Assembly (NCBI GenBank): GCA_036873755.1
Contig: JAVTVY010016089.1
Coordinates: forward strand, 1 to 64,000
DNA from: Hanleya hanleyi
Taxonomy: Eukaryota > Mollusca > Polyplacophora > Lepidopleurida > Hanleyidae
Direction of reading: 5' to 3'
DNA length: 64,000 nt
A program made the translations under genes and the position numbers. Below the pieces are notes generated by a model, which made no database searches, was not told the DNA's origin, and worked only from the letters and a program-made list of their open reading frames with translations. Below, piece after piece: positions 1 through 64,000 of the stretch; position 1 is the stretch's first letter; the number at the start of each line of letters is the position of its first letter.

Positions 1-999
1 CACGATCATACGTAGAAACTTCTGCTCGTAGCCATGCGATAACGGGTGCTATCGGAGTGTAATAGGGCGTTTCCCAAATGGTCACATCCGACTGGTCCCG
101 TTACATCCGACATCAGTGCAATCACATTCATACAACGAAGACACACCTCCAGAAAGCGATCGATTGAAATGATCCCATGGTGGGCCTCGAAGTGCCCCCA
201 TCACAAAATAAAAAGCATATTATTTTCCTGTGAACTGCCGCCGATTTTATTTTGTTTTCAAATATGTTAGGCCGTTTGTAATATGATTTTTCTTAAGATA
301 AACAAAGAAGCATGCTCCACTAGAGTGAGAAATAAAATAGCTAATTTGCACAACTTCGTTTTGGTCTCGCGTAGACTCCCCCCAGTCTTGCGCCTCGTGA
401 AACTGACATGTCTGCATGTCTGAGAAATATTTGAATACAGATAATATCATTGGCTCGTTTAAATGGGACCGACATTTGACCTCATGCTTTGGGAACAACT
501 TTCGAACTGGATTATCTCCCTCTAGATAGATGGCGCCGTGTGAAATACATGCCGAATCACAGCGAAAATCTAAGGGTAGTGTTAAGTGAAACGTGAAATG
601 CCCTTAGCAAGCTAAGATGGAATTGAATGAATTGGTATTTATTCTGGTTCTTGACTGCCTACTATACAAATTTGTTTCCAAAAGAGCTTAAAATACGTCC
701 AGTTTATTTAAAATGAGCTTTCGACACGTTTTCAACTTGCAATCCGATCCTTGCTCGAAACAAGCTTACCTCGTTTTCTTTAAATATTGGAACTTAAAGG
801 TGAAATGCAAAGGTAATAAAAGTAAGAAAAAAGCATTTCCCTTTCCTTTTTATGATGATAATAAATTATACAGCCATCAATGAACGAAATCTGGTGATAA
901 GTTTTATTTTTTAAAGAGAAATAAAACACGTGTATGATCAGCGGCTTGAAAACAGTACATCGCTTATCTCCCCTTGATTCGGAGCTTTTCCACCAGAAG
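1..999. other. no recognised gene
   Basis: AT-rich sequence with only short open frames lacking recognisable motifs or convincing splice context. Nothing in it can be supported as a gene. Confidence 0.5.
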
Positions 1000-1002
1000 C
1001 TG

Positions 1003-1042
1003 TGACGTCACAGTTGAACCACACTAAAAAAATGGCGGCTAA
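1003..1042 (+). promoter_or_regulatory. candidate TATA-less core promoter (CRE plus YY1-like box)
   Basis: A perfect CRE palindrome TGACGTCA (1003-1010) lies 20 bp before AAAATGGCGGC (about 1029-1039), which matches the YY1-type box often found at TATA-less start sites. A short frame opens at the ATG inside that box but stops after about 26 codons, so the transcript is not defined. The reading rests on motif spacing only. Confidence 0.3.
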
Positions 1043-1634
1043 CATGAATGTAGAGGGTGCACTCCACACTAGGCCACGGTTTCGCACGAATGGCCCCTCC
1101 CTAATTTTATAATAAGGAAGGACGCCCGATTTTGACAGCATGGTAATTCTTCTTACCTTTCTACTAGCTGATATCTATAGAATCACCCTGCTGGACGTAA
1201 CCATTTCTCCAAACGAAGATATAACAATTGCTTGTTGATCGCACCCACTCGCCACTACAGAGTTAATCGTGTCCGGAATTGAATATCTGGCGGGTCAAAA
1301 TCCGCACATTTTCGGGAAGCGAAAATGAGGATTCCTTTATGGCGATAAAATTTTACAAAAAACGAGTAGGTCGACCCCCTGTTTTTTTCGCCATTTTAAA
1401 TTGTTCTTTGGACGGGAAACAATTTAACATACATAAAAAGAAAATCATTTCATACGTTTTCTCTGGGTTGCGGGTAGAATTTGACACATTTTCATATATT
1501 TTATGGAGTTTTCCAGAAAAGTTGAAGAAGGTTTAGGGAGGATTGTACGTATTTTCTATTCAATTTCAATAGCTCACAAGTCTTCTGAAATAATGGCACG
1601 GGTGTGCCCATTTAGAAAATATATACTTTTACAG

Positions 1635-1940
1635 GGTTTTTGTTAAAGATTTTACATCAATTTGTGGCCGAAGATCCGAACCCATGCCTGTTTTTAGCCG
1701 CACATCATTTAGGTGTGGAATGCACCCAGACAGCGACAGCGATGCGGAGGAATTTTCTTACACCCCTTTTCTTACACCCCTTCCTTCAGAAGAATTCACG
1801 GCAATGGTTAGTGCAGGGGTGCCCCTGCCTTACCAACACGAACCTATTGTGAACAAAGAACCAGCAGACAACGATAGGATCAGCGACACTGCAGGGGCCG
1901 TGGGCGACAGTCATACCGAGAGAATCGGAAATACAGATTG
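1635..1940 (+). CDS. candidate internal exon, function unknown
   Basis: The stretch is preceded by a pyrimidine-rich CAG acceptor (ends 1634) and followed by G|GTAAAT (1941). One frame is open throughout and encodes an acidic, Ser/Pro-rich segment with HPDSDSDAEEF at about residues 32-42. A second frame is also open to 1852, which weakens the call. Its phase at the 3' end (two bases over) does not join cleanly to the next candidate exon at 2508. No domain was recognised; it could be non-coding. Confidence 0.22.
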
Positions 1941-2507
1941 GTAAATTCCGACTTTTTCCTTTATCCCCCATAGCGAATGATGACCAACCTGTTAGTGCGT
2001 TTCAGTGAACGTGAATGGCACAAGCAAGGGCTTCGTGAGCAATAGCCTAGCTTATCCATGTGAGCTATTTCCATACAATGCAATGCAGCTACATCATGTT
2101 GTGCAGACTGTGCTGGTTCCACTGCTACGTCACGTATCGCAGCGCCCCCAGGGGGAGGTAATCATGTACGGATCAAAATTTCGTAAATAATACAGCGTTA
2201 CATTTTTTAGTTTTTAACTTTATTAGGCTTAAGCAAATGTTTTAAAACTGAAATGAAATTAATATACACATTATTTATCTAATCTTACTGCAAATATGAA
2301 GTGATTCAGACAAACCTTTGCATTTCACCTTTAAGGATATGTACTATGGGGTATTACTTCAAAAATAACACTTCCATAACATTTTTCCAAAGGACCTAGC
2401 TGTGGGCCGATGGCTAGGGAAAGGGGCCATGGCTCAAATTTTACCTCAGAATTTTGGGGAATTTTACACCAAAATGACAACAATCTGTCATTTCACTCTT
2501 ATTGCAG

Positions 2508-2733
2508 ACATGTGCTGGTTTACATGTGAAGACAGCTGCTAAAGACGACATCGAAGGTCAGGTTATTGTGACGCTGATCGACGTCCAGCGGAATGTGTAC
2601 CAGCAACGTTCGGGAAGTAAACCATCGTTTCTCGGTCCCGTAGTAAAGGTCTTTGACGGATTTGATCAAGTGGTGGCGGACATACTGAACGTTTTCATCA
2701 ATCCCTTTGGCCGGCTCCATTTAATTCGATCAG
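2508..2733 (+). CDS. candidate coding exon, function unknown
   Basis: A good acceptor (pyrimidine tract then ATTGCAG, ending 2507) and donor (CAG|GTAATT at 2734) bracket 226 bp that are open in one frame, about 75 residues. Composition is protein-like, with IEGQVIVTLIDVQ near residue 15 and VKVFDGFDQVVADILNVFINP near residues 48-68. No family was recognised. The minus strand is also open across most of it but lacks splice signals. A repeat (R1) begins about 150 bp downstream. Confidence 0.33.
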
Positions 2734-2887
2734 GTAATTGTAGCTTAGAAGAATTAAATTGTTCGAGTTTCGACTTACCCGATCTATCCGATACTTTTCC
2801 AGTTCACCAAATTTACCATTCGGATTTCCTACACCATCAATGAGTCATTCTGCTATCACGGTATATTTGGGAAGGATTTTTTTTCCA

Positions 2888-2990
2888 AAATGAGTATATA
2901 GTAAGGACGATGTTTTTTCGAACATTCTGCTTACTTTTCAATTCTGCATAATACTTGGCGTTGACCTGGCGTTAAGAAGAATGACCTAGA
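2888..2990 (+). repeat. R1 dispersed repeat, upstream part (split by LINE)
   Basis: Matches R1 copies at 12540-12905, 14085-14440 (minus) and 17010-17390: TATATAGTA, CGAACATTC.GC, TACTTTTCAATTCTGC, GTTGACCT, AAGAATGA. It stops abruptly at TGACCTAGA (2982-2990). The same nine bases restart the family at 10851, which shows that the LINE between them inserted into R1. Confidence 0.75.
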
Positions 2991-3088
2991 TTGATTGAAA
3001 TTGTAGTTTAAGGGCCGCTTCCCATTCGGATTTCGCGGCCCATCAACTCAATGTTTTATTTGAATTTCGCGGTATATTTATTTGTTTT
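2991..3088 (-). repeat. LINE 3'-terminal tail
   Basis: On the minus strand the LINE ends with ATTGAGTTGATGGG, GGAAGCGGCCCTTAAACT and a tail of ATCA-type repeats, not poly(A). The same tail occurs on the plus strand at about 7270-7355, inside the foldback loop, with few changes. This confirms 2991 as the true 3' terminus. Confidence 0.72.
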
Positions 3089-3109
3089 TGTCCCCCGCCG
3101 CAACGCGGC

Positions 3110-4850
3110 CGGGGACTTTAAAATGGTTCTTGCTTCTATGTGTCCGTGCATGCACGGACATGTCCGTGCAAATACTTCGTAAGCAATAACTTCTAAATGC
3201 TTTGTCGGATTCCTCCGAAACTTGGCATCTGCATTCTTTGCGACAAGACGTCTCTTGGTATTACGTTTCAGCAAGATCCGCCTGTAGGTGGCGCCACTGG
3301 GGTCTTGCTTCTATGTGTCCGTGCATGCACGGACATGTCCGTGCAAATACTTCGTAAGCCATAACTTCTAAATGCTTTGTCGGATTCCTCCGAAATTTGG
3401 CATCTGCATTCTTTGCGACAAGACGTCTCTTGGTATTACGTTTCAGCAAGATCCGCCTGTAGGTGGCGCCACTGGGTCTTGTTCCAGTCTTTAGTGCATG
3501 TCCGTGGATGTTCGTGCAAATGCTTCATAAGCGATAACTCCTAAATGCTTTGTCGGATTTCTCCGTAATTTGGCATCTGTATTCTTTGCGACAAGACGTC
3601 TCTTGGTATTACGTTTCAGCAAGATCCGCCTGTAGGTGGCGCCACTGGGTCTTGTTCCAATATTTAGTGCATGTCCGTGCAAATGCTGCATAAGCGATCA
3701 CTCCTAAATGCTTTGTCGGATTCCTCCGAAATTTGGCATCTGCATTGTCGCTGGTATTACGTTTCAGCAAGATCCGCCTGTAGGTGGCGCCACTGGGTCT
3801 TGTTCCAATCTTTAATGCATGTCCGTTCATGTTTGTTCAAATCCTTCGCGAGCGATAACTTTTGAACAATTTGTCGGATTTCTTCGAAATTTGGTAAATG
3901 CATTCCCTGCGACAAAACACCGTTGATGATGCGTTTCAGCAAAATCCACCCGGAGGTGGCGCCACTAGAGTTCATTCCATTATTCCATGCTGCAAGTGAT
4001 AACTTAGAAACACTTGGTCGAATTTCTTTGAAATATCCTACATATGTACCTTTCTGGGTAACATGAGAAACGTTGCGGCTCATCGGGTTCTTCTCAAATT
4101 TGGCATGCATTTACCATGCCAGGAGCTGTTGCTTGGGATTGCCTTTCGCTCACTTGGACTCACAGGTGGCGCCACCTGGTGGCAACATCACAAATTCGTT
4201 TCCGGGTAATAACTTGAGAACTGACCATCGGATTCTTCTCAAATTTTGTATGAATGTACCGTGACATAAGATGTAGCTTGATAATGCATTTCACTGACTT
4301 GCGCCTAGAGGTGGCGTCACCTGGTGTCAAAATCTAAATTTGGTTTCTGGGCAATAACTTGAGGACCCTCATCGGATTCTTCTCAGATTTGGTATGCAGA
4401 TGTCCCCACGATACCATGTTCCTTGGGATTGTATTTTTCCCGCTTCTGCCTACAGGTGGCGTCTCCTGGTGGAAAAATTTGTTTCCGGGCAATAATTTGG
4501 CAACTGCTCGTCAGATTATTCTCAAATTTTGTATTCATATGTGACCCGCCCCAAATAAAATGAACACCGGTGGGCATCTAGTACCGGCAATAACTTGAGG
4601 ACCCCTCTTCAGAGTCTCAAAGTTCATATGCCGATTGCATGACATGAGATGTCATTTGGGATTGTGTTTTGCCTGCTTGCACCTACAGGTGGTGACTCCT
4701 TGTGGCAAAGTCTAAATTTGGTTTCTGGGCAATAGGTTGAGGATGCCTTCATATTCTTGTCAAATTTAGTTTGCAGATAATATGCCATGAGTTGTCTCTT
4801 CGGGTTGCATTTCGGTTACATAATTTTCATGCTGCATGGTAAAGAAAATA
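3110..4850 (+). repeat. degenerate satellite array, variable period 145-233 bp
   Basis: About nine units are marked by a conserved GGTGGCGCCACTGG box at 3287, 3462, 3635, 3783, 3955, 4165, 4310, 4455 and 4688. Spacings are 175, 173, 148, 172, 210, 145, 145 and 233. The first three units are close copies and contain a palindrome around GTCCGTGCATGCACGGAC. Later units are diverged but keep AATAACTTGAG and TCTCAAATTT. The array sits in the LINE 3' UTR and is bounded by GTCCCCCGCC (about 3092) and GGCGGGGGAC (about 5015), which look like the ends of an inserted element. Confidence 0.8.
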
Positions 4851-5065
4851 TATTACAGTAGCAATCAACATTCAGTCAGCCATTCGGAGTTGATCTCAAA
4901 ACCTGGGAAGGTGGAAAGACCCCTCTGCTTCTTACACCTGTGAAGTAGCTGTTGCCATCCTCATGAATATCTTCTGAAACCGACAGCGCTTATAAATATT
5001 GCTGCTATTTTGGCGGGGGACCTAGCATCCTCTGGCTGCTTGTTTTAATATCTTTTCCAGCGCTA

Positions 5066-5115
5066 AGTAAATAAATAAACAAATAAATAAATAAATAAAT
5101 AAATAATAAATAACA
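5066..5115 (+). repeat. (AAAT)n microsatellite
   Basis: Runs of AAATAAATAAAC. The opposite strand resembles the TTTATTTGTTTATTT stretch at about 7170-7230, so it is probably part of the LINE 3' UTR and not an independent repeat. Confidence 0.85.
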
Positions 5116-6189
5116 ATGAGAGATTAGTAGGAGATATAAATAGGAGTAAATGAGAATCGCTATGCACAAGTTCGTAAGTCTCTTTCTGGGTTTTGGTTAA
5201 GTTATACTAGTAAATATGAGTTCACTGTCATCGCGTGGATGATTCCTTTGTCTTGGTACCCCTTTGTACGCACAAAGCCGTCCAGAAAAAAACTGGGAGA
5301 ACCATGGGCGTCTTCAGGATTTTTCGAATCGACTTCCCTAACGACGCCCTTGGGAACAGGGTGGGTTCTTCCAGAAATCTGTGCCTGTAACAATGCTTGG
5401 AGTGTGTATCGGGGAACAGGACGGCAGGTCTACGTCCTATATTGCGTGAAAGTCAAAGGATGATATTCTGTGTTGAGGCGTCAGTTCGGTGTTATCTATG
5501 GGGTAGCGTGTCGGTGTGGTTTAGGATTTGGTATTCTGGTTGCTCAGTTTGGTGGGGTAGCGTGTCTGGCGTGGTACAGGGTCGAGTATTCTGGACGTTC
5601 TTGTGGACCGACGATGATGATCATCATGTTCATCTCCATTTGGTGCTGTTTTACAATATCTGTCGTCATCGGTTTCATGGCTGGTCTTACTCGTCTGTGG
5701 TCTTCAGTGTGCTGTGCCTGTATTACAAAGAATAGAAGAGTTTGTAGTTTCTTGTTTCATGGTGTTATTTTTTGCCAACGACTGGCACTATCGTGATCTA
5801 AGTCACACATGATCAATAGCAATAATTAATTAGGTACTAAATATTATAAATAAAAATATTATCATAATTAAAGCCGATTGTGAATGTTTGATATAACCTC
5901 CAGTCTTCTGCCCCTGCTAGAAAACCGGACGGTTAACATTCGTTAACGAGGGTTGGAAATAAGGGAACACAATTTGGTCGGAGCTCATTATTAGGAGCTC
6001 TTAATTTGATCAGTGGATTTGTCTATGTTATTGCTATGGCATTTTGCTTGGTTAGTGCCCAAATTTGATCAGTCATTTCTGATCACTGACCCTTATTTCC
6101 GCCCCTGTAAAATAGTTTTGACTCTAAGCGTGCTACATTTATTTAAATTTGGTCCTAGGTTTCTTGGTGTAACCATATAGTATTAAATG
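5116..6189. other. LINE 3' UTR sequence, no gene; small inverted repeat
   Basis: No coding motif was recognised. GGAAATAAGGG (from 5955) and its reverse complement (ending 6100) flank 146 bp with further partial symmetry (TTTGATCAGT), which may be a tiny non-autonomous element. The rest is taken to be 3' UTR of the surrounding LINE because it lies between the knuckle and the tail. Confidence 0.45.
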
Positions 6190-6690
6190 GTAGAGTGATA
6201 GTCAGTCGATTTGATGTAAGCTAGTAAGGTGGAGTATACTTTGTTTATAAGAGGTGGTTTAGGATTTAATATAGAAGCCAACGCCAGAGGGACATTCAAG
6301 TTTTTGAGTTCGTTTTCCAGTGTGCGGCGATAGATGTCATGTTTTGGGCATTTGAGTATAAAATGTTCTATAGTTTATAAAATGTTCTATAGTTTATAAA
6401 ATGTTCTATCGTTTCTTCTTCGTTGTTGCATGAGGTGCATAGTGGTGATGTGTTTTTTATTAGCTTAGAGAGGTGTGATTTTAGTCCTGTTTTGCCTAGT
6501 CTTACTCTTGTGATGATGCGGTCGTCACGTTTACTGTCTAGCTGGAATCCACAACTCCTTCTTTTCCCCTTATCTAGAATACTATGTAGCCATCTACCTC
6601 GGTTTTCTTCGTTCCATTCCTTCTCCCATTTACTATCTATTTTGGTTTTAATGATAGAATTCAGTTCTTTGGTTCCTAGTCCTATATGCA
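6190..6690 (-). pseudogene. LINE ORF2: C-terminal Cx2Cx8Hx4C knuckle
   Basis: Carries the C-terminal end of the same LINE protein, beyond the foldback insertion. RITRVRLGKTGLKSHL is followed by CTSCNNEEETIEHFI and then LKCPKHDIYRRTL, giving Cx2Cx8Hx4C. A roughly 19-bp unit (AAAATGTTCTATAGTTTAT) is repeated two to three times at about 6357-6412 and splits the knuckle between its His and last Cys. Homology continues to about 6190. It adjoins the 3' UTR. Confidence 0.75.
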
Positions 6691-6701
6691 CGTCGAATGT
6701 A

Positions 6702-7623
6702 GGTCATTTTCCCCCCTGTCATGTTCCCCCCCTGTCCCATTCCCGCCCTGTCATTTTCCCCCCCTGTCATGTTCCCCCCTGGACATATTCCCCCCTGTCA
6801 TATCCCCCCTTATATTTACTTGTCCATATAGCTGTTGTGGGTTAAATATTTAGGTAATTTTTTCTTCCAGTAAAATAATGCCAATTTTTATTTATCATAA
6901 ACTGGTACAGGAAAAGACAAATGTTGTTTTTTTAATGTAATTCCATCAATAAATTATTTTCTTCACAGATATATCTTTAAGTAGTCCTAGATAGGCACAA
7001 ATTTTACCAACCAATAAAAGTAACAGAATTATTTGAATGGCACAAGGAATCACCAACGCGACTACAATGTACAAAGAACACATACCAATATAACCTAATC
7101 AAAAATCAACCGATGAACCTGTACATAGACAATTCTTCTATTCTATTTATATCTCCATCCGCCCATTTATTATTATTATTTACTTATATATTTATTTATA
7201 TATTTGTTTACTTATTTATTTGTTTATTTGATAATACAGCGCTTGTAAATATCTTTAACAAACTAAGAAATGTAACGTGTAATTAAAATAAAACATTGAG
7301 TTGATGGGCTGCAAAATCCGTACGGGAAGCGGCCCTTAAACTGCAATTTTAATCAATCAAAAATAATTTATTGATGGAATTACATTAAAAAAACAACATT
7401 TGTCTTTTCCTGTAACAGTTTATGATAAATAAAAATTGGCATTATTTTACTGGAAGAAAAAATTACCTAAATATTTAACCCACAACAGCTATATGGACAA
7501 GTAAATATAAGGGGGAGGGGGATATGACAGGGGGGGAATATGTCCAGGGGGGGACATGACAGGGGGGGAAATGACAGGGGGGGAATGGGACAGGGGGGGA
7601 ACATGACAGGGGAAGGAAATGAC
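6702..7623. mobile_element. foldback element inserted in the LINE
   Basis: Two arms of about 260 bp (6702-6963 and 7364-7623) are reverse complements. They share GTCATTT ends, a purine/pyrimidine tract built on CCCCCCTGTCAT, and the inner sequence TTACCTAAATATTTAACC. TGTA lies immediately outside both ends (about 6697-6700, 7624-7627), a probable 4-bp target duplication. The 400-bp loop contains a plus-strand copy of the LINE 3' tail. The element separates RNase H from the C-terminal knuckle of the host LINE. Confidence 0.82.
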
Positions 7624-7629
7624 TGTACT

Positions 7630-8363
7630 CCATGCAGGTCAGGTGCAGTTTTGGTGAGGCTGTCTTTGGCTGTCCTATCGGCGGCTTCATTTCCCCTAAC
7701 GTCCACGTGGGCGGGAATCCAAGCTAAAATGGCGTCAATGTCATTGTCTCGTATTTGTGTACATACAATTTCTATTTCGTGTATGAGGTCAGGTCTGCTG
7801 TCGGATTTGGAGTTCTCTATAGATACCAGTCCGCTTAAGGAATCGCTAAGAATAACGGTGGAAACCGGTCGGTTCTGAAGAACCCATTCGAGGGCCTTGA
7901 TTATGGCGACTAATTCAGTGGTGTATACAGACATATTGTCTGGTAATTTGAAACCTTCGTGAATGTCAAGTTCTGGTATAACGAATGCAGAACCTGTATT
8001 GTGACTTGTGTTTTTGGAGCCGTCTGTATGTATTTTCAAGCGATTTTTCCAATGTGTGTCAATATATTCGAGGGCAGTAACCCTTATATGCTCTGGGTTG
8101 TCCTGTTTGGTGATGTAGCTATGTATATTCGTGTCCACGTGTGGTGTGATTAGTTGCCATGGTGGTCTATTGACCTTGTCAGTGTCAGAGATACAAGAAA
8201 TAGGAATGTCGTGTTCTTGGAATAGTCGTTCTACCGTGTAACCGAGAGGTGCGGAGTCTTTTTCCCATTTCGTTTTTAGGAATTCGTATTCGGTTTTTGG
8301 GCCAAAAATTTTGTGGCATGGGTGGTTGTCGCCCTTGGCTATTGTTTTCCCTGCATATTTCAT
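7630..8363 (-). pseudogene. LINE ORF2: RNase H domain
   Basis: RNase HI fold region that degrades RNA in RNA/DNA hybrids. The catalytic pattern is visible: IHTDGSKN (Asp), VYTTELVAIIKALEW (Glu), VILSDSLSGL (Asp) and WIPAHVDVRGNEAADRTAK (His/Asp end). An RNase H domain inside a LINE is typical of the I superclade. The domain is cut just after the final helix by a foldback element whose edge is at about 7623. The sequence translated beyond that point is foldback, not LINE. Confidence 0.85.
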
Positions 8364-8418
8364 TGACAGCTCTTCTCGTCTTAAATGTAAGGGTTTTTCA
8401 TTAGTTTCTATTTGTAGA

Positions 8419-8898
8419 CTACATAGCGGAGTTCCTTTGAATGCCCCTGGCTATTTTTAAGGCCGAATACTGAATGCTGTCTATTCTTTTCAAATGGGTC
8501 TTGCATGCTGATTGGTAAGCGATTGAACCATAGTCTATTTTGGATCTGATGAGTGTTTGATATAATTTGATTAAGCTATGTTTATTGGCCCCCCAGTTGG
8601 TACCCGATACGCATCTCATAAGGTTCAGGTCTTTGTTACACCGAATAATTAAGTGGTCAATGTGGTCTTTCCAAGTGAGTTTTCGGTCGAAGATCATACC
8701 TAGGTATTTAACACTATTCTTAAACTCGATTTTCTGGCCTCCTAGTGATAGCGTAATGTCTGTGTTTTGTTTATTTGAGAATGGCACACCGGTAGTTTTG
8801 ACAGCTGAAAATTTGAATCCCCATTTATCGGCCCAGTCGCTGACTGTATTTAGTACCTTTTGCATTATACTTGTTAATTTTTTTATCGAGCCAGCAGA
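8419..8898 (-). pseudogene. LINE ORF2: reverse transcriptase thumb
   Basis: Continuation of the reverse transcriptase after the TGA at 8899. It shows the usual post-palm pattern DWADKWGFKFSAVKT, VKYLGMIFDRKLTWKDHI, and IRSKIDYGSIAYQSACKTHLKRID. The frame is lost near 8445: after KIARG the expected continuation appears in another frame and leads into the RNase H region. This is a 1-nt indel consistent with decay. Confidence 0.82.
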
Positions 8899-8901
8899 TT
8901 T

Positions 8902-10188
8902 TCACATGGCAGCATCGTCAGCAAAAAGTGATTGTTCAATTTCAGGATGTTTTGTGTCAATTTCGTTGGCCAGGCCATTAATCAGGATGTTAAAAAGGGT
9001 GGGTCTTATGACGCTGCCCTGTGGGGTGCCGTTATCTAGCTGGTGGTCCATGGATATGGTGTTACCAATACGAACTTTGAAGTTTCGGTCATGAAGAAAT
9101 TTTTTTATCCAGTGTTTTATCCTGCCCTTAATTCCTAGGTTGTTTAATTGGGTGATAATCCCGTCCTGCCATACAAGGTCAAACGCCTTTTCTATATCCA
9201 AGAACATGCCTAATGTATATTGGTGTTTGGCATTACCCTTTTTGATTGAGTGTTGGAGTCTGGCTATGTGGTCTAAGGTACTTCTTTTTTTCCGAAAACC
9301 GCTTTGTGCTTTGTTTAACAAGTTGTTGCTTTCCAGGTGATATTCAAGTCTGTTTTTGACCATGGTTTCCATAATTTTGCATAAATTTGACGTGAGTGAG
9401 ATCGGCCTATATGACTTACTGTCTGATGTGTCTTTACCAGGTTTTGGTATTGGGATAACAATAGATGATTTCCATTTGTTCTGGAGTTGTTTGGTCTTCC
9501 AGCTCACATTAATTAGTTTTAGAATTAGTTTCTGAGTGGTGTTTGGAAGGTGCTTTAGGATTGTATACCCTAGTTTGTCTTCGACGGGTGAACTTTCTTT
9601 TTTAGAGTGTAAAGCTTTTCTGTATTCGTTGATATTAAAGTCTCCGTTAAGGTAGTTTTCTATATAATCATTTGTGTCATTTTCCAGGATCGTTTCTTGT
9701 TTGATTTTTCTGAATTCTGGTTTCAGGTTGCTATCGCTACTGTTTGATGCGAATGATTCAGCAAGATATTCTGCCTTTTCGAGATTAGTTCTGTTTGTTT
9801 TGTTTAGTACGGGTATTGTGTTAGTTGCTTTCCCTTGAATGCTTTTTATTTTATTCCATACTTTCTTTGAGTTAGTTTTCGTATCTATAGTGTTGCAAAA
9901 ATCTTCCCAGCATCTTGATTTGGCTTCTTTGACGCTTTTTTCTGCTATTCTTTTCAGTTCCTTATACCTTTCATGATCACTCTGGAGCCGACTTTTTTTG
10001 AATTTTCTGAGTGTTTTTTTCTTTGCCGCGATGTTCTTTCCACACTCTCGGTCCCACCAAGGCACTGGATTTTTGTTGGGCCGCTTATTCGTAACTGGAA
10101 TATGTCTTTGTGCTATGTTTAGAAGTTTGCTGGTTATATTTTCATTGAAAGTCTCTATATCATTACTGAGTATATCGTCACGAGTCAT
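8902..10188 (-). pseudogene. LINE ORF2: linker and reverse transcriptase fingers/palm
   Basis: About 428 residues. A basic linker (residues 1-150) leads into reverse transcriptase. Motifs in order are WKSSIVIPIPKPGKD, SYRPISLTSNLCKIME, AQSGFRKKRST, FLDIEKAFD (first catalytic Asp), GTPQGSVI..TLFNILING and SLFADDAAM (catalytic FADD). Directly after FADDAAM an in-frame TGA (8899-8901) replaces what is normally a sense codon, and the same frame then continues into the thumb. The element is therefore catalytically recognisable but disabled. Confidence 0.88.
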
Positions 10189-10850
10189 GAATTAGACTTT
10201 GACAATCGTTTTGGAAGCTTTCCCAGTCTGCCTTGGAGTATTGGAAGCGTGGGAGAGGGTCTGTCTTTTCAAAATCTGGTTTCATGCTAAATTTAGTTAG
10301 GATTGGAAAGTGGTCGCTGTCTAGTGTATCTGGTAGGACTGCCCATTCTGATTTAACTGCTAGTTCGGGAGAGACTATTGTTAGGTCAATTGCAGTGAGT
10401 TTACCGGTTCGCATATCTATTCTAGTCCCTTCTCCTGAGTTCAGGAATACGAGGTTATTATCATCTAACCATTTTTCTACCGATTTACCCCTATCATCTG
10501 ACGTGGTGCAGGTTTCGTCCCAGATTGGATTATGGCTATTATAATCGCCGCAGATTATAATTGGCGAGTCATATTTTTGGGTGATTTTGTTAAGTTCTTT
10601 TTGTGATATTGTTTTTAGAGTGCCAGGGGAGTACAGGTTCACTATATTTGTAGGTTTATTATTTTGGAACACCCGTATAGCTTGCCATTCGAGGTCTTCA
10701 CTTTCTGGGCTCTTGTCTAATTCTAGCTGTATGAGTTCTTCCTTAACTAGTGTGAGGTTGCCTCCCTTTGGGCCGTTTAGTCTGTCTTGTCTATATGGCG
10801 TATATCCTTTTATTGCAAATTTATTTTGCCCTGGCGTAAGAAATGTTTCT
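10178..10850 (-). pseudogene. LINE ORF2: endonuclease domain, N-truncated
   Basis: An APE-type endonuclease nicks target DNA to prime reverse transcription. The translation begins at QETFLTPG, the conserved QE step, so the N-terminal strands are missing. Visible motifs are GDYNSHNPIWDE (Asp/Asn/His catalytic region), TAIDLTIVSPEL and the terminal DSDHFPI, the SDH signature. The frame closes about 10 bp past the start of the reverse transcriptase frame, so a 1-nt indel near 10190 separates the two domains. The family assignment is firm; the protein is not functional. Confidence 0.85.
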
Positions 10851-11062
10851 TGACCTAGAGATTATTTTCTCCGTTTATATCGGCTTTGTATATGAAAAGT
10901 AGTTCGCTCAAGTGCAAAACTGAAGCTGTTGTTCGGTCGCATTCAAACTGAACGGTGTGGGCGTGAGTTTTTCCCTAAACGCCATAGCCACGTCATAATG
11001 GTCATCTTCCGCTATTGGAGGCAGGGTCGTAGTGGAGTCATTCGGTAGTCCCGAGCGGGAAT
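10851..11062 (+). repeat. R1 dispersed repeat, downstream part
   Basis: Starts with the duplicated TGACCTAGA and continues with AGATTATTTTC, ATATGAAAAGTAGTTCGCTCA, GTGGGCGTGAG and CATCTTCCGCTATTG, all shared with other R1 copies. It is the other half of the copy that begins at 2888. Confidence 0.75.
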
Positions 11063-11135
11063 CTAGGAAGGGGCCGAATCTATGCACCGAAGATCACCGA
11101 GAAGTTGCGAATGATAGGGCCTTTATTAACAGTTC

Positions 11136-11445
11136 GTGTCTTCGTCGATGGTGTTGTTAATATATTTATATATTTTCAAGAATGTGATTATTTCCCACTT
11201 TTTCATTGTGTCATATACGACCTACACCGATCTATATACCCCTCCTCTATTGTGTCTTTATCTATAAAGATATTATAGATAAAGCTATAGTAGATGAGGG
11301 GTATGTACATCGGTGTAGGTCGTATAGAACGCATTTTTATAATATCCACTGCCATTGTGGAATATGAAAATGTGGGAAATCATTATATTCTTGATAAAAA
11401 AATAATAAATAAAAATATTAACAAAAACAACATCGACGAAGACAC
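11136..11445. mobile_element. 310-bp foldback / MITE-like hairpin
   Basis: The whole segment is an imperfect palindrome. Its ends are GTGTCTTCGTCGATG and the reverse complement CATCGACGAAGACAC. Inner matches include ACGACCTACACCGAT with ATCGGTGTAGGTCGT. The loop is only about 15 bp. No open frame was seen. No target duplication could be assigned. Confidence 0.82.
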
Positions 11446-11637
11446 CCATTTGCTAACCATGCCATGCTCGCCATTCACGACCGCTTGGCCTATTCCGTCG
11501 AACTCCTAGTACCTCGTGCATTATGGTGTACGGAGTTCTCAGCTGTAGACCGTGCTCCGCCGCACGTGAGGCACACCATACCCCCGGAGGTGTTTCTCCT
11601 GGTTTTGCGTCCATGGTAACGGAAGTCCTACAGCTGG

Positions 11638-11745
11638 CATGCGCTGTTCGGAGTTTCGGCGTGATACTGTGCTTTCAGCATGGATGCCAATATGGATTCC
11701 TAGCAGTGCAGCACGAGGTACTTATGTCCTACATTATCCGAGACC
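11638..11745 (+). repeat. fragment of the 30.7-35.6 kb inverted-repeat family
   Basis: CATGCGCTGTTCGGAGTTTC, CATGGATGCCAATATGG and GTCCTACATTAT recur in both arms of the large inverted repeat (about 31670-31735 and 34545-34665). This copy contains pieces that each arm has lost separately, so it looks like an older or independent copy. Confidence 0.6.
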
Positions 11746-12042
11746 GTGTCGAGTGTGCAGTAAGCCTGTGAAATGGAGCATGCGCTGTGGGGAGTCTGCT
11801 GAACCGTGTGTGGGAGGGGTTTCATATAGCCAAGTCTTAAAGGTCGATTTTCTCTATTTGGGGCAAGGGGTAAAGTGGAGTGAGCCTGTGAAACGGAGCA
11901 GGCGCTGTAGGGAGGTTGAAGTTTTATGAGCTTCGAGCTTGAAGAGCGACAGAGGTCCAGAGGGAGATAACAAGCATTCATAGTCTTAGTCACCGATTAC
12001 TAGTAATTAAACAGTTATTTACTACTACGGTTTTACTTGCAG

Positions 12043-12533
12043 GTCGGATGCTTCACTGTTTTCAAGGGGAAGATGGGCTCGTCAAATTTAAACAGTGCGC
12101 AAATTCCGCTTTCTTTCCTCTCGACTACGGTTTGATAATGCAATCCCGAAACATATCTACCGGTCTAGACTATGTGTTTAATTTTGACATGCACAAGTTC
12201 GTCCAGCTCTGGACCGACGCTTTGGTTATTACTACTCATTCTGAGAAGGGTTTAGAATCCGGCGACCTGCACACGAAGCTATCGGACAGATGGGAGATCC
12301 ATTATATATGTGCCTGGGATCCGTCTTACATGTCCGGTGACAGATACGTGTATAACGAGAACATCTGCGCATGGCAGCCTCAATGGGCGTTGGCGTCAGG
12401 GGGCGTGTTTATTTCTCTAACTCGTGTCTGTTTCTTCGCTAATACAACTTGCTATATTTTTGATTTTGAGAAGATGGCTATGGTAGAACATCATCCAGTC
12501 TGCGAAGATGAAATCAACAACTTTCTTCTGTGA
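12043..12533 (+). CDS. candidate terminal coding exon, unknown protein
   Basis: An acceptor (TTTTACTTGCAG, ends 12042) opens a frame running to a stop at 12531-12533, about 163 residues. Composition is strongly protein-like: LDYGLIMQSRNIST, LDYVFNFDMHKFVQLW, DRWEIHYICAWDPSYMSGD, WALASGGVFISLTR, and an acidic end PVCEDEINNF. Rich in Trp, Cys and aromatic residues, it could be part of a beta-rich domain, but no family was recognised. An R1 repeat starts just after the stop. No partner exon was found nearby, so it may belong to a dispersed gene or a retro-fragment. Confidence 0.42.
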
Positions 12534-12539
12534 TTCGTT

Positions 12540-12905
12540 ACGAGCCGGAGTGCCTCCACCCCAGCCACCAGTCAAATTTTTGTACAGGATTCCTGTCCGA
12601 GCAGGAGTGACATCATATATAGTAAAATCGATGTTTGTCGAACATTGCGATTACTTTTCAATTCTGCATAATTCCTCTGTTGACCTAGCATTAAAAAGAA
12701 TGATCTAGAGATTATTTTCCCCGTTTATTTGGGCAGAGCATATGAAAAGTAGTTCGCTCATGTACAAAACTGAAGTTGTTCGGTCGGATTCAAACGAAAC
12801 CGTGTGTCCATGAGTTTCCCCCTTTTTGTCATAGCCGCGTCTTAAAGGACATCTTCCGCTATTGTGGTCAAGGAAATGGAGCATGCGCTGTGGGAATGTG
12901 GGTAG
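12540..12905 (+). repeat. R1 dispersed repeat
   Basis: Fairly full copy: CCACCCCAGCCACCAGTCA, GACAGGATTCC-type start, TGACATCATATATAGTA, GTTGACCTAGC, ATCTAGAGATTATTTTCC, AGTAGTTCGCTCA, CATGCGCTGTGGG. About 365 bp, no coding capacity; class unknown (SINE or MITE). Confidence 0.7.
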
Positions 12906-13774
12906 GATCGTGAATCTATGAACCCGATTTCACAATACCAGAGCTATCCGGTCCTGTCCTCCCTACTATGCTCTGGGAGGGCGCTTGGCAGTACGATCGG
13001 TCATTGGATAGAACACAAAACCCTAGAATTTAGAACATAACGAGAGCGTATCTGTGGGGATCAAGCCGACGTCCCGACGTCATGAATGTTACGAGCGCGT
13101 CTGAAAGATGACGTAGCCTGCTAGAATTCTTTATGCATTCTTGCGAAACATTTTTTTATTCTGACGTCATGACGTTATGACACTGGCCATGAAAATGACT
13201 CATGACTGACGTTCTATAAAGAATAGGATATGTTCCAATGGAACCGGAAGGGGCCACGTGAAAGAATTTTTCAATGTATTATGGGACCAATTTTCAGCGA
13301 TCGTCGTCCCAGGGGTTCGTCGGAGCGGCCAATTTTCCAGCGGAGAGCGACCCCTGGTGGCGAGGTTGCCCGATTTCATTGATTACTCTCAGGGTTATCC
13401 AAACTGAAAGTGTCTGCCCTTCACCAAAAAACTTAAACATGAACAGTGCAAAGCAATGAGAACCCCTCGGCCTTGGCGGTATTAAAATAGGGCCCATGTT
13501 GAAGAGCAAGCAGCTGATGACAACAAACAGTTGGTGACAAAATTGATAGTTTAATCTAGTGGTGAATCAGAAAATGTGACAATACTCCAATGCCAATTTT
13601 GTTAAGGTCAATTAGCCTACGCCCGAGGGGTAAACAGTACATAATTGAAGATACTGTGTAGGGGATGCAAGTTTTTCACTGATTTTCAGATATCCTTAGG
13701 TCACATCCCTGCACAGCAGTGGTAAAGTTTAGGATTATCGATAAAAATATTTCTGTCTTCATGTGTGTTGAAAA

Positions 13775-13965
13775 GAAAGAAGGTTAAACCTTCTCACATT
13801 ATATGTAAATTCAATGTCTGATATACAGCAGATCGACAGTAAATCCGGCTAGAGGGATTGTCTGACAAATAAGCTGTTTGACAGTAGCGGGTAAGATCAG
13901 CTGTCTTAGAGTTCTCTCTGAAATTTGAAGTTTGTGAATTCGAAGAACATAGTAACATAAGTAGT
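13775..13965 (+). repeat. diverged duplicate of 15565-15740
   Basis: Shares TTCAATGTCTGAT, GATCGACAG.AAATC, TGTTTGACAGTAGCGG, AAGATCAGCTG and GAATTCGAA.AACATAGTAACAT with 15565-15740 in the same orientation. The two copies lie 1.8 kb apart, on either side of the R1 copy and the MITE. Non-coding. Confidence 0.68.
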
Positions 13966-14084
13966 AATATCAGGTGAAATTGACCCGTGTTGACCTAAGA
14001 GCTTGACGTCGGCCGGAACTCACCGAAAATGTACCACGTGACCTGCACTTTCCCGAATTGCGCTCAAAATCGGATACCGAACCA

Positions 14085-14440
14085 TCCTCCCCACAGCGCA
14101 TGCTCCATTTCACAGGCTCAGTAACATCCCTGCCTTCGATAGCGGAAGTTGACCTTTACTACGTAGCTATGACGTATAGGGGAAAACCCACGTACGCACG
14201 GTTCAGTTTGAATCCAGCCGAATGAGCGAACTACTTTGATATGCTCTGTCCAGATAAACAGGGAAAATAATCTTCAGATAATTCTTTTTAACGCTAGGTC
14301 AACAGACGTATTAGGCAGACTTGAAAAGTAATCGAAATGTTCGGCAAACATCTATTTTACTATATATGATGTCACTTCCGGTGATGTGCGCGCGGAATCC
14401 TGTCCAAAAATCTGAATGGTGGCTGGGGTATTATTAGATC
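14085..14440 (-). repeat. R1 dispersed repeat, minus strand
   Basis: Reverse complement of the 12540-12905 and 17010-17390 copies: ACCCCAGCCACCATTCAGA, TGACATCATATATAGTA, CGAACATTTCGATTACTTTTC, AACGCTAGGTCAACAG on the opposite strand, and GAGCATGCGCTGTGGGGAGG at its end. Confidence 0.7.
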
Positions 14441-14524
14441 CCCAGCAGAGTGGTTGATACCGAACATGTATTCCAACTTTCGAAAGAGAATTTTGAACAA
14501 TTTACTGCTTGTTGTCGTTCTTAC

Positions 14525-15114
14525 CCCTATCTGGCCTGGGCCTTTTGGGACCTGTTGTGGCCTTTGTGGGGGGGGGGGGAGGCGAAATGGCCCCCCCCCC
14601 TAATTATTTTTCTTACCCCTTGAGCTAGGGGGCTGAAACTTACCACACTATACCCTTGGGGCAAGCTCTACCAGAAAATGTAAAAAATCCAAGATGGCCG
14701 CTTTGATGACGTCACAGTGACGTCATTTTCAAAAACGGCATTTTTTGGTCGATTTTTCAGTCAGTTTTCCGAATTTTTTATTTATGCAATTTCTCCGCAA
14801 AGAATGCATGCTAAAATAGTAAATATTAATGTGATGTGAAATAAAATAGTTTTTGTCCGCTTTTCATCGTGAAAAAGCAGAAATTTTGAAGAAATATGAC
14901 AAAAACATCACTTTTCTGGGACCTCACGCGGCCGCCATCTTGAATTTTCTCATGATTCTCTGCTCGGGGGATTATGCAAATAGGCTCAAAATGACCCCGA
15001 TATGATAAACTATAAAGTCACGGAGTTTCAGCTCTCCATTTTTTGTCATTCCGGAGATAGTGCAGAAAGTTCGGTGGGGGGGGGGGGCATTTCGGCCCCC
15101 CTGGCCAGGTAGGG
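14525..15114. mobile_element. piggyBac-like MITE (590 bp)
   Basis: Terminal inverted repeats are CCCTATCTGGCC (14525-14536) and GGCCAGGTAGGG (15103-15114), 11 of 12 matching. They are flanked by TTAC (14521-14524) and TTAA (15115-15118). TTAA target sites with CCC-starting termini are the piggyBac hallmark; the left TTAC would be one substitution. Long G and C runs lie just inside each end. No transposase is present, so the element is non-autonomous. Confidence 0.65.
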
Positions 15115-15564
15115 TTAATCGAATCCAAAATGTCGTATTCTCTCTCTCTCTCAGTTAGATTACACTTTCATGCAAAATTTCCCTTTTTCAGTGACTTTAA
15201 GCCCAAGGGAAGTAACTCTGACTTTATTTCAGACGACGAAAGCGACAAAATGAATGTCGAGTCATTGAGTATATTTTGAACGTGGAAACTTCCCCAAAAT
15301 GAATTGCCGTTTTCTTGCGTGTTTTTAGCTTTTGTGTATTTACCTAGATATTAGAGGAATATCATAAGGTTACAGGGATAATTACCACTGTGTTTATTAA
15401 TTATATGTTTAATAACAGCGAAACTAGATCATGATGATGATTACAGCTGTGCCAACTATGTTATACTGACACTGAAAAGATCAACTAGTGCATTTGCCAA
15501 CAGTGATAACGTTCAAGATTCTCAACAAAAGATTGTACCACTGTCCTTATGTATGTTGCACAGA

Positions 15565-15740
15565 AAGAAGGTTCTTCTCAGAATATGTGTGGATTCAATG
15601 TCTGATCTAATGAAGATCGACAGCGAATCAGGCTAAAGAGATTATTCAACAACATGTTGTTTGACAGTAGCGGGGAAGATCAGCTGAAGATCATTGAAAG
15701 TTAAGTCTGTGAATTCGAATAACATAGTAACATAGTTGAT
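15565..15740 (+). repeat. diverged duplicate of 13775-13965
   Basis: See the partner copy. The match extends to the boundary of the 45-bp minisatellite that follows. No coding signal. Confidence 0.68.
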
Positions 15741-15799
15741 AAAAATTAAGTTATTTCACTTGTCTGTTAGAAGTAACTTTCTTCTTTGGTGGAAGATAT

Positions 15800-16330
15800 C
15801 AACAAGAAATCTCACTTCTGTGGTTGAAGATTATAGTCATTTTAGTGCAAGTAATATCCCGAGTTTGTTGGGAGTGCTTCTGGCTTTCTCTAGACACCAT
15901 AGGACAAGCAACCTCACTTCTCTGGCTGGAGATAATAGATATCTCAGAACAAGTAACCTCTCCTCCCTGGTTGGAAATAATGGATATCTTAGAACAATTA
16001 ACCTCTCTTCCCTGGTTGGAGATAATAGATATTTTACAGCAAGCAATATCTCTTCTCTGGCTGGAGATAATAAATATCTTTGAACAATTAACCTCTCTTC
16101 TCTAGCTGAAGATAAGTGATACCTTAGAACAAGTAACCCCTCACCACTGACTGGAGACAATGGTTATCTCAGAACAAGTAACCTGTTTTTACTGGCTGGA
16201 GACCATAGATATCTTAAAACAAGTATCCTTACTTCCTCGGCTGAAGATAATAGCTACCTTGGAACATGTAAACTCTTTTCCCTGGTTGGAGATCACAGAT
16301 ATCTTAGAATAAGTAACCTGGCACTTAAGG
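15800..16330 (+). repeat. 45-bp minisatellite, about 11 units
   Basis: Each unit has the form ACAAGTAACCTCTC...CTGG.TGGAGATAATAGATATCTTAGA. Unit starts at 15904, 15949 and 15994 give an exact 45-bp period. Because 45 is a multiple of three, several frames on both strands stay open (15-residue repeats such as SNLSSLVGDNRYLRT). No start context, splice sites or flanking coding sequence support a protein, so the open frames are probably a by-product of the period. Confidence 0.85.
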
Positions 16331-17009
16331 CCTCACTCAGGAATTTCGTATTTTTGGCTAGTGAGATTTTCCAGAACAATGCATGATGGGGGATTTGCCC
16401 TGCTGATGTTAATTGTAAAAATGGGAATTTATTTTCATTTTACATTTTCTTATAAAGAGTACACTTCAAAGTTTAATTAACAATAAAAAGCCGTAAGCGT
16501 ATGTAGTTGTTCTTCAATATGGGGGGAAAGAGACAATATCAAGGGAGGTAACTCTCGGTGCCATCGATGATGGGCTGTTTCCCCAATTTTTATTTTTATC
16601 AATCGGTGTTAATGGCAATGAAAATGAGCCGGCGATGACCTATCAAAACAGTATTTTCAAAAATCTTTCAGTCATTCTCTTCGAGAAACATGTACTAGTC
16701 AATCATCTCTCAATTTTCAAGGGCTGAACTGGGGGTGTTTTTCGTAATTTTCATGTTTGGGGTAGTGGTGGTTCGTCAATTCATTTCATGTCCAGTTCCC
16801 AACATAACTTTGATAAGTCTGGCTTTTTTTATACACCATTTTGTAGCTGAAATTCTCACGATTTGTTCATATACAGTTATCGATAATCACATCAGTCTTC
16901 ATTATGAGCCGAGAGGTTTTGTGATAGTGGATAATTACCATCTGAGGGCCTCACACGCAAACTCTTTTCTGCGCTTTAATGACCTCGGGTTCACCTTTAC
17001 CAAAGACCC
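16331..17009. other. no recognised gene
   Basis: AT-rich sequence between the minisatellite and an R1 copy. A frame of about 145 codons starts at 16735 but runs into R1 and has no recognisable motif. Confidence 0.5.
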
Positions 17010-17390
17010 ATGCCAACCACCTCGCTGGGGTATAATAATACGCCAGTCAGATTTTCGGACAGGATTCCCACCGGAGCAGCACACCGCCGGAAGTATCATC
17101 ATATGTTTGTCGAACACTCCGATTAGTTTTCGTTATCCCTCGGTTGACCTAGCGTTGAAAAGAATGATCTAGAGATTACTTTCCCCGTTTATTTGGGCAG
17201 AGTATATGAAAAATAGTTCGCTCATGTGCACAACCGAAGGAGTTGCTCGGTCGGTTACAAACTGAACTGTGTGGGCGTGGCATTTTCCCTAGACTTCATA
17301 GCCACGTCGTAAAGGTAACCTTCCGCCATTGGTGGCAGAGTCATAAGTGGAACCAGTGGAACGGAGAATGCGCTGTGGGGCGGTTGGACC
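17010..17390 (+). repeat. R1 dispersed repeat
   Basis: Copy in the same orientation as 12540-12905: GACAGGATTCCCACC, GTTGACCTAGCGTTGAAAAG, ATCTAGAGATTACTTTCC, GTTCGCTCATGTGCACAA, GGCGTGGCATTTTCCC, AATGCGCTGTGGGG. Confidence 0.7.
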
Positions 17391-17639
17391 CCTGCAATTA
17401 TTTAAAATTTTCGATTGAGAAACTATTCCAATTACCAGAGTATTTGTTTGAAAAACCATTTTGTTAAAGGGAATATCTGTAATCAATGACCGATAACTCC
17501 TGTATACACTATTTAGTTAGCATTGTAGAATAATTGAATATTCAATTACTTGAACTAATCGTGAGGGCCTGTGGTACATGCTGGGTGTCCCCTTTTCCTT
17601 GATATTGCTATTACGCCGTGTTATAGAGCTATTTTACTT

Positions 17640-17645
17640 TTTATT
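17640..17645 (-). terminator. candidate poly(A) signal for the amidase gene
   Basis: AATAAA on the minus strand, about 217 bp past the amidase stop codon (17862-17864). Confidence 0.4.
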
Positions 17646-17861
17646 CATTCTGGAAATCTAATGTTTTTACTTACGTTGCTTTGGCAATAATGAACATTAA
17701 ACGTACTGCTTGGTATACACTGTTACGGCGTTGAATTTTTGCACACTTCTGTTCAGGACAATTGGTCTTTGCACACACATTCCTCCAATCTCGAAATAGC
17801 CTTGTCAAATTTGCGACTGAACAATAGTAACCGACATATTGGCCTAATTTCCAAGCTGAAA

Positions 17862-18067
17862 TCACGTGCGATCAGCTCTTTTGTCACGCAGTTTTTCAAA
17901 GGCATAAGCGACTTGAAGAACCGTTGTTTCGTCGAAAGAACGACCACATATCATCATCCCTATCGAAAGTCCACTGCATGAACCCACGTTGATGGATAAG
18001 GCGGGATGTCCTGTTACGTCAAAAGGCACCACGTTGACGTTAATATTGGGTGTACATGACAGTCTTT
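17862..18067 (-). pseudogene. amidase-signature hydrolase, last exon
   Basis: Amidases of this family hydrolyse carboxamides with a Ser-Ser-Lys triad, which lies N-terminal and is not in this window. The exon follows a strong acceptor (TTTTACTCTCAG, 18068-18079) and encodes VVPFDVTGHPALSINVG, then GLSIGMMICGRSFDETTVLQ and VAYAFEKLRD, ending at TGA 17862-17864. The PFDVTGHPA...GLPIGMM...HAFE pattern is the conserved C-terminal end of the family. It begins with two bases of a split codon, matching the one base left by the exon at 22571. This exon itself is intact; the gene is called a pseudogene because of stops upstream. Confidence 0.82.
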
Positions 18068-18239
18068 CTGAGAGTAAAACATAAAAACAGAGGGTTAAAC
18101 AATGGCAAGGTATTCATGAAGGAATGGGAGCGTGACTTACAATGACTAACGCATAATTTACCCCGACACAGACGGGCATGTTTTCTTTCACAAACGAGCA
18201 ACGAATGCTGAAACACGGCAGTAGAAGACTCTACTCCGG

Positions 18240-18293
18240 TTCTCTCTCTCTCTCTCTCTCGCTCTCTCTCTCTCGCTCTCTCTCTCTCTTGAC
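18240..18293 (+). repeat. (CT)n microsatellite
   Basis: TCTCTC runs interrupted by GCTCTC. A shorter CT run lies at 21951-21967. Confidence 0.95.
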
Positions 18294-18489
18294 GGTCTTT
18301 ACCTGTATATGGGCCTTTCATCAAAATCCAGGTTTATGGGGACAGCAAGTTCTGCTGGTATTACGTTCAGCGTAGACAGCGGACATTGTCGACCTTACAC
18401 ATGTCGGGATTAATTCCACTCAAGGGACACTACTCTCTGCTTACTTTTCCCTAGAAATAAGACTAAAGACTTGAAAGAGAGTATAATTT

Positions 18490-19404
18490 ATGGGGACATT
18501 AATCAGAGCGTTGCGCTCCTGGTTTAAAATCAAACAGGGGCAAACTACTAATTATTCATTACCTATTGAAACCTCAATTAAAATGTATATTTCTATAACA
18601 GAACCCATAAGTTCTTATGCTTCTGAAGTCTGGGGTCTCAGTGTTCTGAACTCTCAGAAATTTGACTTCTCCAACTGGTCTCGTTCTGTGTGTAACAAAG
18701 TTACCATTCAAACTTGTAAGAGTATACTGGGAGTACCGAAGAGAACTAATAATGTCAGCTGTCTGGCTGAACTTGATTTATACCCAATGTCAGTCCAGAT
18801 ATTAGTGCGCATGGCTAAATATTGGTCTAAATTAAGATCATCTACCAACAGTCGACTTTATGCCGCATACATGGAAGACAAATCCTTCATACATCAGCAG
18901 CCTAAATTGTCATGGGTTAGTGCTGTTGAAAATCTGGTTCACTCACCTATGGGTTATCTCCCTGGACAGTCTTGTCCCCCAAGAAACATTGGCAGTAAAG
19001 TGACACGTTTTCTTAAAGAAAATTTTGTGAACTTCTTCCTTGACAGCACATCGCAAGGTGCGGATAGCTCACCATCGAAAATGAGAACATTTGGCACGAT
19101 TAAACATGATATTTCACTATCTAGCTATCTCTTACATACTAAGAATAGACAGCACCGCCTTGCATTAACTAGTTTACGCCTCAGTACTCGCTCTCTTGAA
19201 ATCGAGAAAGGTCGATACAAAGACATACCTCCTAATGAGAGGGTCTGCAAACAGTGCTCTCTAGGGTCTGTTGAGGATGAGCGGCATTTTTTATTGTCAT
19301 GCCCTTTCTACCACGCGCTCAGGCAGGGTATCGTCAATATTATATCTCAACAGCAGTATGATATATTTAACCTGTTCGAGCTTCTCCTGGACCCCCCATT
19401 CTGA
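18490..19404 (+). pseudogene. CR1/L2-like LINE ORF2, C-terminal part
   Basis: About 304 residues from a non-LTR retrotransposon, post-palm region only. SITEPISSYASEVWG is the conserved thumb segment seen after the palm. A long alpha-rich connection follows, then CKQCSLGSVEDERHFLLSCPFY, a Cx2Cx8Hx4C knuckle. Fingers, palm and endonuclease are missing, so the copy is 5'-truncated near 18430-18490. A frameshift in a C run near 19397 moves the last expected segment (PAVGCFIYCC) to another frame. It lies within the amidase intron, antisense to that gene. Confidence 0.8.
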
Positions 19405-19625
19405 TATTGCTCCTGCCGTGGGATGCTTCATTTATTGCTGCTTTGAAAAGAAACGTGTATTACACTCATGCAAGACTCCTGTCCCTTGAACAGTCTTTGT
19501 AATATAACTGAGAGTTATAGCCTTTATCTATTTGAATGTATTTAGGTCAGTTACTTATTAATTTGTTGTTGTACCCGGCCCCACGTGGGCGTATATGTAC
19601 AAATAAAGAAATCTGAATCTGAAAT
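19405..19625 (+). mobile_element. 3' UTR and tail of the truncated LINE
   Basis: Ends with AATAAAGAAATCTGAATCTGA. Short tandem repeats (ATCTGA) instead of poly(A) are typical of CR1/L2-type 3' ends. The sequence just before, CCCGGCCCCACGTGGGC, contains a small palindrome. Confidence 0.65.
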
Positions 19626-19734
19626 CTTATCAAGAGAGCTACAGTTATGGGCAACACGTGATCTTTCGTTGACAATGACTCCGCACCGGGAACAGTAATT
19701 GTGGAAAACTTGAACAGTTACGAGAAAGCCGTTA

Positions 19735-20100
19735 GTTTGACATAATACAGCGTAGACAGAGGCTTAGCGATACTGGTATTCGAAAACAAACAAGGGGAAT
19801 AAGTTGCTTCCCCTGAAGTGCGCGCGCTGTTCTTCGAGTGCGCGCCACTGTTCCTTTTACGGCGAGCGTAGGAAAATAGCAGTTTTCCAAGCAAGCTCGG
19901 CAGGGAGGATTAAAGACCCTAAAACGAGGGAATATTTGATGTCGCCGTTTACGTGGAATGTTCCCAGATGAAGTACGAATGGACTGTATACAGAAGGCAA
20001 GCATTTGTTTACTAATTTAAGAACAATACCCAGTTGACTAAAATTGCGCGCCACATTACGTCAGTGAACTGGCATCTCTGCAACTGCATCTCGTTGTTGT
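19735..20100 (-). repeat. R3 repeat, copy 1 (minus)
   Basis: Reverse complement of 43253-43605. Shared blocks on the minus strand include CGATTTTAGTC-like GACTGGGTATTGTTC, TTCGTACTTCATCTGGGAAC, TTCCCTCGTTTTAGGGTC and TGCGCGCACTTC. Present only twice in this window. No coding motif. Confidence 0.7.
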
Positions 20101-22105
20101 TTCACAACAAGTGTGTCATGCCAGGGTTGCCCGACAAGTATGACATCATGTCGTCTCGTTTGTTGCATCATGACGATTGACGTCATAATAAAAGGTAACA
20201 TATTTATGTCAAAATAATTTTCAAATGGTGTTTGGTGCTGTCGGATGATACCAGAAAGTGCAATAATACTATACGATAAGGTTTCTAATAATAAATGTAA
20301 AACTAAATATGACATCATCAAAATTTACATACTAGGAATCCAGATTATAACGGATATAAAGCTCACCTAAAATAGATTTAAACCTGAAATAAATAAGCAA
20401 ATTACGACATGAAAACTTGCTTTTCCGAACTGTCAATCGTTTGTGTATATTTCAGTGCATTGCCTTAAAATAAACTGAGGTAAATCCTCAAAATATATGT
20501 GGACAGAGAAGAAGAGAAGAGAGAAAATGAAGACTTATTTAACAGATATGCTATTATGTTTCATGTTTGTATTGACAGTAAATTCGGGAAGGCAAGTTTT
20601 GTGTCATAATTTGGCAATTACATCCACAAATTTGAGCCAATATATTCTCTTTGAAATTACTTCGAAGTGTAACAGGCTGCAAGTCTCTGCATTCTATGTA
20701 AACCTAAATTCAGGGTGGGAAAAAACAAATTCTGCTTTAGGAGCCACTTGCCATATTTAGAAGCCAAACATAACATTTATTTTTCCAAGCAATATTTCTC
20801 CAATTTATGCCTATTATAGAAGCCAATTACATGCACATATATCATATTGTCAGTCTACTGATTGTGTGAGATAGTCAATAAAATTATCTTATCTTATAAA
20901 TAACTGGATGTCAGGCAGGGGATTCGCTTGCATTCTCATCGCTCCGTGGTGGAGACATGAATGGAAACAAGATCACTTGCGTCTGTTTTTGTTTTGCTAT
21001 ATATTCCTGATGCTAATTTTTGCAAAGGCTGAAACATTCTTAATAATTTGTTTAATCACTTAATACAATTTTCGGCACACATTATAACTCTTGAACTTTG
21101 GCACATAAAAAATATTTTCAAACAGAATTAGCAAATATATCATGCCAGTTATTACTGAATGTATCTGATTATTCTAACAATAAATGTGTAGGCCTACGGC
21201 AATATTGTCTTCCTGCTAAATATGTTCAAACTAACTAAATTTGGATTAAGAATCCTTGCCTTTGTTTACAATTTGTGTAGAATGATGCATCAGGTTTACA
21301 ACAACAACAACACCAGGTCTCGTTTGATTAATAATGGTCATCAAAATGCGCGAGTCTGAAGCGCAGTGTGCATACGACTGCAATGTCCTTACCTTAAAGT
21401 TAGATAACCAAAACAGGCCCACTTTTCCAAACAAATTTCTTTAAAAAATATACAAAACAAACCAGCGAGAAGGACGCCACTAACAGTGAAACTCTCACAG
21501 CAAAGAAAATGTGAGAAATTTCGCAGTCTTGATTACACAGGTCCCAAGCAGCAAATTTGTTTTCAGAAGCATGGCAATTGGCATACGTACTCTATCAGCA
21601 TTCACAGCCTCGATTTCGTTTCTCGCGCGCACTTACTTGCGATCATCCTCTCCCAGCCTGTGGTAGTGAATCGTCTATCCTGGTCAAAGGGAGGTAACTT
21701 TGACATAAACTAGAATTTTGCAAGTTTCTTGCCATTAAGCGTGAAATATTTCGTGAATTATGTAGAACTGGTATGCTGAAATGTTATCACCTGTAGAAGC
21801 GACTTCAAACCAGTGTTTTATTGGCCGAAAATGTCAAAATTTGCATCAAAGCGTTTATGGGCCAAAAGAGACGTCCCCATAAACGGATAGGTGCCCACAG
21901 TCCCGGTCAAAGGACGGCGAATTGTCCCCATAAACCATCAAATAACCTCCCTCTCTCTCTCTCTCTCGCCCTGTTGCTTCGCTCGGATAGAAGACAATTG
22001 GATATGGAATTTTTGAAGAAATTGTAGCCCGTTTGTCGGCGAAAAGACTCTGAGGTACTCGTCAGATCGTAGCCAGGATATTATCAGAGATACGCTCATA
22101 CTATT
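20101..22105. other. intronic sequence, no recognised gene
   Basis: Lies inside the large amidase intron. An 87-codon plus-strand frame at 20497 starts with a hydrophobic segment (TDMLLCFMFVLTVNSG) that could resemble a signal peptide, but nothing else supports it. (CT)n occurs at 21951-21967. Confidence 0.45.
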
Positions 22106-22173
22106 CAGCTTGTATCACTGGCGTCCCTGCGCTCCTTGTACAAGGAGAGCAGGGACGTCAGTGATACAAGCTG
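22106..22173. repeat. 68-bp near-perfect palindrome
   Basis: Two 34-nt arms abut with no loop: CAGCTTGTATCACTG at the left and CAGTGATACAAGCTG at the right. Only two mismatches across 34 pairs. Weaker symmetry extends outward (GATACGCT / AGCGTATATC). Confidence 0.9.
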
Positions 22174-22570
22174 TTTATCAGCGTATATCAGAGATGGTTC
22201 GCTTTCCTTTCCAAAGGACACATCAGGCGGTCAATTTATGGGAAGTGAGGCACATAGTGGGGTTCTCCTCTGTCAGAGCATATTTCAAAGAAATAAGTTT
22301 TTCCTGGCTACAGGCTTGATGGTACAGTAAAGTTAAGTAGAATTCGCGAAAAGGACTTATTCCCGACGAGAAATGGCAAACGTCGGCCGTTCATTGAATC
22401 TTATTTTATCACATCGATAGTTGGGAGTTTATCCCAAACATGGCAAGTCGCTAATAGGCGTCTATTAAGCGACTGAAGTTACCATTTATCTGAGCACTCC
22501 GTCGGTCTATGTTGAACATATCAGCCATGTTACTTGCAAAAGTTTTGTTGTGTGCACTCTCAAAACGTAC

Positions 22571-22858
22571 CTGACAGTGTTGCCGCTTGTGTAGGGACTT
22601 TCTGCGCAGTGTATGGAAGCGTCGGCATAACGAGAACGTCGTAATCTTTCAGGGCTGCATTATATTCACGCGTTAGCTGTTGACTCAGGTTCTGGCACCT
22701 GGCATAAAATTGCCCGGGGTAGTTGATACGCAGGTATTCCCCAAACATCATCAACACGTGCTACTTCGCGGACATATCTCGAGATCTCGTCTGACAGCCT
22801 AGGTAGAATCGATCTCTCATGGAGGAGAAATATCGACCCTTCCATCCCACTGTGTGAC
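22571..22858 (-). pseudogene. amidase-signature hydrolase, middle exon with stop
   Basis: A 288-bp exon between acceptor (ACATGCAG, ends at 22859) and a strong donor CAG|GTACGT (from 22570). The translation reads VGWKGRYFSSMRDRF, then LMMFGEYLRINYPGQFYAR, CQNLSQQLTREYNAAL and YDVLVMPTLPYTAQKVP, matching in order the region of family amidases just before the PFDVTGHPA end. TAG at 22761-22763 interrupts the frame between MSAK and HVLMMFG, where relatives continue without a break. Both flanking introns are phase 1, consistent with the other exons. Stop readthrough or assembly error remain possible. Confidence 0.82.
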
Positions 22859-23083
22859 CTGCATGTCTCAACAACAACAGGTGATCTCAGCAGAACAATT
22901 GATAACTTTGACAAGTTAAAATGTTTGGCAAGTTTGGCACATATGTATATTTGGACAAGTTATAACTGCAATATTGGCCCTTATTAATTTGATTATTTTG
23001 TCATTTTATGTAATATTATAATTGAATATCCTGTTTAACTATCTCTCTAATTTGGAACAAATTGGCAAGATATATTCACCTAC

Positions 23084-23146
23084 CGCAATCTCATATGCCT
23101 GTTTGGTAAGCGCCTTCAAACATAATTCCGTTCCAGATACGAGTTC
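23084..23146 (-). pseudogene. amidase-signature hydrolase, 63-bp exon with stop
   Basis: Short exon bounded by acceptor TTTCAG (ends 23147) and donor G|GTAGGT (from 23083). It encodes TRIWNGIMFEGAYQTGI, corresponding to the IW....EG segment of the family ahead of GWKGRY. TGA at 23091-23093 follows directly. It starts with two bases and ends with one base of split codons, exactly compatible with the next exon. TGA could derive from CGA by a CpG transition. Upstream exons with the catalytic triad were not found. Confidence 0.72.
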
Positions 23147-23539
23147 CTGAAAGAAGCAAATTATTTTTCTAACCGAGTAGCGAAAGTATTAACATCACAG
23201 TAGAAAGTGAAATGGACCTCAAGTGTCAGCGGATTTCGTGGATTTTCGATATGACTATGATATGTATGCGTTGAGGTCATATACGAGTGGCGCGCAACGG
23301 TGTCCGTGGGATTTCCCAAGTCGCGTCATAGGTTTCATCGCAGCCAAACATGCTCTTCAATATCGTAATTTGAAATGTTGCTTCCATCACTTAATGAGGT
23401 TGACCATCCATCGAATCATTGAATACATTGATGAACAACTGAGTTTTGGGAAGACGATGGAAAATCTCAGAAAGATCAGGTTAGCGCCAGTGACCAGTAA
23501 TACCAGTAACTACGCCAAAAACATCAACTATGTAACTCT

Positions 23540-23905
23540 GTCAAAGCATGAGATAAAGTTAAGGACGAGACAGGTGAAGATTTTGTAGACGAGTCGACAG
23601 CAAATTCGACTGTTGCTAAAGTTAGTAAATGTAAACAGTATGTGGTCCCTGGTTGGAATGACTGTATTGATAATCTTCATACGCATGCGCGGACTGGTTT
23701 CATCTTATGGAAGGAACATGTTAGTCCGCGTTGTGGCCCCATCAGTGATTATATGCACAGAGCTAGACGTCAGTTTAAATATGCTTTCAGGGCTTGTACA
23801 AAAAGACGAAGATTCCACACGTGCTAATAAAATAGCCGAGGCATTTTGTAATTACGACAATGTCGATTTTTGGAAGGAGGTTCGTAATGTAAATGGTAAA
23901 TTACA
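23540..23905 (+). pseudogene. CR1/L2-like LINE, endonuclease-RT linker fragment
   Basis: Encodes YVVPGWNDCIDNLHTHART, FILWKEHVSPRCGPISDYMH, RARRQFKYAFRACT and, after a 1-nt shift, KIAEAFCNYDNVDFWKEV. This linker precedes the reverse transcriptase in a common animal LINE group. The frame is cut at GGTAAATTACAAGCG by an R2 repeat. Confidence 0.78.
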
Positions 23906-24265
23906 AGCGTCTAGTCCGTCATTCATAATCCAGCCGTCGTCCATTAGAGAATATCCGCGTCCATAATCCAAAGACCTATTCCATTTTCCACATAACAGTA
24001 TTAGCACCAAATTCAAAAAGACAATCATAGTATACATAAACATAGGCTTGTTTCCTGCAAGAGAGAAGCGGTCGTCAACAGGCTCAATGATGCCGGCAAG
24101 ACATCATGATGTTCCAAAAAATATCAAATCCGTATCGCTGATCAGTATTCTTAATCCATAAATATTCGTTATAGAGTCGTCATCTAAAAAAAAAAATGTA
24201 TCTCAGTCACGCTTTGATTGTGACTGTTCATAAGGAGTACCATGAGGATCTTGAAGTACATGGGT
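23902..24265 (+). repeat. R2 dispersed repeat, copy 1
   Basis: Begins AATTACAAGCGTCTAGTCCG and includes GCCGTCGTCCATTAGAG, ATATCCGCGTCCATAATCC, AATTCAAAAAGACAATCAT and GAGAGAAGCGGTC, ending near GAAGTACATG. Other copies: 25608-25705 plus 26472-26580, 32519-32690, and 42685-43046 (minus). Non-coding. Confidence 0.78.
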
Positions 24266-24494
24266 TCATACGGCCCCTAGCCCCGGGTTAAGTGGAATTA
24301 GACACAAGCTACAAACGTAGCGCCATAGATCTTGCACGCTACGTTCGTGGCTTTGCTATCAGCATGCGATATGTATCGCCAAATTTGAGAAACTTTGAGT
24401 GGAGGCGCTTGGTGGAATAGCCCTGTTTTATAAGTTTCTGCAAATAAATGTTTTGTGACGTTGATTAAAATCATCACATTTAATACAGGATCTA

Positions 24495-24990
24495 GCAAAT
24501 GCTACTACGAGATATGTATACGCCATATGCAGGTCCCACTGGAATATTACTATCCAGAAAGGGATAGTTTACGATGTCGAAATTGTAATCATCTCTTTTG
24601 TCATAAAGTCGACGAGAGAGAATGCCCGCTTCATTTTTATAGAGATAGAGATCTAAATAAGATGTGCCTGTAGGGCTATCTGTAGTTTCCTTCAAATCCA
24701 GTGAAGGTGGATATATATCCTTCACTGCGTCATTTATATAGCGATTATCCACAGCGAGAAGATTTGTTCATATAGCGTTTGGTGAATGAGAAGGAACGGG
24801 CTTTGAATGGATCGGTTTTTAAAAGCGCCTGCATATAGTCATATTCATAAGAGAACAGATACAGGTCGGCCAACAGGGTTGCACAATTAGTACCCATTGG
24901 AATACCTATATCCTGCTGATATATTGTGTTGCCAAATTTCACATAGATATTTTTAATGAGAAATTCAAGCAACTCTATAAACAAAGAAAC
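24495..24990 (-). pseudogene. Penelope-like element reverse transcriptase fragment
   Basis: Encodes YQQDIGIPMGTNCATLLADL, YLFSYEYDYMQALL, and, in a second frame, DIYPPSLDLKETTD, SYLDLYL, LYDKRDDYNFDIVNYPF and GPAYGVYISR. These are conserved blocks of Penelope-like reverse transcriptases. The catalytic Y.DD region is broken: the first frame runs RYMNKSSRCG to a stop and the second resumes after the motif. The GIY-YIG endonuclease is absent. It lies with R2 inside the interrupted LINE. Confidence 0.8.
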
Positions 24991-25004
24991 ATCCCATGAA
25001 TGAT

Positions 25005-25612
25005 ATCGATGTTGCCTGGTACAATTGATAAAACGGAAGGGGAATCTGATATTGCTAATCTTCGGAAAAATAAATATTGTAGCCTAATTAACTCAGTTAC
25101 AGATGAAAAGCATAAAGATGAAATCTTGCACATCTTATCATCTAAAGAAGAGACTAATCATTCTGAAGTTGTACCTGTTGTGTCACCTGATATAGTTCGT
25201 GATATTATTCATGATATGAAACTTGGTAAATCGGCTGGTATTGATGAACTTACTGCTGAACGCTCGAAGTATGCTTCCGATAAATCATGTATTCACGTAT
25301 TTTTTATGTCTTAATATCATGTTACGACACGGCAGTTTGCATGGTGAGCTGACGTATGTTTCTATTATTCCGATTGCAAAGAATAAATCTAGCGACATTA
25401 CACAATCTGACAACTACAGATCAATTGCAATAGCCACGATTGTGTCCAAGATCCTTGAGCGAATAATTTTAACTGTTTGTGGAACCCACATGTACGCATC
25501 TGATTCCCAGTTTATTCCCAAGTCTGGTAGATCAACGGATCAATGTATATTTTCACCGTACTAATGGTAGTCCAGTTTATGTTTGTTTTATGGACGCATC
25601 TAATTACAAGCG
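25005..25612 (+). pseudogene. CR1/L2-like LINE, reverse transcriptase finger region
   Basis: Resumes the LINE with LPGTIDKTEGESDIANL and NKYCSLINSVTDEKHKDEIL. It then shows DMKLGKSAGIDELTAE, LTYVSIIPIAKNKSSDITQS, DNYRSIAIATIVSKILERI and STDQCIF. VYVCFMDAS, the first catalytic Asp block, follows near 25590. At least two frame changes occur. It is cut at CTAATTACAAGCG by a second R2 copy, just inside the catalytic motif. Confidence 0.82.
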
Positions 25613-25705
25613 TCTGGTCCGTCGTTCATATGATTCAGCCGTCGTCCATTAAAGAATATCCGCGTCCATAATTCGCAGACTCATTCCATATTCCATACAA
25701 CAGAC
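25608..25705 (+). repeat. R2 dispersed repeat, copy 2, first part
   Basis: R2 start (AATTACAAGCGTCTGGTCCG) through TTCCATACAACAG. It is interrupted by 766 bp of other sequence and continues at 26472. Confidence 0.7.
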
Positions 25706-26471
25706 TAGTCTTTTGTGTTAAATGCCGTCATTTTCATCTGACGACGATACAGCTCACCATTCCCCAGTGTACGACTTGTCACAGCGACACAGCTCACCAA
25801 TTACCGAGCTTTCATTGAACCCACCCACTGCCCTCAGGAGCATGTCCCCACCCCAGGGGATCTGAACCGACCCTCATACGCCACGGATTAAGAAGTGAAA
25901 CCCACATGAGCCGACCCTTAAGAAGTGAAACCCACATGAGCCGACCCTCATACGCCACGGATTTCACCCCATGGCTCATTCACCCCCATGGGTTCATTCA
26001 CCCCCATGGGTTAGTTTATAGGGATAGAGAGATCGTGTGCCCTTTCTATACTACTCATCGCGCACTAATCATCGCGCATGCGCAGTGGACCCATTCTACT
26101 GTAGGGTGAAAGCTTGGCCCATGGAATCTCATGTAGCGAAAACCCCAGGTCTCTCGTCCCAGCCTATCCCGCGCCACACCTATATGCGACCCGCTGTGCA
26201 GTGAGTAAAGTGGATGAGGAGGAGGAGGAGGAGTCGCTGTGCAGTGAGTAAAGTGGAGGAGGAGGAGTAGGACACGCCACGGATTATACTAGGGAGATAC
26301 GAGTTGTCCGAGCATTTCCATTACAGCGCTCTAGATTTGTATCTAATACCGCTTATGCCGGTGCTAGGGGCCGTGTGTTCATGCCATCCAAGTTGCCACA
26401 TGAACAGGTACAATAAAAGCGTACCTGAGATACAACACATATCACGAATCGTTAGACTTCCCTTATATGTG
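25706..26471. other. insertion within R2, no gene
   Basis: Contains 28-bp direct duplicates (AAGAAGTGAAACCCACATGA at 25892 and 25919), CACCCCCATGGGTT repeats, GAGGAGGAGGAG runs and CGCGCATGCGCAGTGG. The last resembles the satellite motif in the 36-48 kb element, so part of this insert may derive from that family. Confidence 0.45.
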
Positions 26472-26580
26472 TTGTAATTAGCACCAAATTCAAAAAAAAA
26501 AAGACAATCATATAGTATACATAAACATAGGCTAGTTTCCTACAAGAGAGAAGCGGTCAACAGTTTCAATGATGCCTTTG
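26472..26580 (+). repeat. R2 dispersed repeat, copy 2, second part
   Basis: Resumes with TTAGCACCAAATTC, AAGACAATCAT, CATAAACATAGGCTAGTTTC and GAGAGAAGCGGTCAAC. It is truncated before the usual R2 end. Confidence 0.7.
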
Positions 26581-26614
26581 TATAATGTAAATATTGTGTA
26601 TATATGGTGCAAAA

Positions 26615-27112
26615 TTCAAAAGTTCACTGTTAAGTGGGGATCTGCGTTTCCTACCCTTTTTAATGTATCTAACGGTGTAAGGCATCCCCCCGGGTCTTTT
26701 CGATTTATTTGCATGAACTTGATACTGGATTAACCATCACCAAAGTAGGCTGTAACATTGCTGGGTTATTTAAGAATCATCTGTTATATGCAGACGATTT
26801 GAGTCTGATTTACCCATCTGCTGGATCACTACAGATTTTGTAATGGGATGATTATGCTGAAACACATTATATTGTATACAATACGAAAAAAACCTGTGTA
26901 AAGGGCTATCACCTGTACAGAATTCCAAATGTTGCCCTAAATGGTAATTTTTTAACGTTTGTAGACTCATATTCCTATCTTGGACATATTTATGCGAGTC
27001 ATTTATGCGATAACCCCGATATCGAGTCACAAAAAAGGAAGCTGTGTTTTAAAGCCAACTTGTTGTTGAGGAAATTTCGTGCCAGCAGTAATGTTGTAAA
27101 GAAAACGCATGC
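26615..27112 (+). pseudogene. CR1/L2-like LINE, reverse transcriptase palm (YADD)
   Basis: Third piece of the same LINE. NVSNGVRHPPG precedes the palm, followed by VGCNIAGLFKNHLLYADDLS with the catalytic YADD. Then come LIYPSAGSLQ, HYIVYNTKKTCVK, VALNGNFLTFVDSYSYLGHIY and SQKRKLCFKANLLLRKFRA. Several stops and shifts occur. Homology fades near 27112, and the C-terminal knuckle is absent. Confidence 0.8.
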
Positions 27113-27288
27113 GCAAATCCACTAGTTGGAGTCCCATTTCACCTTCTGTCCACCAGAACAATATCAATAGCCCCTTTCTGTCACTAAGTGCGATATAGTC
27201 TGTGCATTTTATTTGCAGCTTGTGAAAAATGAACGGTTGGTTTCGCATAAACTTTTATTTTTGCAGCGTGTAAAAAAATGGTAATATA

Positions 27289-27621
27289 CACAGCCAGAAA
27301 AAGGTGATACTTATGCACCCTAAAATGATGATGACAGCATCACCAAAAAAGGTGTTGAATTAGAGCCATCACTCTTTTTCCACCATCACCTTAAACGGGT
27401 AATGGCTATCATCTTAAAAGGGTGATCAGCAATGAGTGCAAATGTTTAAGTCATCGCCATGAAAGGGTAATGGCTATCACCCTAAAAGGGTGACGACCTG
27501 GGTCATTGCCCTAAAAGGATGACGACATTGGCCATCACCCTCTTTCATCACCTTTAAATGGTGATGAACAGGCATCATCACCATAAAAAGGTAATGGGCC
27601 ATCACCCTTTTTCTGGCTGTG
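27289..27621. mobile_element. Tc1/mariner-type MITE with internal palindromic repeats
   Basis: Terminal inverted repeats CACAGCCAGAAAAAGG (27289) and CCTTTTTCTGGCTGTG-like (ends 27621) are flanked by TA on both sides (27287-27288, 27622-27623). The 333-bp interior repeats an 18-20 bp palindromic module, ATCACCCTAAAAGGGTGA and variants, at intervals of about 35-40 bp. No transposase. Confidence 0.75.
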
Positions 27622-27623
27622 TA

Positions 27624-28076
27624 CAAAATAGCCACACTTTCTACCTGAATAATCCGTCAACAATTTCTTAATTTTCTTCGTATCAAAAGTCATCATACAT
27701 GTTTCATGTACCCAGGTTCAATTCTGGACATGCACAAAATTATCTTCTATCCTTTAAAAATCGGCGCAGATTTATTGTTACAGGCGTAACTTGAGTTTGT
27801 GCAAATCCGGAGTGCACATGGTGACGCCATAATCCATGGTATCCTCGGGAATAAATGTCAATTCAAACATATGAGGACATGAGAAGCTGTATGCGATTGA
27901 CATTTGGTATTTGACTGGGCATGGGACAAGTCAACACAACCTCCTGTTATGATCTCATACGGCTTTCTTGACATCTGCCCGCGAGAACAGCACAAAAGTT
28001 TGACGTCACCTTATGCAACTGAACCTTGATACGAGAATTACGAAGAGAACTGATTTATCACATGCTCCAAGTAGCG
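27624..28076. other. no recognised gene
   Basis: No open frame with recognisable motifs and no clear repeat boundary. Confidence 0.5.
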
Positions 28077-28091
28077 TCTAATTAAAATGTA

Positions 28092-28531
28092 GACTCGTAC
28101 CTAGCCCCCAACTCACACGCACCGCTGGGGTCTAGTAAGCGACAGGCATTTTGTATTCTCTGATTGGCTGAATTACCGGTCTAAATCTAGACCGGTAAAT
28201 AGACCAATGTCAATATGTGTTGTTGTTGTTCGTGTGTATCTAGTGACCAGTACTCGTCTATGGTGCGATAAAGGGCCTTGAGCGCTACGGCCATCAATCC
28301 ACCAAGTATTATATAATTTAGATCCTTTGTAAGATTTGATGAGCGATGAGCGATTATGGTATGTTTCCTAAATAAAGCCCTCACTTCTACGACTACCACG
28401 ACGTCCAAACAAGCATGGAGGGGCATGGCGGGTGGAGAATACCATCGGCCAATCTCTGTGCAGTGCTGATTTAAAATGCCTGTTGATAACTAGTCTCCAT
28501 AGAGCGATAGCGAATTGGAGCTGGGTACGAG
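28092..28531. mobile_element. 440-bp TIR element with 15-bp target duplication
   Basis: Ends are ACTCGTACC and GGTACGAGT with further inverted matches (CGACAGGCATTTT; right arm CAACAGGCATTTTAAAT on the other strand). TCTAATTAAAATGTA lies directly outside both ends, at 28077-28091 and 28532-28546. CCGGTCTAAATCTAGACCGG near 28177-28196 is a perfect internal palindrome. No coding capacity. Confidence 0.75.
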
Positions 28532-28546
28532 TCTAATTAAAATGTA

Positions 28547-29254
28547 CAGACACTAATCCTGCTTTGAAGACGTACGCCTTCATGTAACGCTGCATTTAGC
28601 GATCAATTAAGTAGTATACATGTATTATAACCCTGGCAACTGCACCAGCTCGTTATATTAGCAATACAGGTCGTCGTTGTTGAACAGTTGGCGGTCGTGT
28701 GCTCACTCTATTACATGTACGTCTATGGTTCCGCCGCAGAGAAGACAGGTACTCACATGGAAAAACATGTATTCTATCAATATTTACCCCAAATTTACTG
28801 TGAGCCATTTTTTAGATAGGTCGGAAACAAAACTCATTAATTTCCATCAGATGTTTTGGCAGAGCTATTAGATCATTTGTTTTTCGATATTTGTGTTTAA
28901 TTCCGCTGAAGAAGTTGCCAGTGTCCTTGCGGTAATTCCAGTCCAAGTCTCCACATGAATAGCTACAATAAAATCGTGGTTAAGGATGTCCGCTGGTGGT
29001 AAATCAAAGTAATTAAATTTTTGAATAATGTGTGTTGTTGCATTCATAATTGTGTAATATTAGCAAAAAAAACAAAAAAAAACTAGAGCCTACGGGCTTT
29101 AATGAGATCTGGTAGCTAGCTTATTGGGGGATAAGTTTGTAATGAAATAAACGCACAATTATATACTTAATTTCAAGTTAGGCACAGGTGGCACCAGGCA
29201 CGAATGTATGTGGCTAAAATGCAATCAAAAGTTACATCCTGTGACAAGGTATAT
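28547..29254. other. no recognised gene
   Basis: AT-rich sequence with an A-run near 29062. No feature recognised. Confidence 0.5.
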
Positions 29255-30006
29255 GAAGGGCCGTTCGCGCCATAAACGCATCCTTACGTTTAAAATTGTA
29301 AAGCTTTAAAAAGTTTAAACGTTTAAACTTGAACCAACCAATCAGATGTTATGAACTGACATTTTCCTGTTAAAAAGCAAACGTTTCCAGTTGTAAATTC
29401 GCGACTTCAGACGTTTCGTGTCAAAAGAAAAAGTTGGTCTTTTAAAGGTTTCCGGTTAAAAGGATAACTTTTGCGGTTGTGATCGTCCAATCAGATTTTT
29501 TATTTGGGCCGCGTGTATTCCAACATCTACACCAACACGTGCAAATCTCCACTGGCAAATGTTTCCAGTATAAATTAGGTTTTGGAGAATATCTTTGGCA
29601 CCGGGACAATTTGCGCAGGACATGATGCACGGTGGGCATGAGGAATACAATATGCGCGAATATTTGTAAGGGTTATTTTGATTGGTTCAAACAGACTACA
29701 TAGCGGAAACGTTTTGCCAGTGGACACGTGTTGATGTTGAGGTTTGAACATACGCGGCAGCAATAAAAAAATCTGACTGGACGATCACAACCGGTAACGA
29801 TTTCCCTTTAAAAGTCTAGAATATTACTACTGGAAACGTTTGTCTTTTGACAGGAAACGTCTAAAGTATTGGACGTTACAACAGCAAACGTTTGCTTATG
29901 GACAGGAAAGTTCTTCCAAATGTCAATTCATGACATCTGATTGGTTGGTCCAAGTTAAACGTTTAAATTCATTAAACGTTTGGATTTATGGCGCGAACGG
30001 CCCTTC
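29255..30006. mobile_element. foldback MITE, about 750 bp
   Basis: Ends are GAAGGGCCGTTCGCGCCATA and the exact reverse complement, finishing at 30006. Imperfect symmetry continues for about 250 bp inward, including CCAATCAGATGTTATGA with TCATGACATCTGATTGG, and repeated AAACGTTT boxes. No open frame with homology and no certain target duplication. Confidence 0.85.
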
Positions 30007-30059
30007 TTAAAAGGTACCGACATATTGAAGTTGAACATACCAAAGAAAGGCAATCCTAG

Positions 30060-30141
30060 GATAAAAGTAACTCCGAAAATGGAAGCCGAAATATAGAATA
30101 TTATATCACAATGACTTCCATTTTCGGAGTTACTTTTATCG
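30060..30141. repeat. hairpin with 25-nt arms
   Basis: AAAGTAACTCCGAAAATGGA and TCCATTTTCGGAGTTACTTT are separated by about 31 bp. Arms match perfectly over at least 24 nt. No T-run or gene adjoins it. Confidence 0.88.
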
Positions 30142-30718
30142 TAGTTTATGTGAAATTGATCTTTGGAAACAATGAAAGGTAGTCCTATAATGAGGGAAGT
30201 TGCACACGTTACGCTAACCATGTGTTACCCAATTAATTTCCGTCCAATTAGACACTACAGTAAGGTGCTCATCCAACCTTGACTTAACCAAAATAGTTGA
30301 ATTTTGCTCTTTATCTTGATACATAATTCCTCCAATACGTCAGTTCGAGATTCCAGATGAACACCATCATCACCATGTTAATTTAACCAGCATAAAGAAA
30401 GCAATATGATACCTTCTTTAACATGGTATTGTTGGTGTTGCGTTTTAACTGCAAACTGACCTGTTGAGAATTCGATGGAAAAAGGGGCCAGTGGAATGAA
30501 GTCTAGGGGATTAAGGTTAGTTTGTACAGAACATACATGTACCTAGGGGTAAATAGAGATTGATTTAGTGTTATGAGTGAGAAGGGCTGGACATCAAGGT
30601 TGATGATGGTTATGTCACAAGTTAGGATAAGACAAGACATGTATTACACTTTCTGGATATCCCACAGGTTGACTGGTGGAGTACAAGATAGGAAAAGATT
30701 ATAAGATATGTTACAGCT
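30142..30718. other. no recognised gene
   Basis: Simple non-coding sequence up to the edge of the large inverted repeat. Confidence 0.5.
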
Positions 30719-31879
30719 TGCTCTTCTGAGAAAAGCAAACAGTGGCCTGCAAAGGTGATAATGAGACAATGGTAGCCAGGTTGGCTGCTATGGTAGAGCA
30801 TGTCTCACATTTACACCTAACCAGCTAAAACTGTATAATTTTCTCAGCTGAGTCCAAGCTTTGGTAAAGTGACGATACCAGTCTGCCATACTTTAGAGCG
30901 TATTCATCTCATATTTTGTGGGAAAACAATGAACAGAGTAATATGTAATGCAGATAAGGGATCAAATATATGCCAAGTGACTATTAGTGACTAAATATAG
31001 ACATACAAAAGCCTTTCAACCACTAAGGATTCCCAAAACTCATCTCTGTGGAACTACTTTCATGCAGCGTAAGGCTATCCCGTGAGTCGGTTTGCACTTT
31101 TGTCCATTCCCTACAGCATTCTAAAGAGCCTCTGGCTGACGCCAGATCTCAAACATATAGGTTGGTGTGCATTTTTTAGCTGTAGGCAACGTTAAGTGGA
31201 CTGACCCATGCTCAATTTGATAACCCAGAAATCATAGGGATAGCCCTAGTTTTGAAGTATATTCGGGAAAAATTCATATAAATATTATTTATCTTTTTCT
31301 TATGTTCTAACTGTTTGCAGATAATCACATTGTCTATCAAAATTTATCAAATTGGATGGACGTTGGTGTGCAAAATTCTCGGCTAGAAGGCTTTTAGAGG
31401 AAATCCCTATCTCTTAACCTAGGAAAGGGAGATAACCTAATAGAAAAAACAGGCACAATGGCTGCCAAAGCCAAAAACCACCAGCGGACATCCTTAAGAT
31501 ACAAATCATGGCTTAGATACAGAATATCACAAGAATCATCCTTGATGTATTTGCGAAGAATACAGTCAGAATATCGGTCTGTGTGGTCACGTGACAATAG
31601 ACGTCATGGGACAATGGACCATCTGCCTGTTTAGCGATCGTCAGTTATCGTCACACACCAGCACACTCCCCCTATAATGTAGGACAAAGTACCTCGAACA
31701 GCACTGCTAGGAATCCATATTGGCATCCATGTTGAAAGCACAGTATCACTGTGCGAAACTAAGTAGAATGTAACGTGACGTTAAATAAAGGTATTACCTA
31801 TATATAAAAATTAATTCCTTAACCTATATATATATATATATAAATATTTAACCCCATGTCTCAAACACATATATATATA

Positions 31880-31914
<35 letters not shown>

Positions 31915-32518
31915 ATAATAAAAGTAATCAAGTTGATCATTTAGTCTTATTCATTCATTCATTCTTTCCTTACGTATGTATTTATGAGTGTATATGCCTT
32001 TCTCTTGGCTGTCCCCAGTCCCCCGTCCCCTTTTGGTTATTTGCATATATTTTCGCCCCTTTCTTTACCAAACACTATATACTATACTCTCTATATATGT
32101 CCATTCTCTATATCATTGTGAAGGCGGTCCCCAGTCTCTAGTCCCCTTTGGCTCATTTACAGGTATTTGTCAAAGGTCCGTGTAACCTTGCACAATTCAA
32201 TTTTCGTTTTTTGTTTTTGGTTTCTCAAAATCAAAAAGTGAAATTTGACCGTCAATTTTTCATTTTCGTTTTTCGTTTTCGGTTTCTCAGAATCAAATAT
32301 TGAAATTTGACATTCAATTTTCAATTTTCGTTTTACTTCGCGCAAAAATGAAAATCAAATATGGAAAATTGCCTCGACTTGTCCGTTTTTCGTTTTTTGA
32401 ATTTAACTTTGACGCATCAATATTAACTGCGCACGCGCAAGGCTTCTTATCGGGGCCTGCTGAGAGAGGTAGGGTGGGGAGTGGGTGTATGTAAATTTAG
32501 GATTTGTCCTGAAAATAT

Positions 32519-32690
32519 CAAATTACAAGCGTCTAGTCCGTCATTCATAATCCAGCCGTCGTCCATTAGAGAATATCCGCGTCCATAATCCAAAGACCTA
32601 TTCCATTTTCCATATAACAGTATTAGCCCCAAATTCAAAAAGACAATCATAGTATACAAAGACATAGGCTTGTTTCCTGCAAGAGACTTT
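32519..32690 (+). repeat. R2 dispersed repeat, copy 3 (truncated)
   Basis: R2 from AATTACAAGCGTCTAGTCCG to GTTTCCTGCAAGAGA. It sits between two 36-bp direct repeats built on CTTATCGGGGCCTGCTGAGA (32446 and 32754). Confidence 0.75.
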
Positions 32691-32804
32691 ACCCCTACAA
32701 TAGGGGAAAACTCCTGTCAACCTTGTCCCAAAGGGCTAATATCGGTCCCTGGCTTATCGGGGCCTGCTGAGAGTGGTAGGGTGGGGGATTAGGAGTAGTA
32801 TAGA

Positions 32805-33370
32805 AAGCAACAGTTTTGGGGCTCCGAGCTCCGAGCTCCCGCCTGCCTCATCCTCGAGCTCCGAGCTCCCGACTACTCCATCCCCGAGCTCCGAGCTTCC
32901 GTCGTTACGCCTTAACGCCTGTCGTTACGCCTTAACGCCTGTCGTTACGCCTTAACGCCCTAGCATAACGCTTTGACACCACGATATACACAGATGAAAG
33001 AAAAACAACAACATCAAGGATGAGAGACGAGAGAACAACAACAACAACATGTTTTTTCTTTTCATATGGTTTATTCTCCCCTCCAGTACGTCATACCCAC
33101 GCTGGGGGAGCCGCGTTGGGTATGTTTACAATTCAAGGAGACTCTTGACTGCCGCATGATGGAAAAAACCCAGATACAAGTCTGTACATGCATTCCATAT
33201 GGTCCTGGAGGAGCGCTTCACTTTGACGCCTCACTCGACCCAATCGGTCCATGCAGCGTATTTGAAGTCTGGGGACTAATTTCTGTCCGCGGAGGCAGAC
33301 CGCATCACCGACAGACCAGATCACTGCGGAGGAATACATGCCCCATGCACTTGACCATCACGTGACCTCC
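32805..33370 (+). repeat. spacer repeats and diverged piece of the 36-48 kb element
   Basis: CTCCGAGCTCCGAGCTCC runs are followed by three copies of GTCGTTACGCCTTAACGCC. Then comes a segment matching 38880-39090 (TTTATTCTCC, CATACCCACGCTGGGG, AGCCGCGTTGGGTAT) and fragments resembling GACCGCATCACCG...GGAATACATG from the outer arms. Confidence 0.65.
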
Positions 33371-33947
33371 ACTTGACCTCCACATGAGACGGCGTCCTTT
33401 TTGAGATGGCGCACTCTGTTGCCGGTTTTCGCCCGTACTATAATGCATTTGACCTCGACGCCAGATTCTTACGCCAGGTCAATGTGCGGACTTATGCGCA
33501 TTGTATACTACTCATATGTGTATCAACCCTGTTGTTCTCCATATAATGCTTCACACCTACTGCACGAATGCCTACTCACTTCTGGACATGCGCAGTTGGC
33601 CCATTATAATCTAGCTCGAATGCCTGGCTCCAGGGATCTATCGTGTGGTGACACATATCTTTCCCCCTACTGGCTTTCCATATTGTGCTCCACACCTGCC
33701 TAAACAATCCGATTTGCGCTTTCCATACTACTCCGCGGACCGAAAGTGACATCAGAAGCCTTGCGCGTGCGCAGTTAACATTGATGCGTCAAAGTTAAAC
33801 TCAAAAAACGAAAAACGGACAAGTCGAGGCAATTTTCAATATTTGATTTTCATTTTTGCGCGAAGTAAAAAATTTCAATTTTTGATTTTGAGAAACCAAA
33901 AACAAAAAACGAAAATTGAATTGTGCAAGGTTACACGGACCTTTGAC

Positions 33948-34340
33948 AAATACCTGTAAATGAGCCAAAGGGGACCAGAGACTGGGGACCGCCTTCACAA
34001 AGATATAGAGAATGAACATATATAGAGAGTATAGTATATAGTGTTTGGTAAAGAAAGGGGCCAAAATATATGCAAATAACCATAAGGGGACGGGGTACTG
34101 GGGACAGCCAAGAGAAAGACATATATACTCATAAATACACTAATACCTGTAAATGAGCCAAAGGCGACTGGAGACTGGGGACCGCCTTCACAAAGATATA
34201 GAGAATGGACATATATAGAGAGTATAGTATATAGTGTTTGGTAAAGAAAGGGGCGAAAATATATGCAAATAACCAAAAGGGGACGGGGGACTGGGGACAG
34301 CCGAGAGAAAGGCATATACACTCATAAATACATACGTAAG
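33948..34340 (-). repeat. tandem duplication of about 195 bp in the right arm
   Basis: The block starting ACCTGTAAATGAGCCAAAGG and ending with CTCATAAATACA occurs twice in tandem here but only once in the left arm (31985-32165). It arose after, or was lost since, the inversion. Confidence 0.8.
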
Positions 34341-35896
34341 GAAAGAATGAATGAATGAATAAGACTAAATGATCAACTTGATTACTTTTATTATTACTAT
34401 ATATATATATATACACACACATATGTGTTTGAGACATGGGGTTAAATATTTATATATATATATATAGGTTAAGAAATTAATTTTTATATATAGGTAATAC
34501 CTTTATTTAACGTCACGTTACATGACTTACTAGCCGGACATGCGCTGTTCGGAGTTTCGGACAGGGTTATGATTTTCTACTTAGTTTCGCACAGAGATAC
34601 AACATGGATGCCAATATGGATTCCTAGCAGTGCTGTTCGAGGTACTTTGTCCTACATTATAGTGGGAGTGTGCTGGTGCGTGACGATAACTGACGATCGC
34701 TAAACAGGCAGATGGTCCATTGTCACATGACGTCTATTGTCATGTGACCACACAGACCGATATTCTGACTGTATTCTTTGCAAATACATCAAGGATGATT
34801 CTTGTGATATTCTGTATCTTAAGGATGTCCGCTGGTGGCTTTTGGCTTTGGCAGCCATTGTGCCTGTTTTTCCTATTGGGTTATCTCCCTTTTCTAGGTT
34901 AAGAGATAGGGATTTCCTTTAAAAGCCTTCTAGTCGAGAATTTTGCACACCAACGTCCATCCAATTTGATAAATTTTGATAGACAATGTGATTATCTGCA
35001 AACAGTTAGAACATAAGAAAAAGTTAAATAATATTTATATGAATTTTTCCCGAATATACTTCAAAACTAGGGCTATTCTCTATGATTTCTGGGTCATCAA
35101 ATTGAGCATGGGTCAGTCCACTTAACGTTGCCTACAGCTAAAAAATGCACACCAACCTATATTTTGAGATCTGGCGTCAGCCAGAGGCTCTTTAGAATGC
35201 TGTAGGGAATGGACAAAAGTGCAAACCGACTCACGGGATAGCCTTACGCTGCATGAAAGTAGTTCCACAGAGATGAGTTTTGGGGATCCTTAGTGGTTGA
35301 AAGGCTTTTTGTATGTCTATATTTAGTCACTAATAGTCACTTGGCATATATTTGATCCCTTATCTGCATTACATATTACTCTGTTCATTGTTTTCCCACA
35401 AAATATGAGATTAATACGCTCTAAAGTATGGCAGACTGGTATCGTCACTTTACCAAAGCTTGGACTCTGCTGAGAAAATTATACAGTTTAGCTGGTTAGG
35501 TGTATATGTGAGATATGCTCTACCATAGCAGCCAACCTGGCTACCATTGTCTCATTATCACCTTTGCAGGCCATTGTTTGCTTTTCTCACAAGAGCAGAA
35601 CAGAGACAGATTTATTGAAAGAAAACAATTCACTTCTCTGACAAAGGTTGCCTAAAGGAGATGTTCGGTTTGACCGTAATTTTTTCCTTAATGTGTTGCG
35701 TTTATAAACCGAAAATATAATTTCCTCTCGTTTACTTTAAAAGTTATCAGCTTGAGAGAGAAAATACTGAATTTTCATATTCTCAATTTTCACCGAGAAG
35801 AGATTTGTAAAAAAAATATTACGAGTATTAGAAAATGAGCATTTGTTTGTTTTTGCAATTTTTGGCGATATTTCTGAAGGGATTTCCCTTCATATA

Positions 35897-36001
35897 TAAA
35901 ATATGACACCTTTAACCAAAACGAGTATTACATATCGAAATGCGGTAGGTTTAATCCAAAATGATACTGAGAAATCGTTTTGGTTAAAGGTGTCATATTT
36001 T
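35897..36001. repeat. hairpin with 27-nt arms
   Basis: AAAATATGACACCTTTAACC and its reverse complement flank about 50 bp, just left of the 12.5 kb element. Arms match perfectly. Function unknown. Confidence 0.85.
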
Positions 36002-36096
36002 CATAATACTGAAATATATCAAAACGCTTGTAAAGCTCTGGAAGTGTGTTTTGTTCACCGCCATTCGGCACATGATTCCTCAAGTTGATAATCGTA

Positions 36097-36178
36097 ACAG
36101 CTGATTGGCCGAATGGTTACAGTGTCGGACTACAGATTAAAACAAAACCAACATTTTGGGTCGAATCTCCAAATCGCC
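36097..36178 (+). repeat. tRNA-derived SINE head or tRNA pseudogene
   Basis: TGGCCGAATGG matches the Pol III A box and GGGTCGAATCT matches the B box, about 40 bp apart, with a CGGACTACAGATT anticodon-arm-like segment between. Stems do not pair well enough for a functional tRNA. A pyrimidine-rich stretch follows. Confidence 0.5.
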
Positions 36179-36639
36179 GAAAAAATATTTTCATTTTTTC
36201 CTTTTTTCTCCCATCTTTATTTTGGACTTTAAAGTGCAATAGTGACAGTAGTATACAAAGCGTATTTGGAACAAACTTGACCTACTTAATGACGTCATTT
36301 GGGGGAGGAATGGGGAGGTCACGGGAGGGTCACAGAGGTCAAGTGCAGTATAGTTCCGGCAGAAAGACCAAAAAGCTACCTCCAGCACAGGAGAGTTCCA
36401 AATTTGCATATCACGTGACCCAGGTCAAAGATGTATTCATCCGCGGTGATGCGGTCATGTCTGGCGGTGATTCGGTCGCGGGAAAAAGCTTCCGCGGAGA
36501 AAAAGTAGTCCCAAAATGGCGGCCTTGTGGGTGGTGGCCAAAAGCTACCTCTAACACAGGAGAGTTCCAATTGCTGCAGGGGATGTATTCAGGATGTATT
36601 CATCCGCGGTGATGCGGTCTGGCCGCGGTTTTGGCGGTG

Positions 36640-37350
36640 ATTCGGTCTTGGGAAAAAGCTTCCGCGGAGAAAAAATAGTCCCTAGATAAAATGGTCCGAT
36701 TGGGTCGAGTGAGGTATCAAAGTGAAGCTTATGTGAAGGGGCATCTATTGAGCTTGGTTTGGGGTTGAACTATCGGCATTCTGCGCATGCGCGGTGGCCG
36801 AAGGGTATGAAAATAGACGTTTTGGAGCCAGGGGAGCCCCTAATGGTCCAATGGGGTCGAGTGAGGTATCAAAGTGAAGCTTATGTGAAGGGGCATCTGA
36901 TGGGCTGGGTGTGGGGTTGAACTATCGGCATTCTGCGCATGCGCGGTGGCCCAAGGGTATGAACATAGACGTTTTGGGAGCTAGCGAAGCCAATAATGGG
37001 CCGATGGGGTCGAGTGAGGTATCAAAGTGAAGCTTATGTGAAGGGGCATCTGACTGGACTAGCGGCTTGGGCGTTGTCACCATTCTGCGCATGCGCGGTG
37101 GCCCAAGGGTATGGAAATAGACGTTTTGGGATCGAGCGAAGACAATAATGGTCCAGTGGGGTCGAGTGAGGTATCAAAGTGAAGCCTATGTGAGGGGCAT
37201 CTGATGGGCTGGGTGTGGGGTTGAACTATCGGCATTCTGCGCATGCGCGGTGGCCCACGGGTATGGAAATAGACGTGTTGGTATCTAGGGGAGCCCCTAA
37301 TGGTCCGATGGAGGCATATGAGGTATCAAAGTGAAGCCTAGGTGAAGGGG
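36640..37350 (+). repeat. 152-bp satellite, left arm, four units
   Basis: The GCGCATGCGC core recurs at 36783, 36935, 37087 and 37239, exactly 152 bp apart. Units include GGGGTCGAGTGAGGTATCA and AAGTGAAGCTTATGTGAAGG. The right arm has three corresponding cores (47634, about 47785 mutated, 47938). Confidence 0.9.
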
Positions 37351-37359
37351 TATTTGATG

Positions 37360-37990
37360 GCTGGGTGGGTGCATGTAAAATCTTTCCTGAAAAAAAAAAC
37401 GGAACTCGGACTTTATTGAAAAATCCGGGGAAATGCCTATATGGGGTATGGGGGGTATATAGGTCGCCGGACTTAACGGGGCTTGCCTATCAATAGAGTT
37501 ATCTCCCCCTAGTTCCAGGGTGGGTGTATGTAAAAATTTTCCTGAAAAAATACGGAACACGGCCTTTATTCTAAATTACGGGAAAATGCCTATATGGGGT
37601 ATGGGGGTATAGGACCATCCTGAGAAACCCACTTCTCGACATTTGCGGTAGGGTTGTGGGGTCTCGTTTTCTTAGTCTCGTCAAGACAAACATGATAGGA
37701 AGTGTCCCGGAGCGAAACGGTGAAATTTTTGAAATGTACGATATAGCCCCATATAGACATATATATATAAATATATATTCCCATACTGGGATGTTTATCC
37801 TACTGGGAAACCTACTTCTAGACATTTGCGGTAGGGTTGTGGGGTCTCGTTTTCCACGTCTCGACATTTAAAACATGTTAGGAAGGGTCGCGGAGCGAAT
37901 CGGTGAAATTTTTGAAAAAAGTCACCAAGGCCTGGGTATGCCCATAGGCCTATACTGCATGGCTATGGGTGTATAGGGCCATACGGGGTG
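37360..37990. repeat. left-arm segment with two diverged tandem blocks
   Basis: GGAAATGCCTATATGGGGTA recurs at about 37428 and 37580, and ACATTTGCGGTAGGGTTGTG at about 37637 and 37819. Mirrored at 46880-47520 in the right arm. No gene. Confidence 0.7.
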
Positions 37991-37999
37991 GACATGTTG

Positions 38000-38790
38000 G
38001 AGTCTAGGTGAGTGCCTAATGGTTCAATGGGGTCGAGTGAGGTCTTGTTTTGAAGCTCTCGTGGAGGAGCACTTGACTACACTAATGGTTCGTCCGTGTT
38101 CAATAGTCTGCGCATGCGCAGACTGGCCCGTAGTATAGAAAGTAGGCATTTTGGGGGCTATGTGGGTGTGTGTTTGGGTTAGAGATGGGCTATTCACAGT
38201 TCGAATGGGTCGTGTGAGGTATCAATGTGAAGCTTGTGTGGGGTAGAGTCAGGATGGCGTGTTTTTAAATGCATGTCGCGTCAATATGCGCATGCGCAGT
38301 CTGGCCGTAGTAGAGAAATCAGGCATTTTGGGGGTATGTGGGTATGTGTTTGGGGTAGAGATGGACCGCTATGGGTCCGAAAGGGTCGTGGAAGGTGTCA
38401 AAGTGAAGCTTGTGTGGGTTAGAGTCAGAATGGTGTGTTTTTAAGTGCAAGTCGCGTTAATCTGCGCATGCGCAGTTGGTTGTAGTAAGTAAAGTGGCCA
38501 TTTTGATGAGCCTTTTGGGGCAGTACAGGAAGGTATTTGGTGTAGAGATGGACCATCCGCGTTGCGAATGCGCCATGGGAGGTGTCATGCTGTAGCTCTC
38601 GGAGTATAGACCCTGATTTGAGGGATATTTACAGCATCTGTGACGTCATTGGTGACGTCATCAGTACGAGTAGTAGCGAAAGTGGACATTTTTTAGCAGT
38701 GCAGGATGTTATTTGGTGTAGAGATGGACCATCCGCGGTCCAAATGGACCGTGTGAGGTGTCATCTTGTAGCAACGCCCACTAACACCAT
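38000..38790 (+). repeat. 175-180-bp satellite, left arm
   Basis: GCGCATGCGC cores at 38110, 38288 and 38464, with diverged units to about 38790. Units share GAGATGGACC and AGTGAAGCTTGTGTGGG. Mirrored in the right arm at about 46080-46870 (cores 46408, 46584, 46762). Confidence 0.85.
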
Positions 38791-39519
38791 GCTTAATGCT
38801 TCAACGCCCTGGTGAAATAGTTCAGAAGCTCTGATATTCCATGGAATTGTCACTAATTCTTCGAAATGCAGTGATGCCCGTCAACGCCCGTCGTTACACC
38901 TTAACACTCTAACATAACGCCATGATATACACCAGAGGAAGAACAACAACAGCAACAACAACAAGGATGACTCATGAGAGAACAACAAAAACAAGAAGTA
39001 TTTTTTCATATAGTTTATTCTCCCCAATGATACATCATACCCACGCTGGGGAGCCGCGTTGGGTATATTTACAATTCAAGAAGATTCTTATCCAATCAGA
39101 GGCCACCATTTGCATGTTTCATATTCGTTCTTGTCCGTTAAATGTATTCTTGTCCAATCAGAAGTCTCCATTTCCGAAAGTGCCATCTGAACCGTTTATT
39201 TTAATCATCGTCGGGCAGGCCAGGATACCGTTGAGCCACTGGTCAGTGGTCAGAACGTAACATTGGTCATTACCTCCACTATCCACTTGGTGTTACAATT
39301 CAAGAATACTCTTTGCATCTGTCATATTCGTTCCTGTCCGTTAGATGTATTCTTGTCCAATCAGAAGTCTCCATTTCAGAAAGTTCCATCTTCGGCCATG
39401 TTCGCTTTGAACCGTTTATTCGAATCATCGTCGGGCAGCCCAGGATACCGTTGAGGCAACATATCCTCAGATAGTTGCTTGTGTATTCTGAGTATCTGTC
39501 AGTGCATGGGTGAATACAT

Positions 39520-40444
39520 TCACCCGATGGGATGGTCGGTCAGCTTGGTCACGAAGAACGTAACATTGGTCACACTGTCCACTGTCCACTTGGTGTTGGG
39601 GCGTTGTTGTTGGGCCCATTCCAAGGGATCCACGGTGTTCAGTTTCTCCAGCATCGCCTCTAGCGACACTCGCTTAATGATGGTAAACGGTTGATCAAAT
39701 ACCTGGATGTTACTGCTCGGGTAAAAGTATCGGACTTGGACTGTCTCCTTATGCTGCAGCACATAACCAAACGCCAGATTCAATCTGAAGGCCGTAGTTT
39801 GATCGTTGAAGATGGCTTCCACGTAGCTACGTAGACGGGCGAGGTCGGTCAGTCGGCAATTGTAGATGATCTTGAATAGGGCGATGACGGTGGAAACAGT
39901 GCCGTATCATCGACCAATGGCGCCGATAGATGTCCCTCACTGGATGGGCGCCCTGTAAGAGATCGCTAGGAACATTTATGGGCTCGTCCAGAAAATGTTC
40001 GATGTTGTCAGGCGTATGACTCGAAACTGTAACGGTGGGGTCCGGCTGGATATCCAGGCTCTGCTGAACTGTAGGTATAGACGGGCTCTCCTTCATCGCA
40101 TCACCAGTGGCATTCGTCTCCCCGGGCTCATCTTCACTAGGTCTGACCTTCCGCGGCTCCTCTTCAGTAGGAAGTTGTCGCACATGCCATGATACCGGGG
40201 CATGAATCAACCGTTGGTGTCGCAGCAACTGACTGCGTCGTTTGAAGAGTTGACCACAACCGTTACATTGTTCCGTCGCGCCCTCGTTGAATGAGCGTTC
40301 GTAGCACAGTAAATGATCCTCCCGATTGAATGACCGTGCGCAGGTTGTACAAGTATACCGGGTATCGTTGTGGGTGGAGGCCTCGTGGCGTCTTAAATTA
40401 TCTAGACGAGTAAACGGCTTCTGGCAAGTTATGCAAGTGAACAT
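39520..40444 (-). pseudogene. C2H2-finger / Polinton PolB-N-like gene, copy 1
   Basis: About 307 codons with one 1-nt insertion near 39872, so it reads as 205 plus 100 residues. N-terminal fingers: finger 1 is intact (CITC...H...H, residues 4-25), finger 2 has lost its histidines, finger 3 is intact (CNGC...RHQRLIH). An acidic linker follows. The C-terminal domain has FRLNLAFGYVLQHKE, VRYFYPSSN, QRPNTKW and VTNVTFFV and ends HPIG-stop. From family knowledge this domain precedes PolB in some Polinton-type elements; the polymerase itself is absent. A TATA box lies 45-53 bp before the ATG. Confidence 0.68.
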
Positions 40445-40488
40445 CTTGGTGGTTGACAGAGTGTCTGATGAAACGGCCAGGCCGCTTC

Positions 40489-40497
40489 CCTTTTATA
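40489..40497 (-). promoter_or_regulatory. TATA box for copy 1
   Basis: TATAAAAGG on the minus strand, 45 bp before the ATG at 40444, inside GTGCTATAAAAGGGAAGCGG. The same block precedes copy 2. Confidence 0.7.
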
Positions 40498-40699
40498 GCA
40501 CGCTAGCTGGTGATCTATTTTTAGCACACTCAGTTCAACTATCCCCAAGTCGAGGGCCGAGCCGTGACATCTTCGGTAATCTCCGTGTCTCTTCGGTCAC
40601 CTCCGTAACGTCAACGATCAACATGTAGACATATAGAGTATGTACGGCATGTTATGGTATTCATCAGTGCATGATTGACGCATTCAGCCGATGGGGGTG

Positions 40700-41576
40700 G
40701 TCGATCAGCTTGGTAACGAAAAACGTAACATTGGTCATACTCTCCACTGTCCACTTGGTGTTGGGGCGTTGTTGTTAGGCCCATTCCAAGGGATCCACGG
40801 TGTCCAGTTTCTCCAGCATCGTTTCTAGCGACACTCGGTTAATGATGGTAAACGGTTGGTCAAATACCCAGATGTTACTGCTCTGGTAAAAATATCGGAA
40901 TTGGACTGTCTCCTTATGCTGCAGCACATAACCAAACGCCAGATTCAATCTGAAGGCCGTAGTTTGATCTTTGAAGATGGCTTCCACGTAGCTACGTAGA
41001 CGGGCGAGGTCGGTCAGTCGGAAATTGTAGATATCTTGAATAGGGCGATGACGGTAGAAACATTGCCGGATCATGGGCCAATGGCGCCGATAAATGTCAC
41101 TCACTGTATGGTCTTCGTGTAATAGATCGCTGGGAACATTTATGGGTTCGTCCACGAAGTGTACTTTGCCCTCCACGTCGTACAAAATCTAGCCCAAGGT
41201 CTTGTTGTCGGATTTTGACTGTTGAATTAGGGCGACATCATCATCGGCCCTCGTGCGATGGGTGGGAGTTCCCCTGTTTCGATATTGATGCCTACGGGCT
41301 CTTCTACCTGCAAACGTGGCTGCGGAACAGGGTGTCGTGTGCGTTGGTGTCGCAGCAACTGACTGGTCAGTTTGAAAAGCCGACCACATTCTTCGCATGG
41401 ACGCTTGGTACTTCATGGCGTGCACGTGTGTGGCGCTGTAAATGATCCGGGCGCTGAAACGACAGTGTACATATCGTACAGTTATACCGGGCGGTTCCTT
41501 CGTGCTTGGTAGCCTCATGGCGGTGCAAGTCGTGCAGACGAGTGAATGATTTCGAGCACGTAGTACAAGTGAACAT
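40700..41576 (-). pseudogene. C2H2-finger / Polinton PolB-N-like gene, copy 2
   Basis: Fingers 1 and 2 are intact (CTTC...RHEATKH; CTIC...RHTRARH) from the ATG at 41576. Finger 3 (CEEC...RHQRTRH) is in a second frame and the following segment in a third, so there are at least two frameshifts. TAG replaces the Gln of LGQILYDVEG and TAA replaces a Gln in WAQQQ; copy 3 has sense codons at both. It lies head-to-tail beside copy 1. The decay is older than that of copy 1. Confidence 0.7.
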
Positions 41577-41630
41577 CTTGGTGGTTGACAGAGTGTCTGA
41601 CGAAACGGCCAGGCCGCTTCCCTTTTATAG

Positions 41631-41639
41631 CACGCTAGC
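41631..41639 (-). promoter_or_regulatory. TATA box for copy 2
   Basis: TATAAAAGG on the minus strand, 55 bp before the ATG at 41576. The flanks (GACACTCTGTCAACCACCAAG toward the gene) match copy 1 closely, so the promoter was duplicated with the gene. Confidence 0.68.
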
Positions 41640-41814
41640 TGGTATCATGTTCGGGCACCTCCGTGTCTCTTCGGATATAAAAGTCCCCGGATGTAAAAGT
41701 GCCCGGATATTTACGAATGTTCCACCATTCCGGACTTCTATCAGGTCCATGTCCAGAAAGCTCTCATGTCCTGCATGTGAATAGTCATATTGTGTGTGTA
41801 TGCATGTGTGTATG

Positions 41815-41815
41815 C

Positions 41816-41870
<55 letters not shown>
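41815..41870 (+). repeat. (TG)n microsatellite
   Basis: Long TG run in the element spacer. A second, imperfect TG-rich tract lies at 44300-44460 on the same strand. Confidence 0.95.
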
Positions 41871-42684
41871 TGAAAGGTGTCAAATGGGGACATTGACATG
41901 AATACACACCTTTCAAATGGGGACCCCCCTCCAAACGGGGACGTCCCCGTTTGACTTAAGGCTTGAAACGTGCAGCCAAGCCTGTTTTTGGAACTCTCTA
42001 GTGAAATGAGGTAAATACGGTATACGTCCACATTTAGGCAGCAAAATTAAAGCGCGAGGTGTATGCGTGTGTTTCCCGCTCCGTGGAGAAAAAATCTGCT
42101 CAATACACACAGGTCCCCGTTTGCGCATGAATTAGTTAGTCACGTGACAACGAACGAAGAGAGATAAAACGAGACTGAAGAAAGAACAATACACGATTCG
42201 ACTGCGGGCAATATTGTACGGAACGTGAGTTGAATTTTCTGATTTACTTTGAAACACTTGTTTGATGGACATAAACCGAAAACGAAACAATATGCGTACC
42301 GTACCTAGTCAGATATTTTGTTTGTCCCCATGTTCCTGCAAATCAGAAGAAAATGCCAGAAGACAACAACAACAATCTTCCTTGAGGAATAGTTTATTAC
42401 TCAGTTGTTGATACTTCAACGTTGTCATTCGATAAAGTGGTAGACGGAAAACAACAACGACAACTAGACATTGTGGGTACAATGTCACGGTCTTTCCATG
42501 ACGTCCCCCAAAAGTATTATTTCGCTGTATCGTGATGTGGCATATACTACACATTTTCTGGAAAGTTTAATTTGTCAAGATTGCGAGAGCCTTAGATCGA
42601 GTGTGAACTTTCATCGTTATGCGCCGTTATCCAAACAATTGCTAAAAGATAAACTATTGAAAGTCTATGGTTTTCTGTATGAGT

Positions 42685-43046
42685 CATGTACTTCAACATC
42701 CTCATGGTACTCATATGAACAGTCACAATCAAAGCGTGACTGAGGTACATCATTTTTAGATGACGACTCTATAACGAATATTATGGATTCAGAATACTGA
42801 TCAGCGATACGGATTTGATATTTTGGAACATCATGATGTCTTGCCGGCATCATTGAAAACTGTTGACCGCTTCTCTCTTGCAGGAAACAAGCCTATGTTT
42901 ATGTATACTTTTGTCTTTTTGAATTTGGTGCTAATACTGTTATATGGAAATGGAATAGGTCTTTGGATTATGGACGCGGATATTCTCTAATGGACGACGG
43001 CTGGATTATGAATGACGGACTAGACGCTTGTAATTATCTGGGCACT
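42685..43046 (-). repeat. R2 dispersed repeat, copy 4
   Basis: Nearly full-length R2 on the minus strand, ending at CGCTTGTAATT on the plus strand. It matches 23902-24265 from end to end. Confidence 0.8.
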
Positions 43047-43252
43047 GAATATATGTCGCTCAATACTTATTTCTTCGTGTACATCAACATACTTCAAACA
43101 GCATGCTAATTGGGGGCGGAAATTGTATCCTGCCTGCAACAATGCGAATGCATTCTTACTGTCAATTCCAAACACATATATATATTTCCTCAATCCAAAT
43201 TGATGACCTGAACCAGAAACTTCAGCCTAGTATCCACAAATCGCCTGAAACA

Positions 43253-43605
43253 ACAACGAGATGCAGTTGCAGAGATGCCCGTTCAATTACGTATTGTGGC
43301 GCGCGATTTTAGTCGACTGGGTATTGTTCGTGAATTAGTAAAGAAATCACTACCTTCTTTTGACAGTCCATTCGTACTTCATCTGGGAACATTCCACGTA
43401 AACGGCGGCATGGAATATTCCCTCGTTTTAGGGTCTTTAATCCTAGACACCTAAATGCCATCCCTGCCGAGCTTGCTTAGAAAACAGCTAAGTTCCGACG
43501 CTCGCCGTGAAAGGAACACTCGCGCGTATTTGAAGACAGACGCGCGCACTTCCGGTGAAGCAAATTATTCACCATGTTTGTTTCCGAATACCAGTATCGA
43601 TGCAT
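43253..43605 (+). repeat. R3 repeat, copy 2
   Basis: Plus-strand partner of 19735-20100: GGCGCGCGATTTTAGTCGAC, TTCGTACTTCATCTGGGAAC, TTCCCTCGTTTTAGGGTC, ACGCGCGCACTTCCGG. Confidence 0.7.
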
Positions 43606-44299
43606 AATTTTCGCAAAATTTGAATAAATCGAAAATTTCAGAAATGGCTAATTATCTCTCAATCTTTCTGGTATCTTTTTATGGGTTCTACTGATGTCCT
43701 GCTACCTCATGTAATGACCTTATTTTATGATATACCTATAATTTGACAAAGATGTATATAGATGGTGGCGAATTGGACATCCGATTTTATTTACTTTTTT
43801 GCAATAACATCGACAAATGTTTTGTTTATTATGATCTGGGTCACCCCAGATCGAAACTGGCTGCGTCCAGCGACGTCCATGAAACGTGTTCAACGTTACA
43901 TGTAGTAATAAAACAGCAAAGTATGATAGAATTGGTTATATGTTCACTTGACATGTCCCTATTTAGCCTACATATCATTTGCAATAATAAATTTATTGAT
44001 GATGTCCCCATTTGGTTGGTTTTAAACATTTGTCCCCACTTGGATAGTCTACACTTGACGGAAGTGCGTCCCCATTTTAGCAGCATCTTTCACGGCGAGT
44101 GTGAAATGTGTGCGTCCCCACTTTGACAAGCTTGAACATTTTTGCCAAATTTCAGAATTTGATGGATCCAAAGGTCCAGTGGGCGTCTCTATGATTGCCT
44201 TTATTGGAATCTGAGGTTCATTTCTCTCTTGGCACCTTATTAACAAAGTCCCCATTTAGAGGGGTTGTGGCAGGCGTCCCCGGTTGACATCTTTCACAT
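43606..44299. other. spacer with GTCCCCATTT boxes, no gene
   Basis: GTCCCC(A/C)(T/C)TT recurs at about 44005, 44031, 44070, 44114 and 44249. The opposite orientation, AAATGGGGAC, occurs at 41883-41930. No coding motif recognised. Confidence 0.5.
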
Positions 44300-44422
44300 G
44301 TATGTGTGTGTGTATGCGTGTATGAGCGTGTGGGCTTGTGTGTGTGTATGCTTGCGTGTATGAGCGTGTGGGTTTGTGTGTGTGTGTGTATGCTTGCGTG
44401 TATGTGTGTGTATGTATGCCTT

Positions 44423-44456
<34 letters not shown>

Positions 44457-44460
44457 TGCG
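44300..44460 (+). repeat. TG-rich microsatellite tract
   Basis: TGTGTGTATGCTTGCGTGTATGAG-type imperfect units, then pure TG. Confidence 0.92.
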
Positions 44461-44472
44461 AGTGTGTTTCTT

Positions 44473-44827
44473 GGATCGGAGCTCTTGGAGCTCAAAGCCT
44501 GTGGAGCTCAGAAGACGGAAGTGACATTTGCATATGACCTCTGTGAGGTCACTTCCGCTTCCGTTCACGTGACCGGAAGTGACCTTTGACCCCGGCACAC
44601 CTGCTGTGTGTGTATGTGTGTGCTTGCGACTGCGTTTCTTGGATCGGAGCTCTTGGAGCTCAAAGCCTGTGGAGCTCAGAGGACGGAAGTGACATTTGCA
44701 TATGACCTCTGTGAGGTCACTTCCGCTTCCGTTCACGTGACCGGAAGTGACCTTTGACCCCGGCGCGCGCGGTGTAAAGGTTTCCACCGCGGTTTTTTGC
44801 GCGCCGGGGTCAAAGGTCACTTCCGGT
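44473..44827 (+). repeat. 168-bp tandem duplication ending in a 29-nt-arm hairpin
   Basis: GGATCGGAGCTCTTGGAGCT recurs at 44473 and 44641. Each unit carries GAGGTCACTTCCG and GGAAGTGACCTTTGACCCC. The second unit ends in a hairpin: arms 44740-44768 and 44799-44827 are perfect complements over 29 nt (ACCGGAAGTGACCTTTGACC...). The right arm directly abuts gene copy 3. Confidence 0.88.
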
Positions 44828-45379
44828 GTCGCCCTAATTCAACAGTCAAAATCCGACAACAAGACCTTGGGCCAGATTTTGTACGACGTGGAGGGCAAAG
44901 TACACTTCGTGGACGAACCCATAAATGTTCCCAGCGATCTCTTACACGAAGACCATCCAGTGAGTGACATTTATCGGCGCCATTGGCCCATGATCCGGCA
45001 ATGTTTCTACCGTCATCGCCCTATTCAAGATATCTACAATTTCCGACTGACCGACCTCGCCCGTCTACGTAGCTACGTGGAAGCCATCTTCAAAGATCAA
45101 ACTACGGCCTTCAGATTGAATCTGGCGTTTGGTTATGTGCTGCAGCATAAGGAGACAGTCCAATTCCGATACTTTTACCCGAGCAGTAACATCCAGGTAT
45201 TTGATCAACCGTTTACCATCATTAACCGAGTGTCGCTAGAGACGATGCTGGAGAAACTGTACACCGTGGATCCCTTGGAATGGGCCCAACAACAACGCCC
45301 CAACACCAAGTGGACAGTGGACAGTGTGACCAATGTTACGTTCTTCGTGACCAAGCTGACCGACCATCCCATCGGGTGA
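44828..45379 (+). pseudogene. Polinton PolB-N-like gene, copy 3 (finger-less)
   Basis: An uninterrupted frame encodes the domain also seen in copies 1 and 2: LGQILYDVEGKVHFVDEPI, DIYRRHWPMIRQCFYRHRPI, FRLNLAFGYVLQHKE, FRYFYPSSN, QRPNTKW and VTNVTFFV, ending HPIG-stop. The zinc fingers and promoter are replaced by the hairpin sequence at 44827, so it has no natural start; a frame open through the hairpin is fortuitous. This is the best-preserved copy of the domain and is inverted relative to copies 1 and 2. Confidence 0.7.
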
Positions 45380-45419
45380 ATGTATTCACCCATGCACTGA
45401 TAGATACTCAGAATGCACA

Positions 45420-46000
45420 AGCAACTATCTGAGGATATGTTGCCTCAACGATATCCTGGGCTGCCCGACGATGATTCGAATAAACGGTTCAAAGCGAACA
45501 TGGCCGAAGATGGAACTTTCTGAAATGGAGACTTCTGATTGGACAAGAATACATCTAACGGACAGGAACGAATATGACAGATGCAAAGAGTCTTCTTGAA
45601 TTGTAACACCAAGTGGATAGTGGAGATAATGACCAATGTTACGTTCTGACCACTGTCCTGGCCTGCCCGACGATGGTTAAAATAAACGGTTCAGATGGCA
45701 CTTTCTGAAATGGAGACTTCTGATTGGACAAGAATACATTTAACGGACAGGAACGAATATGAAACATGCAAATGGTGGCCTCTGATTGGATAAGAATCTT
45801 CTTGAATTGTAAATATACCCAACGCGGCTCCCCAGCGTGGGTATGATGTAACATTGGGGAGAATAAACTATATGAAAAAATACTTCTTGTTTTTGTTGTT
45901 CTCTCATGTGTCATCCTAGTTGTTGTTGCTGTTGTTGTTCTTCCTCTGGTGTATATCATGGCGTTATGTTAGAGTGTTAAGGTGTAACGACGGGCGTTGA
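45420..46000. repeat. right-arm segment with tandem block (mirror of 38880-39480)
   Basis: CTTCTGATTGGACAAGAATA recurs at about 45534 and 45719. The mirror region is 38880-39480. A related fragment (GGTGGCTTCTGATTGGACAA) appears alone at about 63247. Confidence 0.72.
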
Positions 46001-48204
46001 CGGGCATCACTGCATTTCGAAGAATTAGTGACAATTCCATGGAATATCAGAGCTTCTGAGCTATTTCACCAGGGCGTTGAAGCATTAAGCATGGTGTTAG
46101 TGGGCGTTGCTACAAGATGACACCTCACCCGGTCCATTTGGACCGCGGATGGTCCATCTCTACACCAAATAACATCCTGCACTGCTAAAAAATGCCCACT
46201 TTCGCTACTACTCGTACTGATGACGTCACCAATGACGTCACAGATGCTGTAAATATCCCTCAAATCAGGGTCTATACTCCGAGAGCTACAACATGACACC
46301 TCCCATGGCGCATTCGCAACGCGGATGGTCCATCTCTACACCAAATACCTTCCTGTACTGCCACAAAAGGCTCATCAAAATGGCCACTTTACTTACTACA
46401 ACCAACTGCGCATGCGCAGATTAACGCGACTTGCACTTAAAAACACACCATTCTGAGTCTAACCCACACAAGCTTCACTTTGACACCTTCCACGACCCTT
46501 TCGGACCCATAGCGGTCCATCTCTACCCCAAACACACACCCACATACCCCCAAAATGCCTGATTTCTCTACTACGGCCAGACTGCGCATGCGCATATTGA
46601 CGCGACATGCATTTAAAAACACGCCATCCTGACTCTACCCCACACAAGCTTCACATTGATACCTCACACGACCCATTCGAACCGTGAATAGCCCATCTCT
46701 AACCCAAACACACACCCACATACCCCCCAAAATGCCTACTTTCTATACTACGGGCCAGTCTGCGCATGCGCAGACTATTGAACACGGACGAACCATTAGT
46801 GTAGTCAAGTGCTCCTCCACGAGAGCTTCAAAACAAGACCTCACTCGACCCCATTGAACCATTAGGGACTCACCTAGACTCCAACATGTCCACCCCGTAT
46901 GGCCCTATACACCCTTAGCCATGCAGTATAGGCCTATGGGCATACCCAGGCCTTGGTGACTTTTTTCAAAAATTTCACCGATTCGCTCCGCGACCCTTCC
47001 TAACATGTTTTAAATGTCGAGACGTGGAAAACGAGACCCCACAACCCTACCGCAAATGTCTAGAAGTAGGTTTCCCAGTAGGATAAACATCCCAGTATGG
47101 GAATATATATTTATATATATATATCTATATGGGGCTATATCGTACTTTTTCAAAAATTTCACCGTTTCGCTCCGGGACACTTCCTATCATGTTTGTCTTG
47201 ACGAGACTAAGAAAACGAGACCCCACAACCCTACCGCAAATGTCGAGAAGTGGGTTTCTCAGGATGGTCCTATACCCCATACCCCATATAGGCATTTTCC
47301 CGTAATTTAGAATAAAGTCCGTGTTCCGTATTTTTTCAGGAAAATTTTTACATACACCCACCCTGGAACTAGGGGAAGATAACTCTACTGATAGGCAAGC
47401 CCCGTTAAGCCCGGCGACCTATATACCCCCCATACCCCATATAGGCATTTTCCCGGATTTTTCAATAAAGTCCGAGTTCCGTTTTTTTTTTTCAGGAAAA
47501 ATTTTACATGCACCCACCCAGCCATCACATACCCCTTTACCTAGGCTTCACTTTGATACCTCATATGCCTCCATCGGACCATTAGGGGCTCCCCTAGATA
47601 CCAACACGTCTATTTCCATACCCTTGGGCCACCGCGCATGCGCAGAATGGTGACAACGCCCAAGCCGCTAGTCCAGTCAGATGCTCCTTCACATAAGCTT
47701 CACTTTGATACCTCACTCGACCCCATCGGCCCATTATTGGCTTCGCTAGCTCCCAAAACGTATATGTTCATACCCTTGGGCCACCGCGCATGCGAAGAAT
47801 GCCGATAGTTCAACCCCACACCCAGCCCATCAGATGCCCCTTCACATAAGCTTCACTTTGATACCTCACTCGACCCCATTGGACCATTAGGGGCTCCCCT
47901 GGCTCCAAAACGTCTATTTTCATACCCTTCGGCCACCGCGCATGCGCAGAATGCCGATAGTTCAACCCCAAACCAAGCCCATTAGATGCCCCTTTACATA
48001 AGGTTCACTTTGATACCTCACTCGACCCAATCGGACCATTTTATCTAGGGACTACTTTTTCTCCGCGGAAGCTTTTTCCCAAGACCGAATCACCGCCAAA
48101 ACCGCGGCCAGACCGCATCACCGCGGATGAATACATCCTGAATACATCCCCTGCAGCAATTGGAACTCTCCTGTGTTAGAGGTAGCTTTTGGCCACCACC
48201 CACA

Positions 48205-48420
48205 AGGCCGCCATTTTGGTCCCACCACCACCACCACCACCACCCACAATCCGCCATTTTGTCCCATCCCATCCCACATCAGCCGCCATTTTGTCCCATC
48301 CCATCCCACGCCGCCATTTTGTCCCATCCCATCCCACATCAGCCGCCATTTTGTCCCATCCCATCCCACATCAGCCGCCATTTTGTCCCATCCCACATCA
48401 GCCGCCATTTTGATCACGCC
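48205..48420 (+). repeat. 32-bp tandem array, GCCGCCATTTTG units
   Basis: About seven units of CCGCCATTTTGTCCCATCCC plus ATCCCACATCAG, some shortened to 26-28 bp. The matching left-arm site (about 36520) has a single copy, so the array grew in the right arm only. Confidence 0.9.
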
Positions 48421-48770
48421 ACACCCAGCCCATTAGATACCCCTTCACATAAGCTTCACTTGGATACCTCACTCGACCCCATCGGACCATTTTATCTAGG
48501 GACTACTTTTTCTCCGCGGAAGCATTTTCCCGCGACCGAATCACCGCCAGACATGACCGCATCACCGCGGATGAATACATCTTTGACCTGGGTCACGTCA
48601 TATGCAAATTTGGAACTCTCCTGTGCTGGAGGTAGCTTTTTGGTCTTTCTGCCGGAACTATACTGCACTTGACCTCTGTGACCCTCCCGTGACCTCCCCA
48701 TTCCTCCCCCAAATGACGTCATTAAGTAGGTCAAGTTTGTTCCAAATACGCTTTATATACTACTAGTGAC

Positions 48771-49609
48771 GTGAAATAAGGACAGCGAACCCCTAACGCA
48801 CATAATCCCTCATTTTATTGCACACAATCCCCTTATATCAAGGCTTTTATTAGGAAATGACCCTCAGCAAGTGGTGACGTTTGCTTTCCCAAGTGATTGT
48901 GCATATGCCAATATGTTTTCTTGTTTTTGCAGTTACTTCCTTAATTATTGTTTGCTCAACTTTTGGCAGTGATTTTTCAGTTTTCGAGTAGGTTTATATA
49001 TTAATATAACTGATTATTGTTCGTAAATATCGTTCATGAAAACACTAATGGTAACTGTATGAGAATATGAACCAGAATTTTCCATTAGACTGGCCTCGCC
49101 TGTCTGACAAAGAGTTGGGGAATACCTGAACATTACGTCACATTTTACCGGCCGGCTTGGGGCGAGACAATAGAGCAACAGCGAGCGACTCTCAAGGGAA
49201 AAATATCCATCTAAAGGGAACACCTCCTTTTTTTAGTGCTCTGGTGCCAAGTACGGAAGAGATCAAACACGGAACTGATTTACTTCAGCCATCGCCATGT
49301 GCTCTCTATGACAAAACAATCTCCTTCAAAGGAGCAAAAGTGCAATCTAGTGGTATTACACAGCTGGTATGTCAGTGTCACATGAATTGTCATTATCGTT
49401 ACAGAAGAAGGTCATACCTCATGTCAGGTCACCTCAATTATGACCACAGAATCAAATGACAAGTGACAAACGATATTTCACTGGTCACGCACGAATGTCA
49501 TCTTTGCTTTCACAGTGTATGAGTATATCTCTCTACATCACACATGTAGATAAGACATTCAATAGTCAGCCGTTCTCCATAACATAGATTCTCCAGCATG
49601 ATAGAAATA
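48771..49609. other. no recognised gene
   Basis: Flank of the 12.5 kb element. A 100-codon plus-strand frame at 49157 has no recognisable motif. Confidence 0.5.
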
Positions 49610-49900
49610 TATGTTTAGCTTCAAATTACCCCATTCATATGACATGTTTTGATTCAAATTACCTCATTCACATGGAATGATTGACTCCACATTACCTCAT
49701 TTACTTGACATGTTTGGTTCCAAATTACCTCATTCACATGATTTGTTTGGGTCCAAATTACCCGATTCAAATGACATGTTTTGATTCAAATTACCTCATT
49801 CACACGAAATGTTTGGCTCCACATTACCGTACCTCATTTACGTGACATGTTTGGTTCCAAATTACCTCATTCACATGACTTACTTGACGCCAAATAGCTC
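49610..49900 (+). repeat. 33-bp minisatellite, about eight units
   Basis: AAATTACC or ACATTACC marks units at 49623, 49656, 49689, 49722, 49755, 49788 and 49821, exactly 33 bp apart, then 49859 after a 5-bp insertion. The unit is of the form CCAAATTACCTCATTCACAT. Confidence 0.93.
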
Positions 49901-50164
49901 AACGGGCAAAACATACGATCTTATATCACAGGGTCATCAAACGATGAACTCGAGTTAAGCGTAACATAAGTTACGGAAAGTAGAGTGAGATATCATGTAC
50001 ACTTATGCGATCGTATTTCTCATCTGCAATGTTCATCGCCAAATCTGTGAAACTTTGAACGAAGGCACTTTATAGCAACTACTAATGACACAGCTGGAGG
50101 GTACTTATTCCTCAGTACTCCCCCCCCCCCCCACCCTACCCTCACACACATGGACAGAAGGAGT

Positions 50165-50795
50165 CATGGATGGATGTAGCCCCAGCAGGGACCTAATGAT
50201 ACTGTCATTCATTAGGTCCCACGTACATCCTAGCCACCATCGCCATGTAGAAGCCGGAATCGTATAAACAATGACTTAATTGCTCCTTACCATGCATTTT
50301 CCGATAAAACGTATCATGAACTAGTCCGAATCGTCCGAACGGCCAACATCTGTTGTCTTTTGGAGTGGGTTTCGCCGCCTTTTGTACCAGTCGCCGCTGA
50401 AAATTTCAAACAGCTCCGCCATGTTTGTTTCCACGCTGGAGTGTCGACTGCGCAAACGGTGGCCGCAATAAACACCATACACGCCACCGTTTGCGCAGTC
50501 GACACCCCAGCGTGAAAACAAACATGGCGGAGCTGATCATATATATATATTCAAGCGGGGACTGGTACAAAAGGCGGCGAAACCCACTCAAAAAGACAAC
50601 AGATGTTGGCGGTTCGGACGATTCGGACTAGTTCGTGATATGTTTTGTCGGAAAATGCATGGTAAAGAGCAACTAAATCATTGTTTATACGATTCGGGCT
50701 TCTACATGACGATGGTAGCTAGGATGTACGTGGGACCTAATGACAGTATCATTAGGTCCCTGCTGGGGCTAGGATGGATGGACTGTGACAGACAT
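50165..50795. repeat. 630-bp palindrome / foldback element
   Basis: The arms mirror each other about a centre near 50470. Matches include AGCCCCAGCAGGGACCTAAT with ATTAGGTCCCTGCTGGGGCT, and ACCGTTTGCGCAGTCGACAC near the centre. Within each arm a smaller palindrome joins GGGACCTAATGA and TCATTAGGTCCC. The spacer is about 25 bp. No gene is supported; frames in it are mirror images. Confidence 0.9.
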
Positions 50796-51524
50796 ACGGA
50801 CGTTTGAGGCCGGCTCTTTTAATAGTATATATAGATTAACAACATATTAACTTCCTTATGGATGACGGCAACTAGTAGGTTTCGGATCTGACGGTAGGTC
50901 CACTTGGTGTTCGCTGAAATCGCAATGGACCAATCGCAATCCTTGCTTTAGAACAGCGCCTCCTGGTGGCAAAGTGCAGAAAGGATGACGTCATCAATGG
51001 CGGATCTAGCGAAAATTCATGGGGGGTGGGGGGGGGGGAAGAGGAGCGACATTCACTGCCCAACAGGCGGGGGTCTAGGGGCCATCTTGGCCCCGGAAGC
51101 TCCGGTGTTCTAGATCGCCGGAGATGCGTTCTAAGTGTTTTCCCGGAATTAAAATCTGAACATAATGTATGCAGATTTATGGTTCTATTTTCACGTTTTG
51201 TTTCAAACGGTTGTTTCACATAATGAGCGAAACATGTAAAGTATACACCATTTAAAGGTCATGCAGAAATGTCACTGTCAAAAATTAGATCGTCTTTCCT
51301 GTCGCAGGGACAATCTTTTCCCATTATTAGGGATACAGACTCGAGAAGAAGTTTTAATATCTGTCGTCCCATGAAGGATATGTGCACTTCATGACGTGAG
51401 AGAGATATAGATTACCCAAGGCGAGAATATAGCAAAATGCTTTTAGCAAGTAACTCGACGAAATGGGCTTTGAAACGGTCATTCTTTAAATAATTTCTGC
51501 GAAGAATCGTTTCCATAACCGATG
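50796..51524. other. no recognised gene
   Basis: Sequence between the palindrome and the lectin array, with a G-run near 51030. Nothing recognised. Confidence 0.5.
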
Positions 51525-51815
51525 AACCAGAAAAGAGTCTGTCTGTGCAGTGATCCGTAACTTCAGCTGATCAGCGACTAGATCGTATAATTTTTCATGT
51601 AATATTTGTCCAATCATACATCATTCTGAGCACAATGTGACTTTCTTTGAATACCGGGAAAATATAGTACTTATGTATAAAATTATGTCAGTTATCGCCA
51701 GTTCAAAATATTGTCCTGGATTGAAATATAGGGCAAAATGAAATTATACGAAACCAGTAACTGATCAGCTGAAGTCACGGGTCACTGCACAGACAGGCTC
51801 TACTTCGTTCTCTCA
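51525..51815. repeat. inverted pair at the left edge of the lectin array
   Basis: TGTGCAGTGATCCGTAACTT then CAGCTGATCAG (about 51545-51580) is the inverse of CTGATCAGCTGAAGTCACGG then GTCACTGCACAGACAG (about 51757-51798). Units 2-4 keep only the inner part of the left arm. Confidence 0.75.
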
Positions 51816-52083
51816 ATAATGTGTAAAAGGCGGACTAGTACAACGAAATATCCTACGGTAGATGAAGTGTACATTAAATTTGAAGCCAACAACCGGAGTT
51901 ACTGAGTAACATGAGCATGATCCGAGAAACCCGATCTGTTATTCTTGTTCGCTCTAGCTCAGCAGAAATTAAGTCGGTACGATATTACATATGCTATTTC
52001 ACAGAAATTCGCAAGACAAAAGGACGTTATCCGCCCCTAGCTTTCGTATGCAGAACTAGAACTTACAACAACAACACTTAACA

Positions 52084-53232
52084 ATGGGTGAACTGCTTTA
52101 CTTGGTCCTTGGTTTACTGGCTGTATTCTTGCCGTCTGCTTTTGGTAACGATCCCCATCGCCGGCAAAGCACACTCGACGTAATGAATATTCGATTAGAG
52201 AATCTGGAAAATCTTCTACTTCAAGAGCAGTCCAGAAATAGGAAGTTACAAACTAGTATGTCAGCGAGATTGACGAAAATGGAGTCTGATCTCGGAAAAT
52301 GTGCATGTTCCCCTGTGAATAAGGTGGAAACGTCATTTTCTAACGATCACGTGACCAATCTCGAGAACGGACTGTTGCGGGAAAAGTCCAGCAGGCGAGA
52401 GATGGAAAATGTGATCGAGAACCTTAAAACCGGTCAACTAAGCAATGAGTTCAAATTGCAGATTTTAGACGAAAAAGTGTTTCGAGAAAATTCCAGCAGA
52501 CGAGAGATGGAAAATGTGATCGAGAACCTTAAAACAAGTCAACTGGGCAATGAGTTCAAATTGAAGATTTTAAACGAAAAAGTGTTTCGAGAAAATTCCA
52601 GCAGACGGGAGATGGAAAATGTGATCGAGAACCTTAAAAGAAGTCAACTGGGCAATGAGCTCAAATTGAAGATTTTAGACGAAAAAGTACTGCAATTACA
52701 AGTGAATGTCTCGCAAATGTCTGATTGTAAGGATAAGGTTGCTGCTACAGAAATGAGTGACAAGAGTAAAGAAAACATTCCTCAAAATGTCGACAAAGTG
52801 AATGAAAAGAAAACATGCCCATCTACATTCACTAAACTCCATTCGGGCTGTTATTACTTTCAACTATCTCCTCTGCGACTTAACTACGATATGGCTAAGG
52901 CGGAATGCGAACGAAGGAACGCGAGTCTTGCGACGGTAGAAACGGTGGCCGAGAGAGACGCCATACAGCAATATCTTCAGAGTGCAACAATAGATAAAAG
53001 ATTCAACAACGAATTTCTCACCAGCGCAAAGAGAACATCTGAAAATTGGAAATGGATCGGAGAAAACCAGAAGCAATGGAACATCAGATCGGACGTCCTA
53101 GATAACTGGAGGACCGGTCGACCTAGAAGCCGCAACTATGGGCTCAACTGTTTGACCTTCTGGCCCAGCAATTATAAATGGTCGGATACCTACTGTTCGA
53201 TGTATGTAAGACAGTTTGTCTGTGAAAAATGA
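52084..53232 (+). CDS. secreted coiled-coil C-type lectin, copy 1
   Basis: 382 residues, single exon. Residues 1-21 form a signal peptide (LLYLVLGLLAVFLPSAFG). Residues 30-220 are heptad-rich, with three 35-residue repeats (SSRREMENVIENLK...LKILDEKV), suggesting an oligomeric stalk; GKCACSPVNK may give interchain disulfides. The C-type lectin domain (about 250-382) has the six cysteines of the long form: CPSTF..GCYYF, AECERRNASL, NCLTFWP, YCSMY, FVCEK, plus WKWIG. Canonical EPN/QPD is absent and WND reads KWSD, so calcium-dependent sugar binding is doubtful. ATG follows AACACTTAACA. Probable role: extracellular recognition or immune defence (inference). Confidence 0.9.
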   Translation: MGELLYLVLGLLAVFLPSAFGNDPHRRQSTLDVMNIRLENLENLLLQEQSRNRKLQTSMSARLTKMESDLGKCACSPVNKVETSFSNDHVTNLENGLLREKSSRREMENVIENLKTGQLSNEFKLQILDEKVFRENSSRREMENVIENLKTSQLGNEFKLKILNEKVFRENSSRREMENVIENLKRSQLGNELKLKILDEKVLQLQVNVSQMSDCKDKVAATEMSDKSKENIPQNVDKVNEKKTCPSTFTKLHSGCYYFQLSPLRLNYDMAKAECERRNASLATVETVAERDAIQQYLQSATIDKRFNNEFLTSAKRTSENWKWIGENQKQWNIRSDVLDNWRTGRPRSRNYGLNCLTFWPSNYKWSDTYCSMYVRQFVCEK

Positions 53233-53375
53233 TATACGGTCTAACAGAATTATATATGAATGCAATATTGTCCCTGGTTGATGGAGATAATGCCCTTTCT
53301 GTTTCTGGTCTTATAAACGCTGTCTATTTCAACTGGTCAAATTTCAATAATTAGTTTGTTGTTTGCAGCGTGTAT

Positions 53376-53381
53376 AATAAA
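53376..53381 (+). terminator. poly(A) signal, lectin copy 1
   Basis: AATAAA 144 bp past the stop, in GTGTATAATAAACTGAAA. Conserved in copies 2 (56310) and 3 (59240). Confidence 0.6.
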
Positions 53382-53735
53382 CTGAAATCTACAAATGACT
53401 TCCATTATTGTGTGATATTGATAATATATTACGCTTGAAATAGCAATGTAATTCTCTTCATATTAAAGTCCATAATAGTTGTTTCATGTATACCAAGACT
53501 CAATTACATAGGGTGACAACCTCTATTCGTGGTCAAGCGAATACCCCATTACCAGTCAAATTGTCGAACGTTAAACCGCACACACCCATGCACGGCATTA
53601 CTGAACTTTGTCCGAGTGAACACGAATACATTATGGTATCACCCTATTCAACTGAGCCCGGTAAATAAATCAACTTTTATGGAGGTAAGCAGTGATAAAA
53701 AGGTGAATTGCGGTCGTATTGGCACCAGGGGCGAT

Positions 53736-53901
53736 GTTGACCTACTTGTGACGTCACTTCCGGTTCCGTTCATGTGATCGGAAGCGATCATTGACCCCTG
53801 CGGATGCGCTAAATACCGGATATTAATAATGGTCCGCAGGGGTCAAAGGTCACTTCCGGTCACCTAATCTGAGTCGGAAGGGACGTCACAAGTAGGTCAA
53901 C
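53736..53901. repeat. foldback with nuclear-receptor-like core, unit 1
   Basis: GTTGACCTACTTGTGACGTC and its near reverse complement bound 166 bp. Inside, GGGGTCAAAGGTCACTTCCG joins a DR1-type half-site pair and an ETS-type box, paired with a diverged complementary arm. Repeated at 56666-56831 and 59596-59761. Confidence 0.85.
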
Positions 53902-55008
53902 AGCGCCCCCTGTGGCAATATGACCGCATTTCACCGTTTATATAGGAGGGTCAAAAAGGTCATATGCCCCAGGTTCAATACGACCGAATAAGCTCTTTCA
54001 ACGGGGGCCAGGAGACGTCTACGGAGCTATATATGCACGGGGTCGGTCTGTATAGCCACAAAAAATATACATGGGTACATGGGAAGTAAGACTTATAGTA
54101 CTAAAGACAACGTATAGGTGTTGTACGATGTTATTATTACGAGTCTATGATCAGTGCGAACACAGGGTCGAGCGTGTCGCGTCCAGTATGTCTCTACAAA
54201 ACATAAACAAACAAAATGGTGGCGTTTGCTGTGGGAAATCCGTTTTGGCATCGATCGTGCTGCCATCTGGAGGCAATGAAGACAACTCTGACTAGGCGAA
54301 ACATCCGTGGGCCGAATTCCGGGTGATCTCCCCTGATTGGAACATTTGCGAATATGCCCAATGGGGAACCCACACATGGACATTTGCGGTATGGAGTATG
54401 GTTACTTTTTTTCTCGTCTCACCACGTAGAACACGTCTAATAGCTAACTTCAGCTGATCAGCGACTAAATCGTATAATTTCCCTATGCTCTATCTTTTAA
54501 TCCCCGAAGATAGGTAGCATACTTTCATGTAATATTTGCCAAATCATATATCATTCTAAGCACAATGACACTTTCTTTGAATACCGAGAAAATATAGTGC
54601 TTATGATTAAAATTATGTCAGTTATCGCCAGTTCAAAATATTGTCCTGGGCTAAAATATAGGGCAAAATGAAATTATACGAACCCAGTAACTGATCAGCT
54701 GAAGTCACGAGTCGCTGCACAGACAGGCTCTACCTCGTTCTCTCAATAATGTGCAGAAGGCGGATTATTACAACGAACACGGTTGATGAAGTGTGCATGA
54801 AATTTGAAGCCAACAGCCGGGTCTATTGAGTAACATGAGCATGATCCGAGTAACCCGATCTGTTATTCTTGTTCCGCTCTAGCTTAATAGAAATTAAGTC
54901 GGTACGATATCACATATGCTATTTCACAGAAATTCGCAAGACAAAAGGACGTTATCCGCCCCAAGCTTTTGTATGCAGAACTAGAACTTACAACAACAAC
55001 ACTTAACA

Positions 55009-56166
55009 ATGGGTGAACTGCTTTACTTGGTCCTTGGTTTACTGGCTGTGTTCTTGCCGTCTGCTTTTGGTAACGATCCCCATCGCCGGCAAAGCACACT
55101 CGACGTAATGAATATTCGATTAGAGAATCTGGAAAATCTTCTACTTCAAGAGCAGTCCAGAAATAGGAAGTTACAAACTAGTATGTCAGCGAGATTAACA
55201 AAAATGGAGTCTGATCTCGGAAAATGTGCATGTTCCCCTGTGAATAAGGTAAAAACGTCATTTTCTGACGATCACGTGACCAATCTCGAGAACGGACTGT
55301 TGCGGGAAAAGTCCAGCAGGCGAGAGATGGAAAATGTGATCGAGAACCTTAAAACCGGTCAACTAAGCAATGAGTTCAAATTGCAGATTTTAGACGAAAA
55401 AGTGCTTCGAGAAATGTCCAGCAGACGAACGATGGAAAATATGATCGAGAACCTGAAAACCGGTCAACTTGGCAATGTGTTCAAATTGAAGATTTTAAAC
55501 GAAAAAGTGTTTCGAGAAAATTCCAGCAGACGGGAGATGGAAAATGTGATCGAGAACCTTAAAAGAAGTCAACTGGGCAATGAGCTCAAATTGAAGATTT
55601 TAGACGAAAAAGTACTGCAATTACAAGTGAATGTCTCGCAAATGTCTGATTGTAAGGATAAGGTTGCTGCTACAGAAATGAGTGACAAGAGTAAAGAAAA
55701 CATTCCTCAAAATGTCGACAAAGTGAATGAAAAGAAAACATGCCCATCTACATTCACTAAACTCCATTCGAGCTGTTATTACTTTCAACTATCTCCTCTG
55801 CGACTTAACTACGACATGGCTAAGGCGGAATGCGAACGAAGGAACGCGAGTCTTGCGACGGTAGAAACGGTGGCCGAGAGAGACGCCATACAGCAATATC
55901 TTCAGAGTTTGCATGCCACAATAGATAAAAGAATCAACAACGGATTTCTCACCAGCGCAAAGAGAACATCTGAAAATTGGAAATGGATCGGAGAAAACCA
56001 GAAGCAATGGAACATCAGATCGGACGTCCTAGATAACTGGTCGACCTTTGGACCTAGAAGCCGCAAATCTGGACTCAATTGTTTGGCCTTCTGGCCGGCC
56101 AGCAATTATAAATGGTTGGATATCTACTGTTCGATGTTTGCAAGACAGTTTGTCTGTGAAGAATGA
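55009..56166 (+). CDS. secreted coiled-coil C-type lectin, copy 2
   Basis: 385 residues, same layout as copy 1: signal peptide, three 35-residue coiled-coil repeats, long-form lectin domain with all six cysteines. The middle coil repeat differs (SSRRTMENMIENLK). Compared with copy 1 the lectin domain has two extra residues after LQS (LHATIDKR), HSSCYYF for HSGCYYF, and a different distal loop: NWSTFGPRSRKSGLNCL, FWPASNYKWLDIYCS and MFARQFVCEE. No EPN or QPD. Potential N-glycosylation at NSS, NVS and NAS. Likely regulated like its neighbours, since the upstream 500 bp is shared. Confidence 0.9.
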   Translation: MGELLYLVLGLLAVFLPSAFGNDPHRRQSTLDVMNIRLENLENLLLQEQSRNRKLQTSMSARLTKMESDLGKCACSPVNKVKTSFSDDHVTNLENGLLREKSSRREMENVIENLKTGQLSNEFKLQILDEKVLREMSSRRTMENMIENLKTGQLGNVFKLKILNEKVFRENSSRREMENVIENLKRSQLGNELKLKILDEKVLQLQVNVSQMSDCKDKVAATEMSDKSKENIPQNVDKVNEKKTCPSTFTKLHSSCYYFQLSPLRLNYDMAKAECERRNASLATVETVAERDAIQQYLQSLHATIDKRINNGFLTSAKRTSENWKWIGENQKQWNIRSDVLDNWSTFGPRSRKSGLNCLAFWPASNYKWLDIYCSMFARQFVCEE

Positions 56167-56309
56167 TATACGGTCAAACAGAATTATATATGAATGCATT
56201 GTTGTCTCTGGTTGATGGAGATAATGGCCTGGCTGTTTCTGGTCTTATAAACGCTGTCTATTTCAACTGGTCAAATTTCAATAATTAGCTTGTTGTTTGC
56301 AGCGTGTAT

Positions 56310-56315
56310 AATAAA
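56310..56315 (+). terminator. poly(A) signal, lectin copy 2
   Basis: AATAAA 144 bp past the stop codon, same context as copy 1. Confidence 0.6.
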
Positions 56316-56665
56316 CTGAAATCTACAAATGACTTCCATTATTGTGTGATATTGATAATATATTACGCTTGAAATAGCAATGTAATTCTCTTCATATTAA
56401 AGTCCATAATAGTTGTTTCATGTATACCATGTATTAAATAGGGTGACAACCTCTATTCGTGGTCAAGCGAATACCCCATTACCAGTCAAATTGTCGAACG
56501 TTAAACCGCACACACCCATGCACGGCATTACTGAACTTTGTCCGAGTGAACACGAATACATTATGGTATCACCCTATTCAACTGAGCCCGGTAAATAAAT
56601 CAACTTTTATGGAGGTAAGCAGTGATAAAAAGGTGAATTGCGGTCGTATTGGCACCAGGGGCGAT

Positions 56666-56831
56666 GTTGACCTACTTGTGACGTCACTTCCGGTTCCGTT
56701 CATGTGATCGGAAGCGATCATTGACCCCTGCGGATGCGCTAAATACCGGATATTAATAATGGTCCGCAGGGGTCAAAGGTCACTTCCGGTCACCTAATCT
56801 GAGTCGGAAGGGACGTCACAAGTAGGTCAAC
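56666..56831. repeat. foldback with nuclear-receptor-like core, unit 2
   Basis: Copy of 53736-53901, 2930 bp away, apparently without changes. Confidence 0.85.
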
Positions 56832-57938
56832 AGCGCCCCCTGTGGCAATATGACCGCATTTCACCGTTTATATAGGAGGGTCAAAAAGGTCATATGCCCC
56901 AGGTTCAATACGACCGAATAAGCTCTTTCAACGGGGGCCAGGAGACGTCTACGGAGCTATATATGCACGGGGTCGGTCTGTATAGCCACAAAAAATATAC
57001 ATGGGTACATGGGAAGTAAGACTTATAGTACTAAAGACAACGTATAGGTGTTGTACGATGTTATTATTACGAGTCTATGATCAGTGCGAACACAGGGTCG
57101 AGCGTGTCGCGTCCAGTATGTCTCTACAAAACATAAACAAACAAAATGGTGGCGTTTGCTGTGGGAAATCCGTTTTGGCATCGATCGTGCTGCCATCTGG
57201 AGGCAATGAAGACAACTCTGACTAGGCGAAACATCCGTGGGCCGAATTCCGGGTGATCTCCCCTGATTGGAACATTTGCGAATATGCCCAATGGGGAACC
57301 CACACATGGACATTTGCGGTATGGAGTATGGTTACTTTTTTTCTCGTCTCACCACGTAGAACACGTCTAATAGCTAACTTCAGCTGATCAGCGACTAAAT
57401 CGTATAATTTCCCTATGCTCTATCTTTTAATCCCCGAAGATAGGTAGCATACTTTCATGTAATATTTGCCAAATCATATATCATTCTAAGCACAATGACA
57501 CTTTCTTTGAATACCGAGAAAATATAGTGCTTATGATTAAAATTATGTCAGTTATCGCCAGTTCAAAATATTGTCCTGGGCTAAAATATAGGGCAAAATG
57601 AAATTATACGAACCCAGTAACTGATCAGCTGAAGTCACGAGTCGCTGCACAGACAGGCTCTACCTCGTTCTCTCAATAATGTGCAGAAGGCGGATTATTA
57701 CAACGAACACGGTTGATGAAGTGTGCATGAAATTTGAAGCCAACAGCCGGGTCTATTGAGTAACATGAGCATGATCCGAGTAACCCGATCTGTTATTCTT
57801 GTTCCGCTCTAGCTTAATAGAAATTAAGTCGGTACGATATCACATATGCTATTTCACAGAAATTCGCAAGACAAAAGGACGTTATCCGCCCCAAGCTTTT
57901 GTATGCAGAACTAGAACTTACAACAACAACACTTAACA

Positions 57939-59096
57939 ATGGGTGAACTGCTTTACTTGGTCCTTGGTTTACTGGCTGTGTTCTTGCCGTCTGCTTTTGG
58001 TAACGATCCCCATCGCCGGCAAAGCACACTCGACGTAATGAATATTCGATTAGAGAATCTGGAAAATCTTCTACTTCAAGAGCAGTCCAGAAATAGGAAG
58101 TTACAAACTAGTATGTCAGCGAGATTAACAAAAATGGAGTCTGATCTCGGAAAATGTGCATGTTCCCCTGTGAATAAGGTAAAAACGTCATTTTCTGACG
58201 ATCACGTGACCAATCTCGAGAACGGACTGTTGCGGGAAAAGTCCAGCAGGCGAGAGATGGAAAATGTGATCGAGAACCTTAAAACCGGTCAACTAAGCAA
58301 TGAGTTCAAATTGCAGATTTTAGACGAAAAAGTGCTTCGAGAAATGTCCAGCAGACGAACGATGGAAAATATGATCGAGAACCTGAAAACCGGTCAACTT
58401 GGCAATGTGTTCAAATTGAAGATTTTAAACGAAAAAGTGTTTCGAGAAAATTCCAGCAGACGGGAGATGGAAAATGTGATCGAGAACCTTAAAAGAAGTC
58501 AACTGGGCAATGAGCTCAAATTGAAGATTTTAGACGAAAAAGTACTGCAATTACAAGTGAATGTCTCGCAAATGTCTGATTGTAAGGATAAGGTTGCTGC
58601 TACAGAAATGAGTGACAAGAGTAAAGAAAACATTCCTCAAAATGTCGACAAAGTGAATGAAAAGAAAACATGCCCATCTACATTCACTAAACTCCATTCG
58701 AGCTGTTATTACTTTCAACTATCTCCTCTGCGACTTAACTACGACATGGCTAAGGCGGAATGCGAACGAAGGAACGCGAGTCTTGCGACGGTAGAAACGG
58801 TGGCCGAGAGAGACGCCATACAGCAATATCTTCAGAGTTTGCATGCCACAATAGATAAAAGAATCAACAACGGATTTCTCATCAGCGCAAAGAGAACATC
58901 TGAAAATTGGAAATGGATCGGAGAAAACCAGAAGCAATGGAACATCAGATCGGACGTCCTAGATAACTGGTCGACCTTTGGACCTAGAAGCCGCAAATCT
59001 GGACTCAATTGTTTGGCCTTCTGGCCGGCCAGCAATTATAAATGGTTGGATATCTACTGTTCGATGTTTGCAAGACAGTTTGTCTGTGAAGAATGA
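57939..59096 (+). CDS. secreted coiled-coil C-type lectin, copy 3
   Basis: 385 residues, identical to copy 2 except for one visible change, GFLTSAKRT to GFLISAKRT (codon ACC to ATC near 58881). The surrounding 2930-bp unit, including 5' flank and 3' UTR, also looks almost unchanged, so the duplication or a gene conversion is very recent. An assembly duplication is possible. Same signal peptide, coil and lectin domain features as copy 2. Confidence 0.9.
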   Translation: MGELLYLVLGLLAVFLPSAFGNDPHRRQSTLDVMNIRLENLENLLLQEQSRNRKLQTSMSARLTKMESDLGKCACSPVNKVKTSFSDDHVTNLENGLLREKSSRREMENVIENLKTGQLSNEFKLQILDEKVLREMSSRRTMENMIENLKTGQLGNVFKLKILNEKVFRENSSRREMENVIENLKRSQLGNELKLKILDEKVLQLQVNVSQMSDCKDKVAATEMSDKSKENIPQNVDKVNEKKTCPSTFTKLHSSCYYFQLSPLRLNYDMAKAECERRNASLATVETVAERDAIQQYLQSLHATIDKRINNGFLISAKRTSENWKWIGENQKQWNIRSDVLDNWSTFGPRSRKSGLNCLAFWPASNYKWLDIYCSMFARQFVCEE

Positions 59097-59239
59097 TATA
59101 CGGTCAAACAGAATTATATATGAATGCATTGTTGTCTCTGGTTGATGGAGATAATGGCCTGGCTGTTTCTGGTCTTATAAACGCTGTCTATTTCAACTGG
59201 TCAAATTTCAATAATTAGCTTGTTGTTTGCAGCGTGTAT

Positions 59240-59245
59240 AATAAA
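59240..59245 (+). terminator. poly(A) signal, lectin copy 3
   Basis: AATAAA 144 bp past the stop codon, same context as copy 2. Confidence 0.6.
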
Positions 59246-59595
59246 CTGAAATCTACAAATGACTTCCATTATTGTGTGATATTGATAATATATTACGCTT
59301 GAAATAGCAATGTAATTCTCTTCATATTAAAGTCCATAATAGTTGTTTCATGTATACCATGTATTAAATAGGGTGACAACCTCTATTCGTGGTCAAGCGA
59401 ATACCCCATTACCAGTCAAATTGTCGAACGTTAAACCGCACACACCCATGCACGGCATTACTGAACTTTGTCCGAGTGAACACGAATACATTATGGTATC
59501 ACCCTATTCAACTGAGCCCGGTAAATAAATCAACTTTTATGGAGGTAAGCAGTGATAAAAAGGTGAATTGCGGTCGTATTGGCACCAGGGGCGAT

Positions 59596-59761
59596 GTTGA
59601 CCTACTTGTGACGTCACTTCCGGTTCCGTTCATGTGATCGGAAGCGATCATTGACCCCTGCGGATGCGCTAAATACCGGATATTAATAATGGTCCGCAGG
59701 GGTCAAAGGTCACTTCCGGTCACCTAATCTGAGTCGGAAGGGACGTCACAAGTAGGTCAAC
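59596..59761. repeat. foldback with nuclear-receptor-like core, unit 3
   Basis: Third copy of 53736-53901. Unit 4 lacks it because array homology ends at about 61968. Confidence 0.85.
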
Positions 59762-60877
59762 AGCGCCCCCTGTGGCAATATGACCGCATTTCACCGTTTA
59801 TATAGGAGGGTCAAAAAGGTCATATGCCCCAGGTTCAATACGACCGAATAAGCTCTTTCAACGGGGGCCAGGAGACGTCTACGGAGCTATATATGCACGG
59901 GGTCGGTCTGTATAGCCACAAAAAATATACATGGGTACATGGGAAGTAAGACTTATAGTACTAAAGACAACGTATAGGTGTTGTACGATGTTATTATTAC
60001 GAGTCTATGATCAGTGCGACCACAGGGTCGAGCGTGTCGTGTCCAGTATGTCTCTGCAAAACATAAACAAATAAAATGGTGGCGCTTGCTGTGGGAAATC
60101 CCCTTTTGGCATCGATCGTGCTGCCATCTGGAGGCAATGAAGACACATCTGACAAGGCGAAACATCTGTGGGCCGAATTCCGGGTGATCTCCCCTGATTG
60201 GAACATTTGCGAATATGGGGAACCCATGCACACATGGACATTTGCGGTATGGAGTATGGCCACTTTTTTTCTCGTCTCACCACGTAGAACACGTCTACTA
60301 GCTAACTTCAGCTGATCAGCGACTAAATCGTATAGTTTCCCTATGCTCTTTTAATCCACGAAGATAGGTAGCATACTTTCATGTAATATTTGCCAAATCA
60401 TACATCATTCTAAGCACAATGACACTTTCTTTGAATACCGGGAAAATATAGTACTTATGTATAAAATTATGTCAGTTATCGCCAGTTCAAAATATTGTCC
60501 TGGGCTAAAATATAGGGCAAAATGAAATTATACGAAACCAGTAACTGATCAGCTGAAGTCACGAGTCGCTGCACAGACAGGCTCTACTTCGTTCTCTCAA
60601 TAATGTGCAGAAGGCGGACTATTACAACGAACTATCCTACGGTTCATGAAGTGTGCATGAAATTTGAAGCCAACAGCCGGGTCTATTGAGTAACATGAGC
60701 ATGATCCGAGTAACCCGATCTGTTATTCTTGTTCCGCTCTAGCTTAATAGAAATTGAGTCGGTAGGCCTATGATATTACATATGATATGTCACAGAAATT
60801 CGCAAGACAAAAGGACGTTTATATCTGCTCCAAGCTTTCGTGTTCAGAACTGGAACTTACAACAACAACATTTAACA

Positions 60878-61930
60878 ATGGGTGCAATGCTTTACTTGGT
60901 CCTTGGTTTACTCGTTGTATTCTTGCCGTCTGCTTTTGGCAACGATCCCCATCGCCGGCAAAGTAAACTCGACGTATTGAATATTCGATTAGAGAATCTG
61001 GAAAACCTTCTAATTCAAGAACAGTCCAGAAATAGGAAGTTGCAAACTAGTATGTCAGCGAGATTGAAGAAAATGGAGTCTGATCTCGGAAAATGTGCAT
61101 GTTCCCCTGTGAATAAGGTGGAGACGTCATTTTCTAACGATCACGTGACCAATATCGAGAGCGGGCTGTTTCGGGAAAAGTCCAGCAGGCGAGAGATGGA
61201 AAATGTGATCGAGAACCTTAAAACCGGTCAACTAGACAATGAGTTCAAATTGCAGATTTTATACGAAAAAGTGCTTCGAGAAAATTCCAGCAGACGGGAG
61301 ATAGAAAATGTGATCGAGAACCTGAAAACAAGTCAACTAGGCAATGAGCTTAAATTGAAGATTTTAGACGAAAAAGTGCTGCAATTACAAGTGAATGTGT
61401 CGCAAATGTCTGATTGTAAGGAAAAGGTTGCTGCTACAGAAATGAGTGACAAGAGTAAAGAAAAAATTCCTCAAAACGTCGATAAAGTGAAGGAAAAGAA
61501 AACATGCCCATCTACATTCACTAAACTCCATTCGGGCTGTTATTACTTTCAACTATCTCCTCTGCGACTTAACTACGATATGGCTAAGGCGGAATGCGAA
61601 CGAAGGAACGCGAGTCTTGTGACGGTAGAAACGGTGGCCGAGAGAGACGCCATACAGCAGTATCTTCAGAGTTTGCATAGATCAATACACAGAAGGATCA
61701 TCAACGGATTTCTCACTAGCGCAAAGAGAACATCAGAAAATTGGAAATGGATCGGAGAAAACCAGAAGCAATGGAACATCAGATCGGACGTCCTAGATAA
61801 CTGGGCGACGGGTCGATCCAGAGGACACATACATGGGCACCACTGTTTGACCTTCTTACCCAGCAAGAATTATCTTTGGTCGGATACCCGATGTTTGAGG
61901 TTTGCAAGACAGTTTGTCTGTGAAAAATGA
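60878..61930 (+). CDS. secreted coiled-coil C-type lectin, copy 4 (divergent)
   Basis: 350 residues. The start is placed at MGAMLYLV by homology, although the frame is open 36 codons further upstream (to 60770) through what is 5' UTR in the other copies. Signal peptide retained. Only two 35-residue coil repeats, so the stalk is about 35 residues shorter. The lectin domain keeps all six cysteines and WKWIG, but the distal loop is the most changed: NWATGRSRGHIHGHHCL, FLPSKNYLWSDTRCL and RFARQFVCEK, now basic and His-rich. The 3' UTR differs, and the nearest AATAAA is at 62492. Probably expressed, but with different ligand preference (inference). Confidence 0.88.
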   Translation: MGAMLYLVLGLLVVFLPSAFGNDPHRRQSKLDVLNIRLENLENLLIQEQSRNRKLQTSMSARLKKMESDLGKCACSPVNKVETSFSNDHVTNIESGLFREKSSRREMENVIENLKTGQLDNEFKLQILYEKVLRENSSRREIENVIENLKTSQLGNELKLKILDEKVLQLQVNVSQMSDCKEKVAATEMSDKSKEKIPQNVDKVKEKKTCPSTFTKLHSGCYYFQLSPLRLNYDMAKAECERRNASLVTVETVAERDAIQQYLQSLHRSIHRRIINGFLTSAKRTSENWKWIGENQKQWNIRSDVLDNWATGRSRGHIHGHHCLTFLPSKNYLWSDTRCLRFARQFVCEK

Positions 61931-61968
61931 TTTACGGTCTTGCAGAATAACATGAATGCAATATTGTC

Positions 61969-63462
61969 CCTTGCGGCACATGAGCTGCGCCGCCTTGTGG
62001 CACATGAACTGCGCGTTCAATTAATTAATTTACTAATTTAATTAGTTTCGTGTTACATAAGCGATGGTAGATTTCTGGATAAGTGATCACCTGTCGTGCA
62101 GATGAATGAATGCATAATTTATCACGTGATCGAACGAGGTATAATACGTCATCATGGTTCGGGTCTATTGGTGTATCATGATATCCAATTTATTAAACAA
62201 GAGTAGTAAATGCCATATCGCTGTGATACTGTGAACTTGCATGGGAATCAACCAATATAATCAATTGGCTATGTGTGCGAAGATTACAAGTTGATTTGCA
62301 AGTTGAAACATCTACCCTCCCCATCCCCCCCTCCCCCACCCATTCTGTTGTTCTATCGCTTTATAAAACAACAGTGTTTTCATTTTGAAGCTGTTCAAAT
62401 GCTTTTCTGTCGCGGTATAGAGAGAAACTTCGTCCTGTGGCTGTGGAAATAGATACTGTTAATTTCCATTGTGTCGTTCTGTCGCTCGACTAATAAAGAT
62501 ACTTTTCATTATGTCGCTGTAGAAAATTAGTCTTTCATCTCTGCCGTCTGTCGCTGTAAAATAGAAGAATGCTTTCAACCCCCTCCCCTACCATCATCAC
62601 CCGATGTAACAAGTGTGCTGTGGGGTAGGTGAGAAACCCTCTATCGTGATTGCTTACATATGGACCAAAATGTTTTCAGTTGACATTTTGGGTATGTTCC
62701 CCAGGTGATATCACACAACTGGGATGCATGACCAAATCTTGATAATACATAACTCTGCTATTATTAATGACCAATATAACAGACCAAAACAAAAATGCTG
62801 TGATGGATAGAATATATCTACCTCCATTTTGGGCAAAGTAAAATGAATGTCTGTGGTGGGACATTTCGTCCGCCACAGAAAAATGCACCACTCTAATTTG
62901 GAACTCTACACCCACCCTGGGTGACACCCTCAATAGCCATAGAAAGTCATCGTACAGATGGAAATTTTCTTGCTTATGGGTTAACAGTTTCACCAAACTT
63001 CGACCCTGGCTCCCAGAATATATAACCTGCTGAAGGGCGATCTAACCCACCACGCCACCATGAAAACCAAACCTCACTTGGAAGAGGTAACACGGAACAT
63101 GAAGGTACCACTCACAGAGGCCCTTACACTACTGTCAAATTGCCAAACCAGCTGTTCGATTATACTTTGCCTAGAATGCAGATAATACATCTAGGTGACA
63201 AGAGCGAGTATGACCGAATAAGTTTTCCAAGAAGAATTTCTTGAATGGTGGCTTCTGATTGGACAAGAGCAAACATGCCCGACGATGTGGCTGATGCACG
63301 GACAAGATCATGATTACGTGCATTGTAAACACACTCAACGCGAATCCCACAAGTAGTATACATAACGCAAATTGATGAGATACCCCCCCACTGCGCATGC
63401 GCAGAACCTGGTGTGACGTCATAAGTGTATGGGCATTGGGGGGTTATTGGGGGTGTGCGCAT
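61969..63462. other. no recognised gene; AATAAA at 62492
   Basis: Contains C-rich tracts near 62323 and 62580 and a fragment related to the 12.5 kb element at about 63210-63420 (CTTCTGATTGGACAAGAG, CCACTGCGCATGCGCAG). No protein motif recognised. Confidence 0.5.
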
Positions 63463-64000
63463 GCGTGATGTGTGGGAGGTGGGTACAAGATGGCCGCCAT
63501 GTGGGAGGTGGGTACAAGATGGCCGCCATGTGGGAGGTGGTACAAGATGGCCGCGAGGGTGAGTGAGATGTGGGAGGTGGGTACAAGATGGCCGCCAATG
63601 TTCACAAATCATGATAATCAAGATATCTATCGCTCTATATATAGATGTGTGGGAGGTGGGTACAAGATGGCCGCGAGTGTCATGTGTGAGGTGGGTACAA
63701 GATGGCCGCCATGTGGGAGGTGGGTACAAGATGGCCGCCATGTGGGAGGTGGATACAAGATGGCCGCCATGTGGGATTGGCCGCCATGTGGGAGGTGGGT
63801 ACAAGATGGCCGCGAGTGTGAGTGAGATGTGGGAGGTGGGTACAAGATGGCCGCCAATGTTCACAAATCATGATAATCAAGATATCTATCGCTCTATATA
63901 TAGATGTGTGGGAGGTGGGTACAAGATGGCCGCGAGTGTGAGTGAGATGTGGGAGGTGGGTACAAGATGGCCGCCAATGTTCACAAATCATGATAATCAA
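63463..64000 (+). repeat. 29-bp satellite with higher-order repeat, cut by window end
   Basis: The basic unit GTGGGAGGTGGGTACAAGAT plus GGCCGCCAT is 29 bp. A longer block with TTCACAAATCATGATAATCA and ATCGCTCTATATATAGATGT recurs at about 63598 and 63857 and starts again at about 63979. Long minus-strand frames (THLPHGGHLVP repeats) are a by-product and not proposed as a gene. Confidence 0.92.

What the first reader, a model, noticed from the sequence alone, without database searches (positions are those of the whole stretch)
36241..48770. Gutted Polinton-type element rebuilt as a giant inverted repeat
A 12,518-bp unit has exact 6-bp flanks (AGTGAC) and termini AGTAGTATA / TATACTACT. Known Polintons have AG-starting inverted repeats of about 0.1-1 kb and 6-bp duplications. 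Here the arms are about 3.9 kb, contain satellites and a gene fragment, and no replication, integration or capsid genes remain. It behaves like a non-autonomous foldback derivative large enough to be overlooked by MITE and Polinton searches alike.
Basis: partly seen in the sequence, partly recalled or inferred. Interest (0 to 1): 0.9.

Follow-up and report, generated by a model that had tools for sequence, protein, structure and literature searches.

The report
High-copy palindromic Polinton-type mobile element
The window holds one copy of a jumping gene present in hundreds of copies in its host genome: a giant mirror-image DNA segment with the ends of a virus-like transposon (Polinton/Maverick) that carries its own zinc-finger gene and probably borrows the rest of its machinery from other elements in the same genome.

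Summary
Observation confirmed: 36247-48764 (12,518 bp), AGTGAC on both sides, inverted arms of about 3.9 kb (main blocks 95-100% alike). It is not a one-off. A 42-base piece of its subterminal core matches 1,020 places in the host assembly (reversed control 0), about 500 copies if each has two ends. The three other full-size copies whose two sides I read (C24711, C18628, C23948) also have giant inverted arms. Tips are (AGT)2-4, and 7 of 12 same-contig pairs have 6-bp duplications; one mini-copy sits beside exact empty sites. These are the published end motif and duplication of vertebrate Mavericks, so 'Polinton-type' is supported. 'Gutted leftover' is not: the zinc-finger gene is broken in the window, but 121 of the 129 best-scored copies in the genome have no internal stop. 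PolB-bearing elements in the same genome share the AGTAGTATA tip and the mirror layout, with PolB pointing outward; a fuller Polinton with an integrase is present too. Best reading: a non-autonomous palindromic Polinton-type family, moved in trans, with its own gene. That these elements serve as its helpers is inferred. New variant of a known kind.

The parts
36241..36246 (.). left target-site duplication AGTGAC
   Evidence: read directly
48765..48770 (.). right target-site duplication AGTGAC
   Evidence: read directly
36247..48764 (.). whole element, 12,518 bp
   Evidence: tips and flanks; inverted arms
36247..36303 (+). left outer tip, variable among copies, starts (AGT)2
36304..36512 (+). 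left subterminal core (209 bp), 97-98% alike in several copies whose outer tip is unrelated
48499..48764 (-). right copy of tip and core
   Evidence: 99% match to the left end
44827..48764 (-). right arm, about 3.9 kb, inverted copy of left-arm sequence
36690..37367 (.). 152-bp tandem array, left arm (right-arm counterpart 47516-48040)
38109..38487 (.). 176-bp tandem array, left arm (right-arm counterpart 46394-46774)
39520..40444 (-). zinc-finger gene copy A, reading frame broken near 39.9 kb
40658..41577 (-). zinc-finger gene copy B, frame broken (approximate ends)
44827..45379 (+). third zinc-finger gene copy, finger part missing
41873..44305 (.). stretch of about 2.4 kb between GT tracts, not matched in copy C18628, probably a nested insertion
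   Evidence: its own ends not resolved
48251..48412 (.). 32-bp tandem array seen in the right arm only

Best explanation
One copy of a high-copy, non-autonomous Polinton/Maverick-type family with giant inverted arms and its own zinc-finger gene. SHOWN: (AGT)n//(ACT)n tips, 6-bp duplications in 7 of 12 pairs, empty sites at one copy, giant inverted arms in every full-size copy whose two sides were read, a zinc-finger gene intact in most of the best-scored copies, and, in the same genome, palindromic PolB-bearing elements with the same first 9 bases and a fuller Polinton with an integrase. INFERRED: linear copies are replicated from both ends by a protein-primed PolB supplied in trans and inserted with a 6-bp stagger by a Polinton integrase supplied in trans. 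The inverted arms let a displaced single strand, or one surviving half, fold into a hairpin that still has a proper end and can regenerate the element. The zinc-finger protein binds the element's own arms and recruits the borrowed machinery.
For: Tips and duplications match the commonest end motif and the duplication given for vertebrate Mavericks (PMC8097293, passages). Copy number: 1,020 core matches, control 0. Exact 40-base empty site seen 4 times beside C13814. Arms in C24711, C18628, C23948. Zinc-finger gene: 121 of 129 best-scored matches without an internal stop; dN/dS 0.24-0.45 in 13 of 20 comparisons. PolB group: 19 of 40 scored ends have a listed PolB hit 2.2-3.3 kb inside, pointing to the tip. 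Integrase core plus chromodomain, protease and ATPase beside a PolB on C18518.
Against: No helper shown to act on this family: its core was never found on a listed PolB contig, and the ends of the C18518 Polinton were not read. 4 of 12 pairs lack a duplication and one has lost a tip; 3 of 6 pairs of the PolB group lack one. Seven of 20 dN/dS values are 0.60 or more, and the 129 scored genes are the best of 45,402 candidates, which favours intact ones. The gene's second domain has no Pfam match and no significant profile match to the PolB N-terminal region. Inner arms of the window are no closer to each other than to other copies, so regeneration of the whole element from one half is not shown.
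Confidence: 0.72

Rival explanations
1. One reading: a Polinton lost its genes and its end was duplicated in mirror image, giving a foldback derivative; the gene piece is a leftover.
For: Polinton ends; all three gene copies in the window are broken.
Against: Giant arms recur in other copies, the gene is intact in 121 of 129 best-scored copies, and no ancestor sharing the first 200 bp with PolB was found in the capped lists.
Confidence: 0.12
2. The zinc-finger family is autonomous in a way not yet recognised: the zinc-finger protein itself starts replication or transposition.
For: It is the only conserved gene found in the family.
Against: 305 aa with three C2H2 fingers and one unassigned domain, no catalytic family found; structure prediction uninformative (pLDDT 35).
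Confidence: 0.07
3. A foldback element of another DNA transposon class that happens to make 6-bp duplications (IS3EU and Dada are classes recalled from memory, not tested here).
For: 6-bp duplications alone are not unique to Polintons (recalled).
Against: AGT-repeat tips with 2-4 units are the published Maverick motif, and palindromic PolB elements with the same first 9 bases occur in the same genome.
Confidence: 0.05
4. Assembly artefact: mirror-image joins of repeats.
For: Contigs tend to end inside these elements: of 46 listed contigs with one minus-strand core match, 35 have it within 9 kb of the contig start. C28015-right and C41214-left look like mates of one insertion on two contigs, so some pairs are probably misjoined.
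Against: The window, C24711 and C18628 have matching duplications on both sides and arms with real differences; the 1,764-bp copy is short, palindromic and fully read.
Confidence: 0.04

Closest known systems
Maverick/Polinton elements (vertebrate set of PMC8097293; passages seen)
   Same: (AGT)2//(ACT)2 tips as the commonest motif, 6-bp duplications, similar overall size (12.7-24.6 kb there, 12.5 kb here)
   Different: Inverted repeats there 46-1,447 bp (mean 402), here about 3.9 kb; eight core genes there, here one zinc-finger gene and no PolB, integrase or capsid gene found
PolB-bearing palindromic elements of the same genome (C17501, C4967, C41214, C28015)
   Same: First 9 bases AGTAGTATA, mirror layout, gene in each arm pointing to the tip, 6-bp duplication at C17501
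   Different: Carry PolB instead of the zinc-finger gene; no DNA match to the window element
Foldback-type transposons such as Galileo (PMC3573991, search listing and start of abstract only)
   Same: Long, internally repetitive inverted repeats
   Different: Galileo is classed by its transposase with P elements; none of its features besides long inverted repeats was compared here
Symmetric recombinant adenovirus DNA (SYREC; recalled, search found no paper on it)
   Same: A protein-primed linear genome turned into a giant palindrome
   Different: Recalled as a defective virus from cell culture, not a genomic family with its own conserved gene

Membership tests
Polinton/Maverick (autonomous) | (AGT)2//(ACT)2 or (AG)3//(CT)3 tips | tested here: met
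   motif from PMC8097293
Polinton/Maverick (autonomous) | 6-bp target-site duplication | tested here: met
   window yes; 7 of 12 same-contig pairs, 4 no, 1 tip lost (C8256 counted with two AGT units at both ends although the script said no)
Polinton/Maverick (autonomous) | inverted repeats of 46-1,447 bp (range of intact vertebrate elements) | tested here: not met
   arms about 3.9 kb
Polinton/Maverick (autonomous) | protein-primed PolB gene | tested here: not met
   none in the element; 0 contigs shared between family-end list (141) and PolB list (79), both capped
Polinton/Maverick (autonomous) | retroviral-type integrase gene | tested here: not met
   none among six frames scanned; a genome-wide rve search did not complete
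Polinton/Maverick (autonomous) | capsid, protease and ATPase genes | tested here: not met
   none among six frames scanned; Pfam gave no hit for the putative capsid frame of C18518 either, so the capsid part of this test is weak
Non-autonomous Polinton-type element | Polinton tips and duplication without the core genes, in many copies | tested here: met
Non-autonomous Polinton-type element | moved in trans by a Polinton PolB and integrase | not testable with these tools
   candidate helpers present; the action itself needs experiments
Non-autonomous Polinton-type element | subterminal sequence shared with an autonomous element | tested here: inconclusive
   PolB group shares only AGTAGTATA; ends of the C18518 Polinton not read

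The most novel reading that the evidence does not exclude
A multipartite Polinton system: functions are split over separate elements with Polinton-type ends, each carrying one gene in each arm of a palindrome (zinc-finger protein on one, PolB on another, perhaps the packaging ATPase on a third), which complement one another in trans like a segmented virus living as transposons. Lead: listed contigs with the zinc-finger gene (115), PolB (79) and A32-type ATPase (141) do not overlap, and 135 of 143 ATPase matches have no internal stop. Against: the lists are only the best-scored parts of larger sets, the fuller Polinton on C18518 does have ATPase beside PolB although it is missing from the ATPase list, the ATPase model also rings in 2 of 14 control genomes, and the ATPase loci could not be read.
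Probability: 0.18. Interest if true: 0.92.

Novelty: new variant of a known kind. Interest (0 to 1): 0.72.

Why it matters
Polintons sit between transposons and DNA viruses. A family of hundreds of copies that keeps their ends plus one conserved DNA-binding gene, in giant palindromes, would show that they have satellite-like or even multipartite lineages as viruses do. Such elements tend to break contigs and would escape searches that require PolB plus integrase, the strategy used for the vertebrate set (PMC8097293, passage). The variable outer tip next to a conserved core makes it possible to ask how end recognition by protein-primed polymerases and integrases evolves.

Tried and rejected
Homology of the zinc-finger gene's second domain to the PolB N-terminal region: looked plausible by eye, unproven (profile comparisons E 0.15 and 0.31). 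AlphaFold2 model from three window sequences: mean pLDDT 35, not used. IMG/VR: no pattern match for the N-terminal half of the C4967 PolB; 50 pattern matches but none confirmed for the zinc-finger protein's second domain. The wide protein search could not be made. 'One-off snap-back' rejected because the arms recur. Fresh copying of one arm from the other: tips of the two ends are mutual nearest neighbours in 8 of 12 pairs (6 of the 7 with duplications, 2 of the 4 without), but inner arms are not closer to each other than to other copies; left open. Host species not identified. Papers: the phrases non-autonomous/nonautonomous Polinton or Maverick are in no paper of the held library (3 papers, matched by 'Polinton-derived' only); a search for Polinton/Maverick with palindromes or long inverted repeats (28 papers, 15 listed) showed no title on such elements. 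Repbase and most subscription papers were not searchable, so this is not proof of absence from print.
Full report
OBSERVATION. The element spans 36247-48764 (12,518 bp) with AGTGAC on both sides and tips AGTAGTATA/TATACTACT. Its main blocks match in inverted order at 95-100%. The right arm is about 3.9 kb (44827-48764); the left arm is longer because it holds two zinc-finger gene copies. Both arms hold 152-bp and 176-bp tandem arrays; a 32-bp array at 48251-48412 was found on the right only. A stretch of about 2.4 kb between GT tracts (41873-44305) has no match in copy C18628 and is probably a nested insertion; its own ends were not resolved.

A FAMILY, NOT A SINGLE LOCUS. The host assembly (G000, 2.48 Gb, 52,793 contigs, unnamed) gave 2,341 first-look candidates for the terminal 271 bp, of which 40 were scored. 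A 42-base piece of the core, up to 2 mismatches, has 525 plus 495 matches; the reversed control has none. That is about 500 copies if each has two ends. Only the first 100 places were listed: 9 contigs carry a plus-then-minus pair 1.6-13.4 kb apart and one carries two plus matches. Of 46 listed contigs with a lone minus match, 35 have it within 9 kb of the contig start, 2 at 9-15 kb and 9 further in; the 34 lone plus matches were not assessed. Contigs thus tend to end inside these elements.

ENDS AND TARGET SITES. I checked 12 same-contig pairs (9, 3 more). Seven have a 6-bp duplication: window AGTGAC, C24711 TATGAC, C18628 GACACA, C14178 AACAAT, C16809 CGTGAC, C13814 CCCATC, and C8256 GTCAGT if two AGT units are counted at each end (the script, taking the longest AGT run, said no). 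C23948, C5534, C7368 and C11300 have none; C16122 has lost its left tip. Three more mates on different contigs were noticed afterwards from reverse-complementary flanks (CAGGTT, CATACT, CAGCTC); they are weaker evidence, and the tips of two of these three mates differ by 11-15%. Further same-contig pairs visible were not checked. C13814 is a 1,764-bp copy inside a tandem repeat: its joined flanks with a single CCCATC form a 40-mer that occurs 4 times in the neighbouring units, an exact empty site. The joined site of C17501 (PolB group) matches a sequence in the flank of C23948 at 30 of 32 bases. AGT units at a tip number 2 to 4.

PUBLISHED COMPARISON. Passages of PMC8097293 give (AGT)2//(ACT)2 as the commonest tip of vertebrate Mavericks, 6-bp duplications, inverted repeats of 46-1,447 bp (mean 402) and sizes of 12.7-24.6 kb for intact elements. 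The window element meets tip and duplication and is close in size, but not in repeat length or gene content. It therefore works like a non-autonomous Polinton but is not filed as an autonomous one.

THE GENE. Frames at 39.5-41.6 kb (minus) and 44.8-45.4 kb (plus) encode C2H2 fingers (Pfam E 4.6e-9 in copy A; missing from the right-arm copy) and a second domain without a Pfam match. All three window copies are broken. Genome-wide, 129 of 45,402 first-look candidates were scored; by my count 121 have no internal stop, open frames are 314-378 aa, and no longer fusion is listed. Because only the best were scored, intact copies are favoured. Thirteen contigs in that list carry two or more of these genes; in 11 of them neighbours run minus-then-plus 1.6-3.6 kb apart, as expected at the centre of a palindrome with outward genes. 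In 20 pairwise comparisons dN/dS was 0.24-0.45 in 13, 0.60-0.91 in 6, and 3.1 in one with dS 0.01; several use truncated copies. I read this as a gene under past selection with decaying copies.

POLB RELATIVES AND POSSIBLE HELPERS. DNA_pol_B_2 has 164 matches (84 of 1,723 candidates scored; controls 0 of 14). One PolB group ends in AGTAGTATAGG or close to it. Its 287-bp end has 710 candidates, 40 scored; in 19 of these 40 a listed PolB hit lies 2.2-3.3 kb inside and points to the tip. Four contigs show two PolB genes of this group (C28015, C41214, C4967, C17501), all minus-then-plus. At C4967 the palindrome centre is near 25016, and the PolB first exons of the two sides differ by dS 0.307 and dN 0.068; but C4967 lacks a matching duplication, so its halves may come from different elements. 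Of 6 same-contig pairs, C17501 (GGCGTC), C37869 (ACCGTT) and C30352 (CGCGTC) have duplications; C28015, C41214 and C4967 do not. C28015-right and C41214-left share CATGTC and a 100% identical end, which suggests misjoined contigs. In the read stretches L049 and L050 of C4967 no frame of 120 aa or more was seen except PolB and a 238-aa frame that I take for its last part; two stretches were not read. The centre of C28015 has frames up to 355 aa without a significant Pfam match. A fuller Polinton lies on C18518: integrase core (E 1.1e-9) plus chromodomain, Peptidase_C5, an IVa2-type ATPase (A32 model below its cut-off) and large unassigned frames, beside a PolB. Whether it is intact, and its ends, were not tested. 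So candidate helpers exist; that they serve the window family is inference.

VARIABLE TIPS. In 30 ends (one per element or locus; C16122-left, L011, L014, L005 and all right ends left out) mean diversity per column is 0.424 in the 95 outer columns and 0.025 in 60 core columns; 212 of 595 pairs of two-state tip columns show all four combinations, against 0 of 1 in the core. This suggests frequent exchange among tips. Caution: copies were retrieved by the core, which exaggerates the contrast.

MECHANISM. Inferred steps: protein-primed replication from the AGT ends by a trans-acting PolB; integration with a 6-bp stagger by a trans-acting integrase; persistence of the palindrome because either half can fold into a template with a proper end; the zinc-finger protein as binder of the arms. 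The left arm carries GCGCATGCGC (14 strand counts, 0 in 100 shuffles; 2 in window 1-36000) and TGACGTCA (6 against a shuffle mean of 0.34 and maximum of 4; but 12 against 0.62 in window 1-36000 as well, so not special); CCGGAAGT (0) and CACGTG (4 against 3.1) are not enriched. Factor names for such motifs are recalled.

NOVELTY. New variant of a known kind. The multipartite reading is the boldest one not excluded; it rests on non-overlapping but capped contig lists and on ATPase loci that I could not read.

Noticed in passing
host genome, (e.g. C9591:41783-42322, C3038:34415-34954): 143 scored matches to the A32-type ATPase model, 135 without an internal stop, most with an open frame of 216 aa, on contigs not in the PolB list; by eye, those near contig starts mostly point to the contig start. 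The model also rings in 2 of 14 control genomes.
   Followed up: partly
36247-36303 and mirror; ends in loci L003-L068: The outermost bases differ strongly among copies in mix-and-match fashion while the adjacent core is nearly constant, although transposon tips are usually the conserved part (core-based retrieval biases the contrast).
   Followed up: partly
32824-33340: Degenerate stretch related to the arms (78% over about 210 bp to the 38.9-kb region, weaker matches to the end region), perhaps an old relative or shared satellite.
   Followed up: no
52060-61930 plus: Four tandem copies of a frame of about 390 aa with 105-bp internal repeats; look like secreted C-type-lectin-like proteins (by eye, no domain search run).
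   Followed up: no
63471-63980: 29-bp tandem arrays containing AAGATGGCCGCCA, a motif like that in the 32-bp array of the element's right arm.
   Followed up: no
7467-10861 minus: Frames resembling a non-LTR retrotransposon (endonuclease, reverse transcriptase, RNase H by eye).
   Followed up: no
L031:2313-3371: Copy C24711 carries a 353-aa frame weakly like a reverse transcriptase (E 7e-5, below the cut-off), probably a nested insertion.
   Followed up: no
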